Source of the DNA: an uncultured Alphaproteobacteria bacterium
GTDB taxonomy: Bacteria > Pseudomonadota > Alphaproteobacteria > HIMB59
Direction of reading: 5' to 3'
DNA: 63,999 bases
Assembly (NCBI GenBank): GCA_902601865.1
Contig: CACKOX010000003.1
Coordinates: 1 to 63,999 of the forward strand
Shown here in pieces: positions 1 to 63,999 of the stretch. Position numbers and translations under genes: made by a program. Below the pieces are notes generated by a model. The model was not told where the DNA came from and did no database searches. It saw only the letters and a list, made by a program, of their open reading frames with translations. How positions within the stretch are numbered: the stretch's first letter is position 1; every line of letters starts with the position of its first letter.

Positions 1-1
1 T

Positions 2-79
2 GTCTTCAAAGATGGTCCAGAACCAACTGGACTAAGATACTGCAATAATGGTTTTGCTTTAAAGTTTATTCCAAGTTAA
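2..79 (+). CDS. 3' end of an unidentified CDS (partial)
   Basis: An open frame runs from the window edge to a TAA at 77-79 and would encode about 25 C-terminal residues ending in GFALKFIPS. It converges on the bioY gene and overlaps its stop by 4 nt, which is typical of this compact genome. The piece is too short to assign a family, and a chance open frame of this size cannot be excluded. Confidence 0.35.
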   Translation, partial: VFKDGPEPTGLRYCNNGFALKFIPS

Positions 80-624
80 TTTTTTTTTATTAATAAATAA
101 GAGATTGATATAGCTAATGCTATTTTTAAAAGTTCGCTATAAATAAAAGGATATAAACCAGCTTTAATTGATTTTTCAAAACCAATAAAACCAGCGAGAT
201 GAGATAATCCACAAACAAAAATTATAGCCGCCCCAATCAATATTGAAAAAGTGACCTTTAGTAAATTTTTATTAAACAAATTTTTTGAAAAATAAGCGAT
301 TACAAAAGAAGCTAAAACCATGCCATACAAAAAGCCAAAGGTTGGCGACATCATATAGCCAAATCCTCCACCGGCAGCAAAAATAGGTAATCCTATTAAC
401 CCGAGAATAACATAGGATATAGTTGAGTAGAACCCAACCATGCCCATAGAGGCAGCAATAAAATAAACCACAAAGGTTTGAAGAGTCATAGGAACTGGGT
501 AAAATGGAATAGTTATTTTACTAGATACAGATAGAAGGATAATCCCTAATAAAAAAAAACCTAATTTTGAAATATTGCTAGATAAATACTGACTGAGAAT
601 TGTGATATTTTTTCTATTTTGCAT
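76..624 (-). CDS. bioY: BioY-family biotin transporter (S component)
   Basis: The 182-aa protein is very hydrophobic with about six membrane segments, the size and layout of BioY, the substrate-binding membrane component of biotin ECF transporters. The N-terminal part has the family pattern around ITIPFYPVPMTLQTF (residues 38-52), followed by the glycine-rich GLPIFAAGGGFGYMMSPTFG region (77-96). BioY can work alone or with the EcfAT energising module; no such module is in view. Biotin scavenging suits an organism with limited cofactor synthesis. The gene is transcribed away from the transaldolase promoter region and stands alone here. Confidence 0.85.
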   Translation of the reverse strand: MQNRKNITILSQYLSSNISKLGFFLLGIILLSVSSKITIPFYPVPMTLQTFVVYFIAASMGMVGFYSTISYVILGLIGLPIFAAGGGFGYMMSPTFGFLYGMVLASFVIAYFSKNLFNKNLLKVTFSILIGAAIIFVCGLSHLAGFIGFEKSIKAGLYPFIYSELLKIALAISISYLLIKKN

Positions 625-662
625 AGATATTATTTATAATTTTGTGTGAAGTTTGGCAATAA

Positions 663-1622
663 TTATAATTGTTCTTTAATAGTTTCCTTGAGTTTTAGGA
701 GGTCTTTGTTGAATAATCTAATTCCCTCAGCAAGCTTAAAGGAAGCCATTTGATTCTCATTTAGATGCCAACGAAAAGAGCTTTCGTTTACGTTTATTCT
801 ATCAATGTCAATTTGATTAGATTGATTTTGTGATAGTTTTTGTTCCAAATCCCCTTCTGATTTATTTAATTCTTCGAGCAGAGATGGGCTTATTGTTAAT
901 TTATCACATCCTGCTAAATTAATTATTTCTTCTTTGTTTCTAAAAGATGCAGCCATTACAATTGTATTATAATTGTACTTCTTAAAATAATTATAAATTT
1001 TCTCAACACTTTCGACACCAGGATCGTTAGTTGCATCATAGTCTTTTGAGCTGTTTGATTTAAACCAGTCAAGAATTCTTCCAACAAATGGTGATATCAA
1101 AAAAGCACCCGCCTCTGCACAAGCTACAGCTTGGGTTAAAGAAAATATTAATGTGCAATTACATGATATACCCTCTGCTTCTAATTTTTTTACAGCTTGA
1201 ATGCCCTCCCAAGTTCCAGCTATTTTTATTAAAATTCTATTTCTCGGAACTCCAGATTGTTCATAACTATTGATAATTTGTTTGGCTTTTTCAACTGTTG
1301 CCTCTGTACTAAATGATAAATCAGAGTCCACCTCTGTTGAAACATAACCTGGCACTATTTTTGTCAATTCTATTCCAAAAGCTATTGCAAGTTGATCTGC
1401 AATATAATCAACTTGATCATTTAATTGGTTAAATTTTCTACTTTTTGAATTAGCTAATACTTCATCAAAAAGTTTTTTATATTTATTGGATTGAACTGCT
1501 TTAAATATTAAAGATGGATTTGTTGTGCAATCATCAGGACTAAATTTTTGTATACTGTCTATATCTCCAGTGTCCGCAACAACTGAAGAAAATTTTTTTA
1601 GACTTTCTAATTGAGATATCAT
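663..1622 (-). CDS. tal: Transaldolase
   Basis: The 319-aa protein matches the classical (TalB-type) transaldolase fold and length of about 315 aa. It transfers dihydroxyacetone units between sedoheptulose-7-P/glyceraldehyde-3-P and erythrose-4-P/fructose-6-P in the non-oxidative pentose phosphate pathway. The N-terminal DDCTTNPSLIFKA segment (residues 30-42), RILIKIAGTWEG (129-140), which carries the Schiff-base lysine, and the ISPFVGRILDW stretch near residue 177 are all family signatures. It ends 38 nt beyond the bioY start, on the same strand, and could be cotranscribed with bioY. Cytosolic; no irregularities seen. Confidence 0.93.
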   Translation of the reverse strand: MISQLESLKKFSSVVADTGDIDSIQKFSPDDCTTNPSLIFKAVQSNKYKKLFDEVLANSKSRKFNQLNDQVDYIADQLAIAFGIELTKIVPGYVSTEVDSDLSFSTEATVEKAKQIINSYEQSGVPRNRILIKIAGTWEGIQAVKKLEAEGISCNCTLIFSLTQAVACAEAGAFLISPFVGRILDWFKSNSSKDYDATNDPGVESVEKIYNYFKKYNYNTIVMAASFRNKEEIINLAGCDKLTISPSLLEELNKSEGDLEQKLSQNQSNQIDIDRINVNESSFRWHLNENQMASFKLAEGIRLFNKDLLKLKETIKEQL

Positions 1623-1678
1623 GAAAATAAATATTGTTTCTTAATAGTTATTAAAGCTATATATTAATAAAACTTTTT

Positions 1679-2185
1679 ATGCAAAAAAAAATAATTATAT
1701 GTGGATTAGCAGATATTCAAGTTTGTGTTGATAAATACGACCCTGATAAAATGCTAACCATCATTAATAAAAACTTTGAGCCTGAGACACCCCTAGGTAT
1801 GGATAAAAATAGACACCTTAAAATGTTAATTGATGATATATCTGAGCCTAGAGATGGATTTATATTACCTGAAAAACATCATGCTCAAGAATTATTAGAT
1901 TTCACTGATGACTGGGATAAGACCAAACCTATATTAATTCATTGCCATATGGGGATAAGTCGCTCTACCGCAACAAGTTTAGGGGTTGCAGGAAAATTTG
2001 CACCTGAGAACATTGAATTAATCATTGAAAATCTGAAAGAAATAGCGCCACATGCTAGTCCCAATAAAATTATGATGAAGTACTATGATGAAATATTGGA
2101 CTTAAACAACAGACTTTATGGATCTGTCCATTATTTTAACCCTGAACCAATTGAAGAAAGTAGAATTGTAGAATTAAATTTTTAA
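1679..2185 (+). CDS. Tyrosine/dual-specificity phosphatase-like protein
   Basis: The 168-aa protein carries the cysteine-phosphatase P-loop HCHMGISRS (around residues 82-90), fitting HCX5R with catalytic Cys and Arg. An aspartate-rich stretch upstream, with DDISEPRDGF near residue 52, could supply the general acid. Small proteins of this kind are widespread in alphaproteobacteria and are usually annotated as protein tyrosine phosphatases; the substrate is unknown. It starts 57 nt from the divergent transaldolase gene, so the shared gap holds both promoters. A 51-aa zinc-finger-like ORF follows within 10 nt and is probably in the same transcript. Confidence 0.75.
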   Translation: MQKKIIICGLADIQVCVDKYDPDKMLTIINKNFEPETPLGMDKNRHLKMLIDDISEPRDGFILPEKHHAQELLDFTDDWDKTKPILIHCHMGISRSTATSLGVAGKFAPENIELIIENLKEIAPHASPNKIMMKYYDEILDLNNRLYGSVHYFNPEPIEESRIVELNF

Positions 2186-2194
2186 GATAATTTA

Positions 2195-2350
2195 ATGAAT
2201 AATAATTGTGAAGTATGCAAAAAGAAAATTATAGAACCACTATATTGGGCTGATCCAAAATTTTATAATATCCCAAAAAAAGTATTTTTTTGTGGTGCTG
2301 ATTGCTCACTAATTTATTATAAGAAAATTAAAAAATTATTTAAAATTTAA
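2195..2350 (+). CDS. Small CxxC...CxxxC protein (51 aa), probable zinc finger
   Basis: This 51-aa frame starts with ATG nine bases after the phosphatase stop. It has two cysteine pairs, CEVC at residues 5-8 and CGADC at 33-37, spaced like a small treble-clef or zinc-ribbon module. A basic tail ends KKIKKLFKI. Paired cysteines and placement behind a real gene argue for coding function. I do not recognise a specific family; metal binding is inferred from the cysteine spacing. It could be a protein-protein or nucleic-acid interaction module. Confidence 0.6.
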   Translation: MNNNCEVCKKKIIEPLYWADPKFYNIPKKVFFCGADCSLIYYKKIKKLFKI

Positions 2351-2447
2351 TAAAATCAACATTTATAGCTATGCATATTTTGCACAGCTACTTCTTAATT
2401 TCAGCAATTTAATTTTTTACAGAAAATTAGTAATTGTAATAATTCGT

Positions 2448-2501
2448 AAAACTAGCTCCAACCTTATTCCTATCCTTACTTATTCCTCCGGAGCTAGTTT
2501 T
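2448..2501 (+). terminator. Long hairpin with pyrimidine-rich loop: terminator or small RNA
   Basis: A perfect 12-bp inverted repeat (AAAACTAGCTCC at 2448-2459, GGAGCTAGTTTT at 2490-2501) encloses a 30-nt loop made almost only of C, T and A, ending in TTCCTCC. The right arm runs into TTTTATTTAAATTTT, as expected of a rho-independent terminator for the phosphatase/zinc-finger transcript. The loop is unusually long for a terminator, so a small structured RNA is an alternative. The remaining gap up to the exonuclease gene shows nothing else I can name. Confidence 0.45.
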
Positions 2502-2576
2502 ATTTAAATTTTCAAAATATTAAATTTTTTAAGTAGAACTTTATTATGCAAATTGAATGCATATAATTTTTAAAAT

Positions 2577-4004
2577 ATGAATGATCGGTTTATTTTTTGG
2601 GATCTAGAGACGACAGGGCGTAATGATAAATTTAATCAAATCACTCAAGTGGGCGCAGTATTAACAGATCATAAATTTGAAGTTAAAGATAAATTAGAAA
2701 TACATAGCAAATTAAGAGAGGGAAAATGGTTTGAACCAGGTGCATTAATCACAACTGGTGTTGATCCAAGAAGTTTAATACAAAATAATTATCCAAATTA
2801 TTACGAAGCAAGCGCTCAATTGTATGAAACTTTTCAAGAGTGGTCATCCTCATCTGCAATTTTTGTAGGTTTTAATAATATAAACTTTGATGAACCCTTT
2901 TTAAGGCAGGCACTTTATCAAAATTTGTTACCTGAGATTTATATGACAGTAACAAACAATAATGTGCGAATGGACGTTTTTGATATTTTAAGATTAGTCT
3001 CAGTATACAGCCCAGAACATATAAAATTTAATACTGACGATCAAGGTTACCCCATACTCAAATTAGATGAAGTTTTTAAGCTTAACAATATTTCAATAAG
3101 CTATGAAGCAGGACCACACGATGCAGTTTTTGATAGCCTTGTCACCCTAGAGCTTAATAAGATACTAAATGTGAGATGTCCAAAAATTTGGAATGCAGCC
3201 TATGAATTTCGTCATAGAGATACTCCTAAAAAATTCATGTTAGAAAATTTAGTATTCACTAATACTACTTTTTGGGGAAGAAGACCGACGATTAAATCTC
3301 AAACTCTTATAGGTGGTATTCCGGGAAGAAATCATCACTATCTAGTTTATAATTTGCATACTGATCCAACTAAGCTAATGGGTTTGGATGATAAAGATCT
3401 ACTTAAAAAGATGAATGATGGGGCTAGGAGAATTTGTGAGGTTTTTGATGGCTCAAAATCAAAAACACTTTTGAATGAAAGTTATTCATTCAAAGATACT
3501 AAATATGCAGAATTAGGTGTGGATGAGTTAAGAAATAGAGCGAATTTTATAAAAAAAAATGAAGAGTTTTGCTCAAGGTTGATCAAACTCCATCTTTCTA
3601 ATCAAAAAGAGTGGCCTGAGCCTTTTAATGTTGAAGATAGAATTTTTGAGAGCTTTCCATCAAATCAAGATAAAAAACTAATGATTGATTTTCATACTTC
3701 TCCGAATGAAAAGAAGTATGAAATTGCAAAACACTTTAAAGACGACCGATACAAAGAAATTGCAATAAGAATTTTATATGAAATAGCCCCTCATACTCTA
3801 CCTGAAAATGATAAGAGAAATTATGAATTTGAAATAAAAGAACGTTTTAATGATGATGATAAATCTAAATGGAATTCCAAAAACAAGATACTTTCTAGCT
3901 TAGACACTGACTTAGATAAAATGATAACAGATGAAAATGAGAAAGTTCAGTTTAAACAAAAAGTTATAACCTTTTTAAACAATGAGTCAGCAAAATGGGA
4001 TTAA
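2577..4004 (+). CDS. sbcB: Exodeoxyribonuclease I
   Basis: The 475-aa protein matches ExoI, the 3'-to-5' single-strand DNA exonuclease of mismatch repair and recombination, at near the usual length of 475 aa. DEDD-family motifs are visible: FWDLETTG (ExoI motif, residues 8-15), GFNNINFDEPFLRQAL (96-111, ExoII) and GPHDAVFDS (179-187, ExoIII). The C-terminal half follows the SH3-like/helical region of ExoI. An A9 run at 3551-3559 lies inside the frame and is read through intact, which is a useful control for the frameshifted genes elsewhere in this window. It converges on the nucleotidyltransferase with 2 nt between stops. Confidence 0.93.
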   Translation: MNDRFIFWDLETTGRNDKFNQITQVGAVLTDHKFEVKDKLEIHSKLREGKWFEPGALITTGVDPRSLIQNNYPNYYEASAQLYETFQEWSSSSAIFVGFNNINFDEPFLRQALYQNLLPEIYMTVTNNNVRMDVFDILRLVSVYSPEHIKFNTDDQGYPILKLDEVFKLNNISISYEAGPHDAVFDSLVTLELNKILNVRCPKIWNAAYEFRHRDTPKKFMLENLVFTNTTFWGRRPTIKSQTLIGGIPGRNHHYLVYNLHTDPTKLMGLDDKDLLKKMNDGARRICEVFDGSKSKTLLNESYSFKDTKYAELGVDELRNRANFIKKNEEFCSRLIKLHLSNQKEWPEPFNVEDRIFESFPSNQDKKLMIDFHTSPNEKKYEIAKHFKDDRYKEIAIRILYEIAPHTLPENDKRNYEFEIKERFNDDDKSKWNSKNKILSSLDTDLDKMITDENEKVQFKQKVITFLNNESAKWD

Positions 4005-4006
4005 AA

Positions 4007-4888
4007 TTAGATATTAGTTAAATATTCTTTAATATATTTTCCATAATCAGATTTAATTAATTTTTCTGCTATATTATTTAATTCATTTTTATTGATAAAC
4101 CCCTGTTCAAAAGAGGCAATTTCGTAAGAACCAATTTTTAATTCATTATTCTCTTCATATAGTTTTACTTTTTGGGATGCTTCTAATAAAGCATTTGCAT
4201 TTCCAGTATCGTGCCAGACAATTGAGTTATCTAAAATTTCCAAAGCTAGTTTTTTTTTGGATAAATAAATCTCAATTAAATCAGTTATCTCTAACTCGCC
4301 TCTATTCGACGGTTTTAGTGTCTTTGCATACTCTGAGGCATCTGAATCAAAAAAATAAAACCCTGGAATTATCAAATTACTTTTAGGCTTCGATGGCTTT
4401 TCTTCTATACCAATAATATTATTATTTTCATCTAATTCTATGACACCAAATTTTTCTGGATCCGGAACTGGTAATCCAAATACACTTCCGCCTACATCTT
4501 GCATCTTAAGAAGAGCTGAATTAGCATAATCAAAATATTTTTTGCCAAGAAAGATATTATCACTCAATGCTAAAACTGAGGGGTTTCCATCTAAATACTT
4601 ATCAGCAATAAAATATGCATCAGCTATACCTCTTTGTACATTTTGTATTTCATAAGAAAAATTAAGACCTACATCAGAACCAGAACCAAATGTTTTTTTA
4701 AATATTAAAAGGTCATCCTCCTGAACGATAAATAAGATATCCTTAATACCTAATCTAATTAATGTTTCCAAAGGATAATAAATCATTGGCTTATCATACA
4801 ATGGCAATAATGGCTTTGAGGCTGGAATTGTTGCTGGCATTAATCTTGTACCCTTACCAGCGGCAAGAATAATCCCTTTAGTTTTCAT
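4007..4888 (-). CDS. Glucose-1-phosphate nucleotidyltransferase, RmlA/GalU-like
   Basis: The enzyme has the nucleotidyltransferase signature GIILAAGKGTRL at its N terminus, then SKPLLPLYDKPMIYYPL, which is the RmlA pattern for activation of glucose-1-phosphate to dTDP-glucose (or UDP-glucose) for surface polysaccharides. I place the start at the ATG at 4886-4888 because it overlaps the stop of the upstream CBS gene as ATGA and begins directly before the P-loop-like motif, giving 293 aa, the normal RmlA length. An upstream in-frame ATG at 4936 would add 16 unconserved residues inside the CBS gene. RmlA seems more likely than GalU from the DKPMIYYPL sequence. Confidence 0.85.
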   Translation of the reverse strand: MKTKGIILAAGKGTRLMPATIPASKPLLPLYDKPMIYYPLETLIRLGIKDILFIVQEDDLLIFKKTFGSGSDVGLNFSYEIQNVQRGIADAYFIADKYLDGNPSVLALSDNIFLGKKYFDYANSALLKMQDVGGSVFGLPVPDPEKFGVIELDENNNIIGIEEKPSKPKSNLIIPGFYFFDSDASEYAKTLKPSNRGELEITDLIEIYLSKKKLALEILDNSIVWHDTGNANALLEASQKVKLYEENNELKIGSYEIASFEQGFINKNELNNIAEKLIKSDYGKYIKEYLTNI

Positions 4889-5361
4889 ATCCAACCAAAT
4901 GATTTTGTCAAAAATACTATTGGGATGATCATACAAATAAACGTAATCAAAATTATATTTAGCTTAGTACTCCCTCTTACAGAGCTAATTAAGTCTCTGT
5001 GAGATATAAAATTAATTAATTTATTTTGATCGTCAACAACTGGAAGGTGTCTAATATTATTTTCACCCATAATTTTAATTGCTATTTCTGAGGACATTTT
5101 TAAATCTACAGTTATAATTTCAGTGGTCATAATGTCTGACGCAGATACTAAATCAGGATCTCTTCCATCTTTAACACATTTTCTAACTATATCTCTCTCT
5201 GATACGACGCCTAATAATGTTTTGTGTTCATCTAATATTGGAACTGCTCCAATATTTTTTAAATCCATACTGTCAGCTATTTCACTAACAATTGAGTCTG
5301 GTCCAAAATATACAAACTCATCATTTAGTTTTATTTTTTTTATATCTTTAATACTTGGCAT
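4885..5361 (-). CDS. CBS-domain protein with C-terminal membrane helix
   Basis: The 158-aa protein consists of two CBS motifs: residues about 10-65, with IGAVPILDE and GVVSERDIVRKCV, and 75-130, with IMTTEIITVDL and IRHLPVVDD. CBS pairs bind adenosine nucleotides and act as energy sensors. After the second CBS comes a hydrophobic segment (residues 135-152) that would anchor the protein in the inner membrane, an unusual addition. Its stop overlaps the nucleotidyltransferase start (ATGA), so the two are translationally coupled. A role in regulating polysaccharide precursor supply is possible but is only inferred from this coupling. Confidence 0.8.
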   Translation of the reverse strand: MPSIKDIKKIKLNDEFVYFGPDSIVSEIADSMDLKNIGAVPILDEHKTLLGVVSERDIVRKCVKDGRDPDLVSASDIMTTEIITVDLKMSSEIAIKIMGENNIRHLPVVDDQNKLINFISHRDLISSVRGSTKLNIILITFICMIIPIVFLTKSFGWI

Positions 5362-5463
5362 TGTCTTATTATATAGTTTATTGGGTATTAAAATAAATTA
5401 AGCGTATTGAAGCACTTTTAACTCTTCAAAAAAGGTATTTTTTCACATATTGTTGCAAAATAA

Positions 5464-6459
5464 ATGTTCAGATTTTTTAATTCAAAAAAATGGTTTTTAT
5501 GGGCTTGGGCTGGATCGGCTGCGATTTTAGGAAGTCTATGGGTTCAAGTAGAAATCGATGTCAAAATCAATGAGTGGTTTGGAACTTTTTACGACATGAT
5601 TCAAAAGGCTCTTGCTGAGCCAAATTCAATTACTATTGAGGAATATTGGGCGGGCTTAATGTCTTTTATAACTCTTGCTGGCATTTATGTATTTATTGCT
5701 GTTTTAGTGAGTTTCTTTACTGCCCATTTCTTATTTAGATGGAGAACTGCCATGGTGGAGTGGTATCACAGTGTTTACAACTATGCTCGCACAATTGAAG
5801 GGGCTGCTCAAAGAGTTCAAGAAGACACTATTAAGTTTGGAAGAATAATGGAAGGTCTTGGAACTAGTTTAATTGAATCTGTTATGATTATTGTTCAATT
5901 CTTACCAATTTTATTAGGACTCAGCGCTGGTATTCCAATATTCTTTTTTGGTGATTGGGAATACGGTCTAGTTGTTGGTGCTTTAATATGGTCTGTTGGT
6001 GGAACTATTTTTCTTATTCTTCTTGGAATTATTCTTCGCCTCGTAGGTGTGGAATACGATTTACAAAAACAAGAGGCAGCTTATAGAAAAGTTCTAGTAA
6101 TTGCTGAAGATGATGAAACCGTTCGTCCAAAAACAATTGAAGAATTATTTGACGACGTAAGAAAAATTCATTTTGTCTCATATATTCGATATTTATACTT
6201 TAATATTGGCAGAATTGCTTATTTACAGGCAAATGTTTTAAGTGCTTATGTATTTTTAGCACCAGCAATAGTTGCAGGAGTAATTACTCTTGGTGTAATG
6301 CAACAAATTATTCGTGCCTTTGGAAGAGTTGAAGGATCAATGCAATATTTATTAAAATCTTGGCCAACAATTATTGAGTTGGCTAGTGTTTATAAAAGAC
6401 TAAGAGAATTTGAGAGAAAACTTAAAGCTACTGCAGATACTGCCAAGGCGTCTGAATAA
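5464..6459 (+). CDS. sbmA: SbmA/BacA-family inner-membrane transporter
   Basis: The 331-aa membrane protein matches the SbmA/BacA family of proton-driven peptide importers. Clear family blocks are FYDMIQKAL, YVFRWRTAM-like FLFRWRTAM, EGAAQRVQEDT (about residues 118-128), QKQEAAYRKVLV, YIRYLYFNIGRI, and AGVITLGVMQQI near the C terminus. SbmA and BacA are about 406-420 aa; this protein lacks roughly the first 75 residues, so it starts at the second membrane segment. Substrates in relatives include proline-rich peptides, microcins and bleomycin; BacA affects very-long-chain fatty acids in rhizobia. It stands alone, divergent from the CBS gene. Confidence 0.88.
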   Translation: MFRFFNSKKWFLWAWAGSAAILGSLWVQVEIDVKINEWFGTFYDMIQKALAEPNSITIEEYWAGLMSFITLAGIYVFIAVLVSFFTAHFLFRWRTAMVEWYHSVYNYARTIEGAAQRVQEDTIKFGRIMEGLGTSLIESVMIIVQFLPILLGLSAGIPIFFFGDWEYGLVVGALIWSVGGTIFLILLGIILRLVGVEYDLQKQEAAYRKVLVIAEDDETVRPKTIEELFDDVRKIHFVSYIRYLYFNIGRIAYLQANVLSAYVFLAPAIVAGVITLGVMQQIIRAFGRVEGSMQYLLKSWPTIIELASVYKRLREFERKLKATADTAKASE

Positions 6460-6568
6460 ATATTTTTGACATCACATAAACAGAGCTCAAGGCAATTAGA
6501 ACAATTATAATCCATACCCATCTATTTTTCTTATCATAGTTTTCACCATTTTTATTAGGATCAGCCAT
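6428..6568 (-). CDS. Small single-pass membrane protein (46 aa)
   Basis: A minus-strand frame begins at the ATG at 6566-6568 and overlaps the 3' end of the sbmA-like gene by 32 nt. It encodes a polar N terminus (MADPNKNGENYDKKNR), one strongly hydrophobic helix (WVWIIIVLIALSSVYVM) and a short tail. This charged-then-hydrophobic layout looks like a real small membrane protein and it fills an otherwise empty gap. No family recognised; coding status is moderate. Confidence 0.4.
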   Translation of the reverse strand: MADPNKNGENYDKKNRWVWIIIVLIALSSVYVMSKIFIQTPWQYLQ

Positions 6569-6599
6569 AATATTTAAATATAATATAAATTAATCAAAA

Positions 6600-7028
6600 T
6601 CAATTATGCTTTTTTAGATATCTCGTCCTGTTAATTACAGTATAATTTTTAAAAAGCTTCTGAGCGAGTAAATTACTTTTTTCAACTCCTTTAATAATGA
6701 GATCAAGCTTTTGATCTTTTGCTATTTCTTCTATTTTGTTCATTAAAGATCTTGCGACACCAATTTTTCTAAAATCTTGTAATACGTATAGAACATCTAA
6801 AACAATATTCTTTTCATAATAAGTCTCATTAATTTTAGCCACAACAATTCCCATAAATTTATCTTCATTTTTTGCTGCAAAAGCAAAATAATCATCCTGA
6901 AATATACACTGCCAAAATAAACTAAAATTTACTTCGTCAAATTGAAAAGAATTTGATGAGGCACTCTCATTTATTATATTCTTCCAACTTTTGAGGTGTA
7001 TTTCTTTTGGTTTTTCTATTGTGAACAT
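6600..7028 (-). CDS. GNAT-family N-acetyltransferase
   Basis: The 142-aa protein has the GNAT layout: beta strand VVAKINETYY, then the acetyl-CoA-binding motif A segment VLYVLQDFRKIGVARSLMNKIEEIA (about residues 80-104, with R-K-I-G-V-A standing in for Q/RxxGxG/A), then a C-terminal strand LDLIIKGVEKSNLLAQKLF. It would transfer an acetyl group from acetyl-CoA to an unknown amine. It is divergent from cysE across a 95-bp gap. The substrate cannot be judged from sequence. Confidence 0.8.
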   Translation of the reverse strand: MFTIEKPKEIHLKSWKNIINESASSNSFQFDEVNFSLFWQCIFQDDYFAFAAKNEDKFMGIVVAKINETYYEKNIVLDVLYVLQDFRKIGVARSLMNKIEEIAKDQKLDLIIKGVEKSNLLAQKLFKNYTVINRTRYLKKHN

Positions 7029-7098
7029 TTAACAATCAATCTAACAATTAATTGCTTTCATTTACATCAATTATTCATTAAAGACTTGATCTTAGAGC

Positions 7099-7119
7099 GA
7101 TAAGCCTTATCTGTATAAT
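7099..7119 (+). promoter_or_regulatory. cysE promoter region with palindrome
   Basis: A 13-bp palindrome, GATAAG-C-CTTATC (7099-7111), lies directly before an extended -10 element TG-TATAAT (TATAAT at 7114-7119). The cysE ATG is at 7124, so transcription from this -10 would give an almost leaderless mRNA. A repressor on the palindrome would block this promoter. TTAGAG at 7092-7097 could be a weak -35 with a 16-bp spacer. Confidence 0.4.
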
Positions 7120-7123
7120 AGAT

Positions 7124-7708
7124 ATGTTTGAGAATTTAAAAAATTATATTGAGTCCATTAAAGCCAGAGATCCTGCAGCGACCTCGATATTACTTGTTAT
7201 TTTAACATACCCGGGAGTTAAAGCAGTGTTCTTTCATCGGATAGCAAATTTCATCTGGGAACTTAATTTAAAAATTTTGGGAAGAATGATCTCACAATTA
7301 TCTAGATTTTTGACTGGAATTGAAATTCACCCTGCTGCAAAAATCGGAAAAAATTTTTTTATTGATCATGGAATGGGTGTCGTGATCGGAGAGACAGCTG
7401 AGATAGGCAACAACGTCACTATTTATCATGGAGTAACTTTAGGTGGAATATCTCCTGCTATTAAATCCTCAGAACAAGTAGGCATTAAAAGACACCCTAC
7501 TCTTGAAGATGATGTGATTGTAGGATCTGGTGCTCAAATATTAGGCCCTGTTTTAGTAAAGAGTTGTGCACGTATTGGCTCAAATGCTGTTGTTACTAAA
7601 GACGTACCTAAAGGTGGAATAATGGTTGGTATCCCTGCTAAAAATATTAGCTCAGGTAGTAAAAAAACTGATGCTACGTTTGCTCCATATGCTGTTACAA
7701 AAAAATAA
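7124..7708 (+). CDS. cysE: Serine O-acetyltransferase
   Basis: The 194-aa protein makes O-acetylserine from serine and acetyl-CoA, the first step of cysteine synthesis. It shows the C-terminal left-handed beta-helix with hexapeptide repeats from residue 67 on, including [39 protein letters not shown] and TLGG. The catalytic histidines lie in FIDHGMG and IYHGV. The C terminus carries the [22 protein letters not shown] motif of the family. It is the short (epsC-like) form lacking much of the N-terminal helical domain. A palindromic promoter region precedes it, and its stop abuts that of the convergent dehydrogenase. Confidence 0.9.
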
Positions 7709-8698
7709 TTAAATTTGATCGATACGACTCATAAGTTCATCTGAAATAAAAATTTCTTTATTAATATTTTCTTCAAATGCTTTCAATCGCTTTGAACCAG
7801 GTGCTCTGGAACCTTCTTGGGATGTAATAGAAATAAGAAGTTGCTCTAAACGAGACTCAAAATCTTGATTAAATTTTTTTGGATTAATAGCTATAAAAAA
7901 TTGACCTGTAGAGGGGGGGCCGCCATCCTCACCTGCAAATGATGAGGCTTGTGTGCCTAAGTTTCCTCCAGCTACACATGCTGTTAAGATTTCAACCAAT
8001 AATCCTGTGCTAAAACCTTTGTAACCACCACTAGGAGCCATTGTTCCTTTAAGAGCCTCTTTTGCATTTGTTGTAACATTGCCGTCTTTATCAAATGCCC
8101 ATCCCTTTGGTATTGGCTCATTAGTTTTTGCTCTCACAGAAATTTCACTTTTTGCTATAACGCTGGCTGATTGATCGATAATTATTGAAGGTTTTCCATT
8201 TAGGGGTACTGCTATTGAATAAGGGTTAGTTCCTATTACTGGCTTAATACCTCCAATGGGTGCTATTGAAGCTGGCGCATTTGTGAAACCTAATCCTATT
8301 AAATTTTGTTCAGCAATTCTTTTGGTGTGAAAACCAAGAACTCCACAGTTATATGAATTGTAAATAGACATGCAGGAAATTCCCTCAACAGAACTCATTT
8401 TACATAAATGCTTGAGGCCAATATTGATTGCTGTATGAGCAAAACCATTATCTGCGTCTACTTTGATAGATGAACCAGAAATTTGCTCAAATCTTGGTGA
8501 GGCTTTACCTTTTATTTTACCTATCTTAAGATGATTGCAATATATTGGTAAATAGTGGAAACCATGGCTTTTAATTCCACTAAACTCTGCATCAAGAATT
8601 CCCTCAATGATTCCCATTGAATTCGGCTCAGTACAGCCTGATTTAACTAGCTTTTCAAGAGCTAACTCACTGGCTTTAGATTTAGAGAGGTAAGTCAC
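7709..8698 (-). CDS. Malate/L-lactate dehydrogenase-family oxidoreductase (Ldh_2)
   Basis: The 329-aa protein belongs to the NAD(P)-dependent Ldh_2 family (YiaK/ureidoglycolate/malate/sulfolactate/delta-1-piperideine reductases), which differs from classical MDH. Family features are SGIKSHGFHYLPIY near residue 38, with the catalytic His, FAHTAINIGL, LGFTNAPASIAPIGG and IGTNPYSIAVP (residues 137-166), then GAMAPSGGYKGFSTGLLVEIL. Members reduce or oxidise 2-hydroxy acids or cyclic imines such as piperideine-2-carboxylate. The exact substrate is open; a sulfolactate or proline/lysine role would fit a marine osmolyte region, but no neighbour proves it. Confidence 0.85.
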   Translation of the reverse strand: MTYLSKSKASELALEKLVKSGCTEPNSMGIIEGILDAEFSGIKSHGFHYLPIYCNHLKIGKIKGKASPRFEQISGSSIKVDADNGFAHTAINIGLKHLCKMSSVEGISCMSIYNSYNCGVLGFHTKRIAEQNLIGLGFTNAPASIAPIGGIKPVIGTNPYSIAVPLNGKPSIIIDQSASVIAKSEISVRAKTNEPIPKGWAFDKDGNVTTNAKEALKGTMAPSGGYKGFSTGLLVEILTACVAGGNLGTQASSFAGEDGGPPSTGQFFIAINPKKFNQDFESRLEQLLISITSQEGSRAPGSKRLKAFEENINKEIFISDELMSRIDQI

Positions 8699-8797
8699 CG
8701 AAAGATTAGATAACTTTTTACATAGGATACAAGGAAAATTATAACTTTATGACAATTTAACCTTAAAAATAATTTGCATGATAATTGGCTAAATGTT

Positions 8798-8816
8798 TAT
8801 ATCTACCCTAGATATA
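8798..8816 (+). promoter_or_regulatory. 19-bp palindrome upstream of the betaine-binding protein gene
   Basis: TATATCTA-CCC-TAGATATA is a perfect palindrome with 8-bp arms, ending 17 nt before the start codon at 8834 and just before the AAAGGAGG ribosome site. It could be a repressor operator or fold as a short 5'-leader hairpin next to the ribosome site. No known regulator matches that I can name. Confidence 0.45.
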
Positions 8817-8833
8817 TCTACAAAGGAGGAAAT

Positions 8834-9829
8834 ATGTCAATTTTACGATTATTTACTGCACTCTTCCTTGCATTAGGGGTAACCTCCATCTCTTCTACTG
8901 CAAAGGCAGGTGATTGCGATAACGTAACTATCGCTGAAATGAACTGGGCATCTGCTCAGGTCATCGCACACATCGATGCTGTTCTGTTAAGAGGGCTTGG
9001 ATGTGAAGTGGAATTAATTCCTGGAGATACTATGCCAACAGCAACATCTCTAGTTGAAAAAGGAGAGCCTTCAATTGCTCCTGAATTATGGTCTCAAAAC
9101 ATAAAGCCAATCTTAGATCCTGCCGAAGCTGAAGGTAGAATCAAAAACGTTGGTAAAGTTTTTGAGGATGGTGGTGAAGAAGCAATTTGGATACCAACAT
9201 ACATAGCTCAAGAACATGGAATAGTTACTATTGATGACGCTCTTGCAAGACCTGATTTATTCCCACACCCTGAAGATTCTAGCGTAGCTGGTTTCTACGG
9301 ATGTCCTGCTGGTTGGAACTGTCAGATTACTACAACTCAAATGTTCAAAGCTTTCGGTATGGCCGATGCTGGATTTGAGTTTATTGATCCAGGTTCAGGC
9401 GGTGCTCTATCAGGTGCGATGGGTGAAGCTTACAACAAAGGCGATGGTTGGATGGGTTACTATTGGGGCCCAACAGCTATTCTTGGTAAGTATGATATGA
9501 CAAAACTTGATGAAGGTGTTGATCACAACCAAGAAACTTGGCTTTCAGAAATCAATGATCTTAATGTAGAAGCTCCTGGCAGAAATAAATATCCTGCCTC
9601 AACAGTGGAAACTTATGTTGGTTCTGACATGCTTGGTAACGCTAAAGTTATGGGTTATCTTGAAAAGAGAAGCTTTAACAATTCTCTTCTAAGTCAAATT
9701 CTTGCATGGAAAGAAGAAAACCAAGCAGAAGCTGAAGAGACTGCTTACTACTTCTTAGAGAATTTTGCTGGTGTTTGGGGAGAATGGGTACCATTTGACC
9801 AAAAACTAGATATTCAAAACTCATTATAA
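8834..9829 (+). CDS. opuAC: Glycine betaine/proline betaine-type ABC transporter substrate-binding protein
   Basis: Starting at the ATG at 8834 (AAAGGAGG six bases upstream) gives 331 aa with a clean signal peptide ending near STAKAG; the longer frame from 8774 lacks such features. The mature protein is an OpuAC/ProX-type periplasmic binding protein (NVTIAEMNWASAQVIAHI, LVEKGEPSIAPELWSQNI, PAGWNCQITTTQ), with the tryptophans and tyrosines expected for cation-pi binding of trimethylammonium groups. It is followed by a strong hairpin terminator, then by the permease and ATPase genes, so it is the first gene of a three-part importer. Glycine betaine, choline, proline betaine or DMSP are all possible ligands. 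Confidence 0.88.
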   Translation: MSILRLFTALFLALGVTSISSTAKAGDCDNVTIAEMNWASAQVIAHIDAVLLRGLGCEVELIPGDTMPTATSLVEKGEPSIAPELWSQNIKPILDPAEAEGRIKNVGKVFEDGGEEAIWIPTYIAQEHGIVTIDDALARPDLFPHPEDSSVAGFYGCPAGWNCQITTTQMFKAFGMADAGFEFIDPGSGGALSGAMGEAYNKGDGWMGYYWGPTAILGKYDMTKLDEGVDHNQETWLSEINDLNVEAPGRNKYPASTVETYVGSDMLGNAKVMGYLEKRSFNNSLLSQILAWKEENQAEAEETAYYFLENFAGVWGEWVPFDQKLDIQNSL

Positions 9830-9843
9830 TCATATAAAGAAAT

Positions 9844-9876
9844 AAACCTGGGGGATATCACCTCCAGGTTTTTTTT
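9844..9876 (+). terminator. Hairpin with T-run between binding protein and permease genes
   Basis: AAACCTGG (9844-9851) pairs with CCAGGTTT (9864-9871), the stem extended by a wobble pair and GG/CC, and is followed by T8. It is a standard rho-independent terminator placed inside the operon. It probably ends most transcripts after the binding protein so that this periplasmic component is made in excess over the membrane parts. Confidence 0.8.
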
Positions 9877-9894
9877 AGAGGAGAAATTTTTTTA

Positions 9895-10785
9895 ATGTCT
9901 AATTTTCTTGTAGAATTCCCAGAAATGCCTAATAAGCAGTTCCGCGAATTTAAAAAAGGAGTTGATGCGAGCTATAAAGATTTTGCTCGAGAGTGGGGTG
10001 ATTTTATTGACGCCATGTTTGAACCTCTTCTAAAAATGCTAGTTTTTTTTGAAAAAACACTAATTGCTACACCTTGGCCAATATTTATGATTGTTCTTTT
10101 AGGCCTAACTTATTGGGGAAGTAGAAGTTATAAATTAGTGATTGGAACTTTTTTAGCTTTTGTGTTTATAGGCTACTTTAGGATGTGGGATGAAACAATG
10201 AGTACCATTGCTATCATACTAACATCTGTAATCATGTCTGTAGTAATAGGTCTTCCTACAGGAATAGCTATGTCTAGGTCAGATCGAACACAAAGTATAG
10301 TTACACCAATATTAGACATTATGCAAACAATGCCGCCATTTGTTTACTTAATACCTATTGTGATGTTAATGGGTATTGGAAAAATACCAGGTTTAATTGC
10401 AGTTGTAATTTACGCAATACCCCCTTTGATTAGATTGACTAATTTAGGAATTCGAGAAGTTGATAAAGAAGCCTTAGAAGCAGCTGATGCATTTGGTGCT
10501 ACAAAGAAACAAAAGTTATATCAAGTTCAACTACCCTTAGCTTTACCTACAATTTTTGCTGGTATCAATCAAACTATTATGATGGCGTTAGCTATGGTGA
10601 TCATCGCTTCAATGATTGGTGTTAAAGGACTTGGTCAACCCGTTTTACAATCTATCTATAACCAATACTTTACTAAAGGTGTTTTATATGGTCTTGCCAT
10701 TGTTATTGTAGCCATAGTTTTTGATAGAGTATCTCAATCTTATGGTCAACGTATTCAAAAGCATCGTTCCGGTAAGATAGTTTAA
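9895..10785 (+). CDS. opuAB: Betaine-type ABC transporter permease (ProW/OpuAB)
   Basis: The 296-aa permease has several membrane segments and the ABC-importer coupling region (EAADAFGATKKQKLYQVQLPLALPTIFAGINQT, residues about 197-229, with the EAA loop). The block VIGLPTGIAMSRSDRTQ and MQTMPPFVYLIPIVMLMGIGKIPG is characteristic of ProW/OpuAB. It lies 18 nt downstream of an intra-operon terminator, with a GAGGAG ribosome site, and its stop is 1 nt before the ATPase start codon. It forms the membrane channel for the binding protein encoded upstream. Confidence 0.92.
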   Translation: MSNFLVEFPEMPNKQFREFKKGVDASYKDFAREWGDFIDAMFEPLLKMLVFFEKTLIATPWPIFMIVLLGLTYWGSRSYKLVIGTFLAFVFIGYFRMWDETMSTIAIILTSVIMSVVIGLPTGIAMSRSDRTQSIVTPILDIMQTMPPFVYLIPIVMLMGIGKIPGLIAVVIYAIPPLIRLTNLGIREVDKEALEAADAFGATKKQKLYQVQLPLALPTIFAGINQTIMMALAMVIIASMIGVKGLGQPVLQSIYNQYFTKGVLYGLAIVIVAIVFDRVSQSYGQRIQKHRSGKIV

Positions 10786-10786
10786 A

Positions 10787-11809
10787 ATGTCAGAAGCAAA
10801 AATACAGATTAAAAGTTTATATAAAATCTTTGGAAAAAATCCGAGTGCTGCTATGGAGTACGTTAAAAATGGAGTTGGAAAAGATGAATTATTGGAAAAA
10901 CATAATCATGTTTTAGGTTTAAAAGATATTAATTTAGATATCCAATCAGAGTCTATTCAAGTTGTAATGGGTTTATCAGGATCTGGTAAATCAACTTTAA
11001 TAAGACATATTAATAGATTAATTGAGCCAACAGATGGAAGTGTAACTGTTGATGGAGATGAAGTTCTAAAAATGAATGAAGAACAACTTCGAAGTTTTAG
11101 AAGAAGTAAAACAGCCATGGTCTTCCAGCGTTTTGCCTTGCTACCTCATAAAACAGTTCTTCAAAATACTATTTTTGGTCTTCATATCCAAAATATTGCA
11201 GAAGAAGATGCAAAGAAAAGTGCTCTTCGCTGGATTGAGAGAGTCGGTTTGTCTGGATATGAAGATAAATATCCTCAACATCTATCTGGGGGCATGCAAC
11301 AACGTGTGGGTTTGGCGAGAGCCTTAACTAATGATGGTGACATACTTTTGATGGACGAGGCTTTCAGCGCTCTAGACCCTTTAATTCGTAAAGATATGCA
11401 GGATATTCTTTTAGAACTGCAAGACGAGCTTCACAAAACTGTAGTTTTTATTACACATGATCTAGACGAAGCTTTAAAAATTGGAGACCGTATTGCTATT
11501 TTAAAAGATGGAATCATGGATCAAGAGGGAATACCTGCAGAAATTTTACTAAATCCAAAGACAAAGTATGTAAAAGATTTTGTAGAAGATGTGAATAGAG
11601 CAAGGGTTATTAAAGCTAAACATATTATGAATGAAATTAATGGACAAGATCTCAACGGAGCTATGCCTATTAATCAAGATGAATTTATTGACCGTTTTAT
11701 TGATAAAGTTATTGCGGAAAAACCTGATAACTTATTGATTCAAGATAAGGATAAAAAAAATGTAGGCTTTTTGTCTACACAAAAACTTTCTGAGATCTTA
11801 AAAAGATAA
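10787..11809 (+). CDS. opuAA: Betaine-type ABC transporter ATPase (ProV/OpuAA)
   Basis: The 340-aa ATPase shows Walker A GLSGSGKST (residues 63-71), Q-loop VFQRFALLPHKTV, signature LSGGMQQRVGLARAL (166-180), Walker B ILLMDEAFSALDP and the switch His in ITHDLDEAL. The early segment YKIFGKNPSAAMEYVKNG is typical of ProV. Past residue 280 is a short CBS-like region, in ProV/OpuAA involved in sensing ionic strength. It follows the permease by 1 nt and precedes an aldehyde dehydrogenase gene by 3 nt, so uptake and catabolism appear to be expressed together. Confidence 0.92.
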   Translation: MSEAKIQIKSLYKIFGKNPSAAMEYVKNGVGKDELLEKHNHVLGLKDINLDIQSESIQVVMGLSGSGKSTLIRHINRLIEPTDGSVTVDGDEVLKMNEEQLRSFRRSKTAMVFQRFALLPHKTVLQNTIFGLHIQNIAEEDAKKSALRWIERVGLSGYEDKYPQHLSGGMQQRVGLARALTNDGDILLMDEAFSALDPLIRKDMQDILLELQDELHKTVVFITHDLDEALKIGDRIAILKDGIMDQEGIPAEILLNPKTKYVKDFVEDVNRARVIKAKHIMNEINGQDLNGAMPINQDEFIDRFIDKVIAEKPDNLLIQDKDKKNVGFLSTQKLSEILKR

Positions 11810-11812
11810 TTT

Positions 11813-13252
11813 ATGAAAGCATCTAACTATATTGCAGGCCAGTGGGTCGAGGGTACTGGTTCAATTAAAAATATTAACCCCTCTGATACCTCAGAGACTA
11901 TCGATGAATATACTTCATGTACTGATGAACAATTTGAACAAGCAATTCAATCAGCAGCTACAGCTCAAAGAGAATGGGAAACAGTTGGTATTGAAAAGAA
12001 ATCACAAATACTCATTAAAATAGGTGATGAACTTATTCAAAAATCAAAAAAAATTGGGGAATTATTATCTCGCGAAGAAGGGAAACCATTAAACGAAGGT
12101 GTTGGAGAAGTAGCAAGAGCTGGCCAACAGTTTCAATATTATGGTTCAGAGTGTTTACGTTTATATGGTGAGAAAATTCCTTCAACTAGACCTGGTTTTC
12201 AGGTTGAAATCTCAAGAGAACCACTCGGTACTATTGGTATTATTTCACCTTGGAATTTTCCGATAGCAATTCCCGCTTGGAAAGCAGCACCTGCAATGAT
12301 GTGTGGTAATGCAGTGATCTTAAAACCTGCTTCTCTAACAATAGGAAGTGCAATTGCTTTAACTGAGATAATTGCTAAACAAGATATCCCTGCTGGTTTA
12401 TTTAATTTAGTTTTAGGTTCTGGAAGTGATATCGGCCACAAAATATCAACTCATCCTGAGATAGCAGCAATAACTTTTACTGGTTCTGTTGAAGTAGGAA
12501 AAAAACTTTATCAAAACTCCTCATCCACCATGAAAAAAATGCAAATGGAAATGGGCTCTAAAAACCCACTAGTTGTTATGGATGATGCAGATTTGAAAAC
12601 AGCCATTACATGTGCAGTTAATGGAGCATATGGTGGAACGGGTCAAAAGTGTACTGCTTCCTCAAGATTAATTGTTCATGAACATATTTATAAAGATTTT
12701 GTTAAAGGATTATTAGAAAGTATAAAAAATTTAAAAGTAGGACATGCCTTAGATGAAGGGACACAAATGGGACCTGCATCAAATCAATCTCAGTATGAGT
12801 CAAACTTGGAGTATATCAATATTGGTAAAGGTGAGGCTAAACTTGAGTTTGGAGGAAACCCTATGAACATGAGAACCCCAGGATATTATATGGAACCAAC
12901 CTTGTTCATTGATGGAAATAATAAATCTCGAATTAACCAAGAGGAAATGTTTGGACCGATTGCATGTGTAATTCCAACAAAGAACTTAGATCATGCTCTT
13001 GAAATTGCTAATGAAACAGATTTCGGACTTTCTAGTGGTATTATTACTCAGTCTCTAGCTAAAGCTGAGTTTTTTAAACAAAACATTAAAACGGGTGTAA
13101 CAACTGTTAATTTACCAACCGCTGGCTTAGACTATCATGTGCCTTTTGGGGGAAGAAAAGCCTCAAGTTTTGGTCCTCGTGAACAAGGAACATACGCCAG
13201 AGACTTTTACTCTCAAGTAAAGACTTCCTACATTAATTCTGGATCCGTATAA
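11813..13252 (+). CDS. NAD(P)-dependent aldehyde dehydrogenase, ketoglutarate-semialdehyde type
   Basis: The 479-aa enzyme has the complete ALDH fold: ISPWNFPIAIPAWKAAPA (residues 143-160), LKPASLTIGSA, ITFTGSVEVG, catalytic Glu in MEMGSKNPLVV, and catalytic Cys in GTGQKCTASSR (about 278-288). The N-terminal sequence NYIAGQWVEG...INPSDTSETI and LLSREEGKPLNEGVGE resemble alpha-ketoglutarate-semialdehyde dehydrogenases more than betaine-aldehyde dehydrogenases. It lies 3 nt after the betaine transporter ATPase, so it probably oxidises an aldehyde formed from the imported compound. A betaine-aldehyde role is an alternative that sequence alone cannot exclude. Confidence 0.85.
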   Translation: MKASNYIAGQWVEGTGSIKNINPSDTSETIDEYTSCTDEQFEQAIQSAATAQREWETVGIEKKSQILIKIGDELIQKSKKIGELLSREEGKPLNEGVGEVARAGQQFQYYGSECLRLYGEKIPSTRPGFQVEISREPLGTIGIISPWNFPIAIPAWKAAPAMMCGNAVILKPASLTIGSAIALTEIIAKQDIPAGLFNLVLGSGSDIGHKISTHPEIAAITFTGSVEVGKKLYQNSSSTMKKMQMEMGSKNPLVVMDDADLKTAITCAVNGAYGGTGQKCTASSRLIVHEHIYKDFVKGLLESIKNLKVGHALDEGTQMGPASNQSQYESNLEYINIGKGEAKLEFGGNPMNMRTPGYYMEPTLFIDGNNKSRINQEEMFGPIACVIPTKNLDHALEIANETDFGLSSGIITQSLAKAEFFKQNIKTGVTTVNLPTAGLDYHVPFGGRKASSFGPREQGTYARDFYSQVKTSYINSGSV

Positions 13253-13259
13253 TTCTTGG

Positions 13260-14228
13260 ATGAATTTTCGAGTCGACAATCTTCAGTATTGTAACTGGTC
13301 CAGAGAAATATTTGAAATTAATCACGAAGCACAATTAGATGCGGTTCACGCCACGATTTGTTATCACGAGGACTACAACGAAGTCCTCTCTAATATAAAG
13401 ACTTGGAATACTTATTTTGAAAAAAATAAAGATTTAATTTTTTTGGGCAAATCTTCAAAAGATATTGCTAAAGCAAAACACGAGAAAAAAACTGCTATTT
13501 TTTACGGATTACAAAATTGCTCTCCTATTGAAGATAATATTGATTATGTAGAGTCTCTAAAGAAATTGGGAGTATTATTTATGCAACTTACTTACAATAA
13601 TCAATCTTTACTAGCTACTGGATGTTACGAAAAACGTGATAGTGGTATTACTCGAATGGGAAAGGAGGTTATCAAAGAAATGAATCGGGTAAAAATGATT
13701 ATTGATATGTCCCACTCTGCAGAATTTTCAACATTGGAAGCAATTGAAATTTCTCTTCAGCCAATTGTTGTAAGTCATGCCAATCCTTTGTTCTGGCATC
13801 AAGGGCTTCGGAATAAATCAGATGATGTATTAAAAGCATTAAACGATAGCGGTGGAATGATCGGGTTCTCATTATACCCTCATCATCTTAAAGATACTTC
13901 GAATTGCACTCTCCAATCCTTTTGTGAGATGATTGCAGAAAGTACAAAAAAAATATCTGTTAAGCAAATTGGTATTGGTTCAGATCTTTGTATTCATCAT
14001 CCAGATAGCATAGTTGAATGGATGAGAAATGGTACTTGGACAAAAAAGAAAGATTTTGGTGAAGGAACAGCAGATAACGCAGGATTTCCTCCTCAACCCT
14101 CATGGTTTGAAGATGCCAGGGGTTTTGAAAATCTCCATAAAGGTTTAAAAGATGTTGGATTCAGCGAAGAAGAGACACACGACATCTTGGGTAATAATTG
14201 GTACAATTTTTATAAGAAATTTGATTAA
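13260..14228 (+). CDS. Peptidase M19 (renal dipeptidase-like) protein
   Basis: The 322-aa protein fits the M19 metallopeptidase family, in which an amidohydrolase barrel binds two zinc ions. Visible parts are the N-terminal LQYCNWSREIF...LDAVHATICYHE, VDMSHS-type IIDMSHSAEFSTLEAI (about residues 147-162), VVSHANPLFW and IGIGSDLCIHH. The variant N terminus resembles the dipeptidase-like protein encoded beside dimethylglycine catabolism genes (dgcA region) in Pseudomonas, an M19 branch linked to betaine metabolism from what I recall. It may therefore act on a cyclic or amide-bonded metabolite rather than dipeptides. It lies 7 nt after the dehydrogenase and overlaps the next gene by 1 nt (TAATG). 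Confidence 0.8.
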   Translation: MNFRVDNLQYCNWSREIFEINHEAQLDAVHATICYHEDYNEVLSNIKTWNTYFEKNKDLIFLGKSSKDIAKAKHEKKTAIFYGLQNCSPIEDNIDYVESLKKLGVLFMQLTYNNQSLLATGCYEKRDSGITRMGKEVIKEMNRVKMIIDMSHSAEFSTLEAIEISLQPIVVSHANPLFWHQGLRNKSDDVLKALNDSGGMIGFSLYPHHLKDTSNCTLQSFCEMIAESTKKISVKQIGIGSDLCIHHPDSIVEWMRNGTWTKKKDFGEGTADNAGFPPQPSWFEDARGFENLHKGLKDVGFSEEETHDILGNNWYNFYKKFD

Positions 14229-15883
14229 TGCAAATAGATTTAAGAAAACCAGAAGTAGTTATGAAATTAGACCGATTAGGGTCGTTTCATCAATCTAAAT
14301 TGTCTTTTCTAAGATGTTTTATTAGAGAATTTAAGAATTGGGAATTTCAAACTAAAGAATTCAACTTAGACAATCAAGGTTTTGGCCATATTGTTTATGT
14401 TGTAAATAATGGTCAAAAACAATACTCCCTGATTTGTTTTTCTAATCATATTGAAGATAGTGAAAGATCTGATCGAGTTATAGCTACGAAATGGGATGCG
14501 TCATTTGTTTTATTTGATGGACTTCCAGCTCAAGAGGATATCGAAAGGCTTAAAGCTAATGTTCCTCTTCAAGAGCAGGGAAGAGTGAGTGAAAAGGAAC
14601 TTTGCCTATCTCGAGCTAACAAATCAGTACGTGTTTTTGAACATGTAGTGAATAAACTGTCTCAAGGCGAACAACCTGATACTAAACTTTTATACAGCGT
14701 AGGTTACCTTTATCGAACGACTGCTGTTTATGGCTCAGGAAAATTTGGATTAGCTGATCGAATTAAAATTCAAGATAGAGAGGAGCTTAAAGGACCATTT
14801 AGGTTAGAGATGATGCTTGTATACCTTGCAAGGCAATTTACTTTTGATGTCGTCAACCATGTGGCTCATTTCCGCTCACCTGATAAAGCAACTAAACTTA
14901 GCGAAGATATTGCTAGAAATTTAGGTATTGGTAATTCCACAGGTTTAGGCATGGCACCCTTTATAGTAAATCATCCTGCTTTATTAAATCAATGGATCAT
15001 TGCAAAAGAAAAAGCATTAAAGGCGATTCGTTCAATCTCCTCTGTAAGTAAAAAAGAGAAAGATATTTTTCAATCATATCTATCTACTATTCAAGAAAAT
15101 ATTAAATTTTGGAAAACAGAAAGTGATTACCAAAAGAAGAAAAATAAACAGCTTTTAAAGGACTTAGATAATTTTCAAAATTATTATTCAACATTTGCCT
15201 TGAAGGATTATTTTTGGAATTCTATTTACGAGTGGGCAGAAGCCAATACTCAATCTGAATGCTGTGAGTTTATTATTTCCTTAATGATGGAGATTTATCC
15301 AGATATCGTAGAACCTCTTAGTTATGAAATGTCTATAGATGAAGATGAGTACTTTGATATTGATACTACGAAGACAATTGATGAGGTGTGTAAATTAATT
15401 GAAAATCAATACACATGGTTGTTAAATATTAATTTTGATAATAAAGAAAATATTTTTAATTTTTGGTATTACTCAAAAAATAAACAAGAGCCTCGGATGT
15501 CAGATAGATTCACTGAGGAAGGTTCAGAATTAGAGCTACCCCTAGCTATAGCAAGAGATATAAGTTCACTTTATAATGATTTAAAATCTTGTAATTTAAA
15601 TAGAGATTTAGGTTATTATTTGTTAAAAAATCAAGAATATCGCCATGTATTAAGAAGAGTTCTGATATGCGAGAAACTGCCCTACTCTGAAATTCAAGAT
15701 AACACTATCTCGAAAAGTTTAATCCCAGTAGATATGCTTCGACTAAAGTTATCCTTTTTTGGTGCAACACGATTTGATCCTCGTTCTGATCGATGGGTAA
15801 GAATTACTATGTATCAAGGTGCTCCCCTAATGAAAGAAATAAATAAATCTAACGATACTTGGTCTTACAAGAAGATAGCTTAA
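14228..15883 (+). CDS. Conserved-looking 551-aa protein of unknown function
   Basis: I do not recognise a family. The protein is soluble (no signal peptide or membrane helix), with an N-terminal mixed alpha/beta part (HIVYVVNNGQKQYSLICF, FVLFDGLPAQEDIERLKA), a central block rich in conserved-type residues (YRTTAVYGSGKFGLADR near residue 162; GNSTGLGMAPFIVNHPALL near 236), a helical, lysine-rich middle, and a C terminus with FFGATRFDPRSDRWVRI. No nucleotide-binding P-loop or metal cluster is obvious. Start and stop overlap both neighbours by 1 nt, indicating tight coupling to the M19 and DUF3726 genes. A catabolic enzyme or assembly partner for the imported betaine-like compound is inferred from context only. 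Confidence 0.85.
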   Translation: MQIDLRKPEVVMKLDRLGSFHQSKLSFLRCFIREFKNWEFQTKEFNLDNQGFGHIVYVVNNGQKQYSLICFSNHIEDSERSDRVIATKWDASFVLFDGLPAQEDIERLKANVPLQEQGRVSEKELCLSRANKSVRVFEHVVNKLSQGEQPDTKLLYSVGYLYRTTAVYGSGKFGLADRIKIQDREELKGPFRLEMMLVYLARQFTFDVVNHVAHFRSPDKATKLSEDIARNLGIGNSTGLGMAPFIVNHPALLNQWIIAKEKALKAIRSISSVSKKEKDIFQSYLSTIQENIKFWKTESDYQKKKNKQLLKDLDNFQNYYSTFALKDYFWNSIYEWAEANTQSECCEFIISLMMEIYPDIVEPLSYEMSIDEDEYFDIDTTKTIDEVCKLIENQYTWLLNINFDNKENIFNFWYYSKNKQEPRMSDRFTEEGSELELPLAIARDISSLYNDLKSCNLNRDLGYYLLKNQEYRHVLRRVLICEKLPYSEIQDNTISKSLIPVDMLRLKLSFFGATRFDPRSDRWVRITMYQGAPLMKEINKSNDTWSYKKIA

Positions 15884-16479
15884 TGCATTCCCTATATGAA
15901 ATTGAAACAACAATTAAAAGATCATCGCGTGCCAAAGGATTAAGTTGGGGTGTCTCTGAGGAGGCTGGGAAAGCAGTAAGAGTATTAGAGCAATCAGAAT
16001 TTCAAGGATTAGAAAGTTTTAAGAGACTTATTGATTTAGGTCTAACAAAACTTAATAAACTTTTAGACGTGGGTCAATCTGATACCAGTAACCTTTGTCC
16101 TATTCATTTTGGAATTTTCTTTCTTGACCAATCTCATAATGAAGACCTACACCGTATTCATAATTTTAAAAATATAAATGAGCCTCTATTAATTCTTCCT
16201 TTTTTATCTAAGTCAGCGAAAAATAATTTACTCTACTTTGATTTTAAGTCATCGAATTTAAATTTTACGATAAGTCCTGGAGATATTTTTTTTATAGATC
16301 AAAATATAATTCCTAAGGATTTATCAGATTTTTCTTTAACCATATCAACTCAAAGAAAAAAATTTTATAATCAAAGTTCTTGGGACTATCTATATAAACT
16401 ATCACTAGAAACTTTTGTTGAGGAAACAGAAGAGAAGAAAATTTCTGGAGCAGGTGCTGGTTTGACAGATAATGATTAG
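15883..16479 (+). CDS. DUF3726-like protein
   Basis: The start at 15883 overlaps the previous stop as TAATG and gives 198 aa; the longer frame from 15859 would run back into the 551-aa gene. The N terminus (LYEIETTIKRSSRAKGLSWG, then VSEEAGKAVRVLE) and the last residues (KISGAGAGLTDND) match my memory of the DUF3726 family. In that family an ARGAG-WG-EEAG block and a terminal GAGAGLxDND tail are typical. Function is unknown. Its coupling to the 551-aa protein suggests the two act as a pair. The end overlaps the exporter gene by 8 nt. Confidence 0.75.
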   Translation: MHSLYEIETTIKRSSRAKGLSWGVSEEAGKAVRVLEQSEFQGLESFKRLIDLGLTKLNKLLDVGQSDTSNLCPIHFGIFFLDQSHNEDLHRIHNFKNINEPLLILPFLSKSAKNNLLYFDFKSSNLNFTISPGDIFFIDQNIIPKDLSDFSLTISTQRKKFYNQSSWDYLYKLSLETFVEETEEKKISGAGAGLTDND

Positions 16480-17527
16480 TAGAAATTTAACTGGAATGAC
16501 AGTTATAGGTCTAATTTATATAGTTACAATTTTTTTAAGACAGCCCTTAAGTTATATTTTAAATCTATCAGTTTTACCGCTAAGTTTACTGTGTCTAATT
16601 TCAGGAATATTATTTTTTAATTTATTCCAATTTTCAGAAAAAATACTAATGGGACGTGACTTTATAAAAAAAAATATCCTTCAATTAGCAATTGTGTTAC
16701 TCGGTATCAAAATAAGTTTTTCTCAACTTGCCAGTGTTAGTATTCAATCGATAGGAATAGTAATAATTACAATTTTGTTGATATTCTTGACATATTTAGC
16801 TCTTTCAAAGTTGTGGCCTATTCAAAAAGAGGTATCAAAATTATTGGCAATTGGAACGTCTATTTGTGGCGTTACAGCAATAATGGCTTCTTCAAGTGTT
16901 TTAAAATCCAAAGATTATGATGTTAGTACAGCAGTATTAATTGTCGTTCTTTGGGGCAGTTTAGCTGTATTAATTTATCCATTTTTTATAGAATGGTATT
17001 TTATATCAGATCTAGCTAAGGGAATTTTTTTAGGCGTTGGTATTCATGATACAAGTCAGGTGTTAGCTGCAGCAATGGTGTATAGTGATTTATACCAAAA
17101 CAATAAAGTTCTTGAAATAGCTACCATTACTAAACTACTTCGAAATTTATTTCTAGCAATATTAGTTCCATCTTTATTTTTTTTTAACAGTAGAGTAGAA
17201 AAAAATACCTCTAAAGGTTTATCAATTTTAGGAAATATTAAAAATTCCATACCGTTATTTGTAATAGGTTTTATTGTTTTAATTATTATTCGTGCAATAG
17301 CTGATAATTATTATTTAAATTCTGTAGCTTGGATAAATATTTTAGAAATTTTAGAAAATGTTATTACTATTTTGTTTGGTTTGGCATTAACTGCTCTTGG
17401 TGCATCAATTAATTTAAAGAAAATATTAAATCAAGGTTATGTCCCTATAATCATTGGGATGGTTTATAGTCTTGTAAGTTTTTTTACCATATGCTTTTTA
17501 ATTTTTATTTTAGGTCTAGACACTTAA
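16472..17527 (+). CDS. YeiH-family (UPF0324) putative sulfate exporter
   Basis: The 351-aa membrane protein has about ten hydrophobic segments and the YeiH hallmarks LGIKISFSQL, GTSICGVTAIMASS (residues about 129-142) and GIHDTSQVLAAAMVY (about 189-203), plus ITKLLRNLFLAILVPS. Relatives are called putative sulfate exporters and occur with sulfonate (taurine) catabolism, though transport has rarely been tested. Placement at the end of the betaine-type operon, overlapping the DUF3726 gene by 8 nt, suggests export of an anion or by-product released by that pathway. This raises the possibility that the imported compound contains sulfur. Confidence 0.82.
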   Translation: MISRNLTGMTVIGLIYIVTIFLRQPLSYILNLSVLPLSLLCLISGILFFNLFQFSEKILMGRDFIKKNILQLAIVLLGIKISFSQLASVSIQSIGIVIITILLIFLTYLALSKLWPIQKEVSKLLAIGTSICGVTAIMASSSVLKSKDYDVSTAVLIVVLWGSLAVLIYPFFIEWYFISDLAKGIFLGVGIHDTSQVLAAAMVYSDLYQNNKVLEIATITKLLRNLFLAILVPSLFFFNSRVEKNTSKGLSILGNIKNSIPLFVIGFIVLIIIRAIADNYYLNSVAWINILEILENVITILFGLALTALGASINLKKILNQGYVPIIIGMVYSLVSFFTICFLIFILGLDT

Positions 17528-18079
17528 TTAAATTAAATTTTCTAAAGATTTTAATTTACTTCTTACATTTTCATCGTGGGGAAGTATTTTTTCAAGCTTT
17601 TTGTATGTGTAATAAGCTTCTGTTTTTTTATTTTGTTTCTCGTAAACTAAGGCTAAGACTTTTAATGCATCAAAATGTCTGGGCTCCAAAGACAAGACAT
17701 TTAAAAGGTCTAAACGTGCTTCGTTGACCTCACCTTGATAATAATGAATGATTGCTCTTTGATAATAGGCATCCATAAAATCATCTTGCTCTAGAATAAT
17801 GTTAGATAGAAAATCCTCTGCTTCTTGGTACTGTCTAAATCTTATAAAATGTCCAATATTATTCATTTTTTGTTGTATTTCCTCGCTTTTTGAAAGTTTC
17901 CAAATTCTAATGATAGCACCCTTAATTTCTTTTTGGGATTCCGTATCTAGTGGTTCTTGCAATAATTCTATTAAATAATCTACACGATCAGAATTACTAT
18001 TTGCATGTCCCTGAGATGTACAAACTTTATATGATAATAAAATTAAAATTATAAAAAAATATCGTTTGCTTTGTATCAA
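17528..18079 (-). CDS. TPR-repeat protein, exported
   Basis: The 183-aa protein has an N-terminal signal-type hydrophobic stretch (YFFIILILLSYKVCTS) and then at least two tetratricopeptide repeats in the C-terminal half, e.g. FMDAYYQRAIIHYYQGEVNEA and FDALKVLALVYEKQNKKTEA. It is probably periplasmic or lipid-attached and acts as a protein-interaction scaffold. Such small TPR proteins are common in alphaproteobacteria without known partners. It converges with the exporter gene with no gap and is divergent from the DmdA-type gene with only 29 bp between. Confidence 0.75.
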   Translation of the reverse strand: MIQSKRYFFIILILLSYKVCTSQGHANSNSDRVDYLIELLQEPLDTESQKEIKGAIIRIWKLSKSEEIQQKMNNIGHFIRFRQYQEAEDFLSNIILEQDDFMDAYYQRAIIHYYQGEVNEARLDLLNVLSLEPRHFDALKVLALVYEKQNKKTEAYYTYKKLEKILPHDENVRSKLKSLENLI

Positions 18080-18108
18080 GAATACATATTAACTAAATCC
18101 GAAATTTT

Positions 18109-19215
18109 ATGAACCATTTAATTGCTAAAAGCGCCCGACTTCGTTCCACACCCTATACCAAAAGAATAGAAGAATATGGGGTTCAATCTTACACAGTTTA
18201 TAATCACATGATTTTACCAGCATCTTTTAAAGGGGTAGAGGAGGACTACCTTCATCTTAAAAATAATGTCCAAGTTTGGGATGTATCAGTAGAAAGACAA
18301 GTTCAATTTAAAGGCCCTGATGCTGCTAAGCTTACACAACTGATTACTTGTAGAGATCTTTCTAATGCAAAAGACTATCTTTGTTACTATGCTCCAATTA
18401 TTGATGAAAAAGGAAAAATTCTTAATGATCCATTAATTATGAAAGTTAGTGATGATACTTGGTGGTTATCTATAGCTGACTCAGATATTTTATTATATGC
18501 AAAAGGTATTACCATCGGTATGAATTTAGATGTCGAAATTACTGAGCCTAATGTCAATATATTAGCTGTGCAAGGACCTAAATCTTTTGATTTAATGGAG
18601 AGAGTTTTTGGTGAAGAAATTAAAAAATTAAAATTTTTTAATTTCAAAAGATACGAATTTCAAGGTCATAAATTATTAATTGCAAGATCAGGTTGGTCAA
18701 AACAGGGTGGATTTGAAATTTATGTTGATGATGATGAAGTTGGTCTAAATCTTTATGATAGCCTAATTACTAATGGAGAAGATTTAAATGTCAGACCTGG
18801 CTGTCCAAATTTAATTGAGAGGATCGAAGGAGGTCTGCTTTCTTTTGGGAATGATATGACCATGGAAGATACTCCTCTTGAATGTGGCCTAAATCCTTTT
18901 GTTTCTTTTAATCCAAATATAGATTACTTAGGAAAATCAGTACTAGAAAAACAAAATCAAGAGGGAGTACAAAGGTCCTTGATTGGTTTAAAACTTAAGC
19001 TTGATAATTTATCTATAACAAAATACCTACCTATTCAATTAGATGGGCAGATTATTGGTGAATTAAGATCTGGTTGTTTTAGCCCTGATTTTGGGTGTTG
19101 TCTTGGTATCGCAATGATACAAACCAGGTTTCAGAATTTTGATGAAGTCAAAACACTGTTGATTGATAATCTAGAAGTGCAATCCCAGATGACGACATTA
19201 CCTTTTTCAAAATAG
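18109..19215 (+). CDS. dmdA: Dimethylsulfoniopropionate demethylase DmdA (or close GcvT-family demethylase)
   Basis: The 368-aa protein has DmdA length (about 369) and matches the DmdA pattern I know: RTPYTKRI-type start, YTVYNHMILP, VEEDYLHLKNNVQVWDVSVERQV-like block, LLYAKGI, ARSGWSKQGGFEIYV and CPNLIERIEGGLLSFGNDM. DmdA moves a methyl group from DMSP to tetrahydrofolate, giving methylmercaptopropionate. GcvT and DmdA share this fold, and the SKQGGFEIY and YTVYNHM motifs favour DmdA over glycine-cleavage T protein. An MFS transporter and a RidA gene follow on the same strand and could act with it. Folate is supplied by the operon at 44.5-48.7 kb. Confidence 0.82.
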   Translation: MNHLIAKSARLRSTPYTKRIEEYGVQSYTVYNHMILPASFKGVEEDYLHLKNNVQVWDVSVERQVQFKGPDAAKLTQLITCRDLSNAKDYLCYYAPIIDEKGKILNDPLIMKVSDDTWWLSIADSDILLYAKGITIGMNLDVEITEPNVNILAVQGPKSFDLMERVFGEEIKKLKFFNFKRYEFQGHKLLIARSGWSKQGGFEIYVDDDEVGLNLYDSLITNGEDLNVRPGCPNLIERIEGGLLSFGNDMTMEDTPLECGLNPFVSFNPNIDYLGKSVLEKQNQEGVQRSLIGLKLKLDNLSITKYLPIQLDGQIIGELRSGCFSPDFGCCLGIAMIQTRFQNFDEVKTLLIDNLEVQSQMTTLPFSK

Positions 19216-19253
19216 CTATTGCATTCCTAAACTAAAAGTTTATCTATTCGCGG

Positions 19254-20519
19254 GTGTTTGGAACTATTTTAAATTCATGGGCGCTTTTTAGTGGCTTTGG
19301 GCTAATAATGATAGCTCATACTCTTCAAGGGACCTTGCTAAATATCAATTCTGTTTTTTTCAATTTTTCAGACTTTGAGATTGGTTATGTATTTACAGGA
19401 TATTTCATAGGATTTCTTTTTAGCTCAATTCAATGTCCTAAACTAATTAAAAATGTTGGGCACATTAGAGTATTTGCTGCATTTGCATCTTTAGGATCAA
19501 TAGCCATCTTATTACATTGGATTTTTGTCGATCCAGTTCTTTGGTTAATCTTTAGAATGATTACTGGTTTCTCCTATGCTGCCATTTATATAGTTTGTGA
19601 GAGCTGGTTAAATGATCGAGCAGATAATCAAACAAGAGGGCAATTAATTGGTTTCTATATGATTGTTTTATATATTTCTACGAGTATCGGAGTAATGTTA
19701 ATAAATATAGGTACAACTACAGAAGCTCATCTTTATATCCTATCATCTTTGTTGATATCCCTTGCTTTGGTCCCTATATTGCTTACTAAGAAACCTGCTC
19801 CTGAATTCACAACACCTAAGTTTTTAAGTCTTAAAGACTTATATAAAAAGTCACCTATGGCTTTTGTTGGCTCTTTTTCAATTGGAATGGTTTACAGTGC
19901 TTTATTCGGTTTAATTGCAGTTTTTGGTGCTAAAATTGGTTTTAGTATATTTCAAATTTCAATTTTAGTTTTTGTAAATATGTTTATTGGAGCTATTTTT
20001 CAGTATCCTATTGGAAAAATTTCAGATCGTTATGATCGAAGAACTATTTTGTTTGTATTAAATTTGATAGCAATTGGCTCTTTAATATTGGCCTTTATAT
20101 TTGGATCATTCTCATTTTATGTTCTATTAGTATTTATTGGTATTCATTCTGCTGTTTCATTACCTTATTACGCTGTCGTTATTTCACATATGAACGATTT
20201 TTTGGAAAAAGACGAGATTGTTTCAGCCAGTTCAACATTAACACTTGTTAATGCTTTAGGTATGGTAGCAGGTCCTATGCTAGCCTCAGGTTTTATGGCT
20301 TATTTTGGACCCTATGGTTTTTTTATTTATATGATAGTTGTGTATTCTGTAGTGGCTCCTTATAATTATTTTAGAATTAGAGTGGGAAGAACTAGTGATA
20401 TCTATGAAGAAAATACACCTTCAATGATTGTTCCTAGAAATACCTCTTCAATTGGAATGCAATTAGCTACAGAACAGATTATAAATAAAATTGAAGAGGA
20501 AGAGGAATTATCACAATGA
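19254..20519 (+). CDS. MFS transporter (YcaD-like)
   Basis: The 421-aa protein has twelve predicted membrane segments and a typical MFS loop motif GKISDRYDRRTIL (around residues 253-265) between helices 8 and 9, with a second conserved region RMITGFSYAAIYIVCESWLN in the first half. That ESWL signature is typical of the YcaD subgroup. Start is GTG. It overlaps the RidA gene by 4 nt and follows the DmdA-type gene, so uptake or release of DMSP-related compounds is possible. The substrate is unknown. Confidence 0.82.
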   Translation: MFGTILNSWALFSGFGLIMIAHTLQGTLLNINSVFFNFSDFEIGYVFTGYFIGFLFSSIQCPKLIKNVGHIRVFAAFASLGSIAILLHWIFVDPVLWLIFRMITGFSYAAIYIVCESWLNDRADNQTRGQLIGFYMIVLYISTSIGVMLINIGTTTEAHLYILSSLLISLALVPILLTKKPAPEFTTPKFLSLKDLYKKSPMAFVGSFSIGMVYSALFGLIAVFGAKIGFSIFQISILVFVNMFIGAIFQYPIGKISDRYDRRTILFVLNLIAIGSLILAFIFGSFSFYVLLVFIGIHSAVSLPYYAVVISHMNDFLEKDEIVSASSTLTLVNALGMVAGPMLASGFMAYFGPYGFFIYMIVVYSVVAPYNYFRIRVGRTSDIYEENTPSMIVPRNTSSIGMQLATEQIINKIEEEEELSQ

Positions 20520-20977
20520 GTATAGAAGATAGGTTACAAGAGTTAGGAATTATCTTACCCCACCCTGCAAAACCTGCTGGAAGTTACAAACCTTGTGTAA
20601 TGGTCGATAATATTGCTTATATTTCAGGCCAAGGTCCTCTTCTGGAGGATGGAAGTTTTGCAAAAGGTATTGTAGGTAAAGATTTGAGTTTGGAATTAGC
20701 TCAAGAACATGCACAAAAATGTGGTTTGGCAATATTATCTGCCCTTAAAAATGAAATTAAAGATCTGGATAGAGTAGAACAATTAATAAAATTGACAGGT
20801 TTTGTAAACTGTTTAGATAATTTTACCCAACAACCTCAGGTTATTAATGGTTGTTCAGATCTTATGCAAAAAATCTTTGGTGAAAAGGGCATTCATGCTC
20901 GTGCAGCAGTTGGGGTGAGTTCTCTTCCTTTAGGCTTCTCAGTTGAAATTGAAGCTATATTTAAAGTAGCAACTTAA
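20516..20977 (+). CDS. RidA/YjgF-family protein
   Basis: The 153-aa protein fits the RidA (Rid/YER057c/UK114) family that hydrolyses reactive enamine/imine intermediates. The segment AYISGQGPLLEDGSF and the end block HARAAVGVSSLPLGFSVEIEAIFKV, with the conserved Arg in HARAAVGV, are characteristic. It is the longer subgroup with an N-terminal helix (DRLQELGI). It overlaps the MFS gene (ATGA) and probably protects an amine-oxidising or PLP-dependent step nearby. Confidence 0.88.
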   Translation: MSIEDRLQELGIILPHPAKPAGSYKPCVMVDNIAYISGQGPLLEDGSFAKGIVGKDLSLELAQEHAQKCGLAILSALKNEIKDLDRVEQLIKLTGFVNCLDNFTQQPQVINGCSDLMQKIFGEKGIHARAAVGVSSLPLGFSVEIEAIFKVAT

Positions 20978-21045
20978 TTTCTTAATTGACAAATATCATT
21001 AATTAACAAAAAATCTTCTCAAGAATTAATTTTGAGGGTAGCGCC

Positions 21046-22176
21046 ATGAAGGTTCAGTTTTCAAGTGACTCACTAAAAGTGACACACCAAAATCATGATT
21101 ATGAACTACATCCTATTTGGTTAAGGGAAAGATTACCAGGAAATGACTATATCGACAAAGATACAAATCAAAGACTCTATGAACCCTCTTCCATAAAATT
21201 AGATTTACAAATTAAAACAGCAAAAATTTTTGAAGAAAAACTTAATATTGAATTCAATGATGGAGCCAAGGGCAAATACAATATTCAAAATCTTCTAATA
21301 GAGTTTGATAACGACAAAAACAAACGCGGCCCTGTACCTAAAAGAATACTTTGGAACTCAAATTTAAAAGTATTTCCAAATATAGAGTTTGAAGAAAATA
21401 TGGTTGAGAAAGAGTCAATGTATAAACTTCTAGAGGATTTTTATAAATATGGCTTTGTAATTATTAAAAACGTTCCAACAAAAGATCAATATTTACTTAA
21501 ATTTGTGAGTTCAATAGGCCCTGTAAAAGTAACTAACTTTGGAGAGTATTTTGATGTGATGTCCAAACCTAACCCCAATGATTTAGCTTATAAGCCTATT
21601 GCTCTCCCTCCACATACGGACAATCCTTATAGAAAGCCAGCTGCGCCTGGAATTCAATTCTTACATTGTCTAAAAAATGAGGTGAGTGGTGGTTTTTCAA
21701 CTCTAGTAGATGGTTTTGCAGTTGCCGATTATATTAAGATCAATAACCCTGAAGCTTTTAAATCTTTGACTAAAACTAATCTGAGATATCAATTTCAAGA
21801 CAAAGATATTATTTTAGAAAATTGGGGAGAACTTATTGAGTTGGATAAAGAGGGAGATTACAAACAAGTAAGATATAGCACAAGAGTTGACTATGTTCCG
21901 CCACTTGATCAAAAAAGTCTTACAACTTTCTATAAAGCTAGAAAACTACTAAGTGATTTATATTCCTCATCAGATTTTGAGATTAAGTTTAAGCTTAAAC
22001 CTGGAGACGTTATGATGTTTGATAATCACAGACTGCTTCATGGAAGAACTGCATATGATGCTAATGAAGGTGCCAGACACCTCCAGGGTTGTTATCTAGA
22101 TTTTGACTCGACGGATGGCAAACTCAGGCATTTGCATAGGAAATATAAAAAAAAAGGATCTAGAAATTTTGGTTGA
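21046..22176 (+). CDS. tmpA: Fe(II)/2-oxoglutarate dioxygenase, TmpA / gamma-butyrobetaine hydroxylase type
   Basis: The 376-aa protein has the gamma-butyrobetaine hydroxylase architecture: an N-terminal zinc-type domain (residues 1-90, with YELHPIWLRERL) and a TauD-like oxygenase domain with iron ligands H190 and D192 in PPHTDNPYR and a distal His in LLHGRTAY; Arg in that motif binds 2-oxoglutarate. TmpA hydroxylates 2-trimethylaminoethylphosphonate, while BBOX hydroxylates gamma-butyrobetaine. The next gene encodes an HD-domain protein of the TmpB/PhnZ type, which is the pairing known for the TmpA/TmpB pathway and not for carnitine synthesis. That context is why I favour TmpA. Substrate identity is untested. 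Confidence 0.7.
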   Translation: MKVQFSSDSLKVTHQNHDYELHPIWLRERLPGNDYIDKDTNQRLYEPSSIKLDLQIKTAKIFEEKLNIEFNDGAKGKYNIQNLLIEFDNDKNKRGPVPKRILWNSNLKVFPNIEFEENMVEKESMYKLLEDFYKYGFVIIKNVPTKDQYLLKFVSSIGPVKVTNFGEYFDVMSKPNPNDLAYKPIALPPHTDNPYRKPAAPGIQFLHCLKNEVSGGFSTLVDGFAVADYIKINNPEAFKSLTKTNLRYQFQDKDIILENWGELIELDKEGDYKQVRYSTRVDYVPPLDQKSLTTFYKARKLLSDLYSSSDFEIKFKLKPGDVMMFDNHRLLHGRTAYDANEGARHLQGCYLDFDSTDGKLRHLHRKYKKKGSRNFG

Positions 22177-22198
22177 TAAAAATGTAAAATTTAAACAT

Positions 22199-22774
22199 AT
22201 GAAAGATGGTGATAAGGATGATTATTTATTACTTCAAGAATATGAAGAAAGATATGTTTCTCTGACTTATGAGAGGATTATCGAAGAACTATCAAGACAA
22301 GGACAAAATACTATGGAGGGCTATAAAATTACAAGACTGGATCATGGACTTCAATCAGCTACGAGGGCATATAACGATGGGGCTGATATTGATTGGATTG
22401 TTGGAACATTACTTCACGATATTGGTGATGGACTTGCTCCTCAAAATCACGATAGATTTTCTGCTGAGGTCATAAGACCCTATGTTAGAGAAGAAGTAAC
22501 TTGGGTGGTTGAACATCATGGAATTTTTCAAATGATTTATTACGCCCATCATTATGGTTGGGATAAAAATGCTCGAGATAAATTTAAAGATAATATTTAT
22601 TTTCAAACATGCGCTGATTTTTGCGAGAGATGGGATCAAAAATCTTTTGACCCAGAATATAGAAACAAAGATCTAGATTTTTTTAAACCTATGATAAAGG
22701 AGATTTTTAATAGAGCTCCATATAAAGAGGAATTTATTAAAAAAAGCGAAGTTTTGGGATTACCAAAAATTTAA
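22199..22774 (+). CDS. tmpB: HD-domain oxygenase, TmpB/PhnZ-like
   Basis: From the ATG at 22199 (22 nt after the dioxygenase stop) the protein is 191 aa; the longer frame from 22103 would start inside tmpA. Metal ligands of the HD/MIOX-like diiron fold are visible: H49, H73-D74 (LLHDIGDG), H84 in PQNHDRFS, H106/H107 in VEHHGIF and D140 in CADFCERWDQ. The ERWDQKSFDP tail occurs in PhnZ/MIOX-like oxygenases. With TmpA, TmpB cleaves 1-hydroxy-trimethylaminoethylphosphonate to glycine betaine and phosphate. This would give the cell both phosphorus and a betaine, linking to the transporter operon at 8.8 kb. Confidence 0.7.
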   Translation: MKDGDKDDYLLLQEYEERYVSLTYERIIEELSRQGQNTMEGYKITRLDHGLQSATRAYNDGADIDWIVGTLLHDIGDGLAPQNHDRFSAEVIRPYVREEVTWVVEHHGIFQMIYYAHHYGWDKNARDKFKDNIYFQTCADFCERWDQKSFDPEYRNKDLDFFKPMIKEIFNRAPYKEEFIKKSEVLGLPKI

Positions 22775-22815
22775 GATTAGCAAATCCAGATTATTTAAAG
22801 TCAGTATAAAATGAC

Positions 22816-23340
22816 ATGAGAATTCTCTTGATAACCTTAAGTGTTTTACTCACAAATATAGGAATTATTATGGCACAAAACCTTCATAACTTTAGTATTC
22901 AAGACATTGATGGTAATCAAATTAATCTAGATAAATTTAAAGGTAAACCTGTTCTTCTTGTGAATACTGCTAGTAGATGTGGTTTCACAAAACAATATGC
23001 TAATTTATCCAATCTTCATCGTGAATATTTAGATAAAAATTTAGTAATTATTGGGACTCCCTCAAACAGCTTTCGACAAGAGTTAGCTGATGAAGAGGAT
23101 GTTAAAGAGTTTTGTTTAATTAACTATGATACAAAATTTATTATTTCTGAAATCGTAGATGTGGATGGAGACGACGCCCATCCAATATATAGCTGGATGA
23201 CATCAACTTATAATGAAACTCCAAAATGGAATTTTTATAAATATCTTTTCGATGGTGAAGGCAATCTAGTTAAGAGTTGGTCTTCTATGACTAAACCTGA
23301 TAGCTCAAAAATTACAGATTTAATAGATGAATTAATATAA
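22816..23340 (+). CDS. Glutathione peroxidase-family protein, exported
   Basis: The 174-aa protein has a hydrophobic N-terminal signal (ILLITLSVLLTNIGIIMA), then the GPx fold: LLVNTASRCGFTKQYANL (residues about 47-64) with a peroxidatic Cys instead of selenocysteine, the Gln of the catalytic triad probably replaced (FIISEIV region), and WNFYKYLFDGEGNLVKSWSS near the C terminus with Trp-Asn. It reduces hydroperoxides, probably with thioredoxin-like donors, in the periplasm. It ends at a strong terminator shared with the convergent amtB gene. Confidence 0.85.
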   Translation: MRILLITLSVLLTNIGIIMAQNLHNFSIQDIDGNQINLDKFKGKPVLLVNTASRCGFTKQYANLSNLHREYLDKNLVIIGTPSNSFRQELADEEDVKEFCLINYDTKFIISEIVDVDGDDAHPIYSWMTSTYNETPKWNFYKYLFDGEGNLVKSWSSMTKPDSSKITDLIDELI

Positions 23341-23370
23341 AAAAAAGGGCGCGGTAAGCGCCCTTTTTTT
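23341..23370. terminator. Bidirectional rho-independent terminator
   Basis: AAAAAAGGGCGC (23341-23352) pairs perfectly with GCGCCCTTTTTT (23358-23369) around the loop GGTAA. With A-rich and T-rich flanks it works in both directions, ending the glutathione peroxidase gene on the plus strand and amtB on the minus strand. Confidence 0.9.
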
Positions 23371-23390
23371 AAGGAGTACTATAATTAGAA

Positions 23391-24671
23391 TTATTTAAAT
23401 TCCGGGTAGGCTTCTGTAGAAAGTTCAGCTTTGTCAAGTCCTGAAGCTTCTGTTTCTTCAGATACTCTTAAACCAACTGTTCCTTTTAGGATGTAGAAAA
23501 ATACACCACTTAAAGGTACAACTAGTACAGCAGCAGCTACAATACCAATTAATTGTACTAAGAAGTCACCACTACCGAAGATACCAACAGCTAGAGTTCC
23601 CCATATACCTGCAACTAAGTGAGCAGAAATTGCTCCGACAACATCATCGATTTTCATTTTATCGAGCATTGGGATTGCAATTGTACAAAGAATACCACCT
23701 ATGGCACCAACTATCATTGATAAGAAATGGTTACTTAAATCAGGGCCAGCCGTAATAGCAACAAGACCAGCGATAGCACCATTTAATGCAATTGATAAAT
23801 CGATCTTCTTGTACATTAACTGAGAGAGGATTATTGCTGCAACTACACCACCACAAGCGGCGATATTAGTATTAACAACCACAATTGACATTGCAGAAGC
23901 ATCCGCAGCACTACCAAGAGCTAATTGTGATCCACCATTAAAACCAAACCATCCGAACCAAAGGATAAAAGTACCTAAAGCTGCTAATGGCATATTTGCA
24001 CCAGCAATTGGGGTTATCTTTCCATCAGAGCCATATTTGCCAGCTCTTGGACCGAGAATTAAACATCCTGTTAAAGCGGCCCAACCACCAACGGAGTGAA
24101 CGATCGTTGACCCTGCGAAATCAGAGAAGCCCATTTCAGTAAGCCATCCACCACCCCAGGTCCAAGCACCATAGATTGGATAAATAATTCCAGTCATAAA
24201 TGCAGCAAATATCATAAATGGCCATACTTTAATTCTTTCAGCACAGGCACCAGATACAATCGAAATTGCTGTTGCACAGAAAACCATTTGGAAGAACCAA
24301 TCCGACGCTAGTGAGTAACCACCCTCTTCTGTTGCGACAGTTAAATCATCAGCTGTATCGTAAAAAGCACCTCCTAATGATCCTATCCACCCTGATACAT
24401 CTACATACATTAAACTGTATCCGATGAGATAAAACATTATTCCAGCAATCGAGTATAGAGCTATATTTTTTAATAAAATTGCCGATGTGTTTTTTTTTCG
24501 AACAAAACCGGCTTCTAACATGGAAAAACCTAATGCCATGAACATCACTAAGACTCCACTAAAAACAAATAAAAATGTATTAAATACAAAAGCTGTTTCA
24601 GCAGAAACTTCTGCGCTTGCGACTCCGGAGAGAAACAAGGTAGGGACTAAGAAAGTTAATATTTTTTTCAT
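23391..24671 (-). CDS. amtB: Ammonium transporter
   Basis: The 426-aa protein has a signal sequence (MKKILTFLVPTLFLSGVASA) and about eleven membrane segments, as in AmtB. The channel residues are visible: FWFGWFGFNGGS in the second half, the twin histidines in STIVHSVGGW and AISAHLVAGIWG, and GLDKAELSTEAYPEF at the C terminus, which matches the GlnK-contacting tail. It conducts ammonium into the cell. The start is 9 nt downstream of glnK in the same direction, the classical glnK-amtB operon (glnK first). An uninterrupted T9 run at 24490-24498 lies within the frame. Confidence 0.95.
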   Translation of the reverse strand: MKKILTFLVPTLFLSGVASAEVSAETAFVFNTFLFVFSGVLVMFMALGFSMLEAGFVRKKNTSAILLKNIALYSIAGIMFYLIGYSLMYVDVSGWIGSLGGAFYDTADDLTVATEEGGYSLASDWFFQMVFCATAISIVSGACAERIKVWPFMIFAAFMTGIIYPIYGAWTWGGGWLTEMGFSDFAGSTIVHSVGGWAALTGCLILGPRAGKYGSDGKITPIAGANMPLAALGTFILWFGWFGFNGGSQLALGSAADASAMSIVVVNTNIAACGGVVAAIILSQLMYKKIDLSIALNGAIAGLVAITAGPDLSNHFLSMIVGAIGGILCTIAIPMLDKMKIDDVVGAISAHLVAGIWGTLAVGIFGSGDFLVQLIGIVAAAVLVVPLSGVFFYILKGTVGLRVSEETEASGLDKAELSTEAYPEFK

Positions 24672-24680
24672 ATGATCTCC

Positions 24681-25022
24681 TTATTTAATTGCCTCAGCGC
24701 CTCGTTCTCCGGTACGTATTCGGACAACCTCTTGCACTTCAGTTACAAAAATTTTACCATCACCTATCTTTCCTGATTTTACCGCCTCAGAAATTGTAGT
24801 AATGACCTTTTCGACGTCTGCAGAATCCACTAAAACCTCTGCTCGAGATTTAGGAAGAAAATGTACCTCATATTCTGCGCCTCGGTACAATTCGGTGTGA
24901 CCCTTCTGGCGCCCATATCCTTTAGCCTCAACAATAGTTAAACCTTGAATATCAACACCTGTTAGTGCCTGTCTCAAAGCTTCAACTTTGTCGGGCTTGA
25001 TAATTGCTGTTATTAGTTTCAT
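24681..25022 (-). CDS. glnK: Nitrogen regulatory PII protein GlnK
   Basis: The 113-aa protein has PII length and motifs: MKLITAIIKPDKVEALRQAL, GRQKGHTELYRGAEYEV with Tyr51 (uridylylation site in the T-loop) and the C-terminal signature GKIGDGKIFVTEVQEVVRIRTGERG. PII proteins sense ATP/ADP and 2-oxoglutarate and gate AmtB. The gene lies directly upstream of amtB. The upstream 140-bp gap shows no clear sigma-54 (-24/-12) motif, so control may rest on the T-loop rather than NtrC. Confidence 0.95.
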   Translation of the reverse strand: MKLITAIIKPDKVEALRQALTGVDIQGLTIVEAKGYGRQKGHTELYRGAEYEVHFLPKSRAEVLVDSADVEKVITTISEAVKSGKIGDGKIFVTEVQEVVRIRTGERGAEAIK

Positions 25023-25162
25023 TAATACCTCTCTATATTTTGAGTAATGTAAAATTTATAATTTCTGAAACAGAAAAAAAATAATGCTAAGAAGTTAATT
25101 TAACTATGCATCTAATGAATATCTAAAGATAACTCAATAAAATCAGTAATATTTAAAAAATA

Positions 25163-26314
25163 TCAAGAGCTAGGAAGTGATTTTTTAGGATCAAAGAATG
25201 GTTTCTCAACTATTTTTGCTTCTCTCATTTGACCATTTATTTTGACTAACAAATTTAAGCCTAATTTTGAAAAGTTTTTATCTACCATTGCCAATGCTAT
25301 ATTTCTATTTAATCTTGGAGAAAATACTGCTGATGTTACTTTTCCAACAATTTTGTTATCACAGAATACTTGCCAAAATACTGTGTTAGGGCCTTTTAAA
25401 GAATCGCCCTCTATTTCCATTCCAATTTGCTGACGTTTAACACCATTTTTATAAATTTCAGTTAATGCCTTCTTGCCAATAAAATTTATCTCACTATCTA
25501 AAGATACAAGTCTTTCCAGACCCATCTCAAACGGGTTCGTGTGTATATCTGCATCTGCGTGATACGACAACATACCACCTTCAATTCGTCGAATGCTTGA
25601 TGTGTGACCAGGCTGAAGACCATATTCATTACCTACTGTCATGATCATCTCCCATAATCTATCTCCTTGACTTCCATCACGTAAAAATAATTCGTATCCA
25701 AGTTCTGTAGACCATCCTGTGCGTGAGACAACTAACGGAATACCATCCAATTCTAATTCTTTGAGCCAGTAATATTTTAAATCTCTAATATTTTCTCCAA
25801 ATAATTTTACCATAATCTCCCTTGACTTTGGTCCTTGCAACTGAAGAGGCGAAACATCTGGTTCTTCGATACAAACATTTAGTCCAGAATTTACTGCAAC
25901 GCCTTGAGCCCATAGTAAGATATCGCTGTCAGATAGAGATAACCAAAAATGATTTTCACCCAGGCGTAGTAAGACAGGATCATTGAGTATTCCCCCTTGT
26001 TCATTGGTAATAAGTACATATTTACACTGCCCTATAGATAGTTTACTAAGATCGCGTGGTGTAAGTAATTGAATAAACTGGAATGCATCAGGACCGGTTA
26101 TCTCAACTTGTCTTTCAACTGCTACATCACATAAAATCGCATCATTAACTAAATTCCAAAAATTTTTCTCTGGGTCACCAAAATCCCTTGGAATATACAT
26201 ATGATTATAAACAGAAAAGCCAGTGGCCCCCCATCTAACTGTAGCATTAAAAAAAGGAGATTTTCTAATTTGAGTGCCAAATCCAAAATTTTTATCTGTG
26301 TTTTTATTTTGCAT
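25163..26314 (-). CDS. GcvT/DmdA-like tetrahydrofolate-dependent methyltransferase
   Basis: From the ATG at 26312-26314 (TGATG overlap with the upstream SOUL gene and a GAAGGGG site 5' of it) the protein is 383 aa. It is a diverged paralog of the DmdA-type protein at 18.1 kb: GFSVYNHMYIP, CDVAVERQVEITGPDA, LSDSDILLWAQGV, SRTGWSTELGYELFL and SIRRIEGGMLSYHADADIH. The LSYHADADI and TELGYELF patterns differ from DmdA and are closer to GcvT-like O-demethylases or other aminomethyltransferases. It could demethylate DMSP, betaine derivatives or methoxylated aromatics such as those handled by LigM/DesA relatives. Confidence 0.75.
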   Translation of the reverse strand: MQNKNTDKNFGFGTQIRKSPFFNATVRWGATGFSVYNHMYIPRDFGDPEKNFWNLVNDAILCDVAVERQVEITGPDAFQFIQLLTPRDLSKLSIGQCKYVLITNEQGGILNDPVLLRLGENHFWLSLSDSDILLWAQGVAVNSGLNVCIEEPDVSPLQLQGPKSREIMVKLFGENIRDLKYYWLKELELDGIPLVVSRTGWSTELGYELFLRDGSQGDRLWEMIMTVGNEYGLQPGHTSSIRRIEGGMLSYHADADIHTNPFEMGLERLVSLDSEINFIGKKALTEIYKNGVKRQQIGMEIEGDSLKGPNTVFWQVFCDNKIVGKVTSAVFSPRLNRNIALAMVDKNFSKLGLNLLVKINGQMREAKIVEKPFFDPKKSLPSS

Positions 26315-26868
26315 CAAAGAGGCCCCTTCCAATCAACTAAAAAAATTGCTTCATTTCTTCGAAGATTGGGAAGTGTGAAAGGACCATCATATGTAGCTTT
26401 AATAGCAGAACCTAAGACTTTTATATCATCGGCATTTAATTCACTTTTTAAAATTTCTCTATGTTTGTGAAAGTTTTTATCTGAGGCAAAACCTGAATAT
26501 CTAATTACTGCAAAATACCCTGGTTCTATTGTTGAAATTTTTAATGATTTATCTGAGGGTAGAGGTATCTCATTTTGTTGAAATCTCTTGGGTAAGTAAA
26601 ATTGCATAACAAACTGATTTTCAATTTCTGTAACATTAACAGGTGTGGTCATTTCAATTTTTTGACTTTGTTTGTTGTTACCTGATATATATTTAAAGAG
26701 TTTCTGAAATCCATTATTTTGATTAGAGTATTGAGTTTCTACTATTAAGCGTTCCTCATAATATCTAATTTCATAAGTATCCGTTTGATAAACAACCCTA
26801 TAAGGAGATTCACTGTAAGCCATCAAGTTTTGTATCATGAGAAACAATAATAGTAAGTATCTAATCAT
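26314..26868 (-). CDS. SOUL-family heme-binding protein, exported
   Basis: The 184-aa protein has a signal peptide (residues 1-18) and then the SOUL/HBP fold: YRVVYQTDTYEIRYYEERLIVETQY, KIEMTTPVNV (the conserved K-I-x-M-T-x-P-V block), FAVIRYSGFASDKNF and the carboxyl-terminal EAIFLVDW. SOUL proteins bind heme loosely or scavenge porphyrins; in bacteria the role is unclear. It is sandwiched between an SH3-like protein gene (8-nt overlap) and the DmdA-like gene (1-nt overlap), so it is part of a tight operon. Confidence 0.85.
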   Translation of the reverse strand: MIRYLLLLFLMIQNLMAYSESPYRVVYQTDTYEIRYYEERLIVETQYSNQNNGFQKLFKYISGNNKQSQKIEMTTPVNVTEIENQFVMQFYLPKRFQQNEIPLPSDKSLKISTIEPGYFAVIRYSGFASDKNFHKHREILKSELNADDIKVLGSAIKATYDGPFTLPNLRRNEAIFLVDWKGPL

Positions 26869-27397
26869 TGATAAATTTTATTTCTTTATGAGAAACACCC
26901 CACAGTCTCTTATCTATAGGTATCCAACCTTTAATTGAAGATTTTTTACCCTCTGGAATACTTATCTTTACCATTGTCTCATTAACCTCTAATAAGTTTA
27001 CAATTTTCGGTGCAAGAATTAATCCTTTTTGAATAGTCAAAAGAGACTTAGGATCATAAGATCTCAGAGCATATAATTCAGTATCCTCTAAGACTAACAA
27101 AGTTCTCTTTTTAGATAGCTGATTATGTGCAATCCAACCCTGTATCCCATTAAATAACTCTATACGATACCAATCAGTATATGAACTCCAACTATTTTGA
27201 AACTCTTCAATAACCTTCACTGGCATATTTTCTTCTGTGAGAAGAAATTTCTCTGTTTGCTTACTCAAATCTTGATTTTCTGGGTAATGACGTAGCCAAG
27301 ATTCATCATGTGCTAAAGACTTATAATAAGGGATGTGTTTATCAGAATAAGCAATTAATGGGAATATTAATAAGAAGAAAATGAGTCTGATCATCAA
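26861..27397 (-). CDS. Bacterial SH3-like domain protein (DUF1058-like), exported
   Basis: The 178-aa protein has a signal peptide (residues 1-18) and then two weak SH3-type strand sets: VKVIEEFQNSWSSYTDWYRIELFNGIQGWIAHNQLSKKRTLLV (about residues 60-102) and VNETMVKISIPEG...IKGWIPI. This fits the SH3-like DUF1058 proteins common in alphaproteobacterial periplasms, thought to bind peptidoglycan or peptides. It lies between the GMC oxidoreductase and SOUL genes with small gaps or overlaps. Confidence 0.7.
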   Translation of the reverse strand: MMIRLIFFLLIFPLIAYSDKHIPYYKSLAHDESWLRHYPENQDLSKQTEKFLLTEENMPVKVIEEFQNSWSSYTDWYRIELFNGIQGWIAHNQLSKKRTLLVLEDTELYALRSYDPKSLLTIQKGLILAPKIVNLLEVNETMVKISIPEGKKSSIKGWIPIDKRLWGVSHKEIKFIND

Positions 27398-27399
27398 TT

Positions 27400-29058
27400 T
27401 TATCTCTGAGAATTCTGCCAGTTTGGATGAGTATAGGGTTGTAAATTAGATGGCGCTAAAAGAGGTTTCCCCAAAATATGATCCGATGCTTTTTCACCAG
27501 TCATTATGGATGGTGCATTGAGGTTTCCATTACAGATTTGAGGAAAAATGGAGGAGTCTGCAAGGTAAAAATTTGAAAAACCCTTAACTTTACAGTCATT
27601 TTGAACAACCGATGAAGGATCGTCTTCTTCTCCTATCTTGCACGTACCACATGGATGGTAAGCACTTTCACAGTTATTTTTTATAAATTCATCAAGTCCC
27701 TCATCTGATACAACATTATCTCCGGGTTGAATTTCACTTCCTTTAAAAGGAGCTAATGCATCTTGGTTAAGAATTTCTCTAGAAAGTCTGAGTGATTTTC
27801 TAAAGTTTGGAAAATCATCTTCATGAGACATATAATTAAATTTTATTAAAGGTGCCTCAAAAGGGTTGTTAGACTTTAATTTCACAAATCCTCGAGATTT
27901 TGAACGCATGGGTCCCACGTGTAATTGAAAACCATGTCCTTTACTTGGTGATTTACCATCATATCTTATTGCAACAGGGAGAAAATGAAATTGAATATCA
28001 GGATATGGAATATTTTTATCTGAACGAATAAATCCAAGTGTTTCAAATTGGTTTGTGGAACCTGGCCCACTTTTAAGAAACATCCATTGCATTCCGATTA
28101 ATAATTTAGAAAATGGGTTTAAGTACTTGTTAAGTGTTACTGGTTGTAAACACTTCACTTGAAAATAAACTTCTAAATGATCTTGTAAATTTTTACCAAC
28201 TCCAGGTAAGTTTTTAATAACCTTAATTCCTAAGTTGTTTAAATCATTTGCGTCCCCAATACCTGACCTTTGGAGAATAGTTGGACTATTTATAGCGCCG
28301 GCAGATAAAACAACTCCAATATTGGCATTAAAAATTTTTTTTTGGCCTTGATGAAATACTTCCACCCCTTTAGCCTTGTCTTCACTAAATATTATTTTAT
28401 CGACTAAAACTTTAGTTATTAGATGTACATTTTTCTTCTTTAATGCGGGTTTTAAATAAGCTTTAGCTGTGGAAAAACGTGAACCTTTCCAAACATTCAT
28501 GTCAGCGGGTCCAAAGCCCTCCTGTCGAAAACCATTATAATCTTCAGTGTACGTATACCCTGCTTGTTCCGTTGCTTTTACAAACGCATTGTGTAAAGGA
28601 TTATCTCTTTTACCATGAGTTATGTTTAATGGGCCAGATTTCCCTCTAAATTCAGAATTTGCTCCATGGCTTGCTTCCATTCTTTGAAAATATGGAAGAA
28701 CATCTGGATAATCCCAACCTTTCGCTCCGCTTTCTGCCCACTGATTATAGTCACCAGCGTTTCCTCTTACATAAATCATTCCATTAATTGAAGAGGATCC
28801 TCCAATAACTTTACCTCTAGGACAGGCTAAAGATCTTCCGTTTAATGCTTGCTCTGGTTCAGCTTTATAACCCCAATCGAACTTATCCATGTTCATAGGG
28901 TAAGAAAGAGCGGCAGGCATTTGAATAAATGGACTTTTATCCAGTCCACCAAATTCCAAAACTAGAATTTTTAACTTTGGGTTCTCCCCTAGTCTGTATG
29001 CTATTGTCGATCCTGCCGATCCAGAACCAATTACAATATAATCAGGATTTTCAAACAT
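27400..29058 (-). CDS. betA: GMC-family oxidoreductase, choline dehydrogenase-like
   Basis: The 552-aa flavoprotein has the FAD site DYIVIGSGSAGSTIAYRL (residues 6-23), the GMC signature PRGKVIGGSSSINGMIYVRG (79-98) and the C-terminal active-site His region CESAYHPCGTCKIG near 465-478 and NLNAPSIMTGEKA. Length and motifs resemble BetA choline dehydrogenase, which oxidises choline to betaine aldehyde. Similar GMC enzymes act on other alcohols, so choline is likely but not certain. With a KGSADH-type aldehyde dehydrogenase at 11.8 kb, a choline-to-betaine route would be possible. It is the first gene of the minus-strand operon including the SH3, SOUL and GcvT-like genes. Confidence 0.8.
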   Translation of the reverse strand: MFENPDYIVIGSGSAGSTIAYRLGENPKLKILVLEFGGLDKSPFIQMPAALSYPMNMDKFDWGYKAEPEQALNGRSLACPRGKVIGGSSSINGMIYVRGNAGDYNQWAESGAKGWDYPDVLPYFQRMEASHGANSEFRGKSGPLNITHGKRDNPLHNAFVKATEQAGYTYTEDYNGFRQEGFGPADMNVWKGSRFSTAKAYLKPALKKKNVHLITKVLVDKIIFSEDKAKGVEVFHQGQKKIFNANIGVVLSAGAINSPTILQRSGIGDANDLNNLGIKVIKNLPGVGKNLQDHLEVYFQVKCLQPVTLNKYLNPFSKLLIGMQWMFLKSGPGSTNQFETLGFIRSDKNIPYPDIQFHFLPVAIRYDGKSPSKGHGFQLHVGPMRSKSRGFVKLKSNNPFEAPLIKFNYMSHEDDFPNFRKSLRLSREILNQDALAPFKGSEIQPGDNVVSDEGLDEFIKNNCESAYHPCGTCKIGEEDDPSSVVQNDCKVKGFSNFYLADSSIFPQICNGNLNAPSIMTGEKASDHILGKPLLAPSNLQPYTHPNWQNSQR

Positions 29059-29117
29059 CTAAAAAGAGTTAACAGGTTGTTTTAAAAAAAGTAAACTTCA
29101 AAAATCTATTAAAATTG

Positions 29118-30551
29118 TTATCTATTCTGTCTGCTACCATGTCTGATAAAAACATTTTTGGCCATCTTTTGATGCTCTGGGAGCTTCCTAATACTAAAAA
29201 TTTTATCTCTAGCAAACTTTGCTGTTTTAGTGACATCAACTATTGTTTCTAGTTTAGAGTCGTTAAATAGATTTTCATTATTAGATAGTTCAGGAGGTTT
29301 AAAAAAAAAGCTAGGTGGAAAATTATTATATTCAGGTAATTGTGATTTTATAAATTTTGCCTCAGGGTCTTGATCTAACGCTTGTTTATATGGATTATAC
29401 ATTCTGATAGTATTTATTCCGGTCGTTCCTGATTGCATTTGTAGCTGGCTGTAATGTATCCCAGGTTCAAAGTCAGTAAATAAGGCTGCTAGGCGTGGGC
29501 CAAAATATCTCCAATCTAGCCATAAATTATAGGATGCGAACGAGGCTAGCATTGCCCTCATTCTAAAATTAATCCATCCATGATTTCGAAGATAAATCAT
29601 ACATGCATCTATAAAATGCACGCCTGTTTTGCCCTCTATCCATGCATCTAATTTTCTGAAATCTTTTTCACGTATTTGGTCATAGACTGGAATAAAACTC
29701 TCGTGCTCGATTGATGGTTGGTCCTCCAATTTTTGGATAAAATGTGATCTCCAATGTAAACGAGATAAAAAAGAATTTATAGATTTAGCAAAATTTTTAT
29801 TAGTCAATTGTATCTTTTCTTTTTTTTGAGTAGCTTCTTGGAAAACTGAACGATGCGATATCGTCCCGTAAGTCAAATGAGTCGATAATCTTGAGCAACT
29901 TTTTTCTGCGCTTATAGGACTAGACATCTCATATTGATAGTTTTCACCTCTACTGTTAAGAAAAGTGCTTAATAATTTTTCTGCCTCTCGTGAGCCCCCT
30001 TTCTGCCTATTAGGACAAGGAGTTGTGTCATAGAAAATTTTTGGTAAATCGTAATTTTTTAATCCTAAATTTATCGATTGTTTAATGATGGGTAAATTTG
30101 GATATCTAAGTATATCCTTTCTGAAAAATTTCGCCCATTGATTTCTATCATGATGTCCACGTCTTACGCCCGGATAGGCACACTCAATCCAATGAATATC
30201 ATTTTGGAGAAAAAAAGATTTTAATTTTTTATCTCTTTCAAAAGTCCATTTAATTCCTGTTTCTTGTTCGCTTATAACACTATCAAAATTATATTTATCC
30301 TTTAAAAACTTAAATATCTCTAAGGCATCTCCATATAAAATATTTAAATGTAAATTATTTTTTGTTAATTGGTGTTGAAGATCTTTTAAGCTGTCTAAAG
30401 TAAATTGCCATTGTCTTAGAGACATGTCCTTTTGTTTCCAGAGCTCAGGTTCAATTATATATATTAAGATCGATTTCTTATCTTGATCTATTAAGGTTTC
30501 ATTATCCTTATACCTTAAATTTTTTTTAAACCAGACGATCCTATTTGACAT
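29118..30551 (-). CDS. Photolyase/cryptochrome-family protein
   Basis: The 477-aa protein has the N-terminal alpha/beta antenna domain (RIVWFKKNLRYKDNETL) and the C-terminal FAD-binding helical domain (LSRLHWRSHFIQKLED, WINFRMRAMLASFASYNLWLDWR). The usual ANNGGWQW stretch is replaced by HYSQLQMQSGTTGIN, as in a divergent photolyase subgroup of marine and cyanobacterial proteins. It may repair cyclobutane dimers or act as a blue-light sensor; the altered FAD loop makes activity uncertain. It is transcribed alone, following the exporter genes with a 6-nt gap in the same direction. Confidence 0.85.
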   Translation of the reverse strand: MSNRIVWFKKNLRYKDNETLIDQDKKSILIYIIEPELWKQKDMSLRQWQFTLDSLKDLQHQLTKNNLHLNILYGDALEIFKFLKDKYNFDSVISEQETGIKWTFERDKKLKSFFLQNDIHWIECAYPGVRRGHHDRNQWAKFFRKDILRYPNLPIIKQSINLGLKNYDLPKIFYDTTPCPNRQKGGSREAEKLLSTFLNSRGENYQYEMSSPISAEKSCSRLSTHLTYGTISHRSVFQEATQKKEKIQLTNKNFAKSINSFLSRLHWRSHFIQKLEDQPSIEHESFIPVYDQIREKDFRKLDAWIEGKTGVHFIDACMIYLRNHGWINFRMRAMLASFASYNLWLDWRYFGPRLAALFTDFEPGIHYSQLQMQSGTTGINTIRMYNPYKQALDQDPEAKFIKSQLPEYNNFPPSFFFKPPELSNNENLFNDSKLETIVDVTKTAKFARDKIFSIRKLPEHQKMAKNVFIRHGSRQNR

Positions 30552-30557
30552 CTGAAA

Positions 30558-31319
30558 TTAATCTTTGATTTTAAAACCCTTAGAGAAAATATAAATAATT
30601 GCAATGATATTAAGTATTAGGAATGAAAATATCATAATTAGACTTGTGGTGATGCTCACATCAGCCATTTCATAAAAGCTCCATCGAAAGCCACTCACTA
30701 AATAAAGCACGGGATTTACTAGTGATACATTCTGCCAAAATTCTGGTAGCCAGTTTATGGAGTATAGTGAACCCCCAAGAAAAACTAGTGGAGATAAAAT
30801 AAGAGTAGGAAATATAGAGAGTTCTTCCCAATTAGTTGACAGCATTCCAATCAAAAAACCAAGTAAACTAAAAGTTAAAGATGTTAAAACAAGCATTAGG
30901 ATCATCGCAAATGGATGCATAATATAGATATCTACAAAAAATAAACCTGTTGCTAATATTAAGCTTCCCAGAATTATTGATTTAGTAGTAGCTGCTCCAA
31001 CAAAACCAATAACAATTTCTGTTGTTGATAAGGGGGCGGCATAGATTTCATTTATAGTACCTAAAAATTTAGGAAAGAAAATTCCTGATGAAGCGTTTGA
31101 AACACTCTGTGTAAGTAGGGCTAACATTATCATACCTGGAACTATAAAAGATCCATAAGAGATATCCTCAATTACAGGTATTCGGCTACCGATTGCTGCA
31201 CCAAATACTACAAAATATAAAGAGGAGGAGATAACAGGAGAAAATATACTTTGAACTGTTGTCCTTCTCATACGGTCCATTTCGTGCAAGTAAATTGCTA
31301 TGATACCTGTCCAATTCAT
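30558..31319 (-). CDS. ABC-2 type transporter permease
   Basis: The 253-aa membrane protein has six hydrophobic segments and ABC-2 permease features (SSSLYFVVFGAAIGSRI, PGMIMLALLTQSVSNA, IFPTLILSPLVFLGGSLYSI). It overlaps the ATPase gene by 4 nt and forms with it a YadGH-type two-gene exporter. Homologues export polysaccharides, lipids or drugs; the substrate is unknown. The Y-S-x-x-WLPEFW motif in the late loop is typical of the YadH/NodJ type. Confidence 0.88.
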   Translation of the reverse strand: MNWTGIIAIYLHEMDRMRRTTVQSIFSPVISSSLYFVVFGAAIGSRIPVIEDISYGSFIVPGMIMLALLTQSVSNASSGIFFPKFLGTINEIYAAPLSTTEIVIGFVGAATTKSIILGSLILATGLFFVDIYIMHPFAMILMLVLTSLTFSLLGFLIGMLSTNWEELSIFPTLILSPLVFLGGSLYSINWLPEFWQNVSLVNPVLYLVSGFRWSFYEMADVSITTSLIMIFSFLILNIIAIIYIFSKGFKIKD

Positions 31320-32245
31320 GCACTTTCCTCCAATAATTTTTCAAATATTGTCTCTAAAGATGTCTGAGAGGAGTTTAAATCTTTTAATTTAAGGCCAGCT
31401 GATTTTATGTCTTGGAGCAGTGCGGTAATACCTGTTGAAGACCCCTGAGAGTCATAAGTATAAGTTAATGAAATATTATTATTCATTTTAAGATTGTACG
31501 TTCCAAGAGAAGATGGGATTTCATTAAAAGGCTCTTGGAATTCTATGGTTAAATTCTTTTGGCCCATTTTCTGCATTAAATCATTTTTATTATCTGTAAT
31601 TATAATTTCACCATTATTTATCACAGAAACTCTATCAGAAATTGCCTCTGCCTCTTCGATGTAATGTGTTGTAAGGATTATTGTTACGCCCTTTTCTTTT
31701 AATTCTCTAACTGCTCTCCACATGTCTCTTCGCAAATTAATATCAACACCTGCAGTGGGTTCATCTAAAAATAATATTTTTGGTTCATGACTTAGGGCTT
31801 TCGCGATCAAAGCTCTTTTCTTCATACCCCCGGAAAGCTCTCGAAGTTTACTATCTTTTTTATCCCAAAGGCTGAGGTCTCTTAAAATTTTTTCAATAAA
31901 AGCTGGATCTTTTTTCTTACCATAAAGGCCTCTGGTGTAAGATACGTTTTGAAAAACTTTTTCAAAAGCCTCTAAATGAAGTTCTTGGGGCACAAGTCCA
32001 ATCATAGACCTTGTTCTTCTATAATCTTTTACTACATCGTAACCGTCAACTGTAATGCTACCCGAGGTTGGCAAGACTATTCCGCATATCGCATTAATGA
32101 GTGTAGTTTTTCCAGCACCATTGGGGCCCAAGAGTGCTAAAATTTCACCTCTTTGAATTTCCAAATTAACTCCCTTGAGAGCCTCTAGGCCTCCCTGAAA
32201 TGATTTTTTTAAATTCTCAATTTTAATTAGAATATCTGCTGACAT
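31316..32245 (-). CDS. ABC transporter ATPase (YadG-like)
   Basis: The 309-aa ATPase has Walker A ALLGPNGAGKTTLINAI (residues about 36-52), signature LSGGMKKRALIAKAL, Walker B ILFLDEPTAGVD and the His-loop ILTTHYIEEAE. The PNGAGKTT form and the extra C-terminal domain are typical of ABC-2 exporters. It is the first gene of the pair, followed by the permease with a 4-nt overlap. Together they export an unidentified compound. Confidence 0.9.
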   Translation of the reverse strand: MSADILIKIENLKKSFQGGLEALKGVNLEIQRGEILALLGPNGAGKTTLINAICGIVLPTSGSITVDGYDVVKDYRRTRSMIGLVPQELHLEAFEKVFQNVSYTRGLYGKKKDPAFIEKILRDLSLWDKKDSKLRELSGGMKKRALIAKALSHEPKILFLDEPTAGVDINLRRDMWRAVRELKEKGVTIILTTHYIEEAEAISDRVSVINNGEIIITDNKNDLMQKMGQKNLTIEFQEPFNEIPSSLGTYNLKMNNNISLTYTYDSQGSSTGITALLQDIKSAGLKLKDLNSSQTSLETIFEKLLEESA

Positions 32246-32282
32246 AATTAGATTGCGTACAGTATATTATAAGTAAATAACA

Positions 32283-33182
32283 TCAAGATAGTTTATCTGT
32301 AACTTTTACTTTTTTACTTTTTTCAATTAGATATGTACTTATCAAAACAGCAATCAATGCCACTATTATTTTATAAGTTATTTTTTCATCTAAAAAGAGA
32401 TAGCCAAATATTAGGCCAAATATTGGGATGATGTAGGCAACTTGAGATTGAAATACTAACCCATTATTTTTAAGAATATAAAATCTCATTAGCCACGCAA
32501 TCGCAGTAGCAACAATTCCTAGATAAATAAGAGAAATTGTAGCATTGAAAGAGGGTCTTAATTCAGTTGGATTTTCAAAGATAAACATAATAGGGAGTAA
32601 GATAATTACAGCCCATATTAGAATACTAGAAGTGAGTACTTCATTTTTTATATGTTTTAGCTTAAGTGAAAACAAACCACCAATGGTGTAACAAACTGGA
32701 CCTAAAATTACCATGAATGCATAAAAGATATTTGATTGATTAATTAAAATATTATCTGAGAACAGATAAACAATCCCTAGAAAGCCAATTAGGATTCCTA
32801 GAAATTTTAAAAGATTAATTTTTTCATTTTGAATAAACAGATGACCCAATATTGTTGCTGCGATAGGGGCTGTGGACATCAAGATAGCAGCTAGATTGCT
32901 TTGAACTTTCACTATTCCAAATGAGATAAAAAAAAAAGGTAGAACTAAATTTACAAATCCTATAGTTGCATACCATAGCCAGTTTTCTCCAAATGCTTCA
33001 ATAGAAATTTTTCTAATCCAGCAGTAAATAAGCATTACGATTGCAGCAAAAAAAATTCTACCAAAAGCAAGAGCCATTGGGGTATAACTTTCTGAGGCGA
33101 TTTTAATATTGAAGAAGGCGCTGCCCCATATACCAGCTAATACAAATAATAGTAAAAAATCTTTAAGTGACGCTTTATGCAT
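32283..33182 (-). CDS. EamA/DMT-family transporter
   Basis: The 299-aa protein has ten predicted membrane helices in two EamA halves, with GSAFFNIKIASESYTPMALAFGR in the first and GLVFQSQVAYIIPIFGLIFGYLFLDEK in the second. DMT transporters export amino acids or metabolites. Its start shares the nucleotide at 33182 with the stop of the alanyl-tRNA editing gene (TAATG-type junction), indicating coupled translation. Confidence 0.88.
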   Translation of the reverse strand: MHKASLKDFLLLFVLAGIWGSAFFNIKIASESYTPMALAFGRIFFAAIVMLIYCWIRKISIEAFGENWLWYATIGFVNLVLPFFFISFGIVKVQSNLAAILMSTAPIAATILGHLFIQNEKINLLKFLGILIGFLGIVYLFSDNILINQSNIFYAFMVILGPVCYTIGGLFSLKLKHIKNEVLTSSILIWAVIILLPIMFIFENPTELRPSFNATISLIYLGIVATAIAWLMRFYILKNNGLVFQSQVAYIIPIFGLIFGYLFLDEKITYKIIVALIAVLISTYLIEKSKKVKVTDKLS

Positions 33183-33865
33183 TATATAAGAGTAAACTGA
33201 ACACGCTTATTCATTTTTCCTTTACTCTCATATTTAATAAATTTAAATTCTCCAATCTCACTAGTATTGGCTACATGAGTTCCCCCACATGGCTGTAAGT
33301 CAATATCTCCAATTTTAACTAAACGAATTTTATCATTTGTTCTAGGAGGTTTGACAGAAAGTGTGCGAACCAATTCAGGTTTTTGATCAAGCTCTTCATT
33401 TGTAATCCACTGATACGTAATCGAGTGGGATTGTTGAATAAATTCATTAATAATTTTGTTTAACGTTTCATATTCAAATGTTTCTTCTCCTAAATCAAAA
33501 TCCAATCGGCTTTTTTCTAATCCAATTGAACCTCCAGTAACATAATAAGGTAATGCTGCGCACAAAAGATGCATAGTGGTGTGCATCTTCATTAAACGAT
33601 AACGGTGGTCCCAATCAATATGCCCTTTGATATCCCCTGAAAGATCACTAATTTCTGTATCAACAACATGGGCTATGCCTAATTCATGCTTAATTGTATT
33701 GATAACATTGAATTTTTGATCATTGATTTCCAATATTCCTTTATCTCCAGGTTGCCCGCCACTTTGGGCATAAAAAGAGCTATCTTGAGTGATGATTTTG
33801 TCTGCCTCAACTAGTACAATTTTCTCTTCAAAATTCTTGATGTAGCTATCTTTAAGGTAAATCAT
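33182..33865 (-). CDS. Alanyl-tRNA editing protein (AlaX)
   Basis: The 227-aa protein is a free-standing editing domain of the AlaRS type. Zinc ligands appear as HTTMHLL (around residues 94-100) and CGGTHVANTSEIG (about 192-204), and the N-terminal half has the SSFYAQSGGQPGDKG motif of the AlaX-M type. It hydrolyses mischarged Ser- or Gly-tRNA(Ala). It sits between a small membrane protein (ATGA overlap) and an EamA gene (1-nt overlap). Confidence 0.9.
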   Translation of the reverse strand: MIYLKDSYIKNFEEKIVLVEADKIITQDSSFYAQSGGQPGDKGILEINDQKFNVINTIKHELGIAHVVDTEISDLSGDIKGHIDWDHRYRLMKMHTTMHLLCAALPYYVTGGSIGLEKSRLDFDLGEETFEYETLNKIINEFIQQSHSITYQWITNEELDQKPELVRTLSVKPPRTNDKIRLVKIGDIDLQPCGGTHVANTSEIGEFKFIKYESKGKMNKRVQFTLI

Positions 33866-34035
33866 TTTTTTGCTTCTTGTATCTTATAATCAACACAGGA
33901 CTCGATACCTCCTTGGGTATTACTTTGTTTTTCACATTCCTCATAGTATTCATGGTATTCAAAAGTTGAGGAAATATATAAACCAATACCAATAATGCTA
34001 AAGACTGCAATACTATATAAAATTTTCTTACTCAT
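33862..34035 (-). CDS. Small membrane protein (57 aa)
   Basis: The frame begins at the ATG at 34033-34035, directly after the helicase stop, and ends in an ATGA overlap with the AlaX gene. The product has an N-terminal membrane helix (ILYSIAVFSIIGIGLYI) and a polar domain with two cysteines (EECEKQ and ESCVDY) that could form a disulfide in the periplasm. Overlapping junctions on both sides support it as a real gene. No family recognised. Confidence 0.6.
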   Translation of the reverse strand: MSKKILYSIAVFSIIGIGLYISSTFEYHEYYEECEKQSNTQGGIESCVDYKIQEAKK

Positions 34036-34036
34036 C

Positions 34037-35338
34037 TTAAATTAATCTATCCTGGAAACCTATCAACTGATTGTTAACAATGATATCAGATTTTTTAATA
34101 GGTCTTAGAAGTTCTATACCCTCTAAACTTATACATCGACTTAATGCAACATAAAGCTGTCCCGGGGCAAAGGAACCTTGGCTCATGTCTATTATTACTT
34201 TTTCAAAGGTTTGTCCTTGGCTTTTGTGAATAGTAATTGCCCAAGCTAATCGCATTGGATACTGTTTAAAAGATCCTGTTATCTCTTCTTGAACTTCTTG
34301 TTGATCATCATCATAAGTATACTGAATGCGATCCCATTTTTCTTTTTTGACTTCAAAGATTTTGTTATCGATTTTTACTTTGATTTTTTTTTGTGCAATA
34401 TCGTGAATAATACCTATTGATCCATTAACCCATCTTTTTTCAGGATCATTTTTGATCATAATTACTTGAGCCCCTTTTTTTAATTTCAAAATTTCATCTG
34501 TGGGAAATAATTCTTTGTAAAACTGACCTGTCGCCTGTCCTCGGTAGGAAAACTCTTCTTCATTCAACTGACTTAGGTATTTTTGATTAATACTACTTGC
34601 TCGAGCGTTGGTAGTAGTAAGTATTATTTTTCCCTCGTCCATCTCAATATGATCAATTAAAGAGTCATTGATATTATCTATTTGAGAGTGAGTTATAGAA
34701 CCATCTCGAACAGAGTTAAGTAAATGAATAAAGTGATCATCTTTTTGACGATATATACTATATAATTCAAGGGTTTTAAATTGAGCATCCTGAAAAATAT
34801 TTGAGTGAAAGAAGAAATGACCTTTCGAGTAAATACGCTGTAGAAGACCAGACTCATCCATGTTGACGACTGGTGGGAGTTGAAATAAGTCCCCAAATAC
34901 AACCAACTGAACTCCTCCAAAAGGCTGCGTAAGTTTTTTGCGATGAACACGAAGACTATAATCTATTGCATCAAAGACATCAGCACGCACCATTGATACT
35001 TCATCTATAATGAGAGTTTCTAAATTTTGGAGCACTTCAATTTGTCTTACTTTCTTAATGTGCCTTGTCTGAATAACCTTGGGAGGGAAGCCAAAAAATG
35101 AATGAATAGTTTGTCCCTTGACACGGATTGCAGCGACACCTGTAGGAGCAAGAACAGCAGTATTTTTTTTTGTGATGGATCGAAAATATGCTAACAAAGT
35201 TGACTTACCACTTCCTGCTTTTCCTGTAATATAAAAATGATCTTTTGTATTTTCTAACTGTTCGATAATTGTCTCAAATTCCTCACTCAACACAAAATCA
35301 TCAGGTAGCAAACTATTATAATTTCGCTTATAGCCCAT
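34037..35338 (-). CDS. Pif1-like DNA helicase
   Basis: The 433-aa protein carries SF1 helicase motifs: Walker A YITGKAGSGKSTLL (residues about 36-49), Ia VLAPTGVAAI, Walker B LIIDEVSMV, motif III GDLFQLPPVV and the late TIHKSQGQTFEKVIID block with VALSRC, typical of Pif1/RRM3 helicases. Pif1 unwinds DNA in the 5'-3' direction, including G-quadruplexes and replication forks. It overlaps the pncC gene by 11 nt, and a small membrane protein gene follows at its end. Confidence 0.88.
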   Translation of the reverse strand: MGYKRNYNSLLPDDFVLSEEFETIIEQLENTKDHFYITGKAGSGKSTLLAYFRSITKKNTAVLAPTGVAAIRVKGQTIHSFFGFPPKVIQTRHIKKVRQIEVLQNLETLIIDEVSMVRADVFDAIDYSLRVHRKKLTQPFGGVQLVVFGDLFQLPPVVNMDESGLLQRIYSKGHFFFHSNIFQDAQFKTLELYSIYRQKDDHFIHLLNSVRDGSITHSQIDNINDSLIDHIEMDEGKIILTTTNARASSINQKYLSQLNEEEFSYRGQATGQFYKELFPTDEILKLKKGAQVIMIKNDPEKRWVNGSIGIIHDIAQKKIKVKIDNKIFEVKKEKWDRIQYTYDDDQQEVQEEITGSFKQYPMRLAWAITIHKSQGQTFEKVIIDMSQGSFAPGQLYVALSRCISLEGIELLRPIKKSDIIVNNQLIGFQDRLI

Positions 35339-35810
35339 TTAGTATCTCGCTTACCATTTGAAAACATTCCTTAACTGTACCCTTTTGAATTTGTGCTCTT
35401 GAGAGTCTTGGACCAAACTTTAATTGTTCAACATAAATTTTTTTTTTAAAATATACTCCTATGAAAACTAGACCTACTGGTTTTAATTTAGTTCCTCCAT
35501 CTGGGCCAGCCACACCTGTTGTCGAAAACGTTAGTTGGCTTTTTGTAATTTTATGCAATTGAAAACACATCTGAGCACAGACTTGGCGACTGACAGCACC
35601 ATATCTTTTGAGAGTATTGGGGGAGATTTTTAGATGTTTAATTTTTGAGTCATTTGAATATGTAATAAATCCGCTCTTAAAAATTTTAGATATACCTGGC
35701 TTAGATGTAAATTTCGCTGCCAGCAAACCACCCGTACAAGACTCCGCCGTAGATAGGGTAATATTTTCATTTAAGAGATATTTGATTATCTTTGATTCTA
35801 CTGTCATCAA
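35328..35810 (-). CDS. pncC: Nicotinamide-nucleotide amidohydrolase PncC (CinA C-domain)
   Basis: The 160-aa protein has the CinA C-terminal domain: STAESCTGGLLAAKFTSKPG (residues 19-38), FITYSNDSK, FSTTGVAGPDGGTKLKPVGLV and KGTVKECF-like end. It deamidates nicotinamide mononucleotide in the pyridine nucleotide cycle and is the short stand-alone form. An alternative start one codon downstream is equally good. It overlaps the helicase gene by 11 nt and is the first gene in a minus-strand operon. Confidence 0.9.
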   Translation of the reverse strand: MMTVESKIIKYLLNENITLSTAESCTGGLLAAKFTSKPGISKIFKSGFITYSNDSKIKHLKISPNTLKRYGAVSRQVCAQMCFQLHKITKSQLTFSTTGVAGPDGGTKLKPVGLVFIGVYFKKKIYVEQLKFGPRLSRAQIQKGTVKECFQMVSEILNGL

Positions 35811-35932
35811 CTAGATATACTTATTATAAGGACTACAAAATAACAATGGTACTTATAGGTATCTAAAAATTGCATAAAAAAATGATTTTTACTCTGATTA
35901 TCAACAGAAAAATCAACAATTTTAAAAATAAT

Positions 35933-35951
35933 ATATGCAATTATTGCATAT
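35933..35951. promoter_or_regulatory. 19-bp palindrome in the gap before a 27-aa peptide ORF
   Basis: ATATGCAA-TTA-TTGCATAT is a perfect inverted repeat with 8-bp arms. A further TTGCAT lies nearby at about 35870, and a second perfect palindrome ATTCCATGGAAT at 35973-35984. These sit between the divergent pncC gene and a small peptide ORF. Such spacing suggests an operator for a dimeric regulator. The rest of the 188-bp gap is AT-rich with no gene. Confidence 0.45.
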
Positions 35952-35998
35952 TACTTATAAAACTTTAATCTTATTCCATGGAATCTAGGAGGTTTTAA

Positions 35999-36082
35999 AT
36001 GGCTGACATGTTCACAGGACACTACCCTTTTATAATAATGATTATTTGGTTAATAGCCGGGATCGTGGGTTCAAAATTATAA
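35999..36082 (+). CDS. Small hydrophobic peptide (27 aa) with strong ribosome site
   Basis: AGGAGG at 35987-35992 stands 6 nt before the ATG at 35999, the best ribosome-binding site in this stretch. The frame encodes a 27-aa peptide starting MADMFTGHYPF, then a hydrophobic helix IIMIIWLIAGIVG and SKL. This fits a single-pass membrane peptide. It lies between two minus-strand genes, so it has its own promoter. No family is recognised; coding is inferred from the ribosome site and the helix. Confidence 0.55.
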   Translation: MADMFTGHYPFIIMIIWLIAGIVGSKL

Positions 36083-36090
36083 GTTTTTTT

Positions 36091-36112
36091 GGGGGTGGTG
36101 AGAGCCACCCTC
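36091..36112 (+). terminator. GC-rich hairpin behind the 27-aa ORF
   Basis: GGGGGTGGT (36091-36099) pairs with GCCACCCTC (36104-36112), including two G-T wobbles, around loop GAGA. It lies 8 nt downstream of the peptide ORF. A T7 run lies before the stem, not after it, so intrinsic termination is not fully supported on either strand; it may instead stabilise the mRNA end. Confidence 0.4.
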
Positions 36113-37757
36113 AATTTGTTCCAGTAAGACTCTTTCCTTTTTCTCTCAATACAAATTTTTGAATTTTGCCAGTAGAAGTTCGAGGAATGTTCTCAAAAAA
36201 ATAATATTTAGGAACTTTAAATGATGCCAAGTTTTCTTCGCACCACTGTTTTGCATGTATCTCATTCCAATTTTGATCTTTCTTTAGTTCAATAAAAGCA
36301 CAGGGGACTTCGCCCCACTTTTGATCAGGAATAGCAATGACTGCTGCAGCACTGACACAATCATTTTTTAAGAATACTTCCTCAATTTCAATCGATGAAA
36401 TATTTTCTCCACCAGATATTATAATATCTTTTGATCGATCTTTTAACTGGAGATAACCGTCAGGGTGCATCACTGCTAAATCTCCTGAGTGAAACCAACC
36501 ACCTTCAAAAGCTTTTTGATTTGCAGATTTATTTTTTAAATAACCCTTCATCACAATATTTCCTTGAAACATAACTTCACCAATTGTTTTGCCATCGGCA
36601 GGAACCTGCTTCATAGTATCTGGGTCAAGAACTTTGAGATGTTCTAGAGGAAGGTATCGTACACCCTGCCTTGCTTTAAGTGATGCCTGTGCATTCATGT
36701 CTAATGAATTCCATTCTTGATGCCACTCATTGATGACAGCTGGTCCATATGTTTCAGTCAAACCATAAAGATGGGTTACTAAAAATCCTGACTCTTGCAT
36801 TTCTCTAAGAATATTTTCTGGTGGTGGTGCAGCTGCAGTAAAAAATTGAACCTCATGAGTTATGTTAAATCTGTTTTTTTGGTCTTGTGATAAAATAACT
36901 GACATTACGATGGGTGCCCCACATAAATGGCTAACTTTATGGTTTTTTATGCTATTCCATATTGGTTCTGCCCTAACTTGGCGCAGACAAACATGAGTTC
37001 CAATAATTGCTGACATAGTCCATGGAAAACACCAGCCGTTACAATGAAACATCGGGAGTGTCCAAAGATACACTGAATGTTTAGGCATTGAGGCAACCAT
37101 TGCATTACCTTGAGCTAATAAATAAGCCCCACGATGATGAGAGACTACCCCTTTGGGATCACCGGTAGTACCAGAAGTGTATCCAACAGAAATTGCATCC
37201 CACTCATTTTCTGGCATGAGCCATTGATAATTACTATCTCCTCGATCCAAAAATTCCTCATAATCTATTACATCTAGATCAAAATTATTGAGAGATTCAT
37301 AGGAATGTTCTTTATCTATAAATTCAATTAATTGGGGTTTGACTTTGCATTGACTCAAAACTTCTTTTACAGTTGCTGATAACTCTCGATCAAATAATAA
37401 AAACTGTGAGTCAGCGTGCTCAAGTTGAAATGCAATAGTCGCAGCATCAAGACGGGTGTTGATGGCATGGATTACTCCTCCACACATTGGAATACCATAA
37501 TGAGCTTCGAGCATTGGAGGTGTATTCAACAACAAAGTTGATATTGTACTTCCTCTAGACATGCCCTGCTGAGATAAAGCTGAGGCTAATTTTTTAGAGC
37601 GAAGATAAAATTCAGCATAGGATCTTCGAAGATTACCATGAACAATTGCAGTAAACTCTGGAAATACATCTGCAGCTCTTTCTAGGAATGATAATGGGGT
37701 GAGAGGTTGATAGTTAGCAGAATTTGCATCCAAATCCTGATTATAGGGATTGACCAT
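36111..37757 (-). CDS. Acyl-CoA ligase (AMP-forming), possibly DmdB-type
   Basis: The 548-aa protein has adenylate-forming enzyme motifs: YTSGTTGDPKGVVSHHRG (about residues 193-210), THLYGLTETYGP, GGWFHSGDLAVMHPDGY, DRSKDIIISGGENISSIEIEE and PRTSTGKIQKF with the catalytic Lys. The N terminus (NPYNQDLDANSANYQPLTPLSFLERA) is typical of a widespread acyl-CoA synthetase branch that includes DmdB, the methylmercaptopropionate-CoA ligase. With an enoyl-CoA hydratase upstream and a DmdA-type gene elsewhere, DMSP demethylation downstream steps are possible, but ordinary fatty-acid activation is equally so. It follows the hydratase by 9 nt. Confidence 0.85.
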   Translation of the reverse strand: MVNPYNQDLDANSANYQPLTPLSFLERAADVFPEFTAIVHGNLRRSYAEFYLRSKKLASALSQQGMSRGSTISTLLLNTPPMLEAHYGIPMCGGVIHAINTRLDAATIAFQLEHADSQFLLFDRELSATVKEVLSQCKVKPQLIEFIDKEHSYESLNNFDLDVIDYEEFLDRGDSNYQWLMPENEWDAISVGYTSGTTGDPKGVVSHHRGAYLLAQGNAMVASMPKHSVYLWTLPMFHCNGWCFPWTMSAIIGTHVCLRQVRAEPIWNSIKNHKVSHLCGAPIVMSVILSQDQKNRFNITHEVQFFTAAAPPPENILREMQESGFLVTHLYGLTETYGPAVINEWHQEWNSLDMNAQASLKARQGVRYLPLEHLKVLDPDTMKQVPADGKTIGEVMFQGNIVMKGYLKNKSANQKAFEGGWFHSGDLAVMHPDGYLQLKDRSKDIIISGGENISSIEIEEVFLKNDCVSAAAVIAIPDQKWGEVPCAFIELKKDQNWNEIHAKQWCEENLASFKVPKYYFFENIPRTSTGKIQKFVLREKGKSLTGTN

Positions 37758-37766
37758 CTTAAGGTT

Positions 37767-38570
37767 TTATTCTTTCCAATTTGGAGATCGTTTTTCTAAA
37801 AAAGCTTCTATTCCTTCTTTAGCATCTTGGTCCAACATGTTTTCAAGCATTACTTTTGAAGCATACTCATATGCTTCAGCTAAAGGCATTTCAATTTGTT
37901 GATAAAATGCTTTTTTACCAATTTTTAGTGTAGTACCAGATTTTGAGCTGATTTTAGTGGCTTTTTCTAATATTAGGTTTTCTAGCTCTTCCTCATTTAC
38001 ACTCTTATTAATAAGACCTTTTTTCTCTGCATCATCAGCAGATATTAGCTCCCCTGTAAGAAGCATTTCCATGGAGTGCTTTGAGGTTGTATTTCGAGAA
38101 AGGGCTACCATTGGAGTTGAACAAAAAAGGCCAATATTTACTCCTGGTGTAGCAAACCTTGAATTAGAAGAGGCATAAACCAAATCACAACTTAGTGCCA
38201 ATTGGCAACCTGCAGCTGTAGCAACTCCATCTACCTGAGCTATGACAGGTTTCGAATGGTTGACTATTGTTTGCATTAATCTTGAGCATTTTTTTAAAAT
38301 TGATTGAAAATACTCTTTGCCCTTATCAGGATGAGAGCGAGCAGCTTTAAGTTCTTTTAAATCATGACCAGCTGAGAAAACTTTTCCTGTAGAGGATAAA
38401 ATGATAACCCTACTAGGACCAGAATTGAAATGATCAAATGCAGATTGTAGTTCATCAATCATTTTTTCTGATAAGGTGTTTTGATGACTTGGATCGCTGA
38501 GGATGATTTTAAATATCCCGTTTTCCAGTTCCGTGATTTTTACAAGTGATGATTGGCTATCTGTGTTCAT
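37767..38570 (-). CDS. Enoyl-CoA hydratase/isomerase-family protein
   Basis: The 267-aa crotonase-fold protein has the oxyanion-hole segments KVFSAGHDLKEL (residues about 67-78) and QVDGVATAAGCQLALSCDLVYAS (113-135). Glu/Asp placement in the second segment is weak: typical catalytic acids are not clearly conserved, as in the ECHDC3-like branch. It lies between an OsmC gene (4-nt overlap) and the CoA ligase, so it probably handles an acyl-CoA made by that ligase. DmdD (methylthioacryloyl-CoA hydratase) is a possible match, unproven. Confidence 0.8.
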   Translation of the reverse strand: MNTDSQSSLVKITELENGIFKIILSDPSHQNTLSEKMIDELQSAFDHFNSGPSRVIILSSTGKVFSAGHDLKELKAARSHPDKGKEYFQSILKKCSRLMQTIVNHSKPVIAQVDGVATAAGCQLALSCDLVYASSNSRFATPGVNIGLFCSTPMVALSRNTTSKHSMEMLLTGELISADDAEKKGLINKSVNEEELENLILEKATKISSKSGTTLKIGKKAFYQQIEMPLAEAYEYASKVMLENMLDQDAKEGIEAFLEKRSPNWKE

Positions 38571-39019
38571 AAACTAACTTCAAATACAACTTCATCCGCC
38601 AACGAGTTAGCAACAAAACAATATCGATGAGATCTATCATGCATGTCCTTCATATCTTGGTCACTAATCGTAAATTCTCCACTAAATGTCACAACAGGAT
38701 GAAGGACTATCTTGGTCACAGCCATCTGCCCTTTGGAATTTTTGCCTAAATAAGCGTCAGCCTTATCTTCATAGGAATTTACTGGCCATTTCATTTTGGC
38801 TGCTAATGCTAAAAAAGTCATCATGTGACAACTGCTAACTGAGGCTGCCAAGGCTTGTTCTGGATTTGTGTAATCAGGACTTCCTCCCCAATCAGGGGCA
38901 GCATCTGCAGTAATATTATAATTTTCATTGAAGGAAATTTCATGAGAATTGGAGAATTTGCCTGGTGCTAATTCACCCTCTCCAAGTTTCCATTTTAAGT
39001 TTATAGATAATTCGGACAT
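38567..39019 (-). CDS. OsmC-family protein
   Basis: The 150-aa protein has the two redox cysteines of OsmC/Ohr: SSCHMMTFLALAAK (about residues 61-74) and RYCFVANSL (about 131-139). OsmC proteins reduce organic hydroperoxides. The gene opens a three-gene operon with an enoyl-CoA hydratase and acyl-CoA ligase, so lipid hydroperoxide clean-up linked to fatty-acid breakdown is a reasonable guess. It is transcribed divergently from the 95-aa ORF at 39.1 kb. Confidence 0.88.
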   Translation of the reverse strand: MSELSINLKWKLGEGELAPGKFSNSHEISFNENYNITADAAPDWGGSPDYTNPEQALAASVSSCHMMTFLALAAKMKWPVNSYEDKADAYLGKNSKGQMAVTKIVLHPVVTFSGEFTISDQDMKDMHDRSHRYCFVANSLADEVVFEVSL

Positions 39020-39067
39020 AGTTAAAAATAGTATGGAAATTTATAAACGCCATCATAAAATCTAAGA

Positions 39068-39355
39068 ATGAAATCTGGTTTGGATAGGGAAAAAACTAAT
39101 ATATTCGCACTTTATCTGTATTTTTTACTAAGGAACAAGAAACATAAAATCAAGGAGGATAGTTTTTCAAAAATAAACGAAGAGTATTTTTATAAATTAC
39201 TTCAAAAAGGTGAATACAAAGCATTTGGCCTAGAATGGGATTATGAAGGCATCTTAAAAGAGGACAGTCATTATCCTGAGTTCTATAAGAATGAATATTC
39301 TAAAGTAATGATATCTGTAATGGTTGATATTTATTTGTCGGGCTATAAGTCCTAA
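39068..39355 (+). CDS. Hypothetical protein (95 aa)
   Basis: The 95-aa soluble, lysine- and tyrosine-rich protein shows no motif I recognise. The N-terminal half may form helices (NIFALYLYFLLRNKKHKI), and the C-terminal half has many aromatic and acidic residues (YPEFYKNEYSK). It is isolated between divergent osmC and the aminotransferase gene. It starts with ATG and its length suggests a real gene, but without a family. Confidence 0.5.
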   Translation: MKSGLDREKTNIFALYLYFLLRNKKHKIKEDSFSKINEEYFYKLLQKGEYKAFGLEWDYEGILKEDSHYPEFYKNEYSKVMISVMVDIYLSGYKS

Positions 39356-39405
39356 AAACAATCATAGACAGAATGCAAATTCAGGAATAAGATTTTTAAC
39401 AGTAT

Positions 39406-40719
39406 ATGAATAAACCTAATAACTTAGAACCGCTATGGATGCCTTTTACTCCCAACAAGACATTCAAAAAAGACCCTCGAATTATTGTTGGAGCCAAGGA
39501 TATGCATTTTATCAGTGATGATAATAGAGAAATTTTAGATGGCACTGCAGGACTGTGGTGTGTAAACGCTGGCCATGGTCGAAAGAAAATTCAAGAAGCG
39601 GTAAATGAACAAATTGAAAATCTGGATTATTCTCCTCCGTTCCAATTTGGACACCCTAAACAATTTGAACTGGCTAATCGCTTAGCTGAAATATTTCCTG
39701 AAGGAATGAATCATGTTTTCTTTTCTAACTCAGGATCAGAGGCAGTAGATAGTGCCTTAAAAATTGCTCTTGCTTATCAGCGAGCGCGAGGACACTCTTC
39801 TAAAACAAGATTGATTGGCCGTGAGAGAGGATATCACGGTGTTGGCTTCGGTGGAATATCTGTCGGGGGTATGGTGAAAAATAGAATGTACTTTGGCTCA
39901 ATGCTCAATGGTGTTGATCATTTACGTCATACTCATAATCTGGAACTGAATGCTTTTTCAAAAGGTGAACCTGAACATGGCGCTGAACTTGCAGACGACT
40001 TAGAACGTCTTGTCCAATTACATGATGCATCAACTATTGCTGCTGTAATCGTTGAGCCAATTGCTGGATCAACTGGTGCACTTCCACCTCCAAAAGGTTA
40101 CCTCAAAAGACTCAGAGAACTATGCACGAAGCATGATATTTTATTAATCTTTGATGAAGTGGTAACAGCTTTTGGTCGTATGGGAAAAGCCACTGGATCA
40201 GAATTTTTTGGTGTAACTCCTGATATAATTTCATGTGCTAAAGGCATCACGAACGCGACTATTCCAATGGGTGCCACGATTGTTCAAGACTTTATCTATG
40301 AGTCGATGATGGAGAACGCAGATGCTCCAATAGAATTATTTCACGGATACACTTATTCTGGTCATCCTGTTGCGTGCGCAGCAGCTTTGGCAACACTAGA
40401 TATTTACAAAGAAGAAGGGCTTTTTGAAAATGCAGCTCATATAGCTCCTGTTATTGAAGAAGCTGCCCATAGTCTTAAAGGCACTAAACATATTATCGAT
40501 ATAAGAAATTTAGGTGTTATTGCCGCTCTAGAACTAGAACCTAAAAAAGGTGCCGTAGGTGTCAGAGGCTTTGAGACGATGAAGAAGGCTTGGGATCTTG
40601 GTCTTATGGTTAGAGCCAATGGAGATACTCTTGCATTTTCTCCCCCTTTAATCATTAACGATAGTCAAGTTGATGAAATGTTTACGAAAGTAAAAAAAGC
40701 CTTGGAACACGTAGACTAA
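39406..40719 (+). CDS. Class III omega-amino acid transaminase (beta-alanine/taurine:pyruvate type)
   Basis: The 437-aa PLP enzyme has class III features: NAGHGRKKIQEAV, VFFSNSGSEAVDSALKIAL, GRERGYHGVGFGG, VIVEPIAGSTG, LIFDEVVTAFGRMG and ISCAKGITNATIPMGA, where the Lys in SCAKGIT forms the internal aldimine. The start MNKPNNLEPLWMPFTPNKTFKKDPR closely resembles beta-alanine:pyruvate aminotransferases (omega-transaminase). Taurine or a related omega-amine is an alternative, of interest with the sulfonate-linked YeiH gene in the same window. It stands alone. Confidence 0.88.
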   Translation: MNKPNNLEPLWMPFTPNKTFKKDPRIIVGAKDMHFISDDNREILDGTAGLWCVNAGHGRKKIQEAVNEQIENLDYSPPFQFGHPKQFELANRLAEIFPEGMNHVFFSNSGSEAVDSALKIALAYQRARGHSSKTRLIGRERGYHGVGFGGISVGGMVKNRMYFGSMLNGVDHLRHTHNLELNAFSKGEPEHGAELADDLERLVQLHDASTIAAVIVEPIAGSTGALPPPKGYLKRLRELCTKHDILLIFDEVVTAFGRMGKATGSEFFGVTPDIISCAKGITNATIPMGATIVQDFIYESMMENADAPIELFHGYTYSGHPVACAAALATLDIYKEEGLFENAAHIAPVIEEAAHSLKGTKHIIDIRNLGVIAALELEPKKGAVGVRGFETMKKAWDLGLMVRANGDTLAFSPPLIINDSQVDEMFTKVKKALEHVD

Positions 40720-40987
40720 AGACATCTCCGCTACAGCCATACCCAGTTTCAAAAATACCGCTCGGTTGATAAAAACCACACAACATAATCCATCTATATA
40801 TAAAGACTATTCCCGGAACAATGATAATTGCATTAATAAGAAAAAGAGCCACTGAAATCACAACCCTCATTGCAAGGTTTGTACTCATGTATTGTTTATA
40901 AAAGATACGAATTATTAAGCCTGTAGTTACTGCTGAAAGTAATAAAAATGGGGCGTCTAAGTGTGTAACTAAAAATTCATAATACAT
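40682..40987 (-). CDS. Small membrane protein (101 aa)
   Basis: The frame overlaps the 3' end of the transaminase by 38 nt and encodes a hydrophobic 101-aa protein with about two or three membrane segments (PFLLLSAVTTGLIIRIF, VVISVALFLINAIIIVPGIVFIY). It occupies a 260-bp gap with no other candidate. No family is recognised. A chance ORF is possible, but its hydrophobic layout supports it. Confidence 0.45.
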   Translation of the reverse strand: MYYEFLVTHLDAPFLLLSAVTTGLIIRIFYKQYMSTNLAMRVVISVALFLINAIIIVPGIVFIYRWIMLCGFYQPSGIFETGYGCSGDVFSLRVPRLFLLS

Positions 40988-41026
40988 CGCTTTAAATTAA
41001 AGCAATAATACAGTAAGCCTTTTAAA

Positions 41027-41671
41027 ATGCAAAAATACATATCAGAGTTTATAGGAACATTTATTTTATTAGTATCCATCGTAGGTTCTGGAATTGCAGG
41101 TCAACAATATACAAATGATCAAATGGTTATTTTGGTTAGTCATGCTGTTGTCATAGGTCTAACACTTATTTTTATAATTGGAATATTTGCTAATTTTTCT
41201 GGAGCACATTTTAATCCTATTGTTTCAATTTTGTTTTTCTTACAAAAAGAGCTAAGCAAAAAAGATCTATTTATATTCATTTCAATACAAATTACTGCAG
41301 CTATACTAGGAACAATTTTTGCAAATTATATTTTTGGTTTAAGCATTGTAGAAATCTCCTCAAATATTAGAAGTGGAACAAATATTTATATTTCAGAGGT
41401 TTTTGCTTCCTTTGGACTACTGATGGTTATTTTGCTATCGAAAGTAGGTGGTAAAAATATTGTTGCTTTTAATGTTGGTATTTACATCACAGCTGCAATA
41501 ATTTTTACATCCTCAGCTAGTTTCGCAAATCCTGCCGTATCGATTGCTAGAATTTTTACTGAGTCATTTGCAGGGATTAATCCCTCAACCGTAATATTTT
41601 TTATTGGCTCCCAAGTAATAGGTATGTTTGGGGCATACTTTTTATATAACCGCCTGTTTAAAACTAAATAA
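41027..41671 (+). CDS. Aquaporin-family (MIP) channel
   Basis: The 214-aa protein has six membrane segments and two half-helix loops: the first with the variant motif SGAHFNPIVSI (residues about 60-70) and the second with FANPAVSIAR (about 167-176). The selectivity Arg follows the second NPA. The first NPA is changed to NPI, seen in some bacterial and plant-type channels. Substrates may include water, glycerol or small neutral solutes. It lies 101 bp upstream of katG. Confidence 0.85.
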   Translation: MQKYISEFIGTFILLVSIVGSGIAGQQYTNDQMVILVSHAVVIGLTLIFIIGIFANFSGAHFNPIVSILFFLQKELSKKDLFIFISIQITAAILGTIFANYIFGLSIVEISSNIRSGTNIYISEVFASFGLLMVILLSKVGGKNIVAFNVGIYITAAIIFTSSASFANPAVSIARIFTESFAGINPSTVIFFIGSQVIGMFGAYFLYNRLFKTK

Positions 41672-41763
41672 TATCAAGCTTTTTTTAATTATTAACAGAG
41701 ACAATTCGTTATGTTGACTTACTAACAGGTTAACTTTTAATGATATTAAATTTATTTAAGTAG

Positions 41764-43926
<2,163 letters not shown>

Positions 43927-43929
43927 TTA

Positions 43930-44593
43930 ATGTTCAATTATGGTAATATCCAGCTCAAGGTTTGTGGTATTACAGATCAAAAATCGTTAGAGGTAATACA
44001 AAAGTATTCAGTCAGAACAGTGGGCCTTGTAAGTAATTACTTATATGGCCCCAATACACTATCTACTGAAGAAATTCATAACCTTACAATTGCTTCCTAC
44101 AATTTAAAATTAAATCCAATTCTATTGATTGGCAATATTCATATGCCAAAAATAATCGACATTATAAAACAAGTAGAGATAAAGGAAGTATGTGTATCTA
44201 ATCAATACAAGATTGAGGATATCGAATTACTAAATAATTCAACAAATTCAAAAATATCAATTTCAATAAATTACGAAAATTTTGATTATAATTTTTTTGA
44301 GCAAATCAAAAATAATGTTAGTAGTTTTTATTATGATCTTAATATTTACAGAAAAGATGTAATTGAGAAAAAAATCTCTAATGGAGTGTGAGAGTCAAAT
44401 TAATCAACTTAAGAGTTTTGCAAAGCCTTTATATCTTGGTGGAGGTATTAATATTAGTAATGTCAAAGAGGCAATTAAAACTATATCTCCACACGGTATT
44501 GATATATCGACAGGGTTAAAAAAATCAAACAGCGTAGATGAAGAAAAGCTTAAAAAAATTCTTGATAATCTTGGGTTTGACGAGATTTCTTAA
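43930..44593 (+). pseudogene. TrpF-like protein with frame interruption at A7
   Basis: Two frames (43930-44391 and continuing to 44593) join if one A is removed from the A7 run at 44368-44374. The N terminus QLKVCGITDQKSLE has the phosphoribosylanthranilate isomerase signature with its catalytic Cys; the C terminus has PLYLGGGINISNVKEAI and HGIDISTGLK, like the TrpF phosphate-binding end. The GGTG loop and the region around the usual catalytic Asp are poor, so it is a degenerate TrpF relative even without the frameshift. The join is about 220 aa, normal for TrpF. It lies 3 nt after katG and overlaps folK at the convergent end. Decay, sequencing error or slippage are all possible. Confidence 0.65.
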
Positions 44594-45077
44594 CGATAAA
44601 CCTCTCCTCTAAATTATTTAAAAGGCTTTTATAAGAGTAATGGGTTTTTAAATCTATGAAATCTGGGTTTAAATCTAGGATAGGTTGTATTACAAAATCT
44701 CTTAAATGAGAGGATGTATGAGGAATAGTTATTAGGTGGTTTTTGATTTTCAAGTTTTCAAATTGAATAAGATCGAGATCTATTTTTCTTGGCCCATTAG
44801 TTACAATTTTATTTTTTTTAATTTGTTTTTCCACAAAACACATTTTTATAAATAATTCGTTGAAGTATAGATTTGTAGTAAATAAAAAGGCAGCATTGTG
44901 AAAATATTTTTGGTTAGTTATCCCAAAAGGTTTCGTAAAATAGACTCTGCTAACCTTTTCGACATGTCCGAATTTATTCATTAGCTTTAATGCTAAATTA
45001 AAATTACTTTTCCAGTTGCCAATATTTGATCCAATAGCGATATATGATTTATATCGATACGCTGACTTTTTTTGCAT
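44550..45077 (-). CDS. folK: 2-amino-4-hydroxy-6-hydroxymethyldihydropteridine pyrophosphokinase
   Basis: FolK transfers pyrophosphate from ATP to hydroxymethyl-dihydropterin. The first ATG (45075-45077) gives 175 aa; the frame could also begin at TTG 45098, but ATG is preferred. Motifs: SYIAIGSNIGN, VSRVYFTKPFG, FHNAAFLF, and the signature GPRKIDLDLIQF, then IPHTSSHLRDFVIQPILDLNP. It overlaps folB by 29 nt in the same direction and is the last gene of the pab/fol operon. Confidence 0.92.
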   Translation of the reverse strand: MQKKSAYRYKSYIAIGSNIGNWKSNFNLALKLMNKFGHVEKVSRVYFTKPFGITNQKYFHNAAFLFTTNLYFNELFIKMCFVEKQIKKNKIVTNGPRKIDLDLIQFENLKIKNHLITIPHTSSHLRDFVIQPILDLNPDFIDLKTHYSYKSLLNNLEERFIVKKSRQTQDYQEFF

Positions 45078-45396
45078 TATATTTTTTGGCAATCTCAATT
45101 TTATTTATTTCCAACTTTTCTATTTTAATTGGAAATTGATTGTCCAATTGTTTTTTTAATTCTGTAATTAATTTTTCCAGTGTTTTGTATTGAGATGCTG
45201 AAACAAATGTTACTATTTCTTTTTTAATATCAGAATAACTTGTAACATTTTCAATATTGTCAAGATCTTGATTGTGATCAAGATCTAATTGGCATTTAAT
45301 ACTAATTAATATTGTTTGTGGTTTTAACCTTTCTTCATCAAACACTCCAATGATTGTGTCGACCTTTAAGTCCTCTATCTCTATAAAAAAATTCAT
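45049..45396 (-). CDS. folB: Dihydroneopterin aldolase
   Basis: The 115-aa protein fits FolB, which cleaves dihydroneopterin to hydroxymethyl-dihydropterin and glycolaldehyde. FFIEIEDLKVDTIIGVFDEER, NVTSYSDIKKEIVTFV and KTLEKLITELKKQL correspond to the family (tyrosine and glutamate of the active site in SYSDIK and LEKL). It overlaps folP by 4 nt and folK by 29 nt, showing tight operon packing. Confidence 0.87.
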   Translation of the reverse strand: MNFFIEIEDLKVDTIIGVFDEERLKPQTILISIKCQLDLDHNQDLDNIENVTSYSDIKKEIVTFVSASQYKTLEKLITELKKQLDNQFPIKIEKLEINKIEIAKKYNAKKVSVSI

Positions 45397-46208
45397 TTAT
45401 TCAAAGCTTTCAAAACTTTTATCATTTGATTTGTCTCTTGGACATCATGAATTCGAAACGTATTGACATTTTGTTGTAAGGCATGAGTAATAGAAGCTAA
45501 AGATCCTCCTATTCTTTGATCGGCGTTTGAAGGATCAATGAAGTTTATCCAACTTTTTCGTGATGAACCTAAAAGTATTTGTAGATTTTTGTGACTATAT
45601 TTTGATAGGGATCGCATTAATTGTAAGTTTTGGTTTAATGTTTTGCCAAAACCTATTCCTGGATCAAACCATACTTTTTTAAGATTAAATTTCATTTTTT
45701 TTAGTATTTTCAGTCTTTTTTCAATAAATTTATCAAACTCTTTTACCATATTAGCTCTTGGATTTAGTTTTTTTTGCATCTCTTTTGGTGTTCCTCTTTT
45801 GTGCATTAAGAATAATCCAGCATTGTACTTTTTTGTAAGTTTGAACAACTCCTCTGAACCACCATTTATATCATTAATAATATGCACTCCTTTTTTAAGG
45901 GCATATTCTTGAGTCTCAGGTTTATAAGAGTCTAATGAAACAAGATATTTCTTATAATTTAAATACGGTAGAATTTTTGAAAGCCTAAGTATTTCTTCTT
46001 TGTATGTAATTGGTTCGCTATTTGGTCTAGTGCTCTCTGCTCCAATATCTATAATTTGTGCTCCATCTTTAACCATTGAGTTAATATGATTAAGTGCAGA
46101 AGTACGAGAAAAGGTTTTGCCCCCATCACTAAAGGAATCAGGGGTAAAATTACAAATACCCACTAATAATGGTTTTTTTAGATTAAATAAATTTTTATTG
46201 AATTTCAT
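45393..46208 (-). CDS. folP: Dihydropteroate synthase
   Basis: The 271-aa protein condenses hydroxymethyl-dihydropterin pyrophosphate with p-aminobenzoate. LVGICNFTPDSFSDGGK (residues 15-31) is the DHPS pyrophosphate loop, then IDIGAESTRPNS, the INDINGGS segment, WFDPGIGFGKTLNQNL and GSSRKSWIN. It overlaps folB (4 nt) and pabC (14 nt). Confidence 0.95.
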   Translation of the reverse strand: MKFNKNLFNLKKPLLVGICNFTPDSFSDGGKTFSRTSALNHINSMVKDGAQIIDIGAESTRPNSEPITYKEEILRLSKILPYLNYKKYLVSLDSYKPETQEYALKKGVHIINDINGGSEELFKLTKKYNAGLFLMHKRGTPKEMQKKLNPRANMVKEFDKFIEKRLKILKKMKFNLKKVWFDPGIGFGKTLNQNLQLMRSLSKYSHKNLQILLGSSRKSWINFIDPSNADQRIGGSLASITHALQQNVNTFRIHDVQETNQMIKVLKALNK

Positions 46209-46977
46209 AGTAATTATTTTTTATCATAGTTTCATAGTCTTTTTTTAATTTTTGAAAATATGTCGTAGATTTTCTTTTCCAAAAAATACTTTGAATACTT
46301 TTTATAGACGTAATACCTCTTCCAGAACCTATTGATAATATTTCACTATATTGGTTAAGCTCTTTTTCAAAAATTGTTTTTTTAATGAACTTAAATTTGG
46401 ATATTTTCTCTACAAGTTTCAAAGTGTTACCATAATAGTATCCTATTTTTGGAATATATACTTTTCCTTCTTTAATAAAAATTAAATTTGTTACTGCACC
46501 CTCTGTAATTTCACCATCTCTTGATAGTATAATTTCATTTTCAGAGTAATTTATCTCACTCATAAATTTTAATATTTTTTTGTAATATAAATTTTTATTT
46601 CTAAAGTCTTTTCTTTTATATTTTTTTATAAATCCAATTACACTGCTCTTTGTCGTTGTTCTTTTTCTAAGTGACATTGATAAAGTTGTTCCATTAGTAG
46701 CAATTCTTAGCAAATGGTTAAAAATCTTAATTTGCTTAATATCTTCTCCAATTAATTCTCTGATCATTTTTGGATTTAGTTTGGCATCAAATTTATAATC
46801 ACGGCATGTATTATTAAAAGTACTTAAATAGAGGTTTAAGCCTATAAATCTTGGTGTTTTTCCTATGATAGGTATAGACGTAAAAACACCCTTCTGACCC
46901 CAAAGTGGTTTGAATTTAGAGGATAAATAAGAGTTATTTTTTAAATTGAATGATTTTTCGAATAAATTGTTTGCCAT
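46195..46977 (-). CDS. pabC: Aminodeoxychorismate lyase-like class IV PLP enzyme
   Basis: The 260-aa protein is a class IV PLP enzyme: LLRIATNGTTLSMSLRK, then DGEITEGAVTNLIFIKEGKVYIP (about residues 155-177), with the Glu and Asn expected in this family, and SIGSGRGITSI. Its position between pabA and folP makes aminodeoxychorismate lyase (p-aminobenzoate formation) by far the best call. The pattern is diverged, as is common in small genomes. It overlaps pabA by 44 nt. Confidence 0.8.
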   Translation of the reverse strand: MANNLFEKSFNLKNNSYLSSKFKPLWGQKGVFTSIPIIGKTPRFIGLNLYLSTFNNTCRDYKFDAKLNPKMIRELIGEDIKQIKIFNHLLRIATNGTTLSMSLRKRTTTKSSVIGFIKKYKRKDFRNKNLYYKKILKFMSEINYSENEIILSRDGEITEGAVTNLIFIKEGKVYIPKIGYYYGNTLKLVEKISKFKFIKKTIFEKELNQYSEILSIGSGRGITSIKSIQSIFWKRKSTTYFQKLKKDYETMIKNNYYEIQ

Positions 46978-47500
46978 TTGGAGTTAAAAATGAGTCCGGG
47001 TGAAATTGTAAACCACAAATGTCATATTTATGGCTTTCCAAACACATTGCTACATTAGTTTCCTCACATCTCATTGTAATATGCATTGAAGAAGAATTAA
47101 ATGGCTCTTTTAGTTTCAAAGAATGGTATCTCCCTACTTGATATAAAGCATTATTAGGAAATCTTAAACTTTGAGAATTTGTTCGTATATACGTTTGATA
47201 ACCATGAAATATTTTTTCCTGTTTAGAAATAGTTCCCCCTTCTCCGTTAGCAATAAGTTGAAATCCAAGGCAGATACCAATAATTTTCTTCTTCGATTTA
47301 TAATTATTATAAATATCCAATGATATTGGATAATCTAAGGGCTTTCCAGGCCCTGGAGAAAAAATTATTACATCTGACTTTTTTACAGAATTTTCTTTTA
47401 CATCATAAAAATTTTTAACTTCAAGGTTGCCAAAACCAGATAGCAAATGCGCAAGATTATAAGTAAAGGAGTCTTCATGATCTATAAGTAATAAATTCAT
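46934..47500 (-). CDS. pabA: Aminodeoxychorismate synthase glutamine amidotransferase subunit
   Basis: The 188-aa class I amidotransferase has DHEDSFTYNLAHLL, FSPGPGKPLDYP, GICLGFQLIA with the catalytic Cys, and CGLQFHPDSFLTPNG, whose His and Asp substitute for the usual His-Glu (HPES). It delivers ammonia from glutamine to PabB. It could also serve anthranilate synthase (TrpG), as PabA/TrpG are often shared, but no trp genes are in view. It overlaps pabB by 4 nt and pabC by 44 nt. Confidence 0.85.
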   Translation of the reverse strand: MNLLLIDHEDSFTYNLAHLLSGFGNLEVKNFYDVKENSVKKSDVIIFSPGPGKPLDYPISLDIYNNYKSKKKIIGICLGFQLIANGEGGTISKQEKIFHGYQTYIRTNSQSLRFPNNALYQVGRYHSLKLKEPFNSSSMHITMRCEETNVAMCLESHKYDICGLQFHPDSFLTPNGKQFIRKIIQFKK

Positions 47501-48702
47501 TTTAATAAATCCAATAGTGATTTAGCTTTTAAATAATTTTCATGATACTCATTTTTAGCAGTGCTATCTAAGATTACTCCACTAGCTGCGAAGACTTCGT
47601 TATTTTTTTTAAAATTTAAAATAGACCTTATTATGATATTAAAGCTCATATCTTGTTTAGAGCGAAAGTAACCAAAAGAGCCAGTATAAATTCTCCTAGG
47701 CTCTTTTTCTTCTTTATTCAGTAATTTTAAGGTATTAATTTTGGGACAGCCGATAACTGAACCTCCAGGCATCATTGCCTTAATTATTGCTGATAGTCTT
47801 ACATTATCAAGAAGGGTTCCAGAAATCTCAGAGACATTATGATAAATATATTGGTATTTTTGTACAAATTTTAAATTTTGTATTTTGACAGAATTTGGTT
47901 TTGTAATACGACTTAGGTCATTTCTCTCTAAATCAACAATCATATTGTGCTCTTTATCCTCTTTTTGATTATTTTCAAAAAAACGCCTCGCCTCTTTTGT
48001 TGATTTAATTTTATCCCTACTCACAGTTCCTGCTATTGGTGATGTGACTATTTTCTTTCCTCTTACTTTAAATAAGTTTTCAGGAGAGCAGCTAATTATA
48101 TTAAAATCTTTTGTTCTTACACAAAAAGACTCAGGGCTTAGATTTTTTTTCATCAAGTCAAAAAATAAATTAACTATATCTAGGTCTTTTTTATTTGAAT
48201 ATTTTTGAGCAATTTTAATTTGATAGGTTTCACCTGCCCTTATATTTTTTTTAAATTTATTGAAGATTTTTTCATAGACTTGAACATTTGGACTTACAGT
48301 CACTTTGTAATGATTTAAATTATTATTTTTTTTTAAGACTTTCAGATCTTTCAATAATTCAGTTTTAGATTTTGTTAGGATTTTAATTTTTTTATCTAAA
48401 ATAATTTTAGTTTGAGGTCGAAAAAAAACACCCTCTGGAAAAGATGAACTATCTTTATTTACTTTTAAATTAATATTTTTACAGAGTAATTCGTATCCAA
48501 AGAAACCAATGTAACAATCGTATGGCTTATTTGATTTAAAGCGCTCTAATTTATTTAAAAATTTTTGTAAGTTGCCTAAATTTAAATCAACTTTTTCAAC
48601 AAAATCTGTAAATATTTCAAAATTATTATTATCTGAGTTTCTGTAAATTACTAAGTCTTTATCAGAATTAAGTAAAATATTTAGTATTTCAGAATTGTCC
48701 AT
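47497..48702 (-). CDS. pabB: Aminodeoxychorismate synthase component I
   Basis: The 401-aa chorismate-utilising protein has the C-terminal TrpE/PabB catalytic half: CSPENLFKVRGKKIVTSPIAGT (about residues 208-229), KEDKEHNMIVDLERNDLSRI, MMPGGSVIGCPKINTLKLL and GSFGYFRSKQDMSFNIIIRSI. The N-terminal domain is shorter than in TrpE, favouring PabB. It makes aminodeoxychorismate from chorismate with PabA, the first step of p-aminobenzoate synthesis, and starts the six-gene operon. Confidence 0.88.
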   Translation of the reverse strand: MDNSEILNILLNSDKDLVIYRNSDNNNFEIFTDFVEKVDLNLGNLQKFLNKLERFKSNKPYDCYIGFFGYELLCKNINLKVNKDSSSFPEGVFFRPQTKIILDKKIKILTKSKTELLKDLKVLKKNNNLNHYKVTVSPNVQVYEKIFNKFKKNIRAGETYQIKIAQKYSNKKDLDIVNLFFDLMKKNLSPESFCVRTKDFNIISCSPENLFKVRGKKIVTSPIAGTVSRDKIKSTKEARRFFENNQKEDKEHNMIVDLERNDLSRITKPNSVKIQNLKFVQKYQYIYHNVSEISGTLLDNVRLSAIIKAMMPGGSVIGCPKINTLKLLNKEEKEPRRIYTGSFGYFRSKQDMSFNIIIRSILNFKKNNEVFAASGVILDSTAKNEYHENYLKAKSLLDLLK

Positions 48703-48773
48703 GAACGAATTCTATTTATATAGACTATTTATTCAACAAATGCGATTGCTACAATTTTACTTTGAACACACAT

Positions 48774-48802
48774 TATAAAAGCACCCTAACCTTTGGGGTG
48801 CT
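48774..48802 (-). terminator. Terminator of the iron-binding protein gene
   Basis: AGCACCC (48780-48786) pairs with GGGTGCT (48796-48802), loop TAACCTTTG. Read on the minus strand, the stem is followed by TTTTAT (48779-48774), as expected of an intrinsic terminator 28 nt downstream of the Fe3+-binding protein gene. Confidence 0.65.
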
Positions 48803-48830
48803 GCGGATCTATTTGAAGCGACCAACCTAT

Positions 48831-49844
48831 TTAACCGTCAAAATTTATTTTATTTAAGATATCTAAAACGGCTTTTCTATTTGAGGCGATTTCTTGTAAA
48901 TCTATAGAGTCAAATTTTGCATTATTTGCTAGTGCTTGTACTCTTTCCGAAGCTTTGACATTGACGTTTACCGGAAACTCATTGTTATCATTTGCATATA
49001 TTTTTTGAGCTTCCTCATTCAATAAAAATTCTAAAAAGTCTATAGAGGCGTCATAATTTTTATTGTTGATAATAGCGATTCCTGAAATGTTTACATGACT
49101 GCCATAACTGTCTTGATTTGGAAAAATTGGGGACACTTTTTCAAGCCAGATAATTTGATTAGGATCATCCATCATTTTAAAATAATAGTAATGATTACCA
49201 ATACTGACATCACAAACACCAGCATAAATTGCTTTTACTTGATCCCTGTCATTTCCTTGCGGTTTTCTTGAGAGATTAGCTTTCAATTTAACAATATAAT
49301 CTTCGAACCATTCCACTCCATGATGGGCAATTAAAGCTGAAAATAATGAGATATTGTAAGGATGATAACCAGATCTAGTACAAACTCTGTCTTTGTATTT
49401 TGGGAGAATAAGATCTTCATAAGAAATTTTTTCTAATTGAAGATCATTGTGAGCATAGATTACTCTTGCTCGCATTGTTAAGCTTGTCCAATCATTAGTT
49501 TGTAGATTTGAAGGTACATTCTTTTGTAAAGGTATTTCTACATTTGCACCCGCCTCTGTTATATCGATTAATCTTGCTATATCAGAAGATAAAAAAATAT
49601 CTGCAACCGGTCTGTCTTTTTCAAGAATTGTTTTTTGAACTAATCCTTTTTTTGAAAAAATCCATTCTATTTTATTTCCAGTTTGTTCTTCGTATTGGTT
49701 AATTAAGGGCTCGATTAAAAAGGGCTGTCTTTCAGAATAGACTTTTATGGTTTCTGATGCATAAGCTTTTGTGAGAGCAATGTACATTGATGACAGACTT
49801 ATGAGTATAGAAACAGTTAAAAGTATTATTGATTTATTTTTCAC
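48831..49844 (-). CDS. Iron(III) ABC transporter substrate-binding protein
   Basis: The 337-aa protein is a FutA/FbpA-like periplasmic iron-binding protein with an N-terminal signal (residues 1-29). Typical segments are IKVYSERQPFLIEPLINQYEEQTG, KGLVQKTILEKDRPVADIFLSSDIARL, VSIGNHYYYFKM with the adjacent tyrosines that bind iron, and GSHVNISGIAIINNKNYDASIDFLEFLLNEEAQK. It delivers ferric iron to an inner-membrane permease. No permease or ATPase lies next to it, so the rest must be elsewhere. It is isolated, with its own terminator, and close to the Irr-type gene. Confidence 0.9.
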   Translation of the reverse strand: MKNKSIILLTVSILISLSSMYIALTKAYASETIKVYSERQPFLIEPLINQYEEQTGNKIEWIFSKKGLVQKTILEKDRPVADIFLSSDIARLIDITEAGANVEIPLQKNVPSNLQTNDWTSLTMRARVIYAHNDLQLEKISYEDLILPKYKDRVCTRSGYHPYNISLFSALIAHHGVEWFEDYIVKLKANLSRKPQGNDRDQVKAIYAGVCDVSIGNHYYYFKMMDDPNQIIWLEKVSPIFPNQDSYGSHVNISGIAIINNKNYDASIDFLEFLLNEEAQKIYANDNNEFPVNVNVKASERVQALANNAKFDSIDLQEIASNRKAVLDILNKINFDG

Positions 49845-49908
49845 AGAACTCTTTATAAAGGAGACAGTAATTATTGAAATGAATAAATTTTTAATAGCTT
49901 AATAACAA

Positions 49909-50928
49909 CTATTGTGGTGATTTTTTGTAGTATATTTCAGATTTATTTTTGTTAATTTTTTTAAATAGGAATACTTTTATGAAATACCTTTTTAAAAATT
50001 TAAAAGACTCGATGAATGGAGTTTGGTAAAGCTCTTTTAAAGTATGTTTTTTTTGGTCATCTTTGGTGCCTAAACCTAGTGTGAGGTTATCAGTATCTTC
50101 AGAATGGTGTAAGGATCCAAATATCCAATCCCAAATAGCAAGTGCTGCACCATAGTTTTTATTGTAGTGCTCTTTTGCTATTGAATGATGCAAGTGATGC
50201 TGTGCGGGTGAAATAAGAACGTACTCTAACCATTTCCAGTAACGAATACCAATATGAGAATGTCTTAGATTAGATCCAAAGACATTGAAAAAAAACACAA
50301 ATAAATTTGCACCAAGTATGGTGTATAAGTCAACACCACCACCAAATAAATAAACAAAAGTTGATATTGTTACGCCCTGAGCAAAAGCTGACCTTAGTGT
50401 AAATACTAAACCCTCCAGAGGATGGGTTCTAAAAACAGTCATAGGAGTAAGGTTTGTTGCTGAATGATGAACTTTATGTAATGCCCATAAAAATGGCCAA
50501 TTATGCATCCATCGATGAACAATATATTTCGAAAAATCATCTACTATAAAGTGAGTTAGAGTGAATAAACTGACAATTAAATATTTAGGAGAGGAGGCAA
50601 ACAGGCCCATTTCTATAAAATTTATTTCAAAAAAGAAAAAATATAACGCAGTTGCTATTGTTATCTGAGTAAGGAGATGTGGAGAAATTAATAACATTAT
50701 AATCTGATTGATGAAAAATACTTTATAGTCACTTGTTGCTGATTTTGAGAAAAAGACTTTTGGATTGAAGATAAATTTAATTGACTCTTTCAGTGATTTC
50801 TTTTTATGGAAAATGAGCCAAGCTACTGCAATTAAAATAGATAAAAATAAGTAAAGAATAAATACTCTTTTTTTTGGATTAGTAAATTGATCTATTGTAT
50901 TTTGAAATATATCAAAAAAAAATTCCAT
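49909..50928 (-). CDS. Fatty acid hydroxylase/sterol desaturase-family protein
   Basis: The 339-aa membrane protein has the histidine motifs of the family: HRWMHNW (about 138-144), HKVHHSATNLTP (about 151-162) and HHLHHSIAKEHYNKNYG near 240. These hold the di-iron centre that hydroxylates lipids. The exact product is unknown (sterol, fatty acid or carotenoid-like). It is a lone gene between a hairpin and the iron-binding protein. Confidence 0.88.
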   Translation of the reverse strand: MEFFFDIFQNTIDQFTNPKKRVFILYLFLSILIAVAWLIFHKKKSLKESIKFIFNPKVFFSKSATSDYKVFFINQIIMLLISPHLLTQITIATALYFFFFEINFIEMGLFASSPKYLIVSLFTLTHFIVDDFSKYIVHRWMHNWPFLWALHKVHHSATNLTPMTVFRTHPLEGLVFTLRSAFAQGVTISTFVYLFGGGVDLYTILGANLFVFFFNVFGSNLRHSHIGIRYWKWLEYVLISPAQHHLHHSIAKEHYNKNYGAALAIWDWIFGSLHHSEDTDNLTLGLGTKDDQKKHTLKELYQTPFIESFKFLKRYFIKVFLFKKINKNKSEIYYKKSPQ

Positions 50929-50948
50929 GAATTATATTAATATCATAA

Positions 50949-50972
50949 CATGGCCTTCCGAAGAAGGCCATG
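50949..50972 (-). terminator. Hairpin downstream of the imelysin-like gene
   Basis: CATGGCCTT (50949-50957) pairs perfectly with AAGGCCATG (50964-50972) around loop CCGAAG, about 47 nt downstream of the imelysin-like stop codon on the minus strand. The sequence after it (TTATGATATT) has only a weak T-run, so termination is probable but not textbook. Confidence 0.5.
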
Positions 50973-51019
50973 CAATCGTCTCTTTATGTGTCAGTGTAGG
51001 AGAAGAGACAAACTTTTAT

Positions 51020-52411
51020 TTAGTCGTTTTCTGCAGACTCAGATGTACCAATTTTAGATGCAAGATCTGCCATATCTGAGAGCATGTCGTTACCTCTTGC
51101 TTCTACACCAAATTGATCAATCATAAGTTTTTGTATTTTTAACATATGAAGTTTTGCATCATTCATGGAATAAACTTTATCCATTACGTAATTGCCATTT
51201 ACATCAATGCCTACAATTTGAGTTTCATCTAAAAGCATTGGGCCAAAACCAACCATTCGATTAAGCTTTGCTCCTGTTTCTCCAATATTGTTTTTTCCAA
51301 CTTGAAGAGCCATTGAGAAGCCTTTTAATTCTCCCCAATACTTCATGTACTTATCAAATTCTTTAGCTAAATCAGCATTGCTTACATCCTCAAGAGCAAC
51401 AAGTGACTTATAAGTTGATCCAGCGTATTTAAATACAGACTCTGCAATAACTTTTTCCCAATTAGAGGAAATATCGTCTACATATGCCATTAGTCTTGCT
51501 CTTGACATATCAGAGAGTTTTTCTCCGTTTGCTGATGTAATTAATTTTCTACCATCAAGGAAAGCTCTAGTAATATCTTCTAAATAAGTTGTTTTACCAC
51601 CTTTATCAAAACTAGAGGCATAATACGCATGAGCAAAAACATACTCCGATTTAAGATCAACAACACCATCTCCGTTAAAATCTGCAGATGCTAAATCTTT
51701 TTTCTTTGCTACATTGTAGTTTTGTTCAGCAGATAACAACAAAGAATGTGCTGCAGCACCCCAATATCCAAATGCCTCATCCCAACTATGCTCTTTACCT
51801 GTGTAGCAAGCTCCATCTTTGTATGGCTTATCATTAGGCTTTGTGTCTGCCTCCATTTTTTCATCAAGATAATTGTCAACAGCTTGGTTGTAGAACACTG
51901 CCCCCATAATAAACTTTGAGAGAAGCTGCTGGTAATTTAATCCAACTGAGACATCTTTTGGATTGCTCTCAGCTTTACTCATCCAAAAATCAATTACTTC
52001 TGGTCCTGTCATGTTGTTGGGCCAAGATGTAATAGTTCCTTTATAAGTTTTACCTGAAAGATTCTTACCAGAAGAAATATCATTTAATAATGTTTGTTTA
52101 ATAGGAAAACCGTCCTTAGAAGCCGGCGCCCAAATTTGTTTATTCTTATCTGAGCCACTATAGTAAGAATTCATTTCAGAATAATCACCTTTTGTGGAAA
52201 GATGTTTAAGACTATCGTGTTGTACGTGTCTTGCTATCTGGCCGCTGTAAGAAACAGTATTTGTGCAATCACCAGAGTAACCTTTTAGAGTTACTGGGAA
52301 TGGGCCATATACATCTTCACTATGTGCTCCAGCATTGGCAAGACCAGTCAAGCCAAAGCTAAGACATGTTATGGATGCCAAAAGTTTTGTTTTCAATTTA
52401 GATTTTTTCAT
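51020..52411 (-). CDS. Imelysin-like (DUF4856) exported protein
   Basis: The 463-aa protein has a signal peptide (KLLASITCLSFGLTGLANAG), then DUF4856-like segments: LNYQQLLSKFIMGAVFYNQAVDNYL, HSWDEAFGYWGAAAHSL (about 217-233), and a Ca-binding-type loop DFNGDGVVDLKSE (about 252-264, EF-hand/dockerin-like). Imelysin-related proteins are iron-regulated and bind cell-surface metal or heme by unproven means. It lies downstream of the Irr-type gene on the same strand and near an iron-binding protein, so an iron/heme role is supported by context. Confidence 0.8.
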   Translation of the reverse strand: MKKSKLKTKLLASITCLSFGLTGLANAGAHSEDVYGPFPVTLKGYSGDCTNTVSYSGQIARHVQHDSLKHLSTKGDYSEMNSYYSGSDKNKQIWAPASKDGFPIKQTLLNDISSGKNLSGKTYKGTITSWPNNMTGPEVIDFWMSKAESNPKDVSVGLNYQQLLSKFIMGAVFYNQAVDNYLDEKMEADTKPNDKPYKDGACYTGKEHSWDEAFGYWGAAAHSLLLSAEQNYNVAKKKDLASADFNGDGVVDLKSEYVFAHAYYASSFDKGGKTTYLEDITRAFLDGRKLITSANGEKLSDMSRARLMAYVDDISSNWEKVIAESVFKYAGSTYKSLVALEDVSNADLAKEFDKYMKYWGELKGFSMALQVGKNNIGETGAKLNRMVGFGPMLLDETQIVGIDVNGNYVMDKVYSMNDAKLHMLKIQKLMIDQFGVEARGNDMLSDMADLASKIGTSESAEND

Positions 52412-52518
52412 AGTGTTTGAGAAAATATTGAAAAAAAAATTAAAAAAAATAGAAAAAAAATAAGATATTGCTGCGTCTAAATAAGCAATGTTTACTGAAA
52501 CATATTACAAATAATGAA

Positions 52519-52939
52519 TTACTTCTTTTTTTTGAGATTTATTACCAAAGAATATTCCTCAAGCAATGATAGGCAAGCTGGTATCGGCAAGTCTTTGTGA
52601 AGCTCTATGCAATCGTCGTAATCGTATATTTTATTCTCTTCTTGATGATAAACATGAATATGATTAGTTGTGTTAGTATCGTAGAATGATTGTTTATCAA
52701 CAACAATTTGCTTTAAATATCCTTTATCAACTAAAGTATTCAGATTTTCATATAGTGTTGTTAAAGAAAAAATAACTTCTGTTATCTTTCAAAGTTTCAT
52801 TCATTTGATTAATTGAAAAGTGTTTGTCTTTCCCATCAAAAATTGATTTTAGGAGAACCACTCTTTGTTTAGTTTGTCTCCATCCGCACTTCTCTAGAAC
52901 AACATCAATCTCTTTTTTACTAGCTTCTGATAAATTCAT
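52519..52939 (-). pseudogene. irr: Fur-family Irr-type regulator with frame interruption
   Basis: The frame from the ATG at 52937-52939 encodes NLSEASKKEIDVVLEKCGWR and QTKQRVVLLKSIFDG (helix-turn-helix N terminus), then stops; another frame gives TEVIFSLTTLYENLNTLVDK (DNA recognition helix), QSFYDTNTTNHIHVYHQEEN and a C terminus ending in LKKKK with TAA at 52519-52521. Skipping one base in the TTGAAAGATAAC region (about 52784-52795) joins the frames into about 139 aa, the length of Irr. The YDTNTTNHIHVY segment resembles the Irr heme/metal-binding FDTN-HHH region. Irr controls iron and heme genes in alphaproteobacteria. A broken copy next to imelysin-like and iron-binding genes is notable. 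Confidence 0.7.
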
Positions 52940-53057
52940 TGTCCTAAAATAGGCTAAAAATGGTTATTATTCAATAGCATCTGGCATATTATATTAAGAC
53001 AAAACAGCACTAGCTAGAATGTAATATATTCCATTAAACGATGAGTTAATAGGTAAA

Positions 53058-53228
53058 TCAGGTTTTATTTAAGTTAGCTGATAAACTAGGCAAATTCTCA
53101 TTAACCTTTTTTTGAGAATTTAATTGATACATAACGTTCACTCTTTCAATAAATGATATGGGATAATACTTCTCTTCGACGATTCTTTTTATTTTGTGAT
53201 TACAAACCTTGTTTTTAGTTTTTCTCAT
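53058..53228 (-). CDS. Possible small basic protein (56 aa)
   Basis: The 392-bp gap between irr and znuA (52940-53331) holds one plausible frame: ATG at 53226-53228, stop at 53058-53060, giving a 56-aa lysine- and asparagine-rich product (MRKTKNKVCNHKIKRIVEEK at its start). Its start codon lies inside a strong hairpin (53221-53256). No family is recognised. Apart from this and the hairpin, the gap is plain AT-rich sequence; a weaker repeat (AAGTTTC at 53285-53291 and GAAACTT at 53312-53318) lies just downstream of znuA. Confidence 0.3.
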   Translation of the reverse strand: MRKTKNKVCNHKIKRIVEEKYYPISFIERVNVMYQLNSQKKVNENLPSLSANLNKT

Positions 53229-53256
53229 AAGGCATATAAAATGCCTATATGAGAAA
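53221..53256. promoter_or_regulatory. 15-bp hairpin in the irr-znuA gap
   Basis: TTTCTCATAAGGCAT (53221-53235) pairs with ATGCCT-TATGAGAAA (53241-53246 and 53248-53256), with one bulged A and loop ATAAA. On the plus strand a T10 run follows about 14 nt later. It may be a terminator, a regulatory leader hairpin covering the start of the 56-aa frame, or part of a small RNA. Confidence 0.4.
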
Positions 53257-53331
53257 ATTGTAAATTAGTTTTTTTTTTGACTTTAAGTTTCTTAGATTAT
53301 TGAAATTATCTGAAACTTATTTCAAAATTCC

Positions 53332-54594
53332 TTAGTGACACTCTTTAATAGAATTTGCAATTCCATTAATTAGTTCAACATACATTGTAGGTCCTGCATC
53401 TATGAAAGCTCCTAAAGGATCCATAACACCAGTAGAGATATTCATATCGTTGCCGAGTGTCTCAATTATCTTAGGATTATATTGAGGCTCAGAGAAGATA
53501 CACTTAATACCCTTGTCACTAATTAAATCTTGTATATCAGCTATTTGTTTAGCACCAGGTAGGACGTCAGGATTTAAAGTTAACGCTCCTGCAGATTTCA
53601 CACCAAATCTTGTTTCAAAATATTGGTAGGCATCATGGAATACAATGTAACTAATGTCTTTAGATAATTCTGTTTCAACATTATTAATCAGATTATCTAG
53701 TTCCAAAGTAGCTCCTGCTGCATTTACTGAATATTGCCTTTGACCCTCTGGATCAATTTTTATTAATTCATCACGGATAATTTTAACCATCTCTTTAGCG
53801 TTCTCTGGGTCCAACCATATGTGAGCATCAAACTCTCCGTGATTGTGACCGTCGTGATGTCCTGCATGATCGTCATGTTCGTCGTCATGGCCATCATGAT
53901 CATCGTGATCGTCATGATCATCATCTTTGTGACCATCGTGATCGTCATGATCATCGTGTCCTTCATGTTCGTCGTCATGGCCATCATGATCATCGTGATC
54001 GTCATGATCATCATCTTTGTGACCATCGTGATCGTCATGATCATCGTGTCCTTCATGTTCGTCGTCATGGCCATCATGATCATCGTGATCGTCATGATCA
54101 TCATCTTTGTGACCATCGTGATCGTCATGATCATCGTGTCCTTCATGTTCGTCGTCATGGCCATCATGATCATCGTGATCGTCATGATCATCGTGATCAT
54201 CGTGATCGTCATGATCATCAAAAATGTTTTCTTCTCTAAATTTTAGTTTTTCAATGGACTCGGAGTCCATAAATGCAATTTTTTTTGTGTCTTTTGCTAG
54301 AGAGTTTAAAGGTTTTTCCATAAATGCCTCCAAATCCTCTCCAATCCAAAAAACAATATCTGCCTCTTCAATCATTTTTGCATGTGATGGTTTAAAGACA
54401 AAAGTGTGAGGATTATTTGTGCCCTCAATAATTAATTGTGGTTCTCCTCTTGTTTCCATAATTCTAGATATTAATGAATGTAATGGCTTTATTGTGGTTA
54501 CTACTTTGATGTCTGTGCTTACGTCTGCGTGAACAGAAAAACTACTAAATAAAATAGAAAGTCCAAAAATAATTGATTTTTGAAAGAAATTCAT
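53332..54594 (-). CDS. znuA: Zinc ABC transporter substrate-binding protein with long His/Asp repeat
   Basis: ZnuA binds zinc in the periplasm and hands it to ZnuB. The 420-aa protein has a signal peptide (residues 1-23), IKVVTTIKPLHSLISRIM, the first ligand in NNPHTFVFKPSHAKMI, the second in EFDAHIWLDPENAKEM, VFHDAYQYFETRFG and IFSEPQYNPKIIETL. Between about residues 125 and 255 is a stretch of Asp-His-Gly-Glu-Lys repeats of 30 residues, about 130 residues in all, far longer than the His loop of usual ZnuA. It likely buffers zinc. The gene is divergent from znuC across a 76-bp gap with a palindromic operator. Confidence 0.93.
   Translation of the reverse strand: MNFFQKSIIFGLSILFSSFSVHADVSTDIKVVTTIKPLHSLISRIMETRGEPQLIIEGTNNPHTFVFKPSHAKMIEEADIVFWIGEDLEAFMEKPLNSLAKDTKKIAFMDSESIEKLKFREENIFDDHDDHDDHDDHDDHDDHDGHDDEHEGHDDHDDHDGHKDDDHDDHDDHDGHDDEHEGHDDHDDHDGHKDDDHDDHDDHDGHDDEHEGHDDHDDHDGHKDDDHDDHDDHDGHDDEHDDHAGHHDGHNHGEFDAHIWLDPENAKEMVKIIRDELIKIDPEGQRQYSVNAAGATLELDNLINNVETELSKDISYIVFHDAYQYFETRFGVKSAGALTLNPDVLPGAKQIADIQDLISDKGIKCIFSEPQYNPKIIETLGNDMNISTGVMDPLGAFIDAGPTMYVELINGIANSIKECH
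53881..54192. repeat. 90-bp tandem repeat inside znuA
   Basis: Copies of a 90-nt unit beginning GTCGTCATGG start at 53881, 53971, 54061 and 54151; three are complete and look identical, the fourth matches for about 42 nt. Each encodes a 30-residue His/Asp/Gly/Glu/Lys unit of ZnuA. The 90-nt length keeps the frame. Near-identical copies point to recent duplication and possible copy-number variation between strains. Confidence 0.95.
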
Positions 54595-54615
54595 GTCTAT
54601 TACCTACCTCTAAGT

Positions 54616-54645
54616 GTTATATTATTACATACGTAATATTATAAC
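54616..54645. promoter_or_regulatory. Probable Zur operator between znuA and znuC
   Basis: A 30-bp imperfect palindrome centred on ATAC: GTTATATTATTAC (54616-54628) and GTAATATTATAAC (54633-54645); 12 of 13 arm positions match. It resembles bacterial Zur boxes with the GTTATA...TATAAC core, and it stands in the 76-bp gap between divergent znuA and znuC. Zur, encoded at 56.25 kb, is the expected repressor. Confidence 0.7.
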
Positions 54646-54670
54646 CATAAAAATATGTCAATATTAAAAA

Positions 54671-55421
54671 ATGAATAATTATTTAGTTGAATTAAATAAC
54701 TGTGGAGTTTTAAGAAACCATAAATGGTTAGTTAGAGGTGTCTCATTAAAAGTTTCCCAAGGAGAAATTGTAACATTGATTGGACCCAACGGATCTGGCA
54801 AATCTACAACTGCAAAAATGTCATTGGATATTTTAAAACCTGACGAAGGCACAAATAATATCAAAAAAGGAATGCGAATTTCATATGTGCCACAAAAAAT
54901 TTCAATTGATTGGTCTCTCCCATTAAGGGCAATAGATTTTGTTAATTTAGTAAAAAAAACATAAGACCAGTGAGATTAATGATGCCCTCAGTATCACTGG
55001 AATCAAACATCTTATTTATGAAGATGTTAGAAATTTGTCTGGAGGAGAATTTCAAAGATTACTCATGGCTCGCGCAATAGCTAAAGAACCTCATTTTCTG
55101 GTTTTAGATGAACCTGTTCAAGGTGTCGACTATCCTGGAGAAATTGCTTTATATAAGACAATCCAAGAAATTGTAAAAAAAATAAACTGCGGAATATTAC
55201 TTATTTCACATAACTTACATGTGGTGATGTCACAAACTGATTACGTTATTTGTCTTAATGGGCATGTTTGTTGTTCTGGAGCTCCCAACACTGTCATAAA
55301 GGAGCCAGAATATATTAAATTATTTGGAAAGAATATTGATCCCACCTTAGCTTTTTATCAACATGACCACGATCACGAACACTTACCTGATGGGAGCATA
55401 GATGACTCGAAGAAAGACTAA
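54671..55421 (+). pseudogene. znuC: Zinc ABC transporter ATPase ZnuC, frame interrupted at A8
   Basis: The first frame carries VSLKVSQGEIVTLIGPNGSG and the Walker A KST, up to FVNLVKKT, where it stops just after an A8 run at 54952-54959. Removing one A continues as VKKHKTSEINDALSITGIKH through the signature NLSGGEFQRLLMARAI, Walker B FLVLDEPVQGVD and the His loop LISHNLHVVM, to a C-terminal His/Asp-rich DHDHEHLPDG tail. The joined product is 249 aa, normal for ZnuC. Since ZnuA and ZnuB are intact, a broken ATPase would disable uptake. An assembly error or slippage at A8 is likely. Confidence 0.85.
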
Positions 55422-55423
55422 TA

Positions 55424-56251
55424 ATGTTTGATGATTTTATTGTTAGAGCTTTTGCAGCAGGAATTGGTTTAGCATTTATTACAGGTCCACTGGGATGCTT
55501 TATAGTTTGGAGAAGGCTATCTTATTTTGGTGATACCATTGCTCACTCTGCCTTATTAGGAGTTGTTATTGCTTATGCTTTGGATTTTAACTTAATCATA
55601 GCCGTATTTGTTGTTTCTTGCTTACTTGCCCTGTCTTTACTTTTTTTACAAAGGAGAACCAATCTTCCAGATGATGCTTTATTGGGTCTGTTAGCTCACT
55701 CTGTGCTAGCGATAGGATTAGTTCTTTTAGGTATACTTTCATTCATAAGAATTGATCTTATGGGTTTGCTTTTTGGAGATATTCTCTCTGTCAATGTCAC
55801 CGACTTATTATTTGTCTGGATTGGAGGAGGTATCGTTTTAATAGTATTGATATTAATTTGGAGACCTCTTTTTGCTGGAACAGTTAACTTAGAATTAGCC
55901 AAAGCAGAAGGATTAAATCCAGATTTAGCTAATGCAATCTTTACTTTGCTAATAGCTAGTGTCATTGCAATATCTATAAAAATTGTTGGGATATTATTAA
56001 TCACTGGTCTTCTAATCATCCCTGCATCTGCATCAAGAAACTTGTCCTCCACACCAATTCAAATGGCAATCATATCCTCTATTATAGGTGTCGCTTCAGT
56101 AGTTCTTGGTATTCAAACCTCGATGATTTGGAACACCCCTACTGGTCCTACTATTTTAACAATCACTTTGGGTGTCTTTATATTAACTCTATTGCCACTG
56201 AAAAAATTGCTAATCTCGAAAAAAAAAATAGAATTGTCAGATAAAAGATGA
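55424..56251 (+). CDS. znuB: Zinc ABC transporter permease ZnuB
   Basis: The 275-aa membrane protein has about eight hydrophobic segments and ZnuB motifs: GPLGCFIVWRRLSYFGDTIAHSALLG (residues about 21-46), DDALLGLLAHSVLAIGLV and GLLIIPASASRNLS. It conducts zinc into the cytosol using ZnuC energy. It starts 2 nt after znuC and shares an ATGA overlap with the zur gene, so the three form one transcript. Confidence 0.93.
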   Translation: MFDDFIVRAFAAGIGLAFITGPLGCFIVWRRLSYFGDTIAHSALLGVVIAYALDFNLIIAVFVVSCLLALSLLFLQRRTNLPDDALLGLLAHSVLAIGLVLLGILSFIRIDLMGLLFGDILSVNVTDLLFVWIGGGIVLIVLILIWRPLFAGTVNLELAKAEGLNPDLANAIFTLLIASVIAISIKIVGILLITGLLIIPASASRNLSSTPIQMAIISSIIGVASVVLGIQTSMIWNTPTGPTILTITLGVFILTLLPLKKLLISKKKIELSDKR

Positions 56252-56662
56252 GTTCAACACATACACACTCTAAAAAAAAGTCAAAGTTTAACCAAAAATC
56301 AAAGAATTGTTCTTGATCTCTTACAAAACAGCGGAGAGCCTTTAAAGGCATACTTTATATTAGATAGTCTTAAGAAAGAGGGCTTAAATTCACCTCTTCA
56401 AGTTTACAGAGCTTTAGATAAACTGGTTGAATTAGGAAAAATTCACAAAATTGAGAGTATTAACTCCTTTATAATATGTAATAACTCTAATTGTGCGAGT
56501 AACACCGCTTTTACCATTTGCGAGAGATGTGGAAAGGTAAAAGAGATTAAAAATAAATATTTAACGGATGGTGTCAGCGATCTGGTTAAGGATAATCAAT
56601 TAGAAATTACAAGATATAACCTTGAATTTTATGTTTTGTGTAAGTCTTGCAAAATAAATTAA
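56248..56662 (+). pseudogene. zur: Zur (Fur-family zinc regulator), frame interrupted at A8
   Basis: The ATG at 56248 overlaps znuB as ATGA and its frame begins MSSTHTHSKKK, reading a run A8 at 56272-56279 and then stopping after 22 codons. Removing one A continues as SQSLTKNQRIVLDLLQNSGE, PLKAYFILDSLKKEGLNSPL, then QVYRALDKLVELGKIHKI (recognition helix) and CERCGKVKEI with CKSC near the end, giving 137 aa. The two CxxC pairs and Fur fold point to Zur. It ends at 56662. With znuC damaged the same way, this locus is either miscalled or uses slippage. Confidence 0.8.
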
Positions 56663-56711
56663 TCAAACACTAATCTCCAAATAAATCCCTATTTTATTGC
56701 ATTTTTGACTA

Positions 56712-56739
56712 TTGACATAAATAAAGACCTATATATATT
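56712..56739 (+). promoter_or_regulatory. Sigma-70-type promoter of rplU
   Basis: TTGACA (56712-56717) and TATATT (56734-56739) lie 16 bp apart, a near-consensus -35/-10 pair, ending 12 nt before the rplU start at 56752. The expected start site gives a very short leader. Confidence 0.5.
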
Positions 56740-56751
56740 GACCGACTTATT

Positions 56752-57276
56752 ATGTACGCAGTTCTTAAATCAGTTGGTAAGCAATTCAAAGTATCTCCTG
56801 GAGATGTTTTAAAGATTGATAAAATAGAGGGCAACGTTGGTGATACCATATCTTTTAAAGATATTGTGGCAGTTGGAAATGGCGATAAGTTTGAACTTGG
56901 ATCTCCAGCTGTAAAAGGTGCGGAAGTATCAGCAAAATTATTGTACCAAACTAGAGACGATAAGATCAGAGTTTTTAGAAAGAATAGAAGAAAACACTTT
57001 CAAAGAACTAAAGGTCATCGTCAATATATCTCTATATTAAAGGTCATGGCAATCAAGTCCGCCATAGGAGAAGAAAGCTTTAAAGAACCAGTTAAGAAAG
57101 CTGTGCCAAAAGCAGAAACTCCAAAAAAAGTTGAAAAAAAGGCAGAAGCTCCAAAAAAAACTGAAGTAAAAGCTACAGAAACAAAAAAAGTTGAAGCTAA
57201 AGCTGAAAAACCTAAAAAGGTTGAGGCTACAGAAAAAAAGACTGTGAAAAAAGATACAACTGAGGTAAAAAAGTAA
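56752..57276 (+). CDS. rplU: 50S ribosomal protein L21 with C-terminal Lys/Ala/Glu-rich tail
   Basis: The first 103 residues are typical L21 ([40 protein letters not shown]), the 23S rRNA-binding protein. The next 70 residues are a repetitive basic/acidic tail ([20 protein letters not shown] and similar) ending TTEVKK, absent from the E. coli protein. Such tails occur in some alphaproteobacteria. rpmA follows after 4 nt, the universal L21-L27 pairing. Confidence 0.94.
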
Positions 57277-57280
57277 AACT

Positions 57281-57526
57281 ATGGCAACAAAAAAAGCAGG
57301 TGGAAGTTCCAAAAACGGAAGAGACTCGGCTGGTAGAAGGCTTGGAGTTAAAAAGTTTGGTGGAGAGCACGTAATTCCTGGAAATATTATTGTTCGTCAG
57401 CGTGGTACTAAATTTTACCCGGGCGATAATGTAGGGATTGGAAAAGACCACACTCTTTTCTCCTTAGTCGAAGGCAAAGTTCTGTTCAAAAAATCACGTA
57501 ACAGACAGTTTGTTTGCGTTAACTAA
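57281..57526 (+). CDS. rpmA: 50S ribosomal protein L27
   Basis: The 81-aa protein is L27: [20 protein letters not shown] is the standard N terminus near the peptidyl-transferase centre, then [20 protein letters not shown] and [16 protein letters not shown]. It lies between rplU and obgE. No cleavable N-terminal extension is present. Confidence 0.97.
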
Positions 57527-57558
57527 TCCCACTAAAAAAAACTTCAAATTAAACTGTT

Positions 57559-58548
57559 ATGGCATTTATTGATAAAGCAAAAATATATATTAAATCAGGA
57601 AATGGTGGCCATGGGGCTCTAAGTTTTCGTCGAGAAAAATTTGTAGAGTATGGAGGACCTAATGGTGGTAACGGTGGTAAAGGTGGAGATGTAATTTTTC
57701 GAGGAAACAAAGGGATTAACACCTTACAACGATATCGTTTTAACCAGCATCATAATGCTCAAAATGGTACGGGTGGCGCTGGTCAATTAAAAACAGGTGC
57801 AAGTGGAAAAGATCTCATCTTAGATGTTCCTTGTGGCACAGAAATTTATACTGAAGATATGAGTATTAAAATTCATGAAATTTTAAAAGACGATGAAACT
57901 TATCATTTCTTAAGAGGTGGCCAGGGTGGAAAAGGTAACGCTCACTTCAAAAGCTCTACTAATAGAGCACCTCGTAAATTTCAACAAGGAGAAAAAGGAC
58001 AAGAGTCCACTATTCGATTAAAGCTAAAAATATTAGCTGATGTAGGTTTAGTAGGTATGCCAAATGCTGGTAAATCTTCCATTTTAAATTTTGTGACAAA
58101 TGCAAAATCAAAAGTTGCTGATTACGCGTTTACCACTCTTCATCCACATATCGGGATGGTTCAAAAAGAAGATTTGGAATTTGTATTAGCTGATATTCCG
58201 GGGCTAATAGAACATGCAAGTGATGGAAAAGGTCTTGGTCATGATTTTTTATCTCATGTGGAAAGATGTAAAATCTTAATTCATGTAGTAGATATCACTG
58301 AAGATAAACCTTTTCATAATTATAAAATCATTCGTCAAGAGCTTTTAAATTATGGTGCTAAAATAGAACAAAAAAAAGAGATTATTGCACTAAACAAGAT
58401 AGAAATTGCTGATAAGCAAAGGGTTGCAGAAATTCAAAAGGAATTTGAGTCATCTTTAAAGCAAGAGGTAAAACTAATCTCTGCTGCTACGGGATATCAA
58501 CTCGATCAATTAACAAATTTATGTTTAGAATACTTACAAGATGAATAA
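57559..58548 (+). CDS. obgE: Obg GTPase (CgtA)
   Basis: The 329-aa GTPase has the N-terminal glycine-rich Obg fold (YIKSGNGGHGALSFRREKFV, GGNGGKGGDV), the G1 GMPNAGKSSILN (residues 174-185), G3 DIPGLIEHA and G4 ALNKIE. It acts in 50S assembly and stringent-response control. It follows rpmA by 32 nt, overlaps proB by 8 nt and has the usual alphaproteobacterial neighbours. Confidence 0.95.
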   Translation: MAFIDKAKIYIKSGNGGHGALSFRREKFVEYGGPNGGNGGKGGDVIFRGNKGINTLQRYRFNQHHNAQNGTGGAGQLKTGASGKDLILDVPCGTEIYTEDMSIKIHEILKDDETYHFLRGGQGGKGNAHFKSSTNRAPRKFQQGEKGQESTIRLKLKILADVGLVGMPNAGKSSILNFVTNAKSKVADYAFTTLHPHIGMVQKEDLEFVLADIPGLIEHASDGKGLGHDFLSHVERCKILIHVVDITEDKPFHNYKIIRQELLNYGAKIEQKKEIIALNKIEIADKQRVAEIQKEFESSLKQEVKLISAATGYQLDQLTNLCLEYLQDE

Positions 58549-59659
58549 AAAATTCACAGAATTAGCCAAAAAATCAAAAGTTATTGTCATCAAAGTTGGC
58601 TCTAATATTTTAGTTAATGAAAAGCATGTGCTGAGAAAAAAATGGCTCACCTCCTTAATTGAGGATGTTCAGAAACTCCAAAAAAAAGGATCTAAAATTA
58701 TTATCGTCTCCTCTGGTGCCATCGCTCTGGGAAGAAATATTCTCTCCAAAAAAAAATTAACTAATTTACATGAAAAGCAAGCTGCTGCATCTATAGGTCA
58801 AATACAACTCTCTCAACAATGGCAAAAAGCTTTTGCTAAATTCAATATTCAAAGTTCACAGATATTAATCACAGCTGAAGATTTAAATGAAAGAAGAAAA
58901 TATCTCAACATACGAAATACAATTTACTCTTTAATGGATTTAAATGTTGTTCCAATTATTAATGAGAACGACACTACCTCAACAGAAGAAATTCGATTTG
59001 GTGACAATGATAAACTTTCAGCAATGATTGCGAATGCACTATCTGCTGAATTATTAATTTTATTATCTGATGTGAATGGGCTTTATACAGCCAATCCAAA
59101 AAAATCAACAGATGCTAAGTTAATTACATCTGTTGAAGAAGTTGATCAAGAAATAGAAAAATATATAGATAAAGATTTGAGTGAATTTGGTTCTGGTGGA
59201 ATGTTAGCAAAAGTAAATGCTGCTAAGCTTTGTATTCAGTCTGGATCCACAATGATAATATCAAATGGACTAGTCAATAATCCACTAGGTAACATTCATC
59301 CAACATCTTCAACATGGTTTCATCCTTCTAAAAATATTCTCACAAGTCGGCAGCAATGGATTTGGAATAGACCAATTCAAAAAGCAATTGTTCATATTGA
59401 TGAAGGCGCCTCAAAAGCACTGAAGAAGAATTCAAGTCTATTAGCAATCGGTGTGAAGTCTATTGATGGAAAGTTTTATCGTGGCGATACTGTTTCGATT
59501 CATTACAATAAAAAAGAATTAGCCAGAGGTATGATTAATTACGATTTTAAGGAAATGGATAAGATTAAAGGTAGAAAATCAAAAGAATTCAGCAAAATTC
59601 TTGGTTTTGTTCGTGAAGATGAGATTGTCCATAAAGATAACTTGGTGAATTCAAGATGA
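58541..59659 (+). CDS. proB: Glutamate 5-kinase
   Basis: The 372-aa protein phosphorylates glutamate, the first step of proline synthesis. N-terminal kinase features: VIVIKVGSNILV, VSSGAIALGRN, NENDTTSTEEIRFGDNDKLS and LLSDVNGLYTANP; the C-terminal PUA domain spans about residues 278-350 (KAIVHIDEGASKAL). It overlaps obgE (8 nt) and proA (4 nt). Confidence 0.95.
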   Translation: MNKKFTELAKKSKVIVIKVGSNILVNEKHVLRKKWLTSLIEDVQKLQKKGSKIIIVSSGAIALGRNILSKKKLTNLHEKQAAASIGQIQLSQQWQKAFAKFNIQSSQILITAEDLNERRKYLNIRNTIYSLMDLNVVPIINENDTTSTEEIRFGDNDKLSAMIANALSAELLILLSDVNGLYTANPKKSTDAKLITSVEEVDQEIEKYIDKDLSEFGSGGMLAKVNAAKLCIQSGSTMIISNGLVNNPLGNIHPTSSTWFHPSKNILTSRQQWIWNRPIQKAIVHIDEGASKALKKNSSLLAIGVKSIDGKFYRGDTVSIHYNKKELARGMINYDFKEMDKIKGRKSKEFSKILGFVREDEIVHKDNLVNSR

Positions 59660-60909
59660 GTGATTATTTCAAAGAAATTTTAAATCACTCAAAAAAAGCT
59701 TCGAGTGCTATGTCTAAACTCTCTGCTGAGGATAGAAGTAGAATCTTAATGAATATTAGTGGGTTCCTTTTATCTAAAAAGGATGGGATTTTAGAGGCTA
59801 ATCGAATTGACATCAATAGAGCTAAGTCAAATAATATTTCTGCACCAATGATCAATAGACTAGTGCTGACTTCCGAAAAAATAGATCAGCTATCACGTGA
59901 TGTAGAGAAAATAGCTCAAATGGAAGATCCCCTCAATCAAACTTTGGAAAATTGGACCAATCCCTCAAATGGATTACAGTTTACAAAAGTCTCTGTTGCT
60001 ATTGGTGTGATTGGAATTATTTATGAGTCTCGACCTAATGTCACAATAGACGCCGCATGTCTTTGTCTTAGATCTGGAAATGTTTCTATTCTAAGAGGGG
60101 GTTCTGAATGTATTGAAACTAATAAAAAACTTTATGAATGTATTCAAGAAGCTCTGAAAGATTTGCAATTTGATCCTTACCTTGTCTGTTTCATTCAGAA
60201 CACGGATCGCAGTTTTGTTGAGGAACTATTAAAAGCCGAGGGAGACATTGATGTCATCATTCCTCGAGGAGGAAAATCTTTAATCGAAACAATCTCTCAG
60301 AATTCTCGTGTTCCGACAATTAAACATTTAGAAGGTCTATGCCATACTTTTTGGGATATCGGATATGACAAAGAGAAAGCTGCTGAAGTAGTTGCAAATG
60401 CCAAACTGAGAAGGCCTGAGATTTGTGGAGCAACAGAAACTTTACTCATACATTCTGGTAATTCATCAGAGAACATTTCTCATGTCTTGGATAACTTAAG
60501 GTCGCAAGGATGTGAAATCATAGGATGTGCTCGACTCAAAGAGATGTACTCAATTGACCGTGCTGCTACAGAAGATGATTGGTCAACAGAATATTTAGAT
60601 AAGAAAATAACTGTTAAAATAGTTGATAATGTTGAGGAATCTGTCGAACATATTAATAAATACTCTAGTGGTCATACAGAGAGTTGCTTGAGTGACAATC
60701 AAGAGTCCATCCAGTATTTTTTTCAAAATTGTAAAAGTGCCATTCTTATGAACAATGCCTCAACTCAATTTGCTGATGGGGGTGAATTTGGATTTGGAGC
60801 AGAGATTGGTATATCCACTGATAAACTCCATGTCCGAGGGCCTGTCGGTGCAAAGCATTTAACAACTTTTAAATATCAAGTAACAGGCAATCACACCACT
60901 CGGCCTTAA
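59656..60909 (+). CDS. proA: Gamma-glutamyl phosphate reductase
   Basis: The 417-aa NADPH-dependent enzyme reduces glutamyl-5-phosphate. Signatures are GVIGIIYESRPNVTIDAACL (about residues 117-136), ILRGGSE, VIIPRGGKSLI, the catalytic Cys in RRPEICGATETLL and ASTQFADGGEFGFGAEIGIS. It overlaps proB by 4 nt and the following 137-aa gene by 1 nt. Confidence 0.96.
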   Translation: MSDYFKEILNHSKKASSAMSKLSAEDRSRILMNISGFLLSKKDGILEANRIDINRAKSNNISAPMINRLVLTSEKIDQLSRDVEKIAQMEDPLNQTLENWTNPSNGLQFTKVSVAIGVIGIIYESRPNVTIDAACLCLRSGNVSILRGGSECIETNKKLYECIQEALKDLQFDPYLVCFIQNTDRSFVEELLKAEGDIDVIIPRGGKSLIETISQNSRVPTIKHLEGLCHTFWDIGYDKEKAAEVVANAKLRRPEICGATETLLIHSGNSSENISHVLDNLRSQGCEIIGCARLKEMYSIDRAATEDDWSTEYLDKKITVKIVDNVEESVEHINKYSSGHTESCLSDNQESIQYFFQNCKSAILMNNASTQFADGGEFGFGAEIGISTDKLHVRGPVGAKHLTTFKYQVTGNHTTRP

Positions 60910-61322
60910 TGGAATTTCGTCAAAATTTACAAGAATTAAAATCTCAGATTGATTATCTTGGCTCTTTAAAAAAAGAGGATATTACTCATATTATTAAATC
61001 GTCGATTTATGAAATAGAAAATTTAAAAATTTTTAATGAGGAGGAATTAAATGAAATCAATAAAGTGACTCTTACCAGTGAGCCCTTTAATAATCTTTTC
61101 TTTAAATATAATAAAGAACGTTTAGTTAGTAGAGGTGTCGTTTATCTAGAGGAAGAAAATGATCTTCACTTTATCATTTCGTTATTTTATTTTTTTAAAC
61201 AAAGGGTGCCAATTTTGTTTCATACTAATTCAAAGTTACAATTACAGTCTATTGACATCTTATTCAAATTTCTTGAAGAAAATGGTGTCTCTAAAAAAAT
61301 TTTGATGGGAATAAATGACTAA
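60909..61322 (+). CDS. Uncharacterised 137-aa protein between proA and nadD
   Basis: The 137-aa protein overlaps proA (TAATG) and nadD (8 nt), so it is part of the operon. No family is recognised. It has two helical halves; the second (LHFIISLFYFFKQRVPILFH) is hydrophobic. There is a faint resemblance to part of the Rossmann-like domain of ProA-type dehydrogenases (GVVYLEEENDL...RVPILFHTNSKLQ), but the rest is not similar. A degenerate or specialised aldehyde-dehydrogenase relic is possible; a lineage-specific gene is equally likely. Confidence 0.65.
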   Translation: MEFRQNLQELKSQIDYLGSLKKEDITHIIKSSIYEIENLKIFNEEELNEINKVTLTSEPFNNLFFKYNKERLVSRGVVYLEEENDLHFIISLFYFFKQRVPILFHTNSKLQLQSIDILFKFLEENGVSKKILMGIND

Positions 61323-61872
61323 GAAGATTGGATTGTATGGCGGATTTTTTAATCCCTTTCACGAAGGCCATCTTCATGTAATAAAAAGTTCTATTTCAAA
61401 TTTAAATCTTCAAAAACTGATAGTCCTTCCTACTTATCAAAACCCCCTTAAGTCAAATCAAAACACCAAACCAATAAAATCTCAATTATCGAATATTCGC
61501 TCTCAAATCAAAGAGCCTTTAGTCAAAGTATCAGATTTTGAACATCGCTATCAAATGAAATGCACGTACGATGTACTTCAAAAGATTAGTACGAAATGTA
61601 ACCTGAACTCTTTTTATTTAATAATGGGACTTGATCAGCTTGGTCATTTTCATAACTGGAAAGAATATGAGTGGATATTAAAAAATATTAGTATTTGCGT
61701 TATTTATAGACCGAGATATGATGAATTCATTGAAAATTCAACAGTCCAAAAACAATTTCCCCATTTATTTATGCCTAATTTAGAAACATTTATCAATAAT
61801 TCTACTCCCTGTTCACATATCCTTAACGTTTCAGGAGTAGAAATATCATCAAGTGAGCTACGAAATTCCTAA
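61315..61872 (+). CDS. nadD: Nicotinate-nucleotide adenylyltransferase
   Basis: The 185-aa enzyme adenylates nicotinate mononucleotide in NAD synthesis. IGLYGGFFNPFHEGHLHVI (residues 5-23) holds the HxGH motif, then VLPTYQNPLKS, FYLIMGLDQLGHFHNW and SGVEISSSELR, with the ISSSxIR motif near the C terminus. It overlaps the 137-aa gene and rsfS. Confidence 0.93.
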   Translation: MTKKIGLYGGFFNPFHEGHLHVIKSSISNLNLQKLIVLPTYQNPLKSNQNTKPIKSQLSNIRSQIKEPLVKVSDFEHRYQMKCTYDVLQKISTKCNLNSFYLIMGLDQLGHFHNWKEYEWILKNISICVIYRPRYDEFIENSTVQKQFPHLFMPNLETFINNSTPCSHILNVSGVEISSSELRNS

Positions 61873-62221
61873 TCACGATAAAGATATCTCAGTAAAAGCG
61901 ATAGTCGATTGTCTTGAAGACAATAAGGCAGAAAATATCTCAGTTATTTCTCTTAAAGGTAAAGCAGAGTTTGCAGAATTTATGGTTGTTGCATCTGGAC
62001 GGTCAAATAAGCATGTGGACTCAGTTTCAGATAAAGTTTACCGAGACCTTAAAAAACATAAACTTTATTGCAACAAACCTGAGGGAAAGCCCCTTTGCGA
62101 CTGGACGGTCATTGATGCGGGCCACGTTTTAGTGCATATTTTTAGAAATGAAGTACGTGAAATCTATGATTTGGAAAAATTATGGTCCGAAGACTTTAAT
62201 AGCATTAACACAGCTTCTTAA
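61853..62221 (+). CDS. rsfS: Ribosome silencing factor
   Basis: The 122-aa protein is RsfS/Iojap, which binds L14 and blocks 50S-30S joining under starvation. Motifs: KAIVDCLEDNKAENISVISL, FMVVASGRSNKHVDSVSDKV, CDWTVIDAGHVLVHIFRNEVREIYDLEKLW. It starts with GTG and overlaps nadD by 20 nt. The common downstream neighbour rlmH is missing here. Confidence 0.93.
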   Translation: MSYEIPNHDKDISVKAIVDCLEDNKAENISVISLKGKAEFAEFMVVASGRSNKHVDSVSDKVYRDLKKHKLYCNKPEGKPLCDWTVIDAGHVLVHIFRNEVREIYDLEKLWSEDFNSINTAS

Positions 62222-62231
62222 AAATTCACTT

Positions 62232-63458
62232 ATGCAAAGAATTCTTCTTATCCTCATTTTAGTTTTTAATACAAATGTCAGTTTATCTGACACAAAAGAA
62301 ACATATAAACAACTCAGTATTTTTAACGAGGTATATAATCGAGTAAAAAATCAATATGTTGAAGAAGTAACTGATAAAGAGTTAATAGAGAAGGCTTTGA
62401 ATGGAATGCTTCAGGCCCTTGACCCTCATTCAAGCTTTATGAGTGAAGAGATTTATAAAGAGATGCAAATGGACACCTCAGGTGCCTTTGGAGGATTGGG
62501 TATAGAAATTACAACTGATAAAGGTTTTATAAAAGTAGTATCCCCAATTGACGACACACCCGCCTACAATGCTGGAATTTTAGCTGGAGATTATATTACG
62601 CACTTAGATGGTACATCGGTTGTTGATATGACTTTAAAAGAGGCAATCGACATTATGAAAGGCGAACCTGGAACAACTATAGTTTTGACAATTTTTAGAT
62701 CTAGCGAGGAGCCATTCGATGTAAGCATTAAAAGAGATATCATTAAAGTTGCATCTGTGAAACATCGTCTTATTAATGATGTGGGATATATCAGAATAAT
62801 TCAATTTAACGAACAAACAACAAGTGGATTAAAAAAAAGTATCAAAGAACTTGAAAAAAGTGATAACCCTCCGATTGGTTACGTTTTGGATTTAAGAAAT
62901 AATCCTGGCGGACTATTGAACGAGTCTGTTTCTGTGACAGATATATTTCTTGATCAAGGAGAAATCGTTTCAATCAGAGGCAGGGAGAAAAAAGATGTTC
63001 AAGTTTACTCAGCTAAAAAAGGAGATCTTATTAATGGGAAACCTTTGATAATACTGATTAATGAAGGTTCTGCGTCAGCCTCTGAAATTGTTGCAGGTGC
63101 ATTACAAGATCATGATAGAGCAGTTATAATGGGTATCAAATCATTTGGGAAAGGATCTGTTCAAACTATAATTCCAATTGACAGTGGTGCTATCAGACTG
63201 ACCATAGCCAAATATTACACCCCAAGTGGAGACTCCATACAAGCAATAGGCATCGAACCAGATGTTGTGGTTCCAAGAGCCGAGCTTAATGTTATTGATA
63301 ATAATTTTACATTTAGAGAGTCAGATTACCGTGAAGCTTTAGATAACGAAACCAACGAAGAAAGTGAAGAGGAAATCTCAACAAGTGAAATTCTTGAAAA
63401 AGATTATCAACTGTCTCGTGCCGTAGATGCAGTGAAAACAATTGCTGTTTTAAATTAA
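62232..63458 (+). CDS. ctpA: C-terminal processing peptidase (S41), CtpA
   Basis: The ATG at 62232 begins a signal peptide (RILLILILVFNTNVSLSD); the upstream frame from 62148 overlaps rsfS and lacks a signal. The 408-aa product has a PDZ domain (GGLGIEITTDKGFIKVVSPI, AGILAGDYI), then the S41 region DLRNNPGGLL, ILINEGSASASEIVAGALQD with the catalytic Ser, and GKGSVQTI with Lys. It trims periplasmic proteins. It shares one nucleotide with the rppH start (TAATG). Confidence 0.92.
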   Translation: MQRILLILILVFNTNVSLSDTKETYKQLSIFNEVYNRVKNQYVEEVTDKELIEKALNGMLQALDPHSSFMSEEIYKEMQMDTSGAFGGLGIEITTDKGFIKVVSPIDDTPAYNAGILAGDYITHLDGTSVVDMTLKEAIDIMKGEPGTTIVLTIFRSSEEPFDVSIKRDIIKVASVKHRLINDVGYIRIIQFNEQTTSGLKKSIKELEKSDNPPIGYVLDLRNNPGGLLNESVSVTDIFLDQGEIVSIRGREKKDVQVYSAKKGDLINGKPLIILINEGSASASEIVAGALQDHDRAVIMGIKSFGKGSVQTIIPIDSGAIRLTIAKYYTPSGDSIQAIGIEPDVVVPRAELNVIDNNFTFRESDYREALDNETNEESEEEISTSEILEKDYQLSRAVDAVKTIAVLN

Positions 63459-63931
63459 TGAAAATCAATCCTAAGGATTATCGCCCAAATGTTGGTATGA
63501 TGATTTTAAATCACCATAAAGAAATCTTTGTCGGTAAAAGAATTGATCATCCCTCCGAATTTTGGCAAATGCCACAAGGGGGAATAGACTCAAAAGAAAA
63601 ATCTGAAATTGCAGCCTTAAGAGAAATGGAAGAAGAGGTTGGAATAAAAAAGAGTAAAGTTAAATTAATCTCTCAAAGTAAAGAGTGGTATTACTATTCT
63701 TTACCTAAAGATTTATCCAAAACTCTATGGAAAGGTAAGTACAAGGGTCAACGCCAGAAATGGTTTTTATATGAGTTCAAAGGAAGTGAGAAAGATATAA
63801 ACATTCATACAGCTCACCCTGAATTCTCCGACTACAAGTGGGTTAAACAAAATTTTCTTGTACCCAATATCGTTCCTTTTAAAAAGGCTATATACAAAAA
63901 ATTATTAATAGAATTTAAAGACTATTTATAA
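63458..63931 (+). CDS. rppH: RNA pyrophosphohydrolase (Nudix)
   Basis: The 157-aa Nudix enzyme removes pyrophosphate from 5'-triphosphate mRNA ends and starts decay. YRPNVGMMILN is the N-terminal signature, GGIDSKEKSEIAALREMEEEVGI (split: Gly-Gly at residue 42, REMEEEVGI at the end) is the Nudix box, and WYYYSLPKDL and YKGQRQKWFLYEF are RppH features. It follows ctpA with a 1-nt overlap and nearly ends the window. Confidence 0.94.
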   Translation: MKINPKDYRPNVGMMILNHHKEIFVGKRIDHPSEFWQMPQGGIDSKEKSEIAALREMEEEVGIKKSKVKLISQSKEWYYYSLPKDLSKTLWKGKYKGQRQKWFLYEFKGSEKDINIHTAHPEFSDYKWVKQNFLVPNIVPFKKAIYKKLLIEFKDYL

Positions 63932-63999
63932 GGAGGGTTGTTTACTACCTGCTCAAAAGTACCAAGAGCAGTTTCATTCCCCTCTAGTTCTTGGAAGGT
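63922..63999 (-). CDS. 3' end of an unidentified minus-strand CDS (partial)
   Basis: An open minus-strand frame enters from the window edge and would end at a TAG at 63922-63924, giving the last 25 residues TFQELEGNETALGTFEQVVN plus a short tail. It overlaps the 3' end of rppH by 10 nt, so the two genes would converge. The residue composition looks coding. The family cannot be told from this piece. Confidence 0.4.
   Translation of the reverse strand, partial: TFQELEGNETALGTFEQVVNNPPYK

Follow-up and report, generated by a model that had tools for sequence, protein, structure and literature searches.

The window, by which we mean the whole stretch of DNA analysed here (63,999 nucleotides), is the entire contig 3 of an AT-rich genome (G000; 47 contigs totalling 1,221,772 bases, completeness 85%) and carries a zinc uptake locus. 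In this locus the gene znuA (53332..54594, minus strand; PF01297) has an intact ORF, as does znuB, which encodes the ABC-3 permease (55424..56251, plus strand; PF00950). The frame is broken within a run of eight A (54952-54959) in znuC, encoding the ABC ATPase (54671..55421, plus strand; PF00005, ABC_tran, on an intact copy from a relative), and again within a run of eight A (56272-56279) in the Fur family gene zur (56248..56662, plus strand; PF01475, found also on the copy of the relative locus L034). A further Fur-family gene of the Irr type (52519..52939, minus strand; PF01475) is interrupted at 52767-52772, where six A on the plus strand correspond to six T in the gene, and a TrpF-like gene (43930..44593, plus strand; PF00697, PRAI, on the intact copy of G012) is interrupted at a run of seven A (44368-44374). 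A 90-bp tandem repeat inside znuA (53873-54219; 3.9 copies, 97% match) encodes a His/Asp-rich stretch. We asked whether the genome has the locus twice and rejected this, since it is present at one place only.

The frame breaks in the four genes had been noticed in a first-pass annotation of this DNA and are borne out, in all four cases, by six-frame reading and by the sequence; the accompanying claim that each gene is one base too long was also correct, with one additional base relative to the relatives at four of four sites. Three of the lesions had been placed at poly-A runs, which is right for those three, but the Irr-type gene is likewise broken at a run (A6/T6), so that runs are involved at all four sites. 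The additional plus-strand base is an A each time, in a region that contains 46 A-runs vs. 28 T-runs of at least six. Runs of A or T are plentiful in this genome, and 89 of at least seven lie well inside ORFs of at least 100 aa in the window as a whole; among the longer ones, nine A at 3551-3559 and nine T at 24490-24498 are present inside ORFs 2577-4004 and 23391-24671 and keep their frames, as had been said of them. Three of the four broken genes are metal-related and lie within about 4 kb. The probability that four uniformly placed events fall within 11.9 kb is 0.022 for 64 kb and 0.0007 for 210 kb, values that are biased since the window was picked because of these very events.

Relatives were found with ZnuB as the query. 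The named ones are mostly entered as "uncultured Alphaproteobacteria" with AG-number names, which we take to denote single-cell genomes from one centre; some are entered as "Pelagibacteraceae" and one as "alpha proteobacterium HIMB59", and the titles of many of the AG-named records contain the word MAG. The genome under study is presumably a single-cell assembly as well, like these AG-named relatives. The workflow behind the AG-series single-cell genomes has been described (PMC6122165). No relative of ZnuB was seen among the viral contigs searched. For comparison along the contig we used stretches from seven relative genomes (G028, G017, G012, G032, G003, G031 and G060, the last being the genome of L034, record AG-390-I07), whose aligned pieces above 1 kb share 85-99% identity with the window, or 69-92% in the case of G017 (G060 being represented at that stage by L034 and L092 only).

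All seven relatives lack one base at every lesion site, the gap of G017 at 44368 being placed one base earlier, and the run in the TrpF-like gene is A6 in all ten relatives caught by a local pattern, vs. A7 here. The genes themselves are full length almost throughout the relatives, in sets that overlap in genomes and whose counts are therefore not independent: the TrpF-like gene in 19 of 19, the Fur-like gene in 22 of 22, znuC in all 35 that were scored out of 40 loci (two cut or partial, three without a hit at the threshold) and zur in 30 out of the 34 that were scored from 40 loci (four partial, two without a hit). Three of the four zur exceptions contain an ORF of 139 aa and the fourth, L064 (record CM1_5m.P70; L064:5850), is frame-shifted by an extra A of its own at an A8 near the gene start, where L065 has A7. 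This lone shifted zur concerns a different A8, and a frame break conserved among relatives was not found at any of the four sites. Nor is the run site of znuC itself conserved, as 10 relatives matched by pattern carry A7 and 16 just two A. The lesions are private to one assembly, as expected of technical error, and the full-length genes in close relatives that the first-pass annotation had named as evidence against its proposal are present.

Substitutions private to this genome point in the same direction. Five are located after the lesions (zur four, TrpF-like gene one), and all of them are synonymous in the frame of the relatives; no such substitution follows the lesion in znuC or in the Fur-like gene. 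The intact genes of the stretch carry 20 synonymous and 11 non-synonymous private substitutions, and intact genes elsewhere in the window carry 397 and 122, plus one stop. Selection is therefore not visibly relaxed after the lesions, although the number is small and very recent real mutations would look alike. Private substitutions are few in the stretch, and their density shows no local excess there (between 1.25 and 5.25 per kb across the bins of 40001-60000, with a number of comparators that varies by bin), a point against technical error.

We counted private indels consisting of one letter or of two identical letters in bases covered by at least two relatives. The genome under study has nine of them in 210,428 compared bases, which are part of its 1.22 Mb, and only the four lesions lie in runs of at least six; the others are at 25130 and 25133 (run length one, two relatives) and, in noncoding DNA at runs of three at most, at L090 7627, L090 7630 and L101 2681. 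Outside the stretch, about 198 kb of the same genome showed no such indel at runs of at least six, so within the 210 kb compared such lesions are not spread across the genome. Among the relatives, G028 has none at runs of at least six in 175,206 bases, G032 none in 40,707 and G031 none in 27,460, and G012 (148,154 bases) has one ambiguous loss of a base at T7, with other gaps nearby and close to a gene start, which was not scored as a broken gene. A like event is seen in G060, where 194,007 bases hold two coding gains of one base at runs of eight. Genes broken at runs of at least six thus amount to 4 of 193 genes with at least two relatives in the genome under study, 2 of 180 in G060, 0 of 161 in G028 and 0 of 139 in G012. 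The two private events of G060 (A8/T8; L114:15821 and L117:2767) break genes of 583 aa and 859 aa. Two further sites are weak candidates: in G028 an A5 within the initial 8% of a gene, compared with three relatives, and in G031 a T8, compared with one.

Ten genes of the genome under study were scored as broken. They comprise the four with lesions, a group of five whose difference is confined to the first 8% of the gene, and one at 41423. The five were rejected as lesions, as they reflect start choice or no frameshift, and four of them have one or two relatives; the sixth was traced to a private extra A in G003. Rows of broken genes in the other genomes number five in G060, seven in G028, three in G012, three in G032 and six in G031, many of those other than the G060 events and the weak candidates falling at gene starts. 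Within the znu region, 289,257 bases from 38 other assemblies yielded no private coding run indel and only two rows, which share a single noncoding site of L050, and we therefore rejected the idea that this region is hot for indels across the group.

Taken from the sequence comparison, the finding is probably an artefact and not a real feature: the four extra bases are best explained as one-base errors at A/T runs, absent from the living lineage, that would have arisen during whole-genome amplification, sequencing or assembly and been concentrated in a segment of some 12 kb within the final third of the contig. Coverage may have been thin in this stretch, and thin coverage, or else one early amplicon with slipped copies, could produce the clustering. 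Of the two readings offered in the first-pass annotation, clustered assembly errors is the better supported one; that the lineage uses or tolerates slippage at such runs is not supported, the longer runs being shared by none of the seven relatives and no other run of at least six in the 210 kb compared of this genome having a private indel.

The size of the expected error can be judged from benchmark cultures processed by the AG-series workflow, for which an average of 3.0 indels per 100 kb is given (PMC8443664, PMC6122165, PMC9771814). This rate predicts 1.9 indels in 64 kb, where four are seen (P 0.13), and 6.3 in 210 kb, and the lesions resemble known single-cell assembly errors in being private one-base indels with an unchanged substitution pattern and a 64-kb count that fits. 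They differ in being far denser over 12 kb, as 0.36 are expected in 11.9 kb (P of four or more, 0.0005), and the benchmark, in the parts of these papers drawn on here, is not split by homopolymer. The assemblies of the relatives, moreover, look cleaner than the benchmark, with the two rows in the 289 kb of the znu region vs. about 8.7 expected, and so does the genome under study outside the stretch, where zero private indels at runs of at least six compare with about 5.9 expected of any kind. An average workflow rate therefore fails to explain the cluster, and a locally bad stretch must be assumed; because the assemblies of the relatives carry fewer indels than the benchmark, our confidence in error is slightly lower, and that in real mutation slightly higher, than it would otherwise be. 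That three of the four affected genes deal with metals and are close neighbours also weighs against error. Our literature search on homopolymer indels in amplified single-cell genomes returned no direct source. Frame-broken genes at A/T runs in AT-rich drafts call for reads or relatives before pseudogenes, gene loss or recoding are inferred; here zinc uptake would be wrongly called lost.

The alternative that survives best is real mutation by replication slippage, very recent and confined to one cell; the group being without MutS, its A/T runs would often gain or lose bases, most such cells would leave few descendants, and a single-cell genome would sample them before selection removes them. 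We searched this genome and 20 relatives for two Pfam domains, and neither MutS_I (PF01624) nor MutS_V (PF00488) turned up in any of the 21, the one under study and all eight that are at least 90% complete included, with a control recovered in 11 of 14. The absence of MutS from these 21 genomes makes real slippage in one cell a serious second reading, and the subclades Ic and IIa.A of SAR11 have likewise been reported to lack mutS and mutL (PMC12374537). All four lesions, and the two of G060, are one-base gains at A/T runs, as in mismatch-repair-less bacteria, and technical indels are few in the assemblies of the relatives.

Slippage mutations without mismatch repair are expected genome-wide and with both signs. 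Here, in contrast, the lesions are clustered, with four in 12 kb vs. none at runs of at least six in the other 198 kb or so compared, and only insertions are seen (6 of 6 including those of G060; two-sided p 0.03). A missing MutS should also show in other assemblies, yet none of the 38 has such an indel in a coding run of the 289 kb compared from the znu region. We therefore regard real mutation as unlikely, though deserving of attention. With slightly greater reserve still we entertain its broader form, that in a free-living, streamlined, MutS-less group single cells might carry real one-base A-run expansions on which selection has not yet acted, here sufficient in one cell to break zinc uptake together with the genes that regulate it, and that single-cell genomes might capture slippage ahead of selection. 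Were the lesions real, plankton lacking MutS would offer, through their single-cell genomes, a way to measure slippage before selection.

Recoding, in which the lineage would carry the longer runs and rely on slippage, transcriptional or ribosomal, to yield complete proteins as in Buchnera and Blochmannia, is not supported and appears very improbable. At A-heptamers, ribosomes slip in the opposite direction, to -1. The case for recoding would be the AT-rich genome with its many A/T runs, the listing of A-heptamers among ribosomal slippery sites (PMC3711429) and the precedent of Blochmannia, whose frameshifts have been proposed to be corrected, with about 30% full-length transcripts in earlier work cited in that paper (PMC3017870). 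The lesions share with those of Blochmannia and Buchnera the AT-rich background, the breaking of the frame inside A/T runs and otherwise constrained genes. Some of the latter, however, are conserved between populations or species and involve long tracts (11 A in visC; PMC3017870, in the portion cited), whereas here they are private, in runs of six to eight. The lengths stated for transcriptional slippage are n > 7 for An and n > 8 for Tn (PMC3711429), limits for which A7 and T6 are too short, so that the four sites do not all qualify. An extra base would, in addition, require a deletion-type slip, and homopolymers in transcripts of E. coli and Buchnera showed mostly insertions, with no restored frame detected in the results cited here (PMC5574713). 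Recoding is thus unlikely because the longer runs are not conserved, two of them are too short and transcripts mostly gain bases.

Equally hard to sustain is phase variation, by which zur, znuC and the Fur-like gene would act through their A-runs as switches of zinc uptake in this MutS-less group. In its favour, the lesions hit three metal genes inside about 4 kb, and the zur of L064 has its extra A near the start. Against it, the idea leaves the TrpF-like gene unexplained, all relatives scored show a single state for both znuC and the Fur-like gene, and L064 differs from L065 by one base at two more A-runs in the same 5.1-kb alignment, differences that could be sequencing error.

Between the TrpF-like gene and the Fur-family gene, the stretch from about 49747 to 52492, which contains a DUF4856 protein, can be aligned in G060, G003 and G012 but not in G028, G032, G031 or G017.
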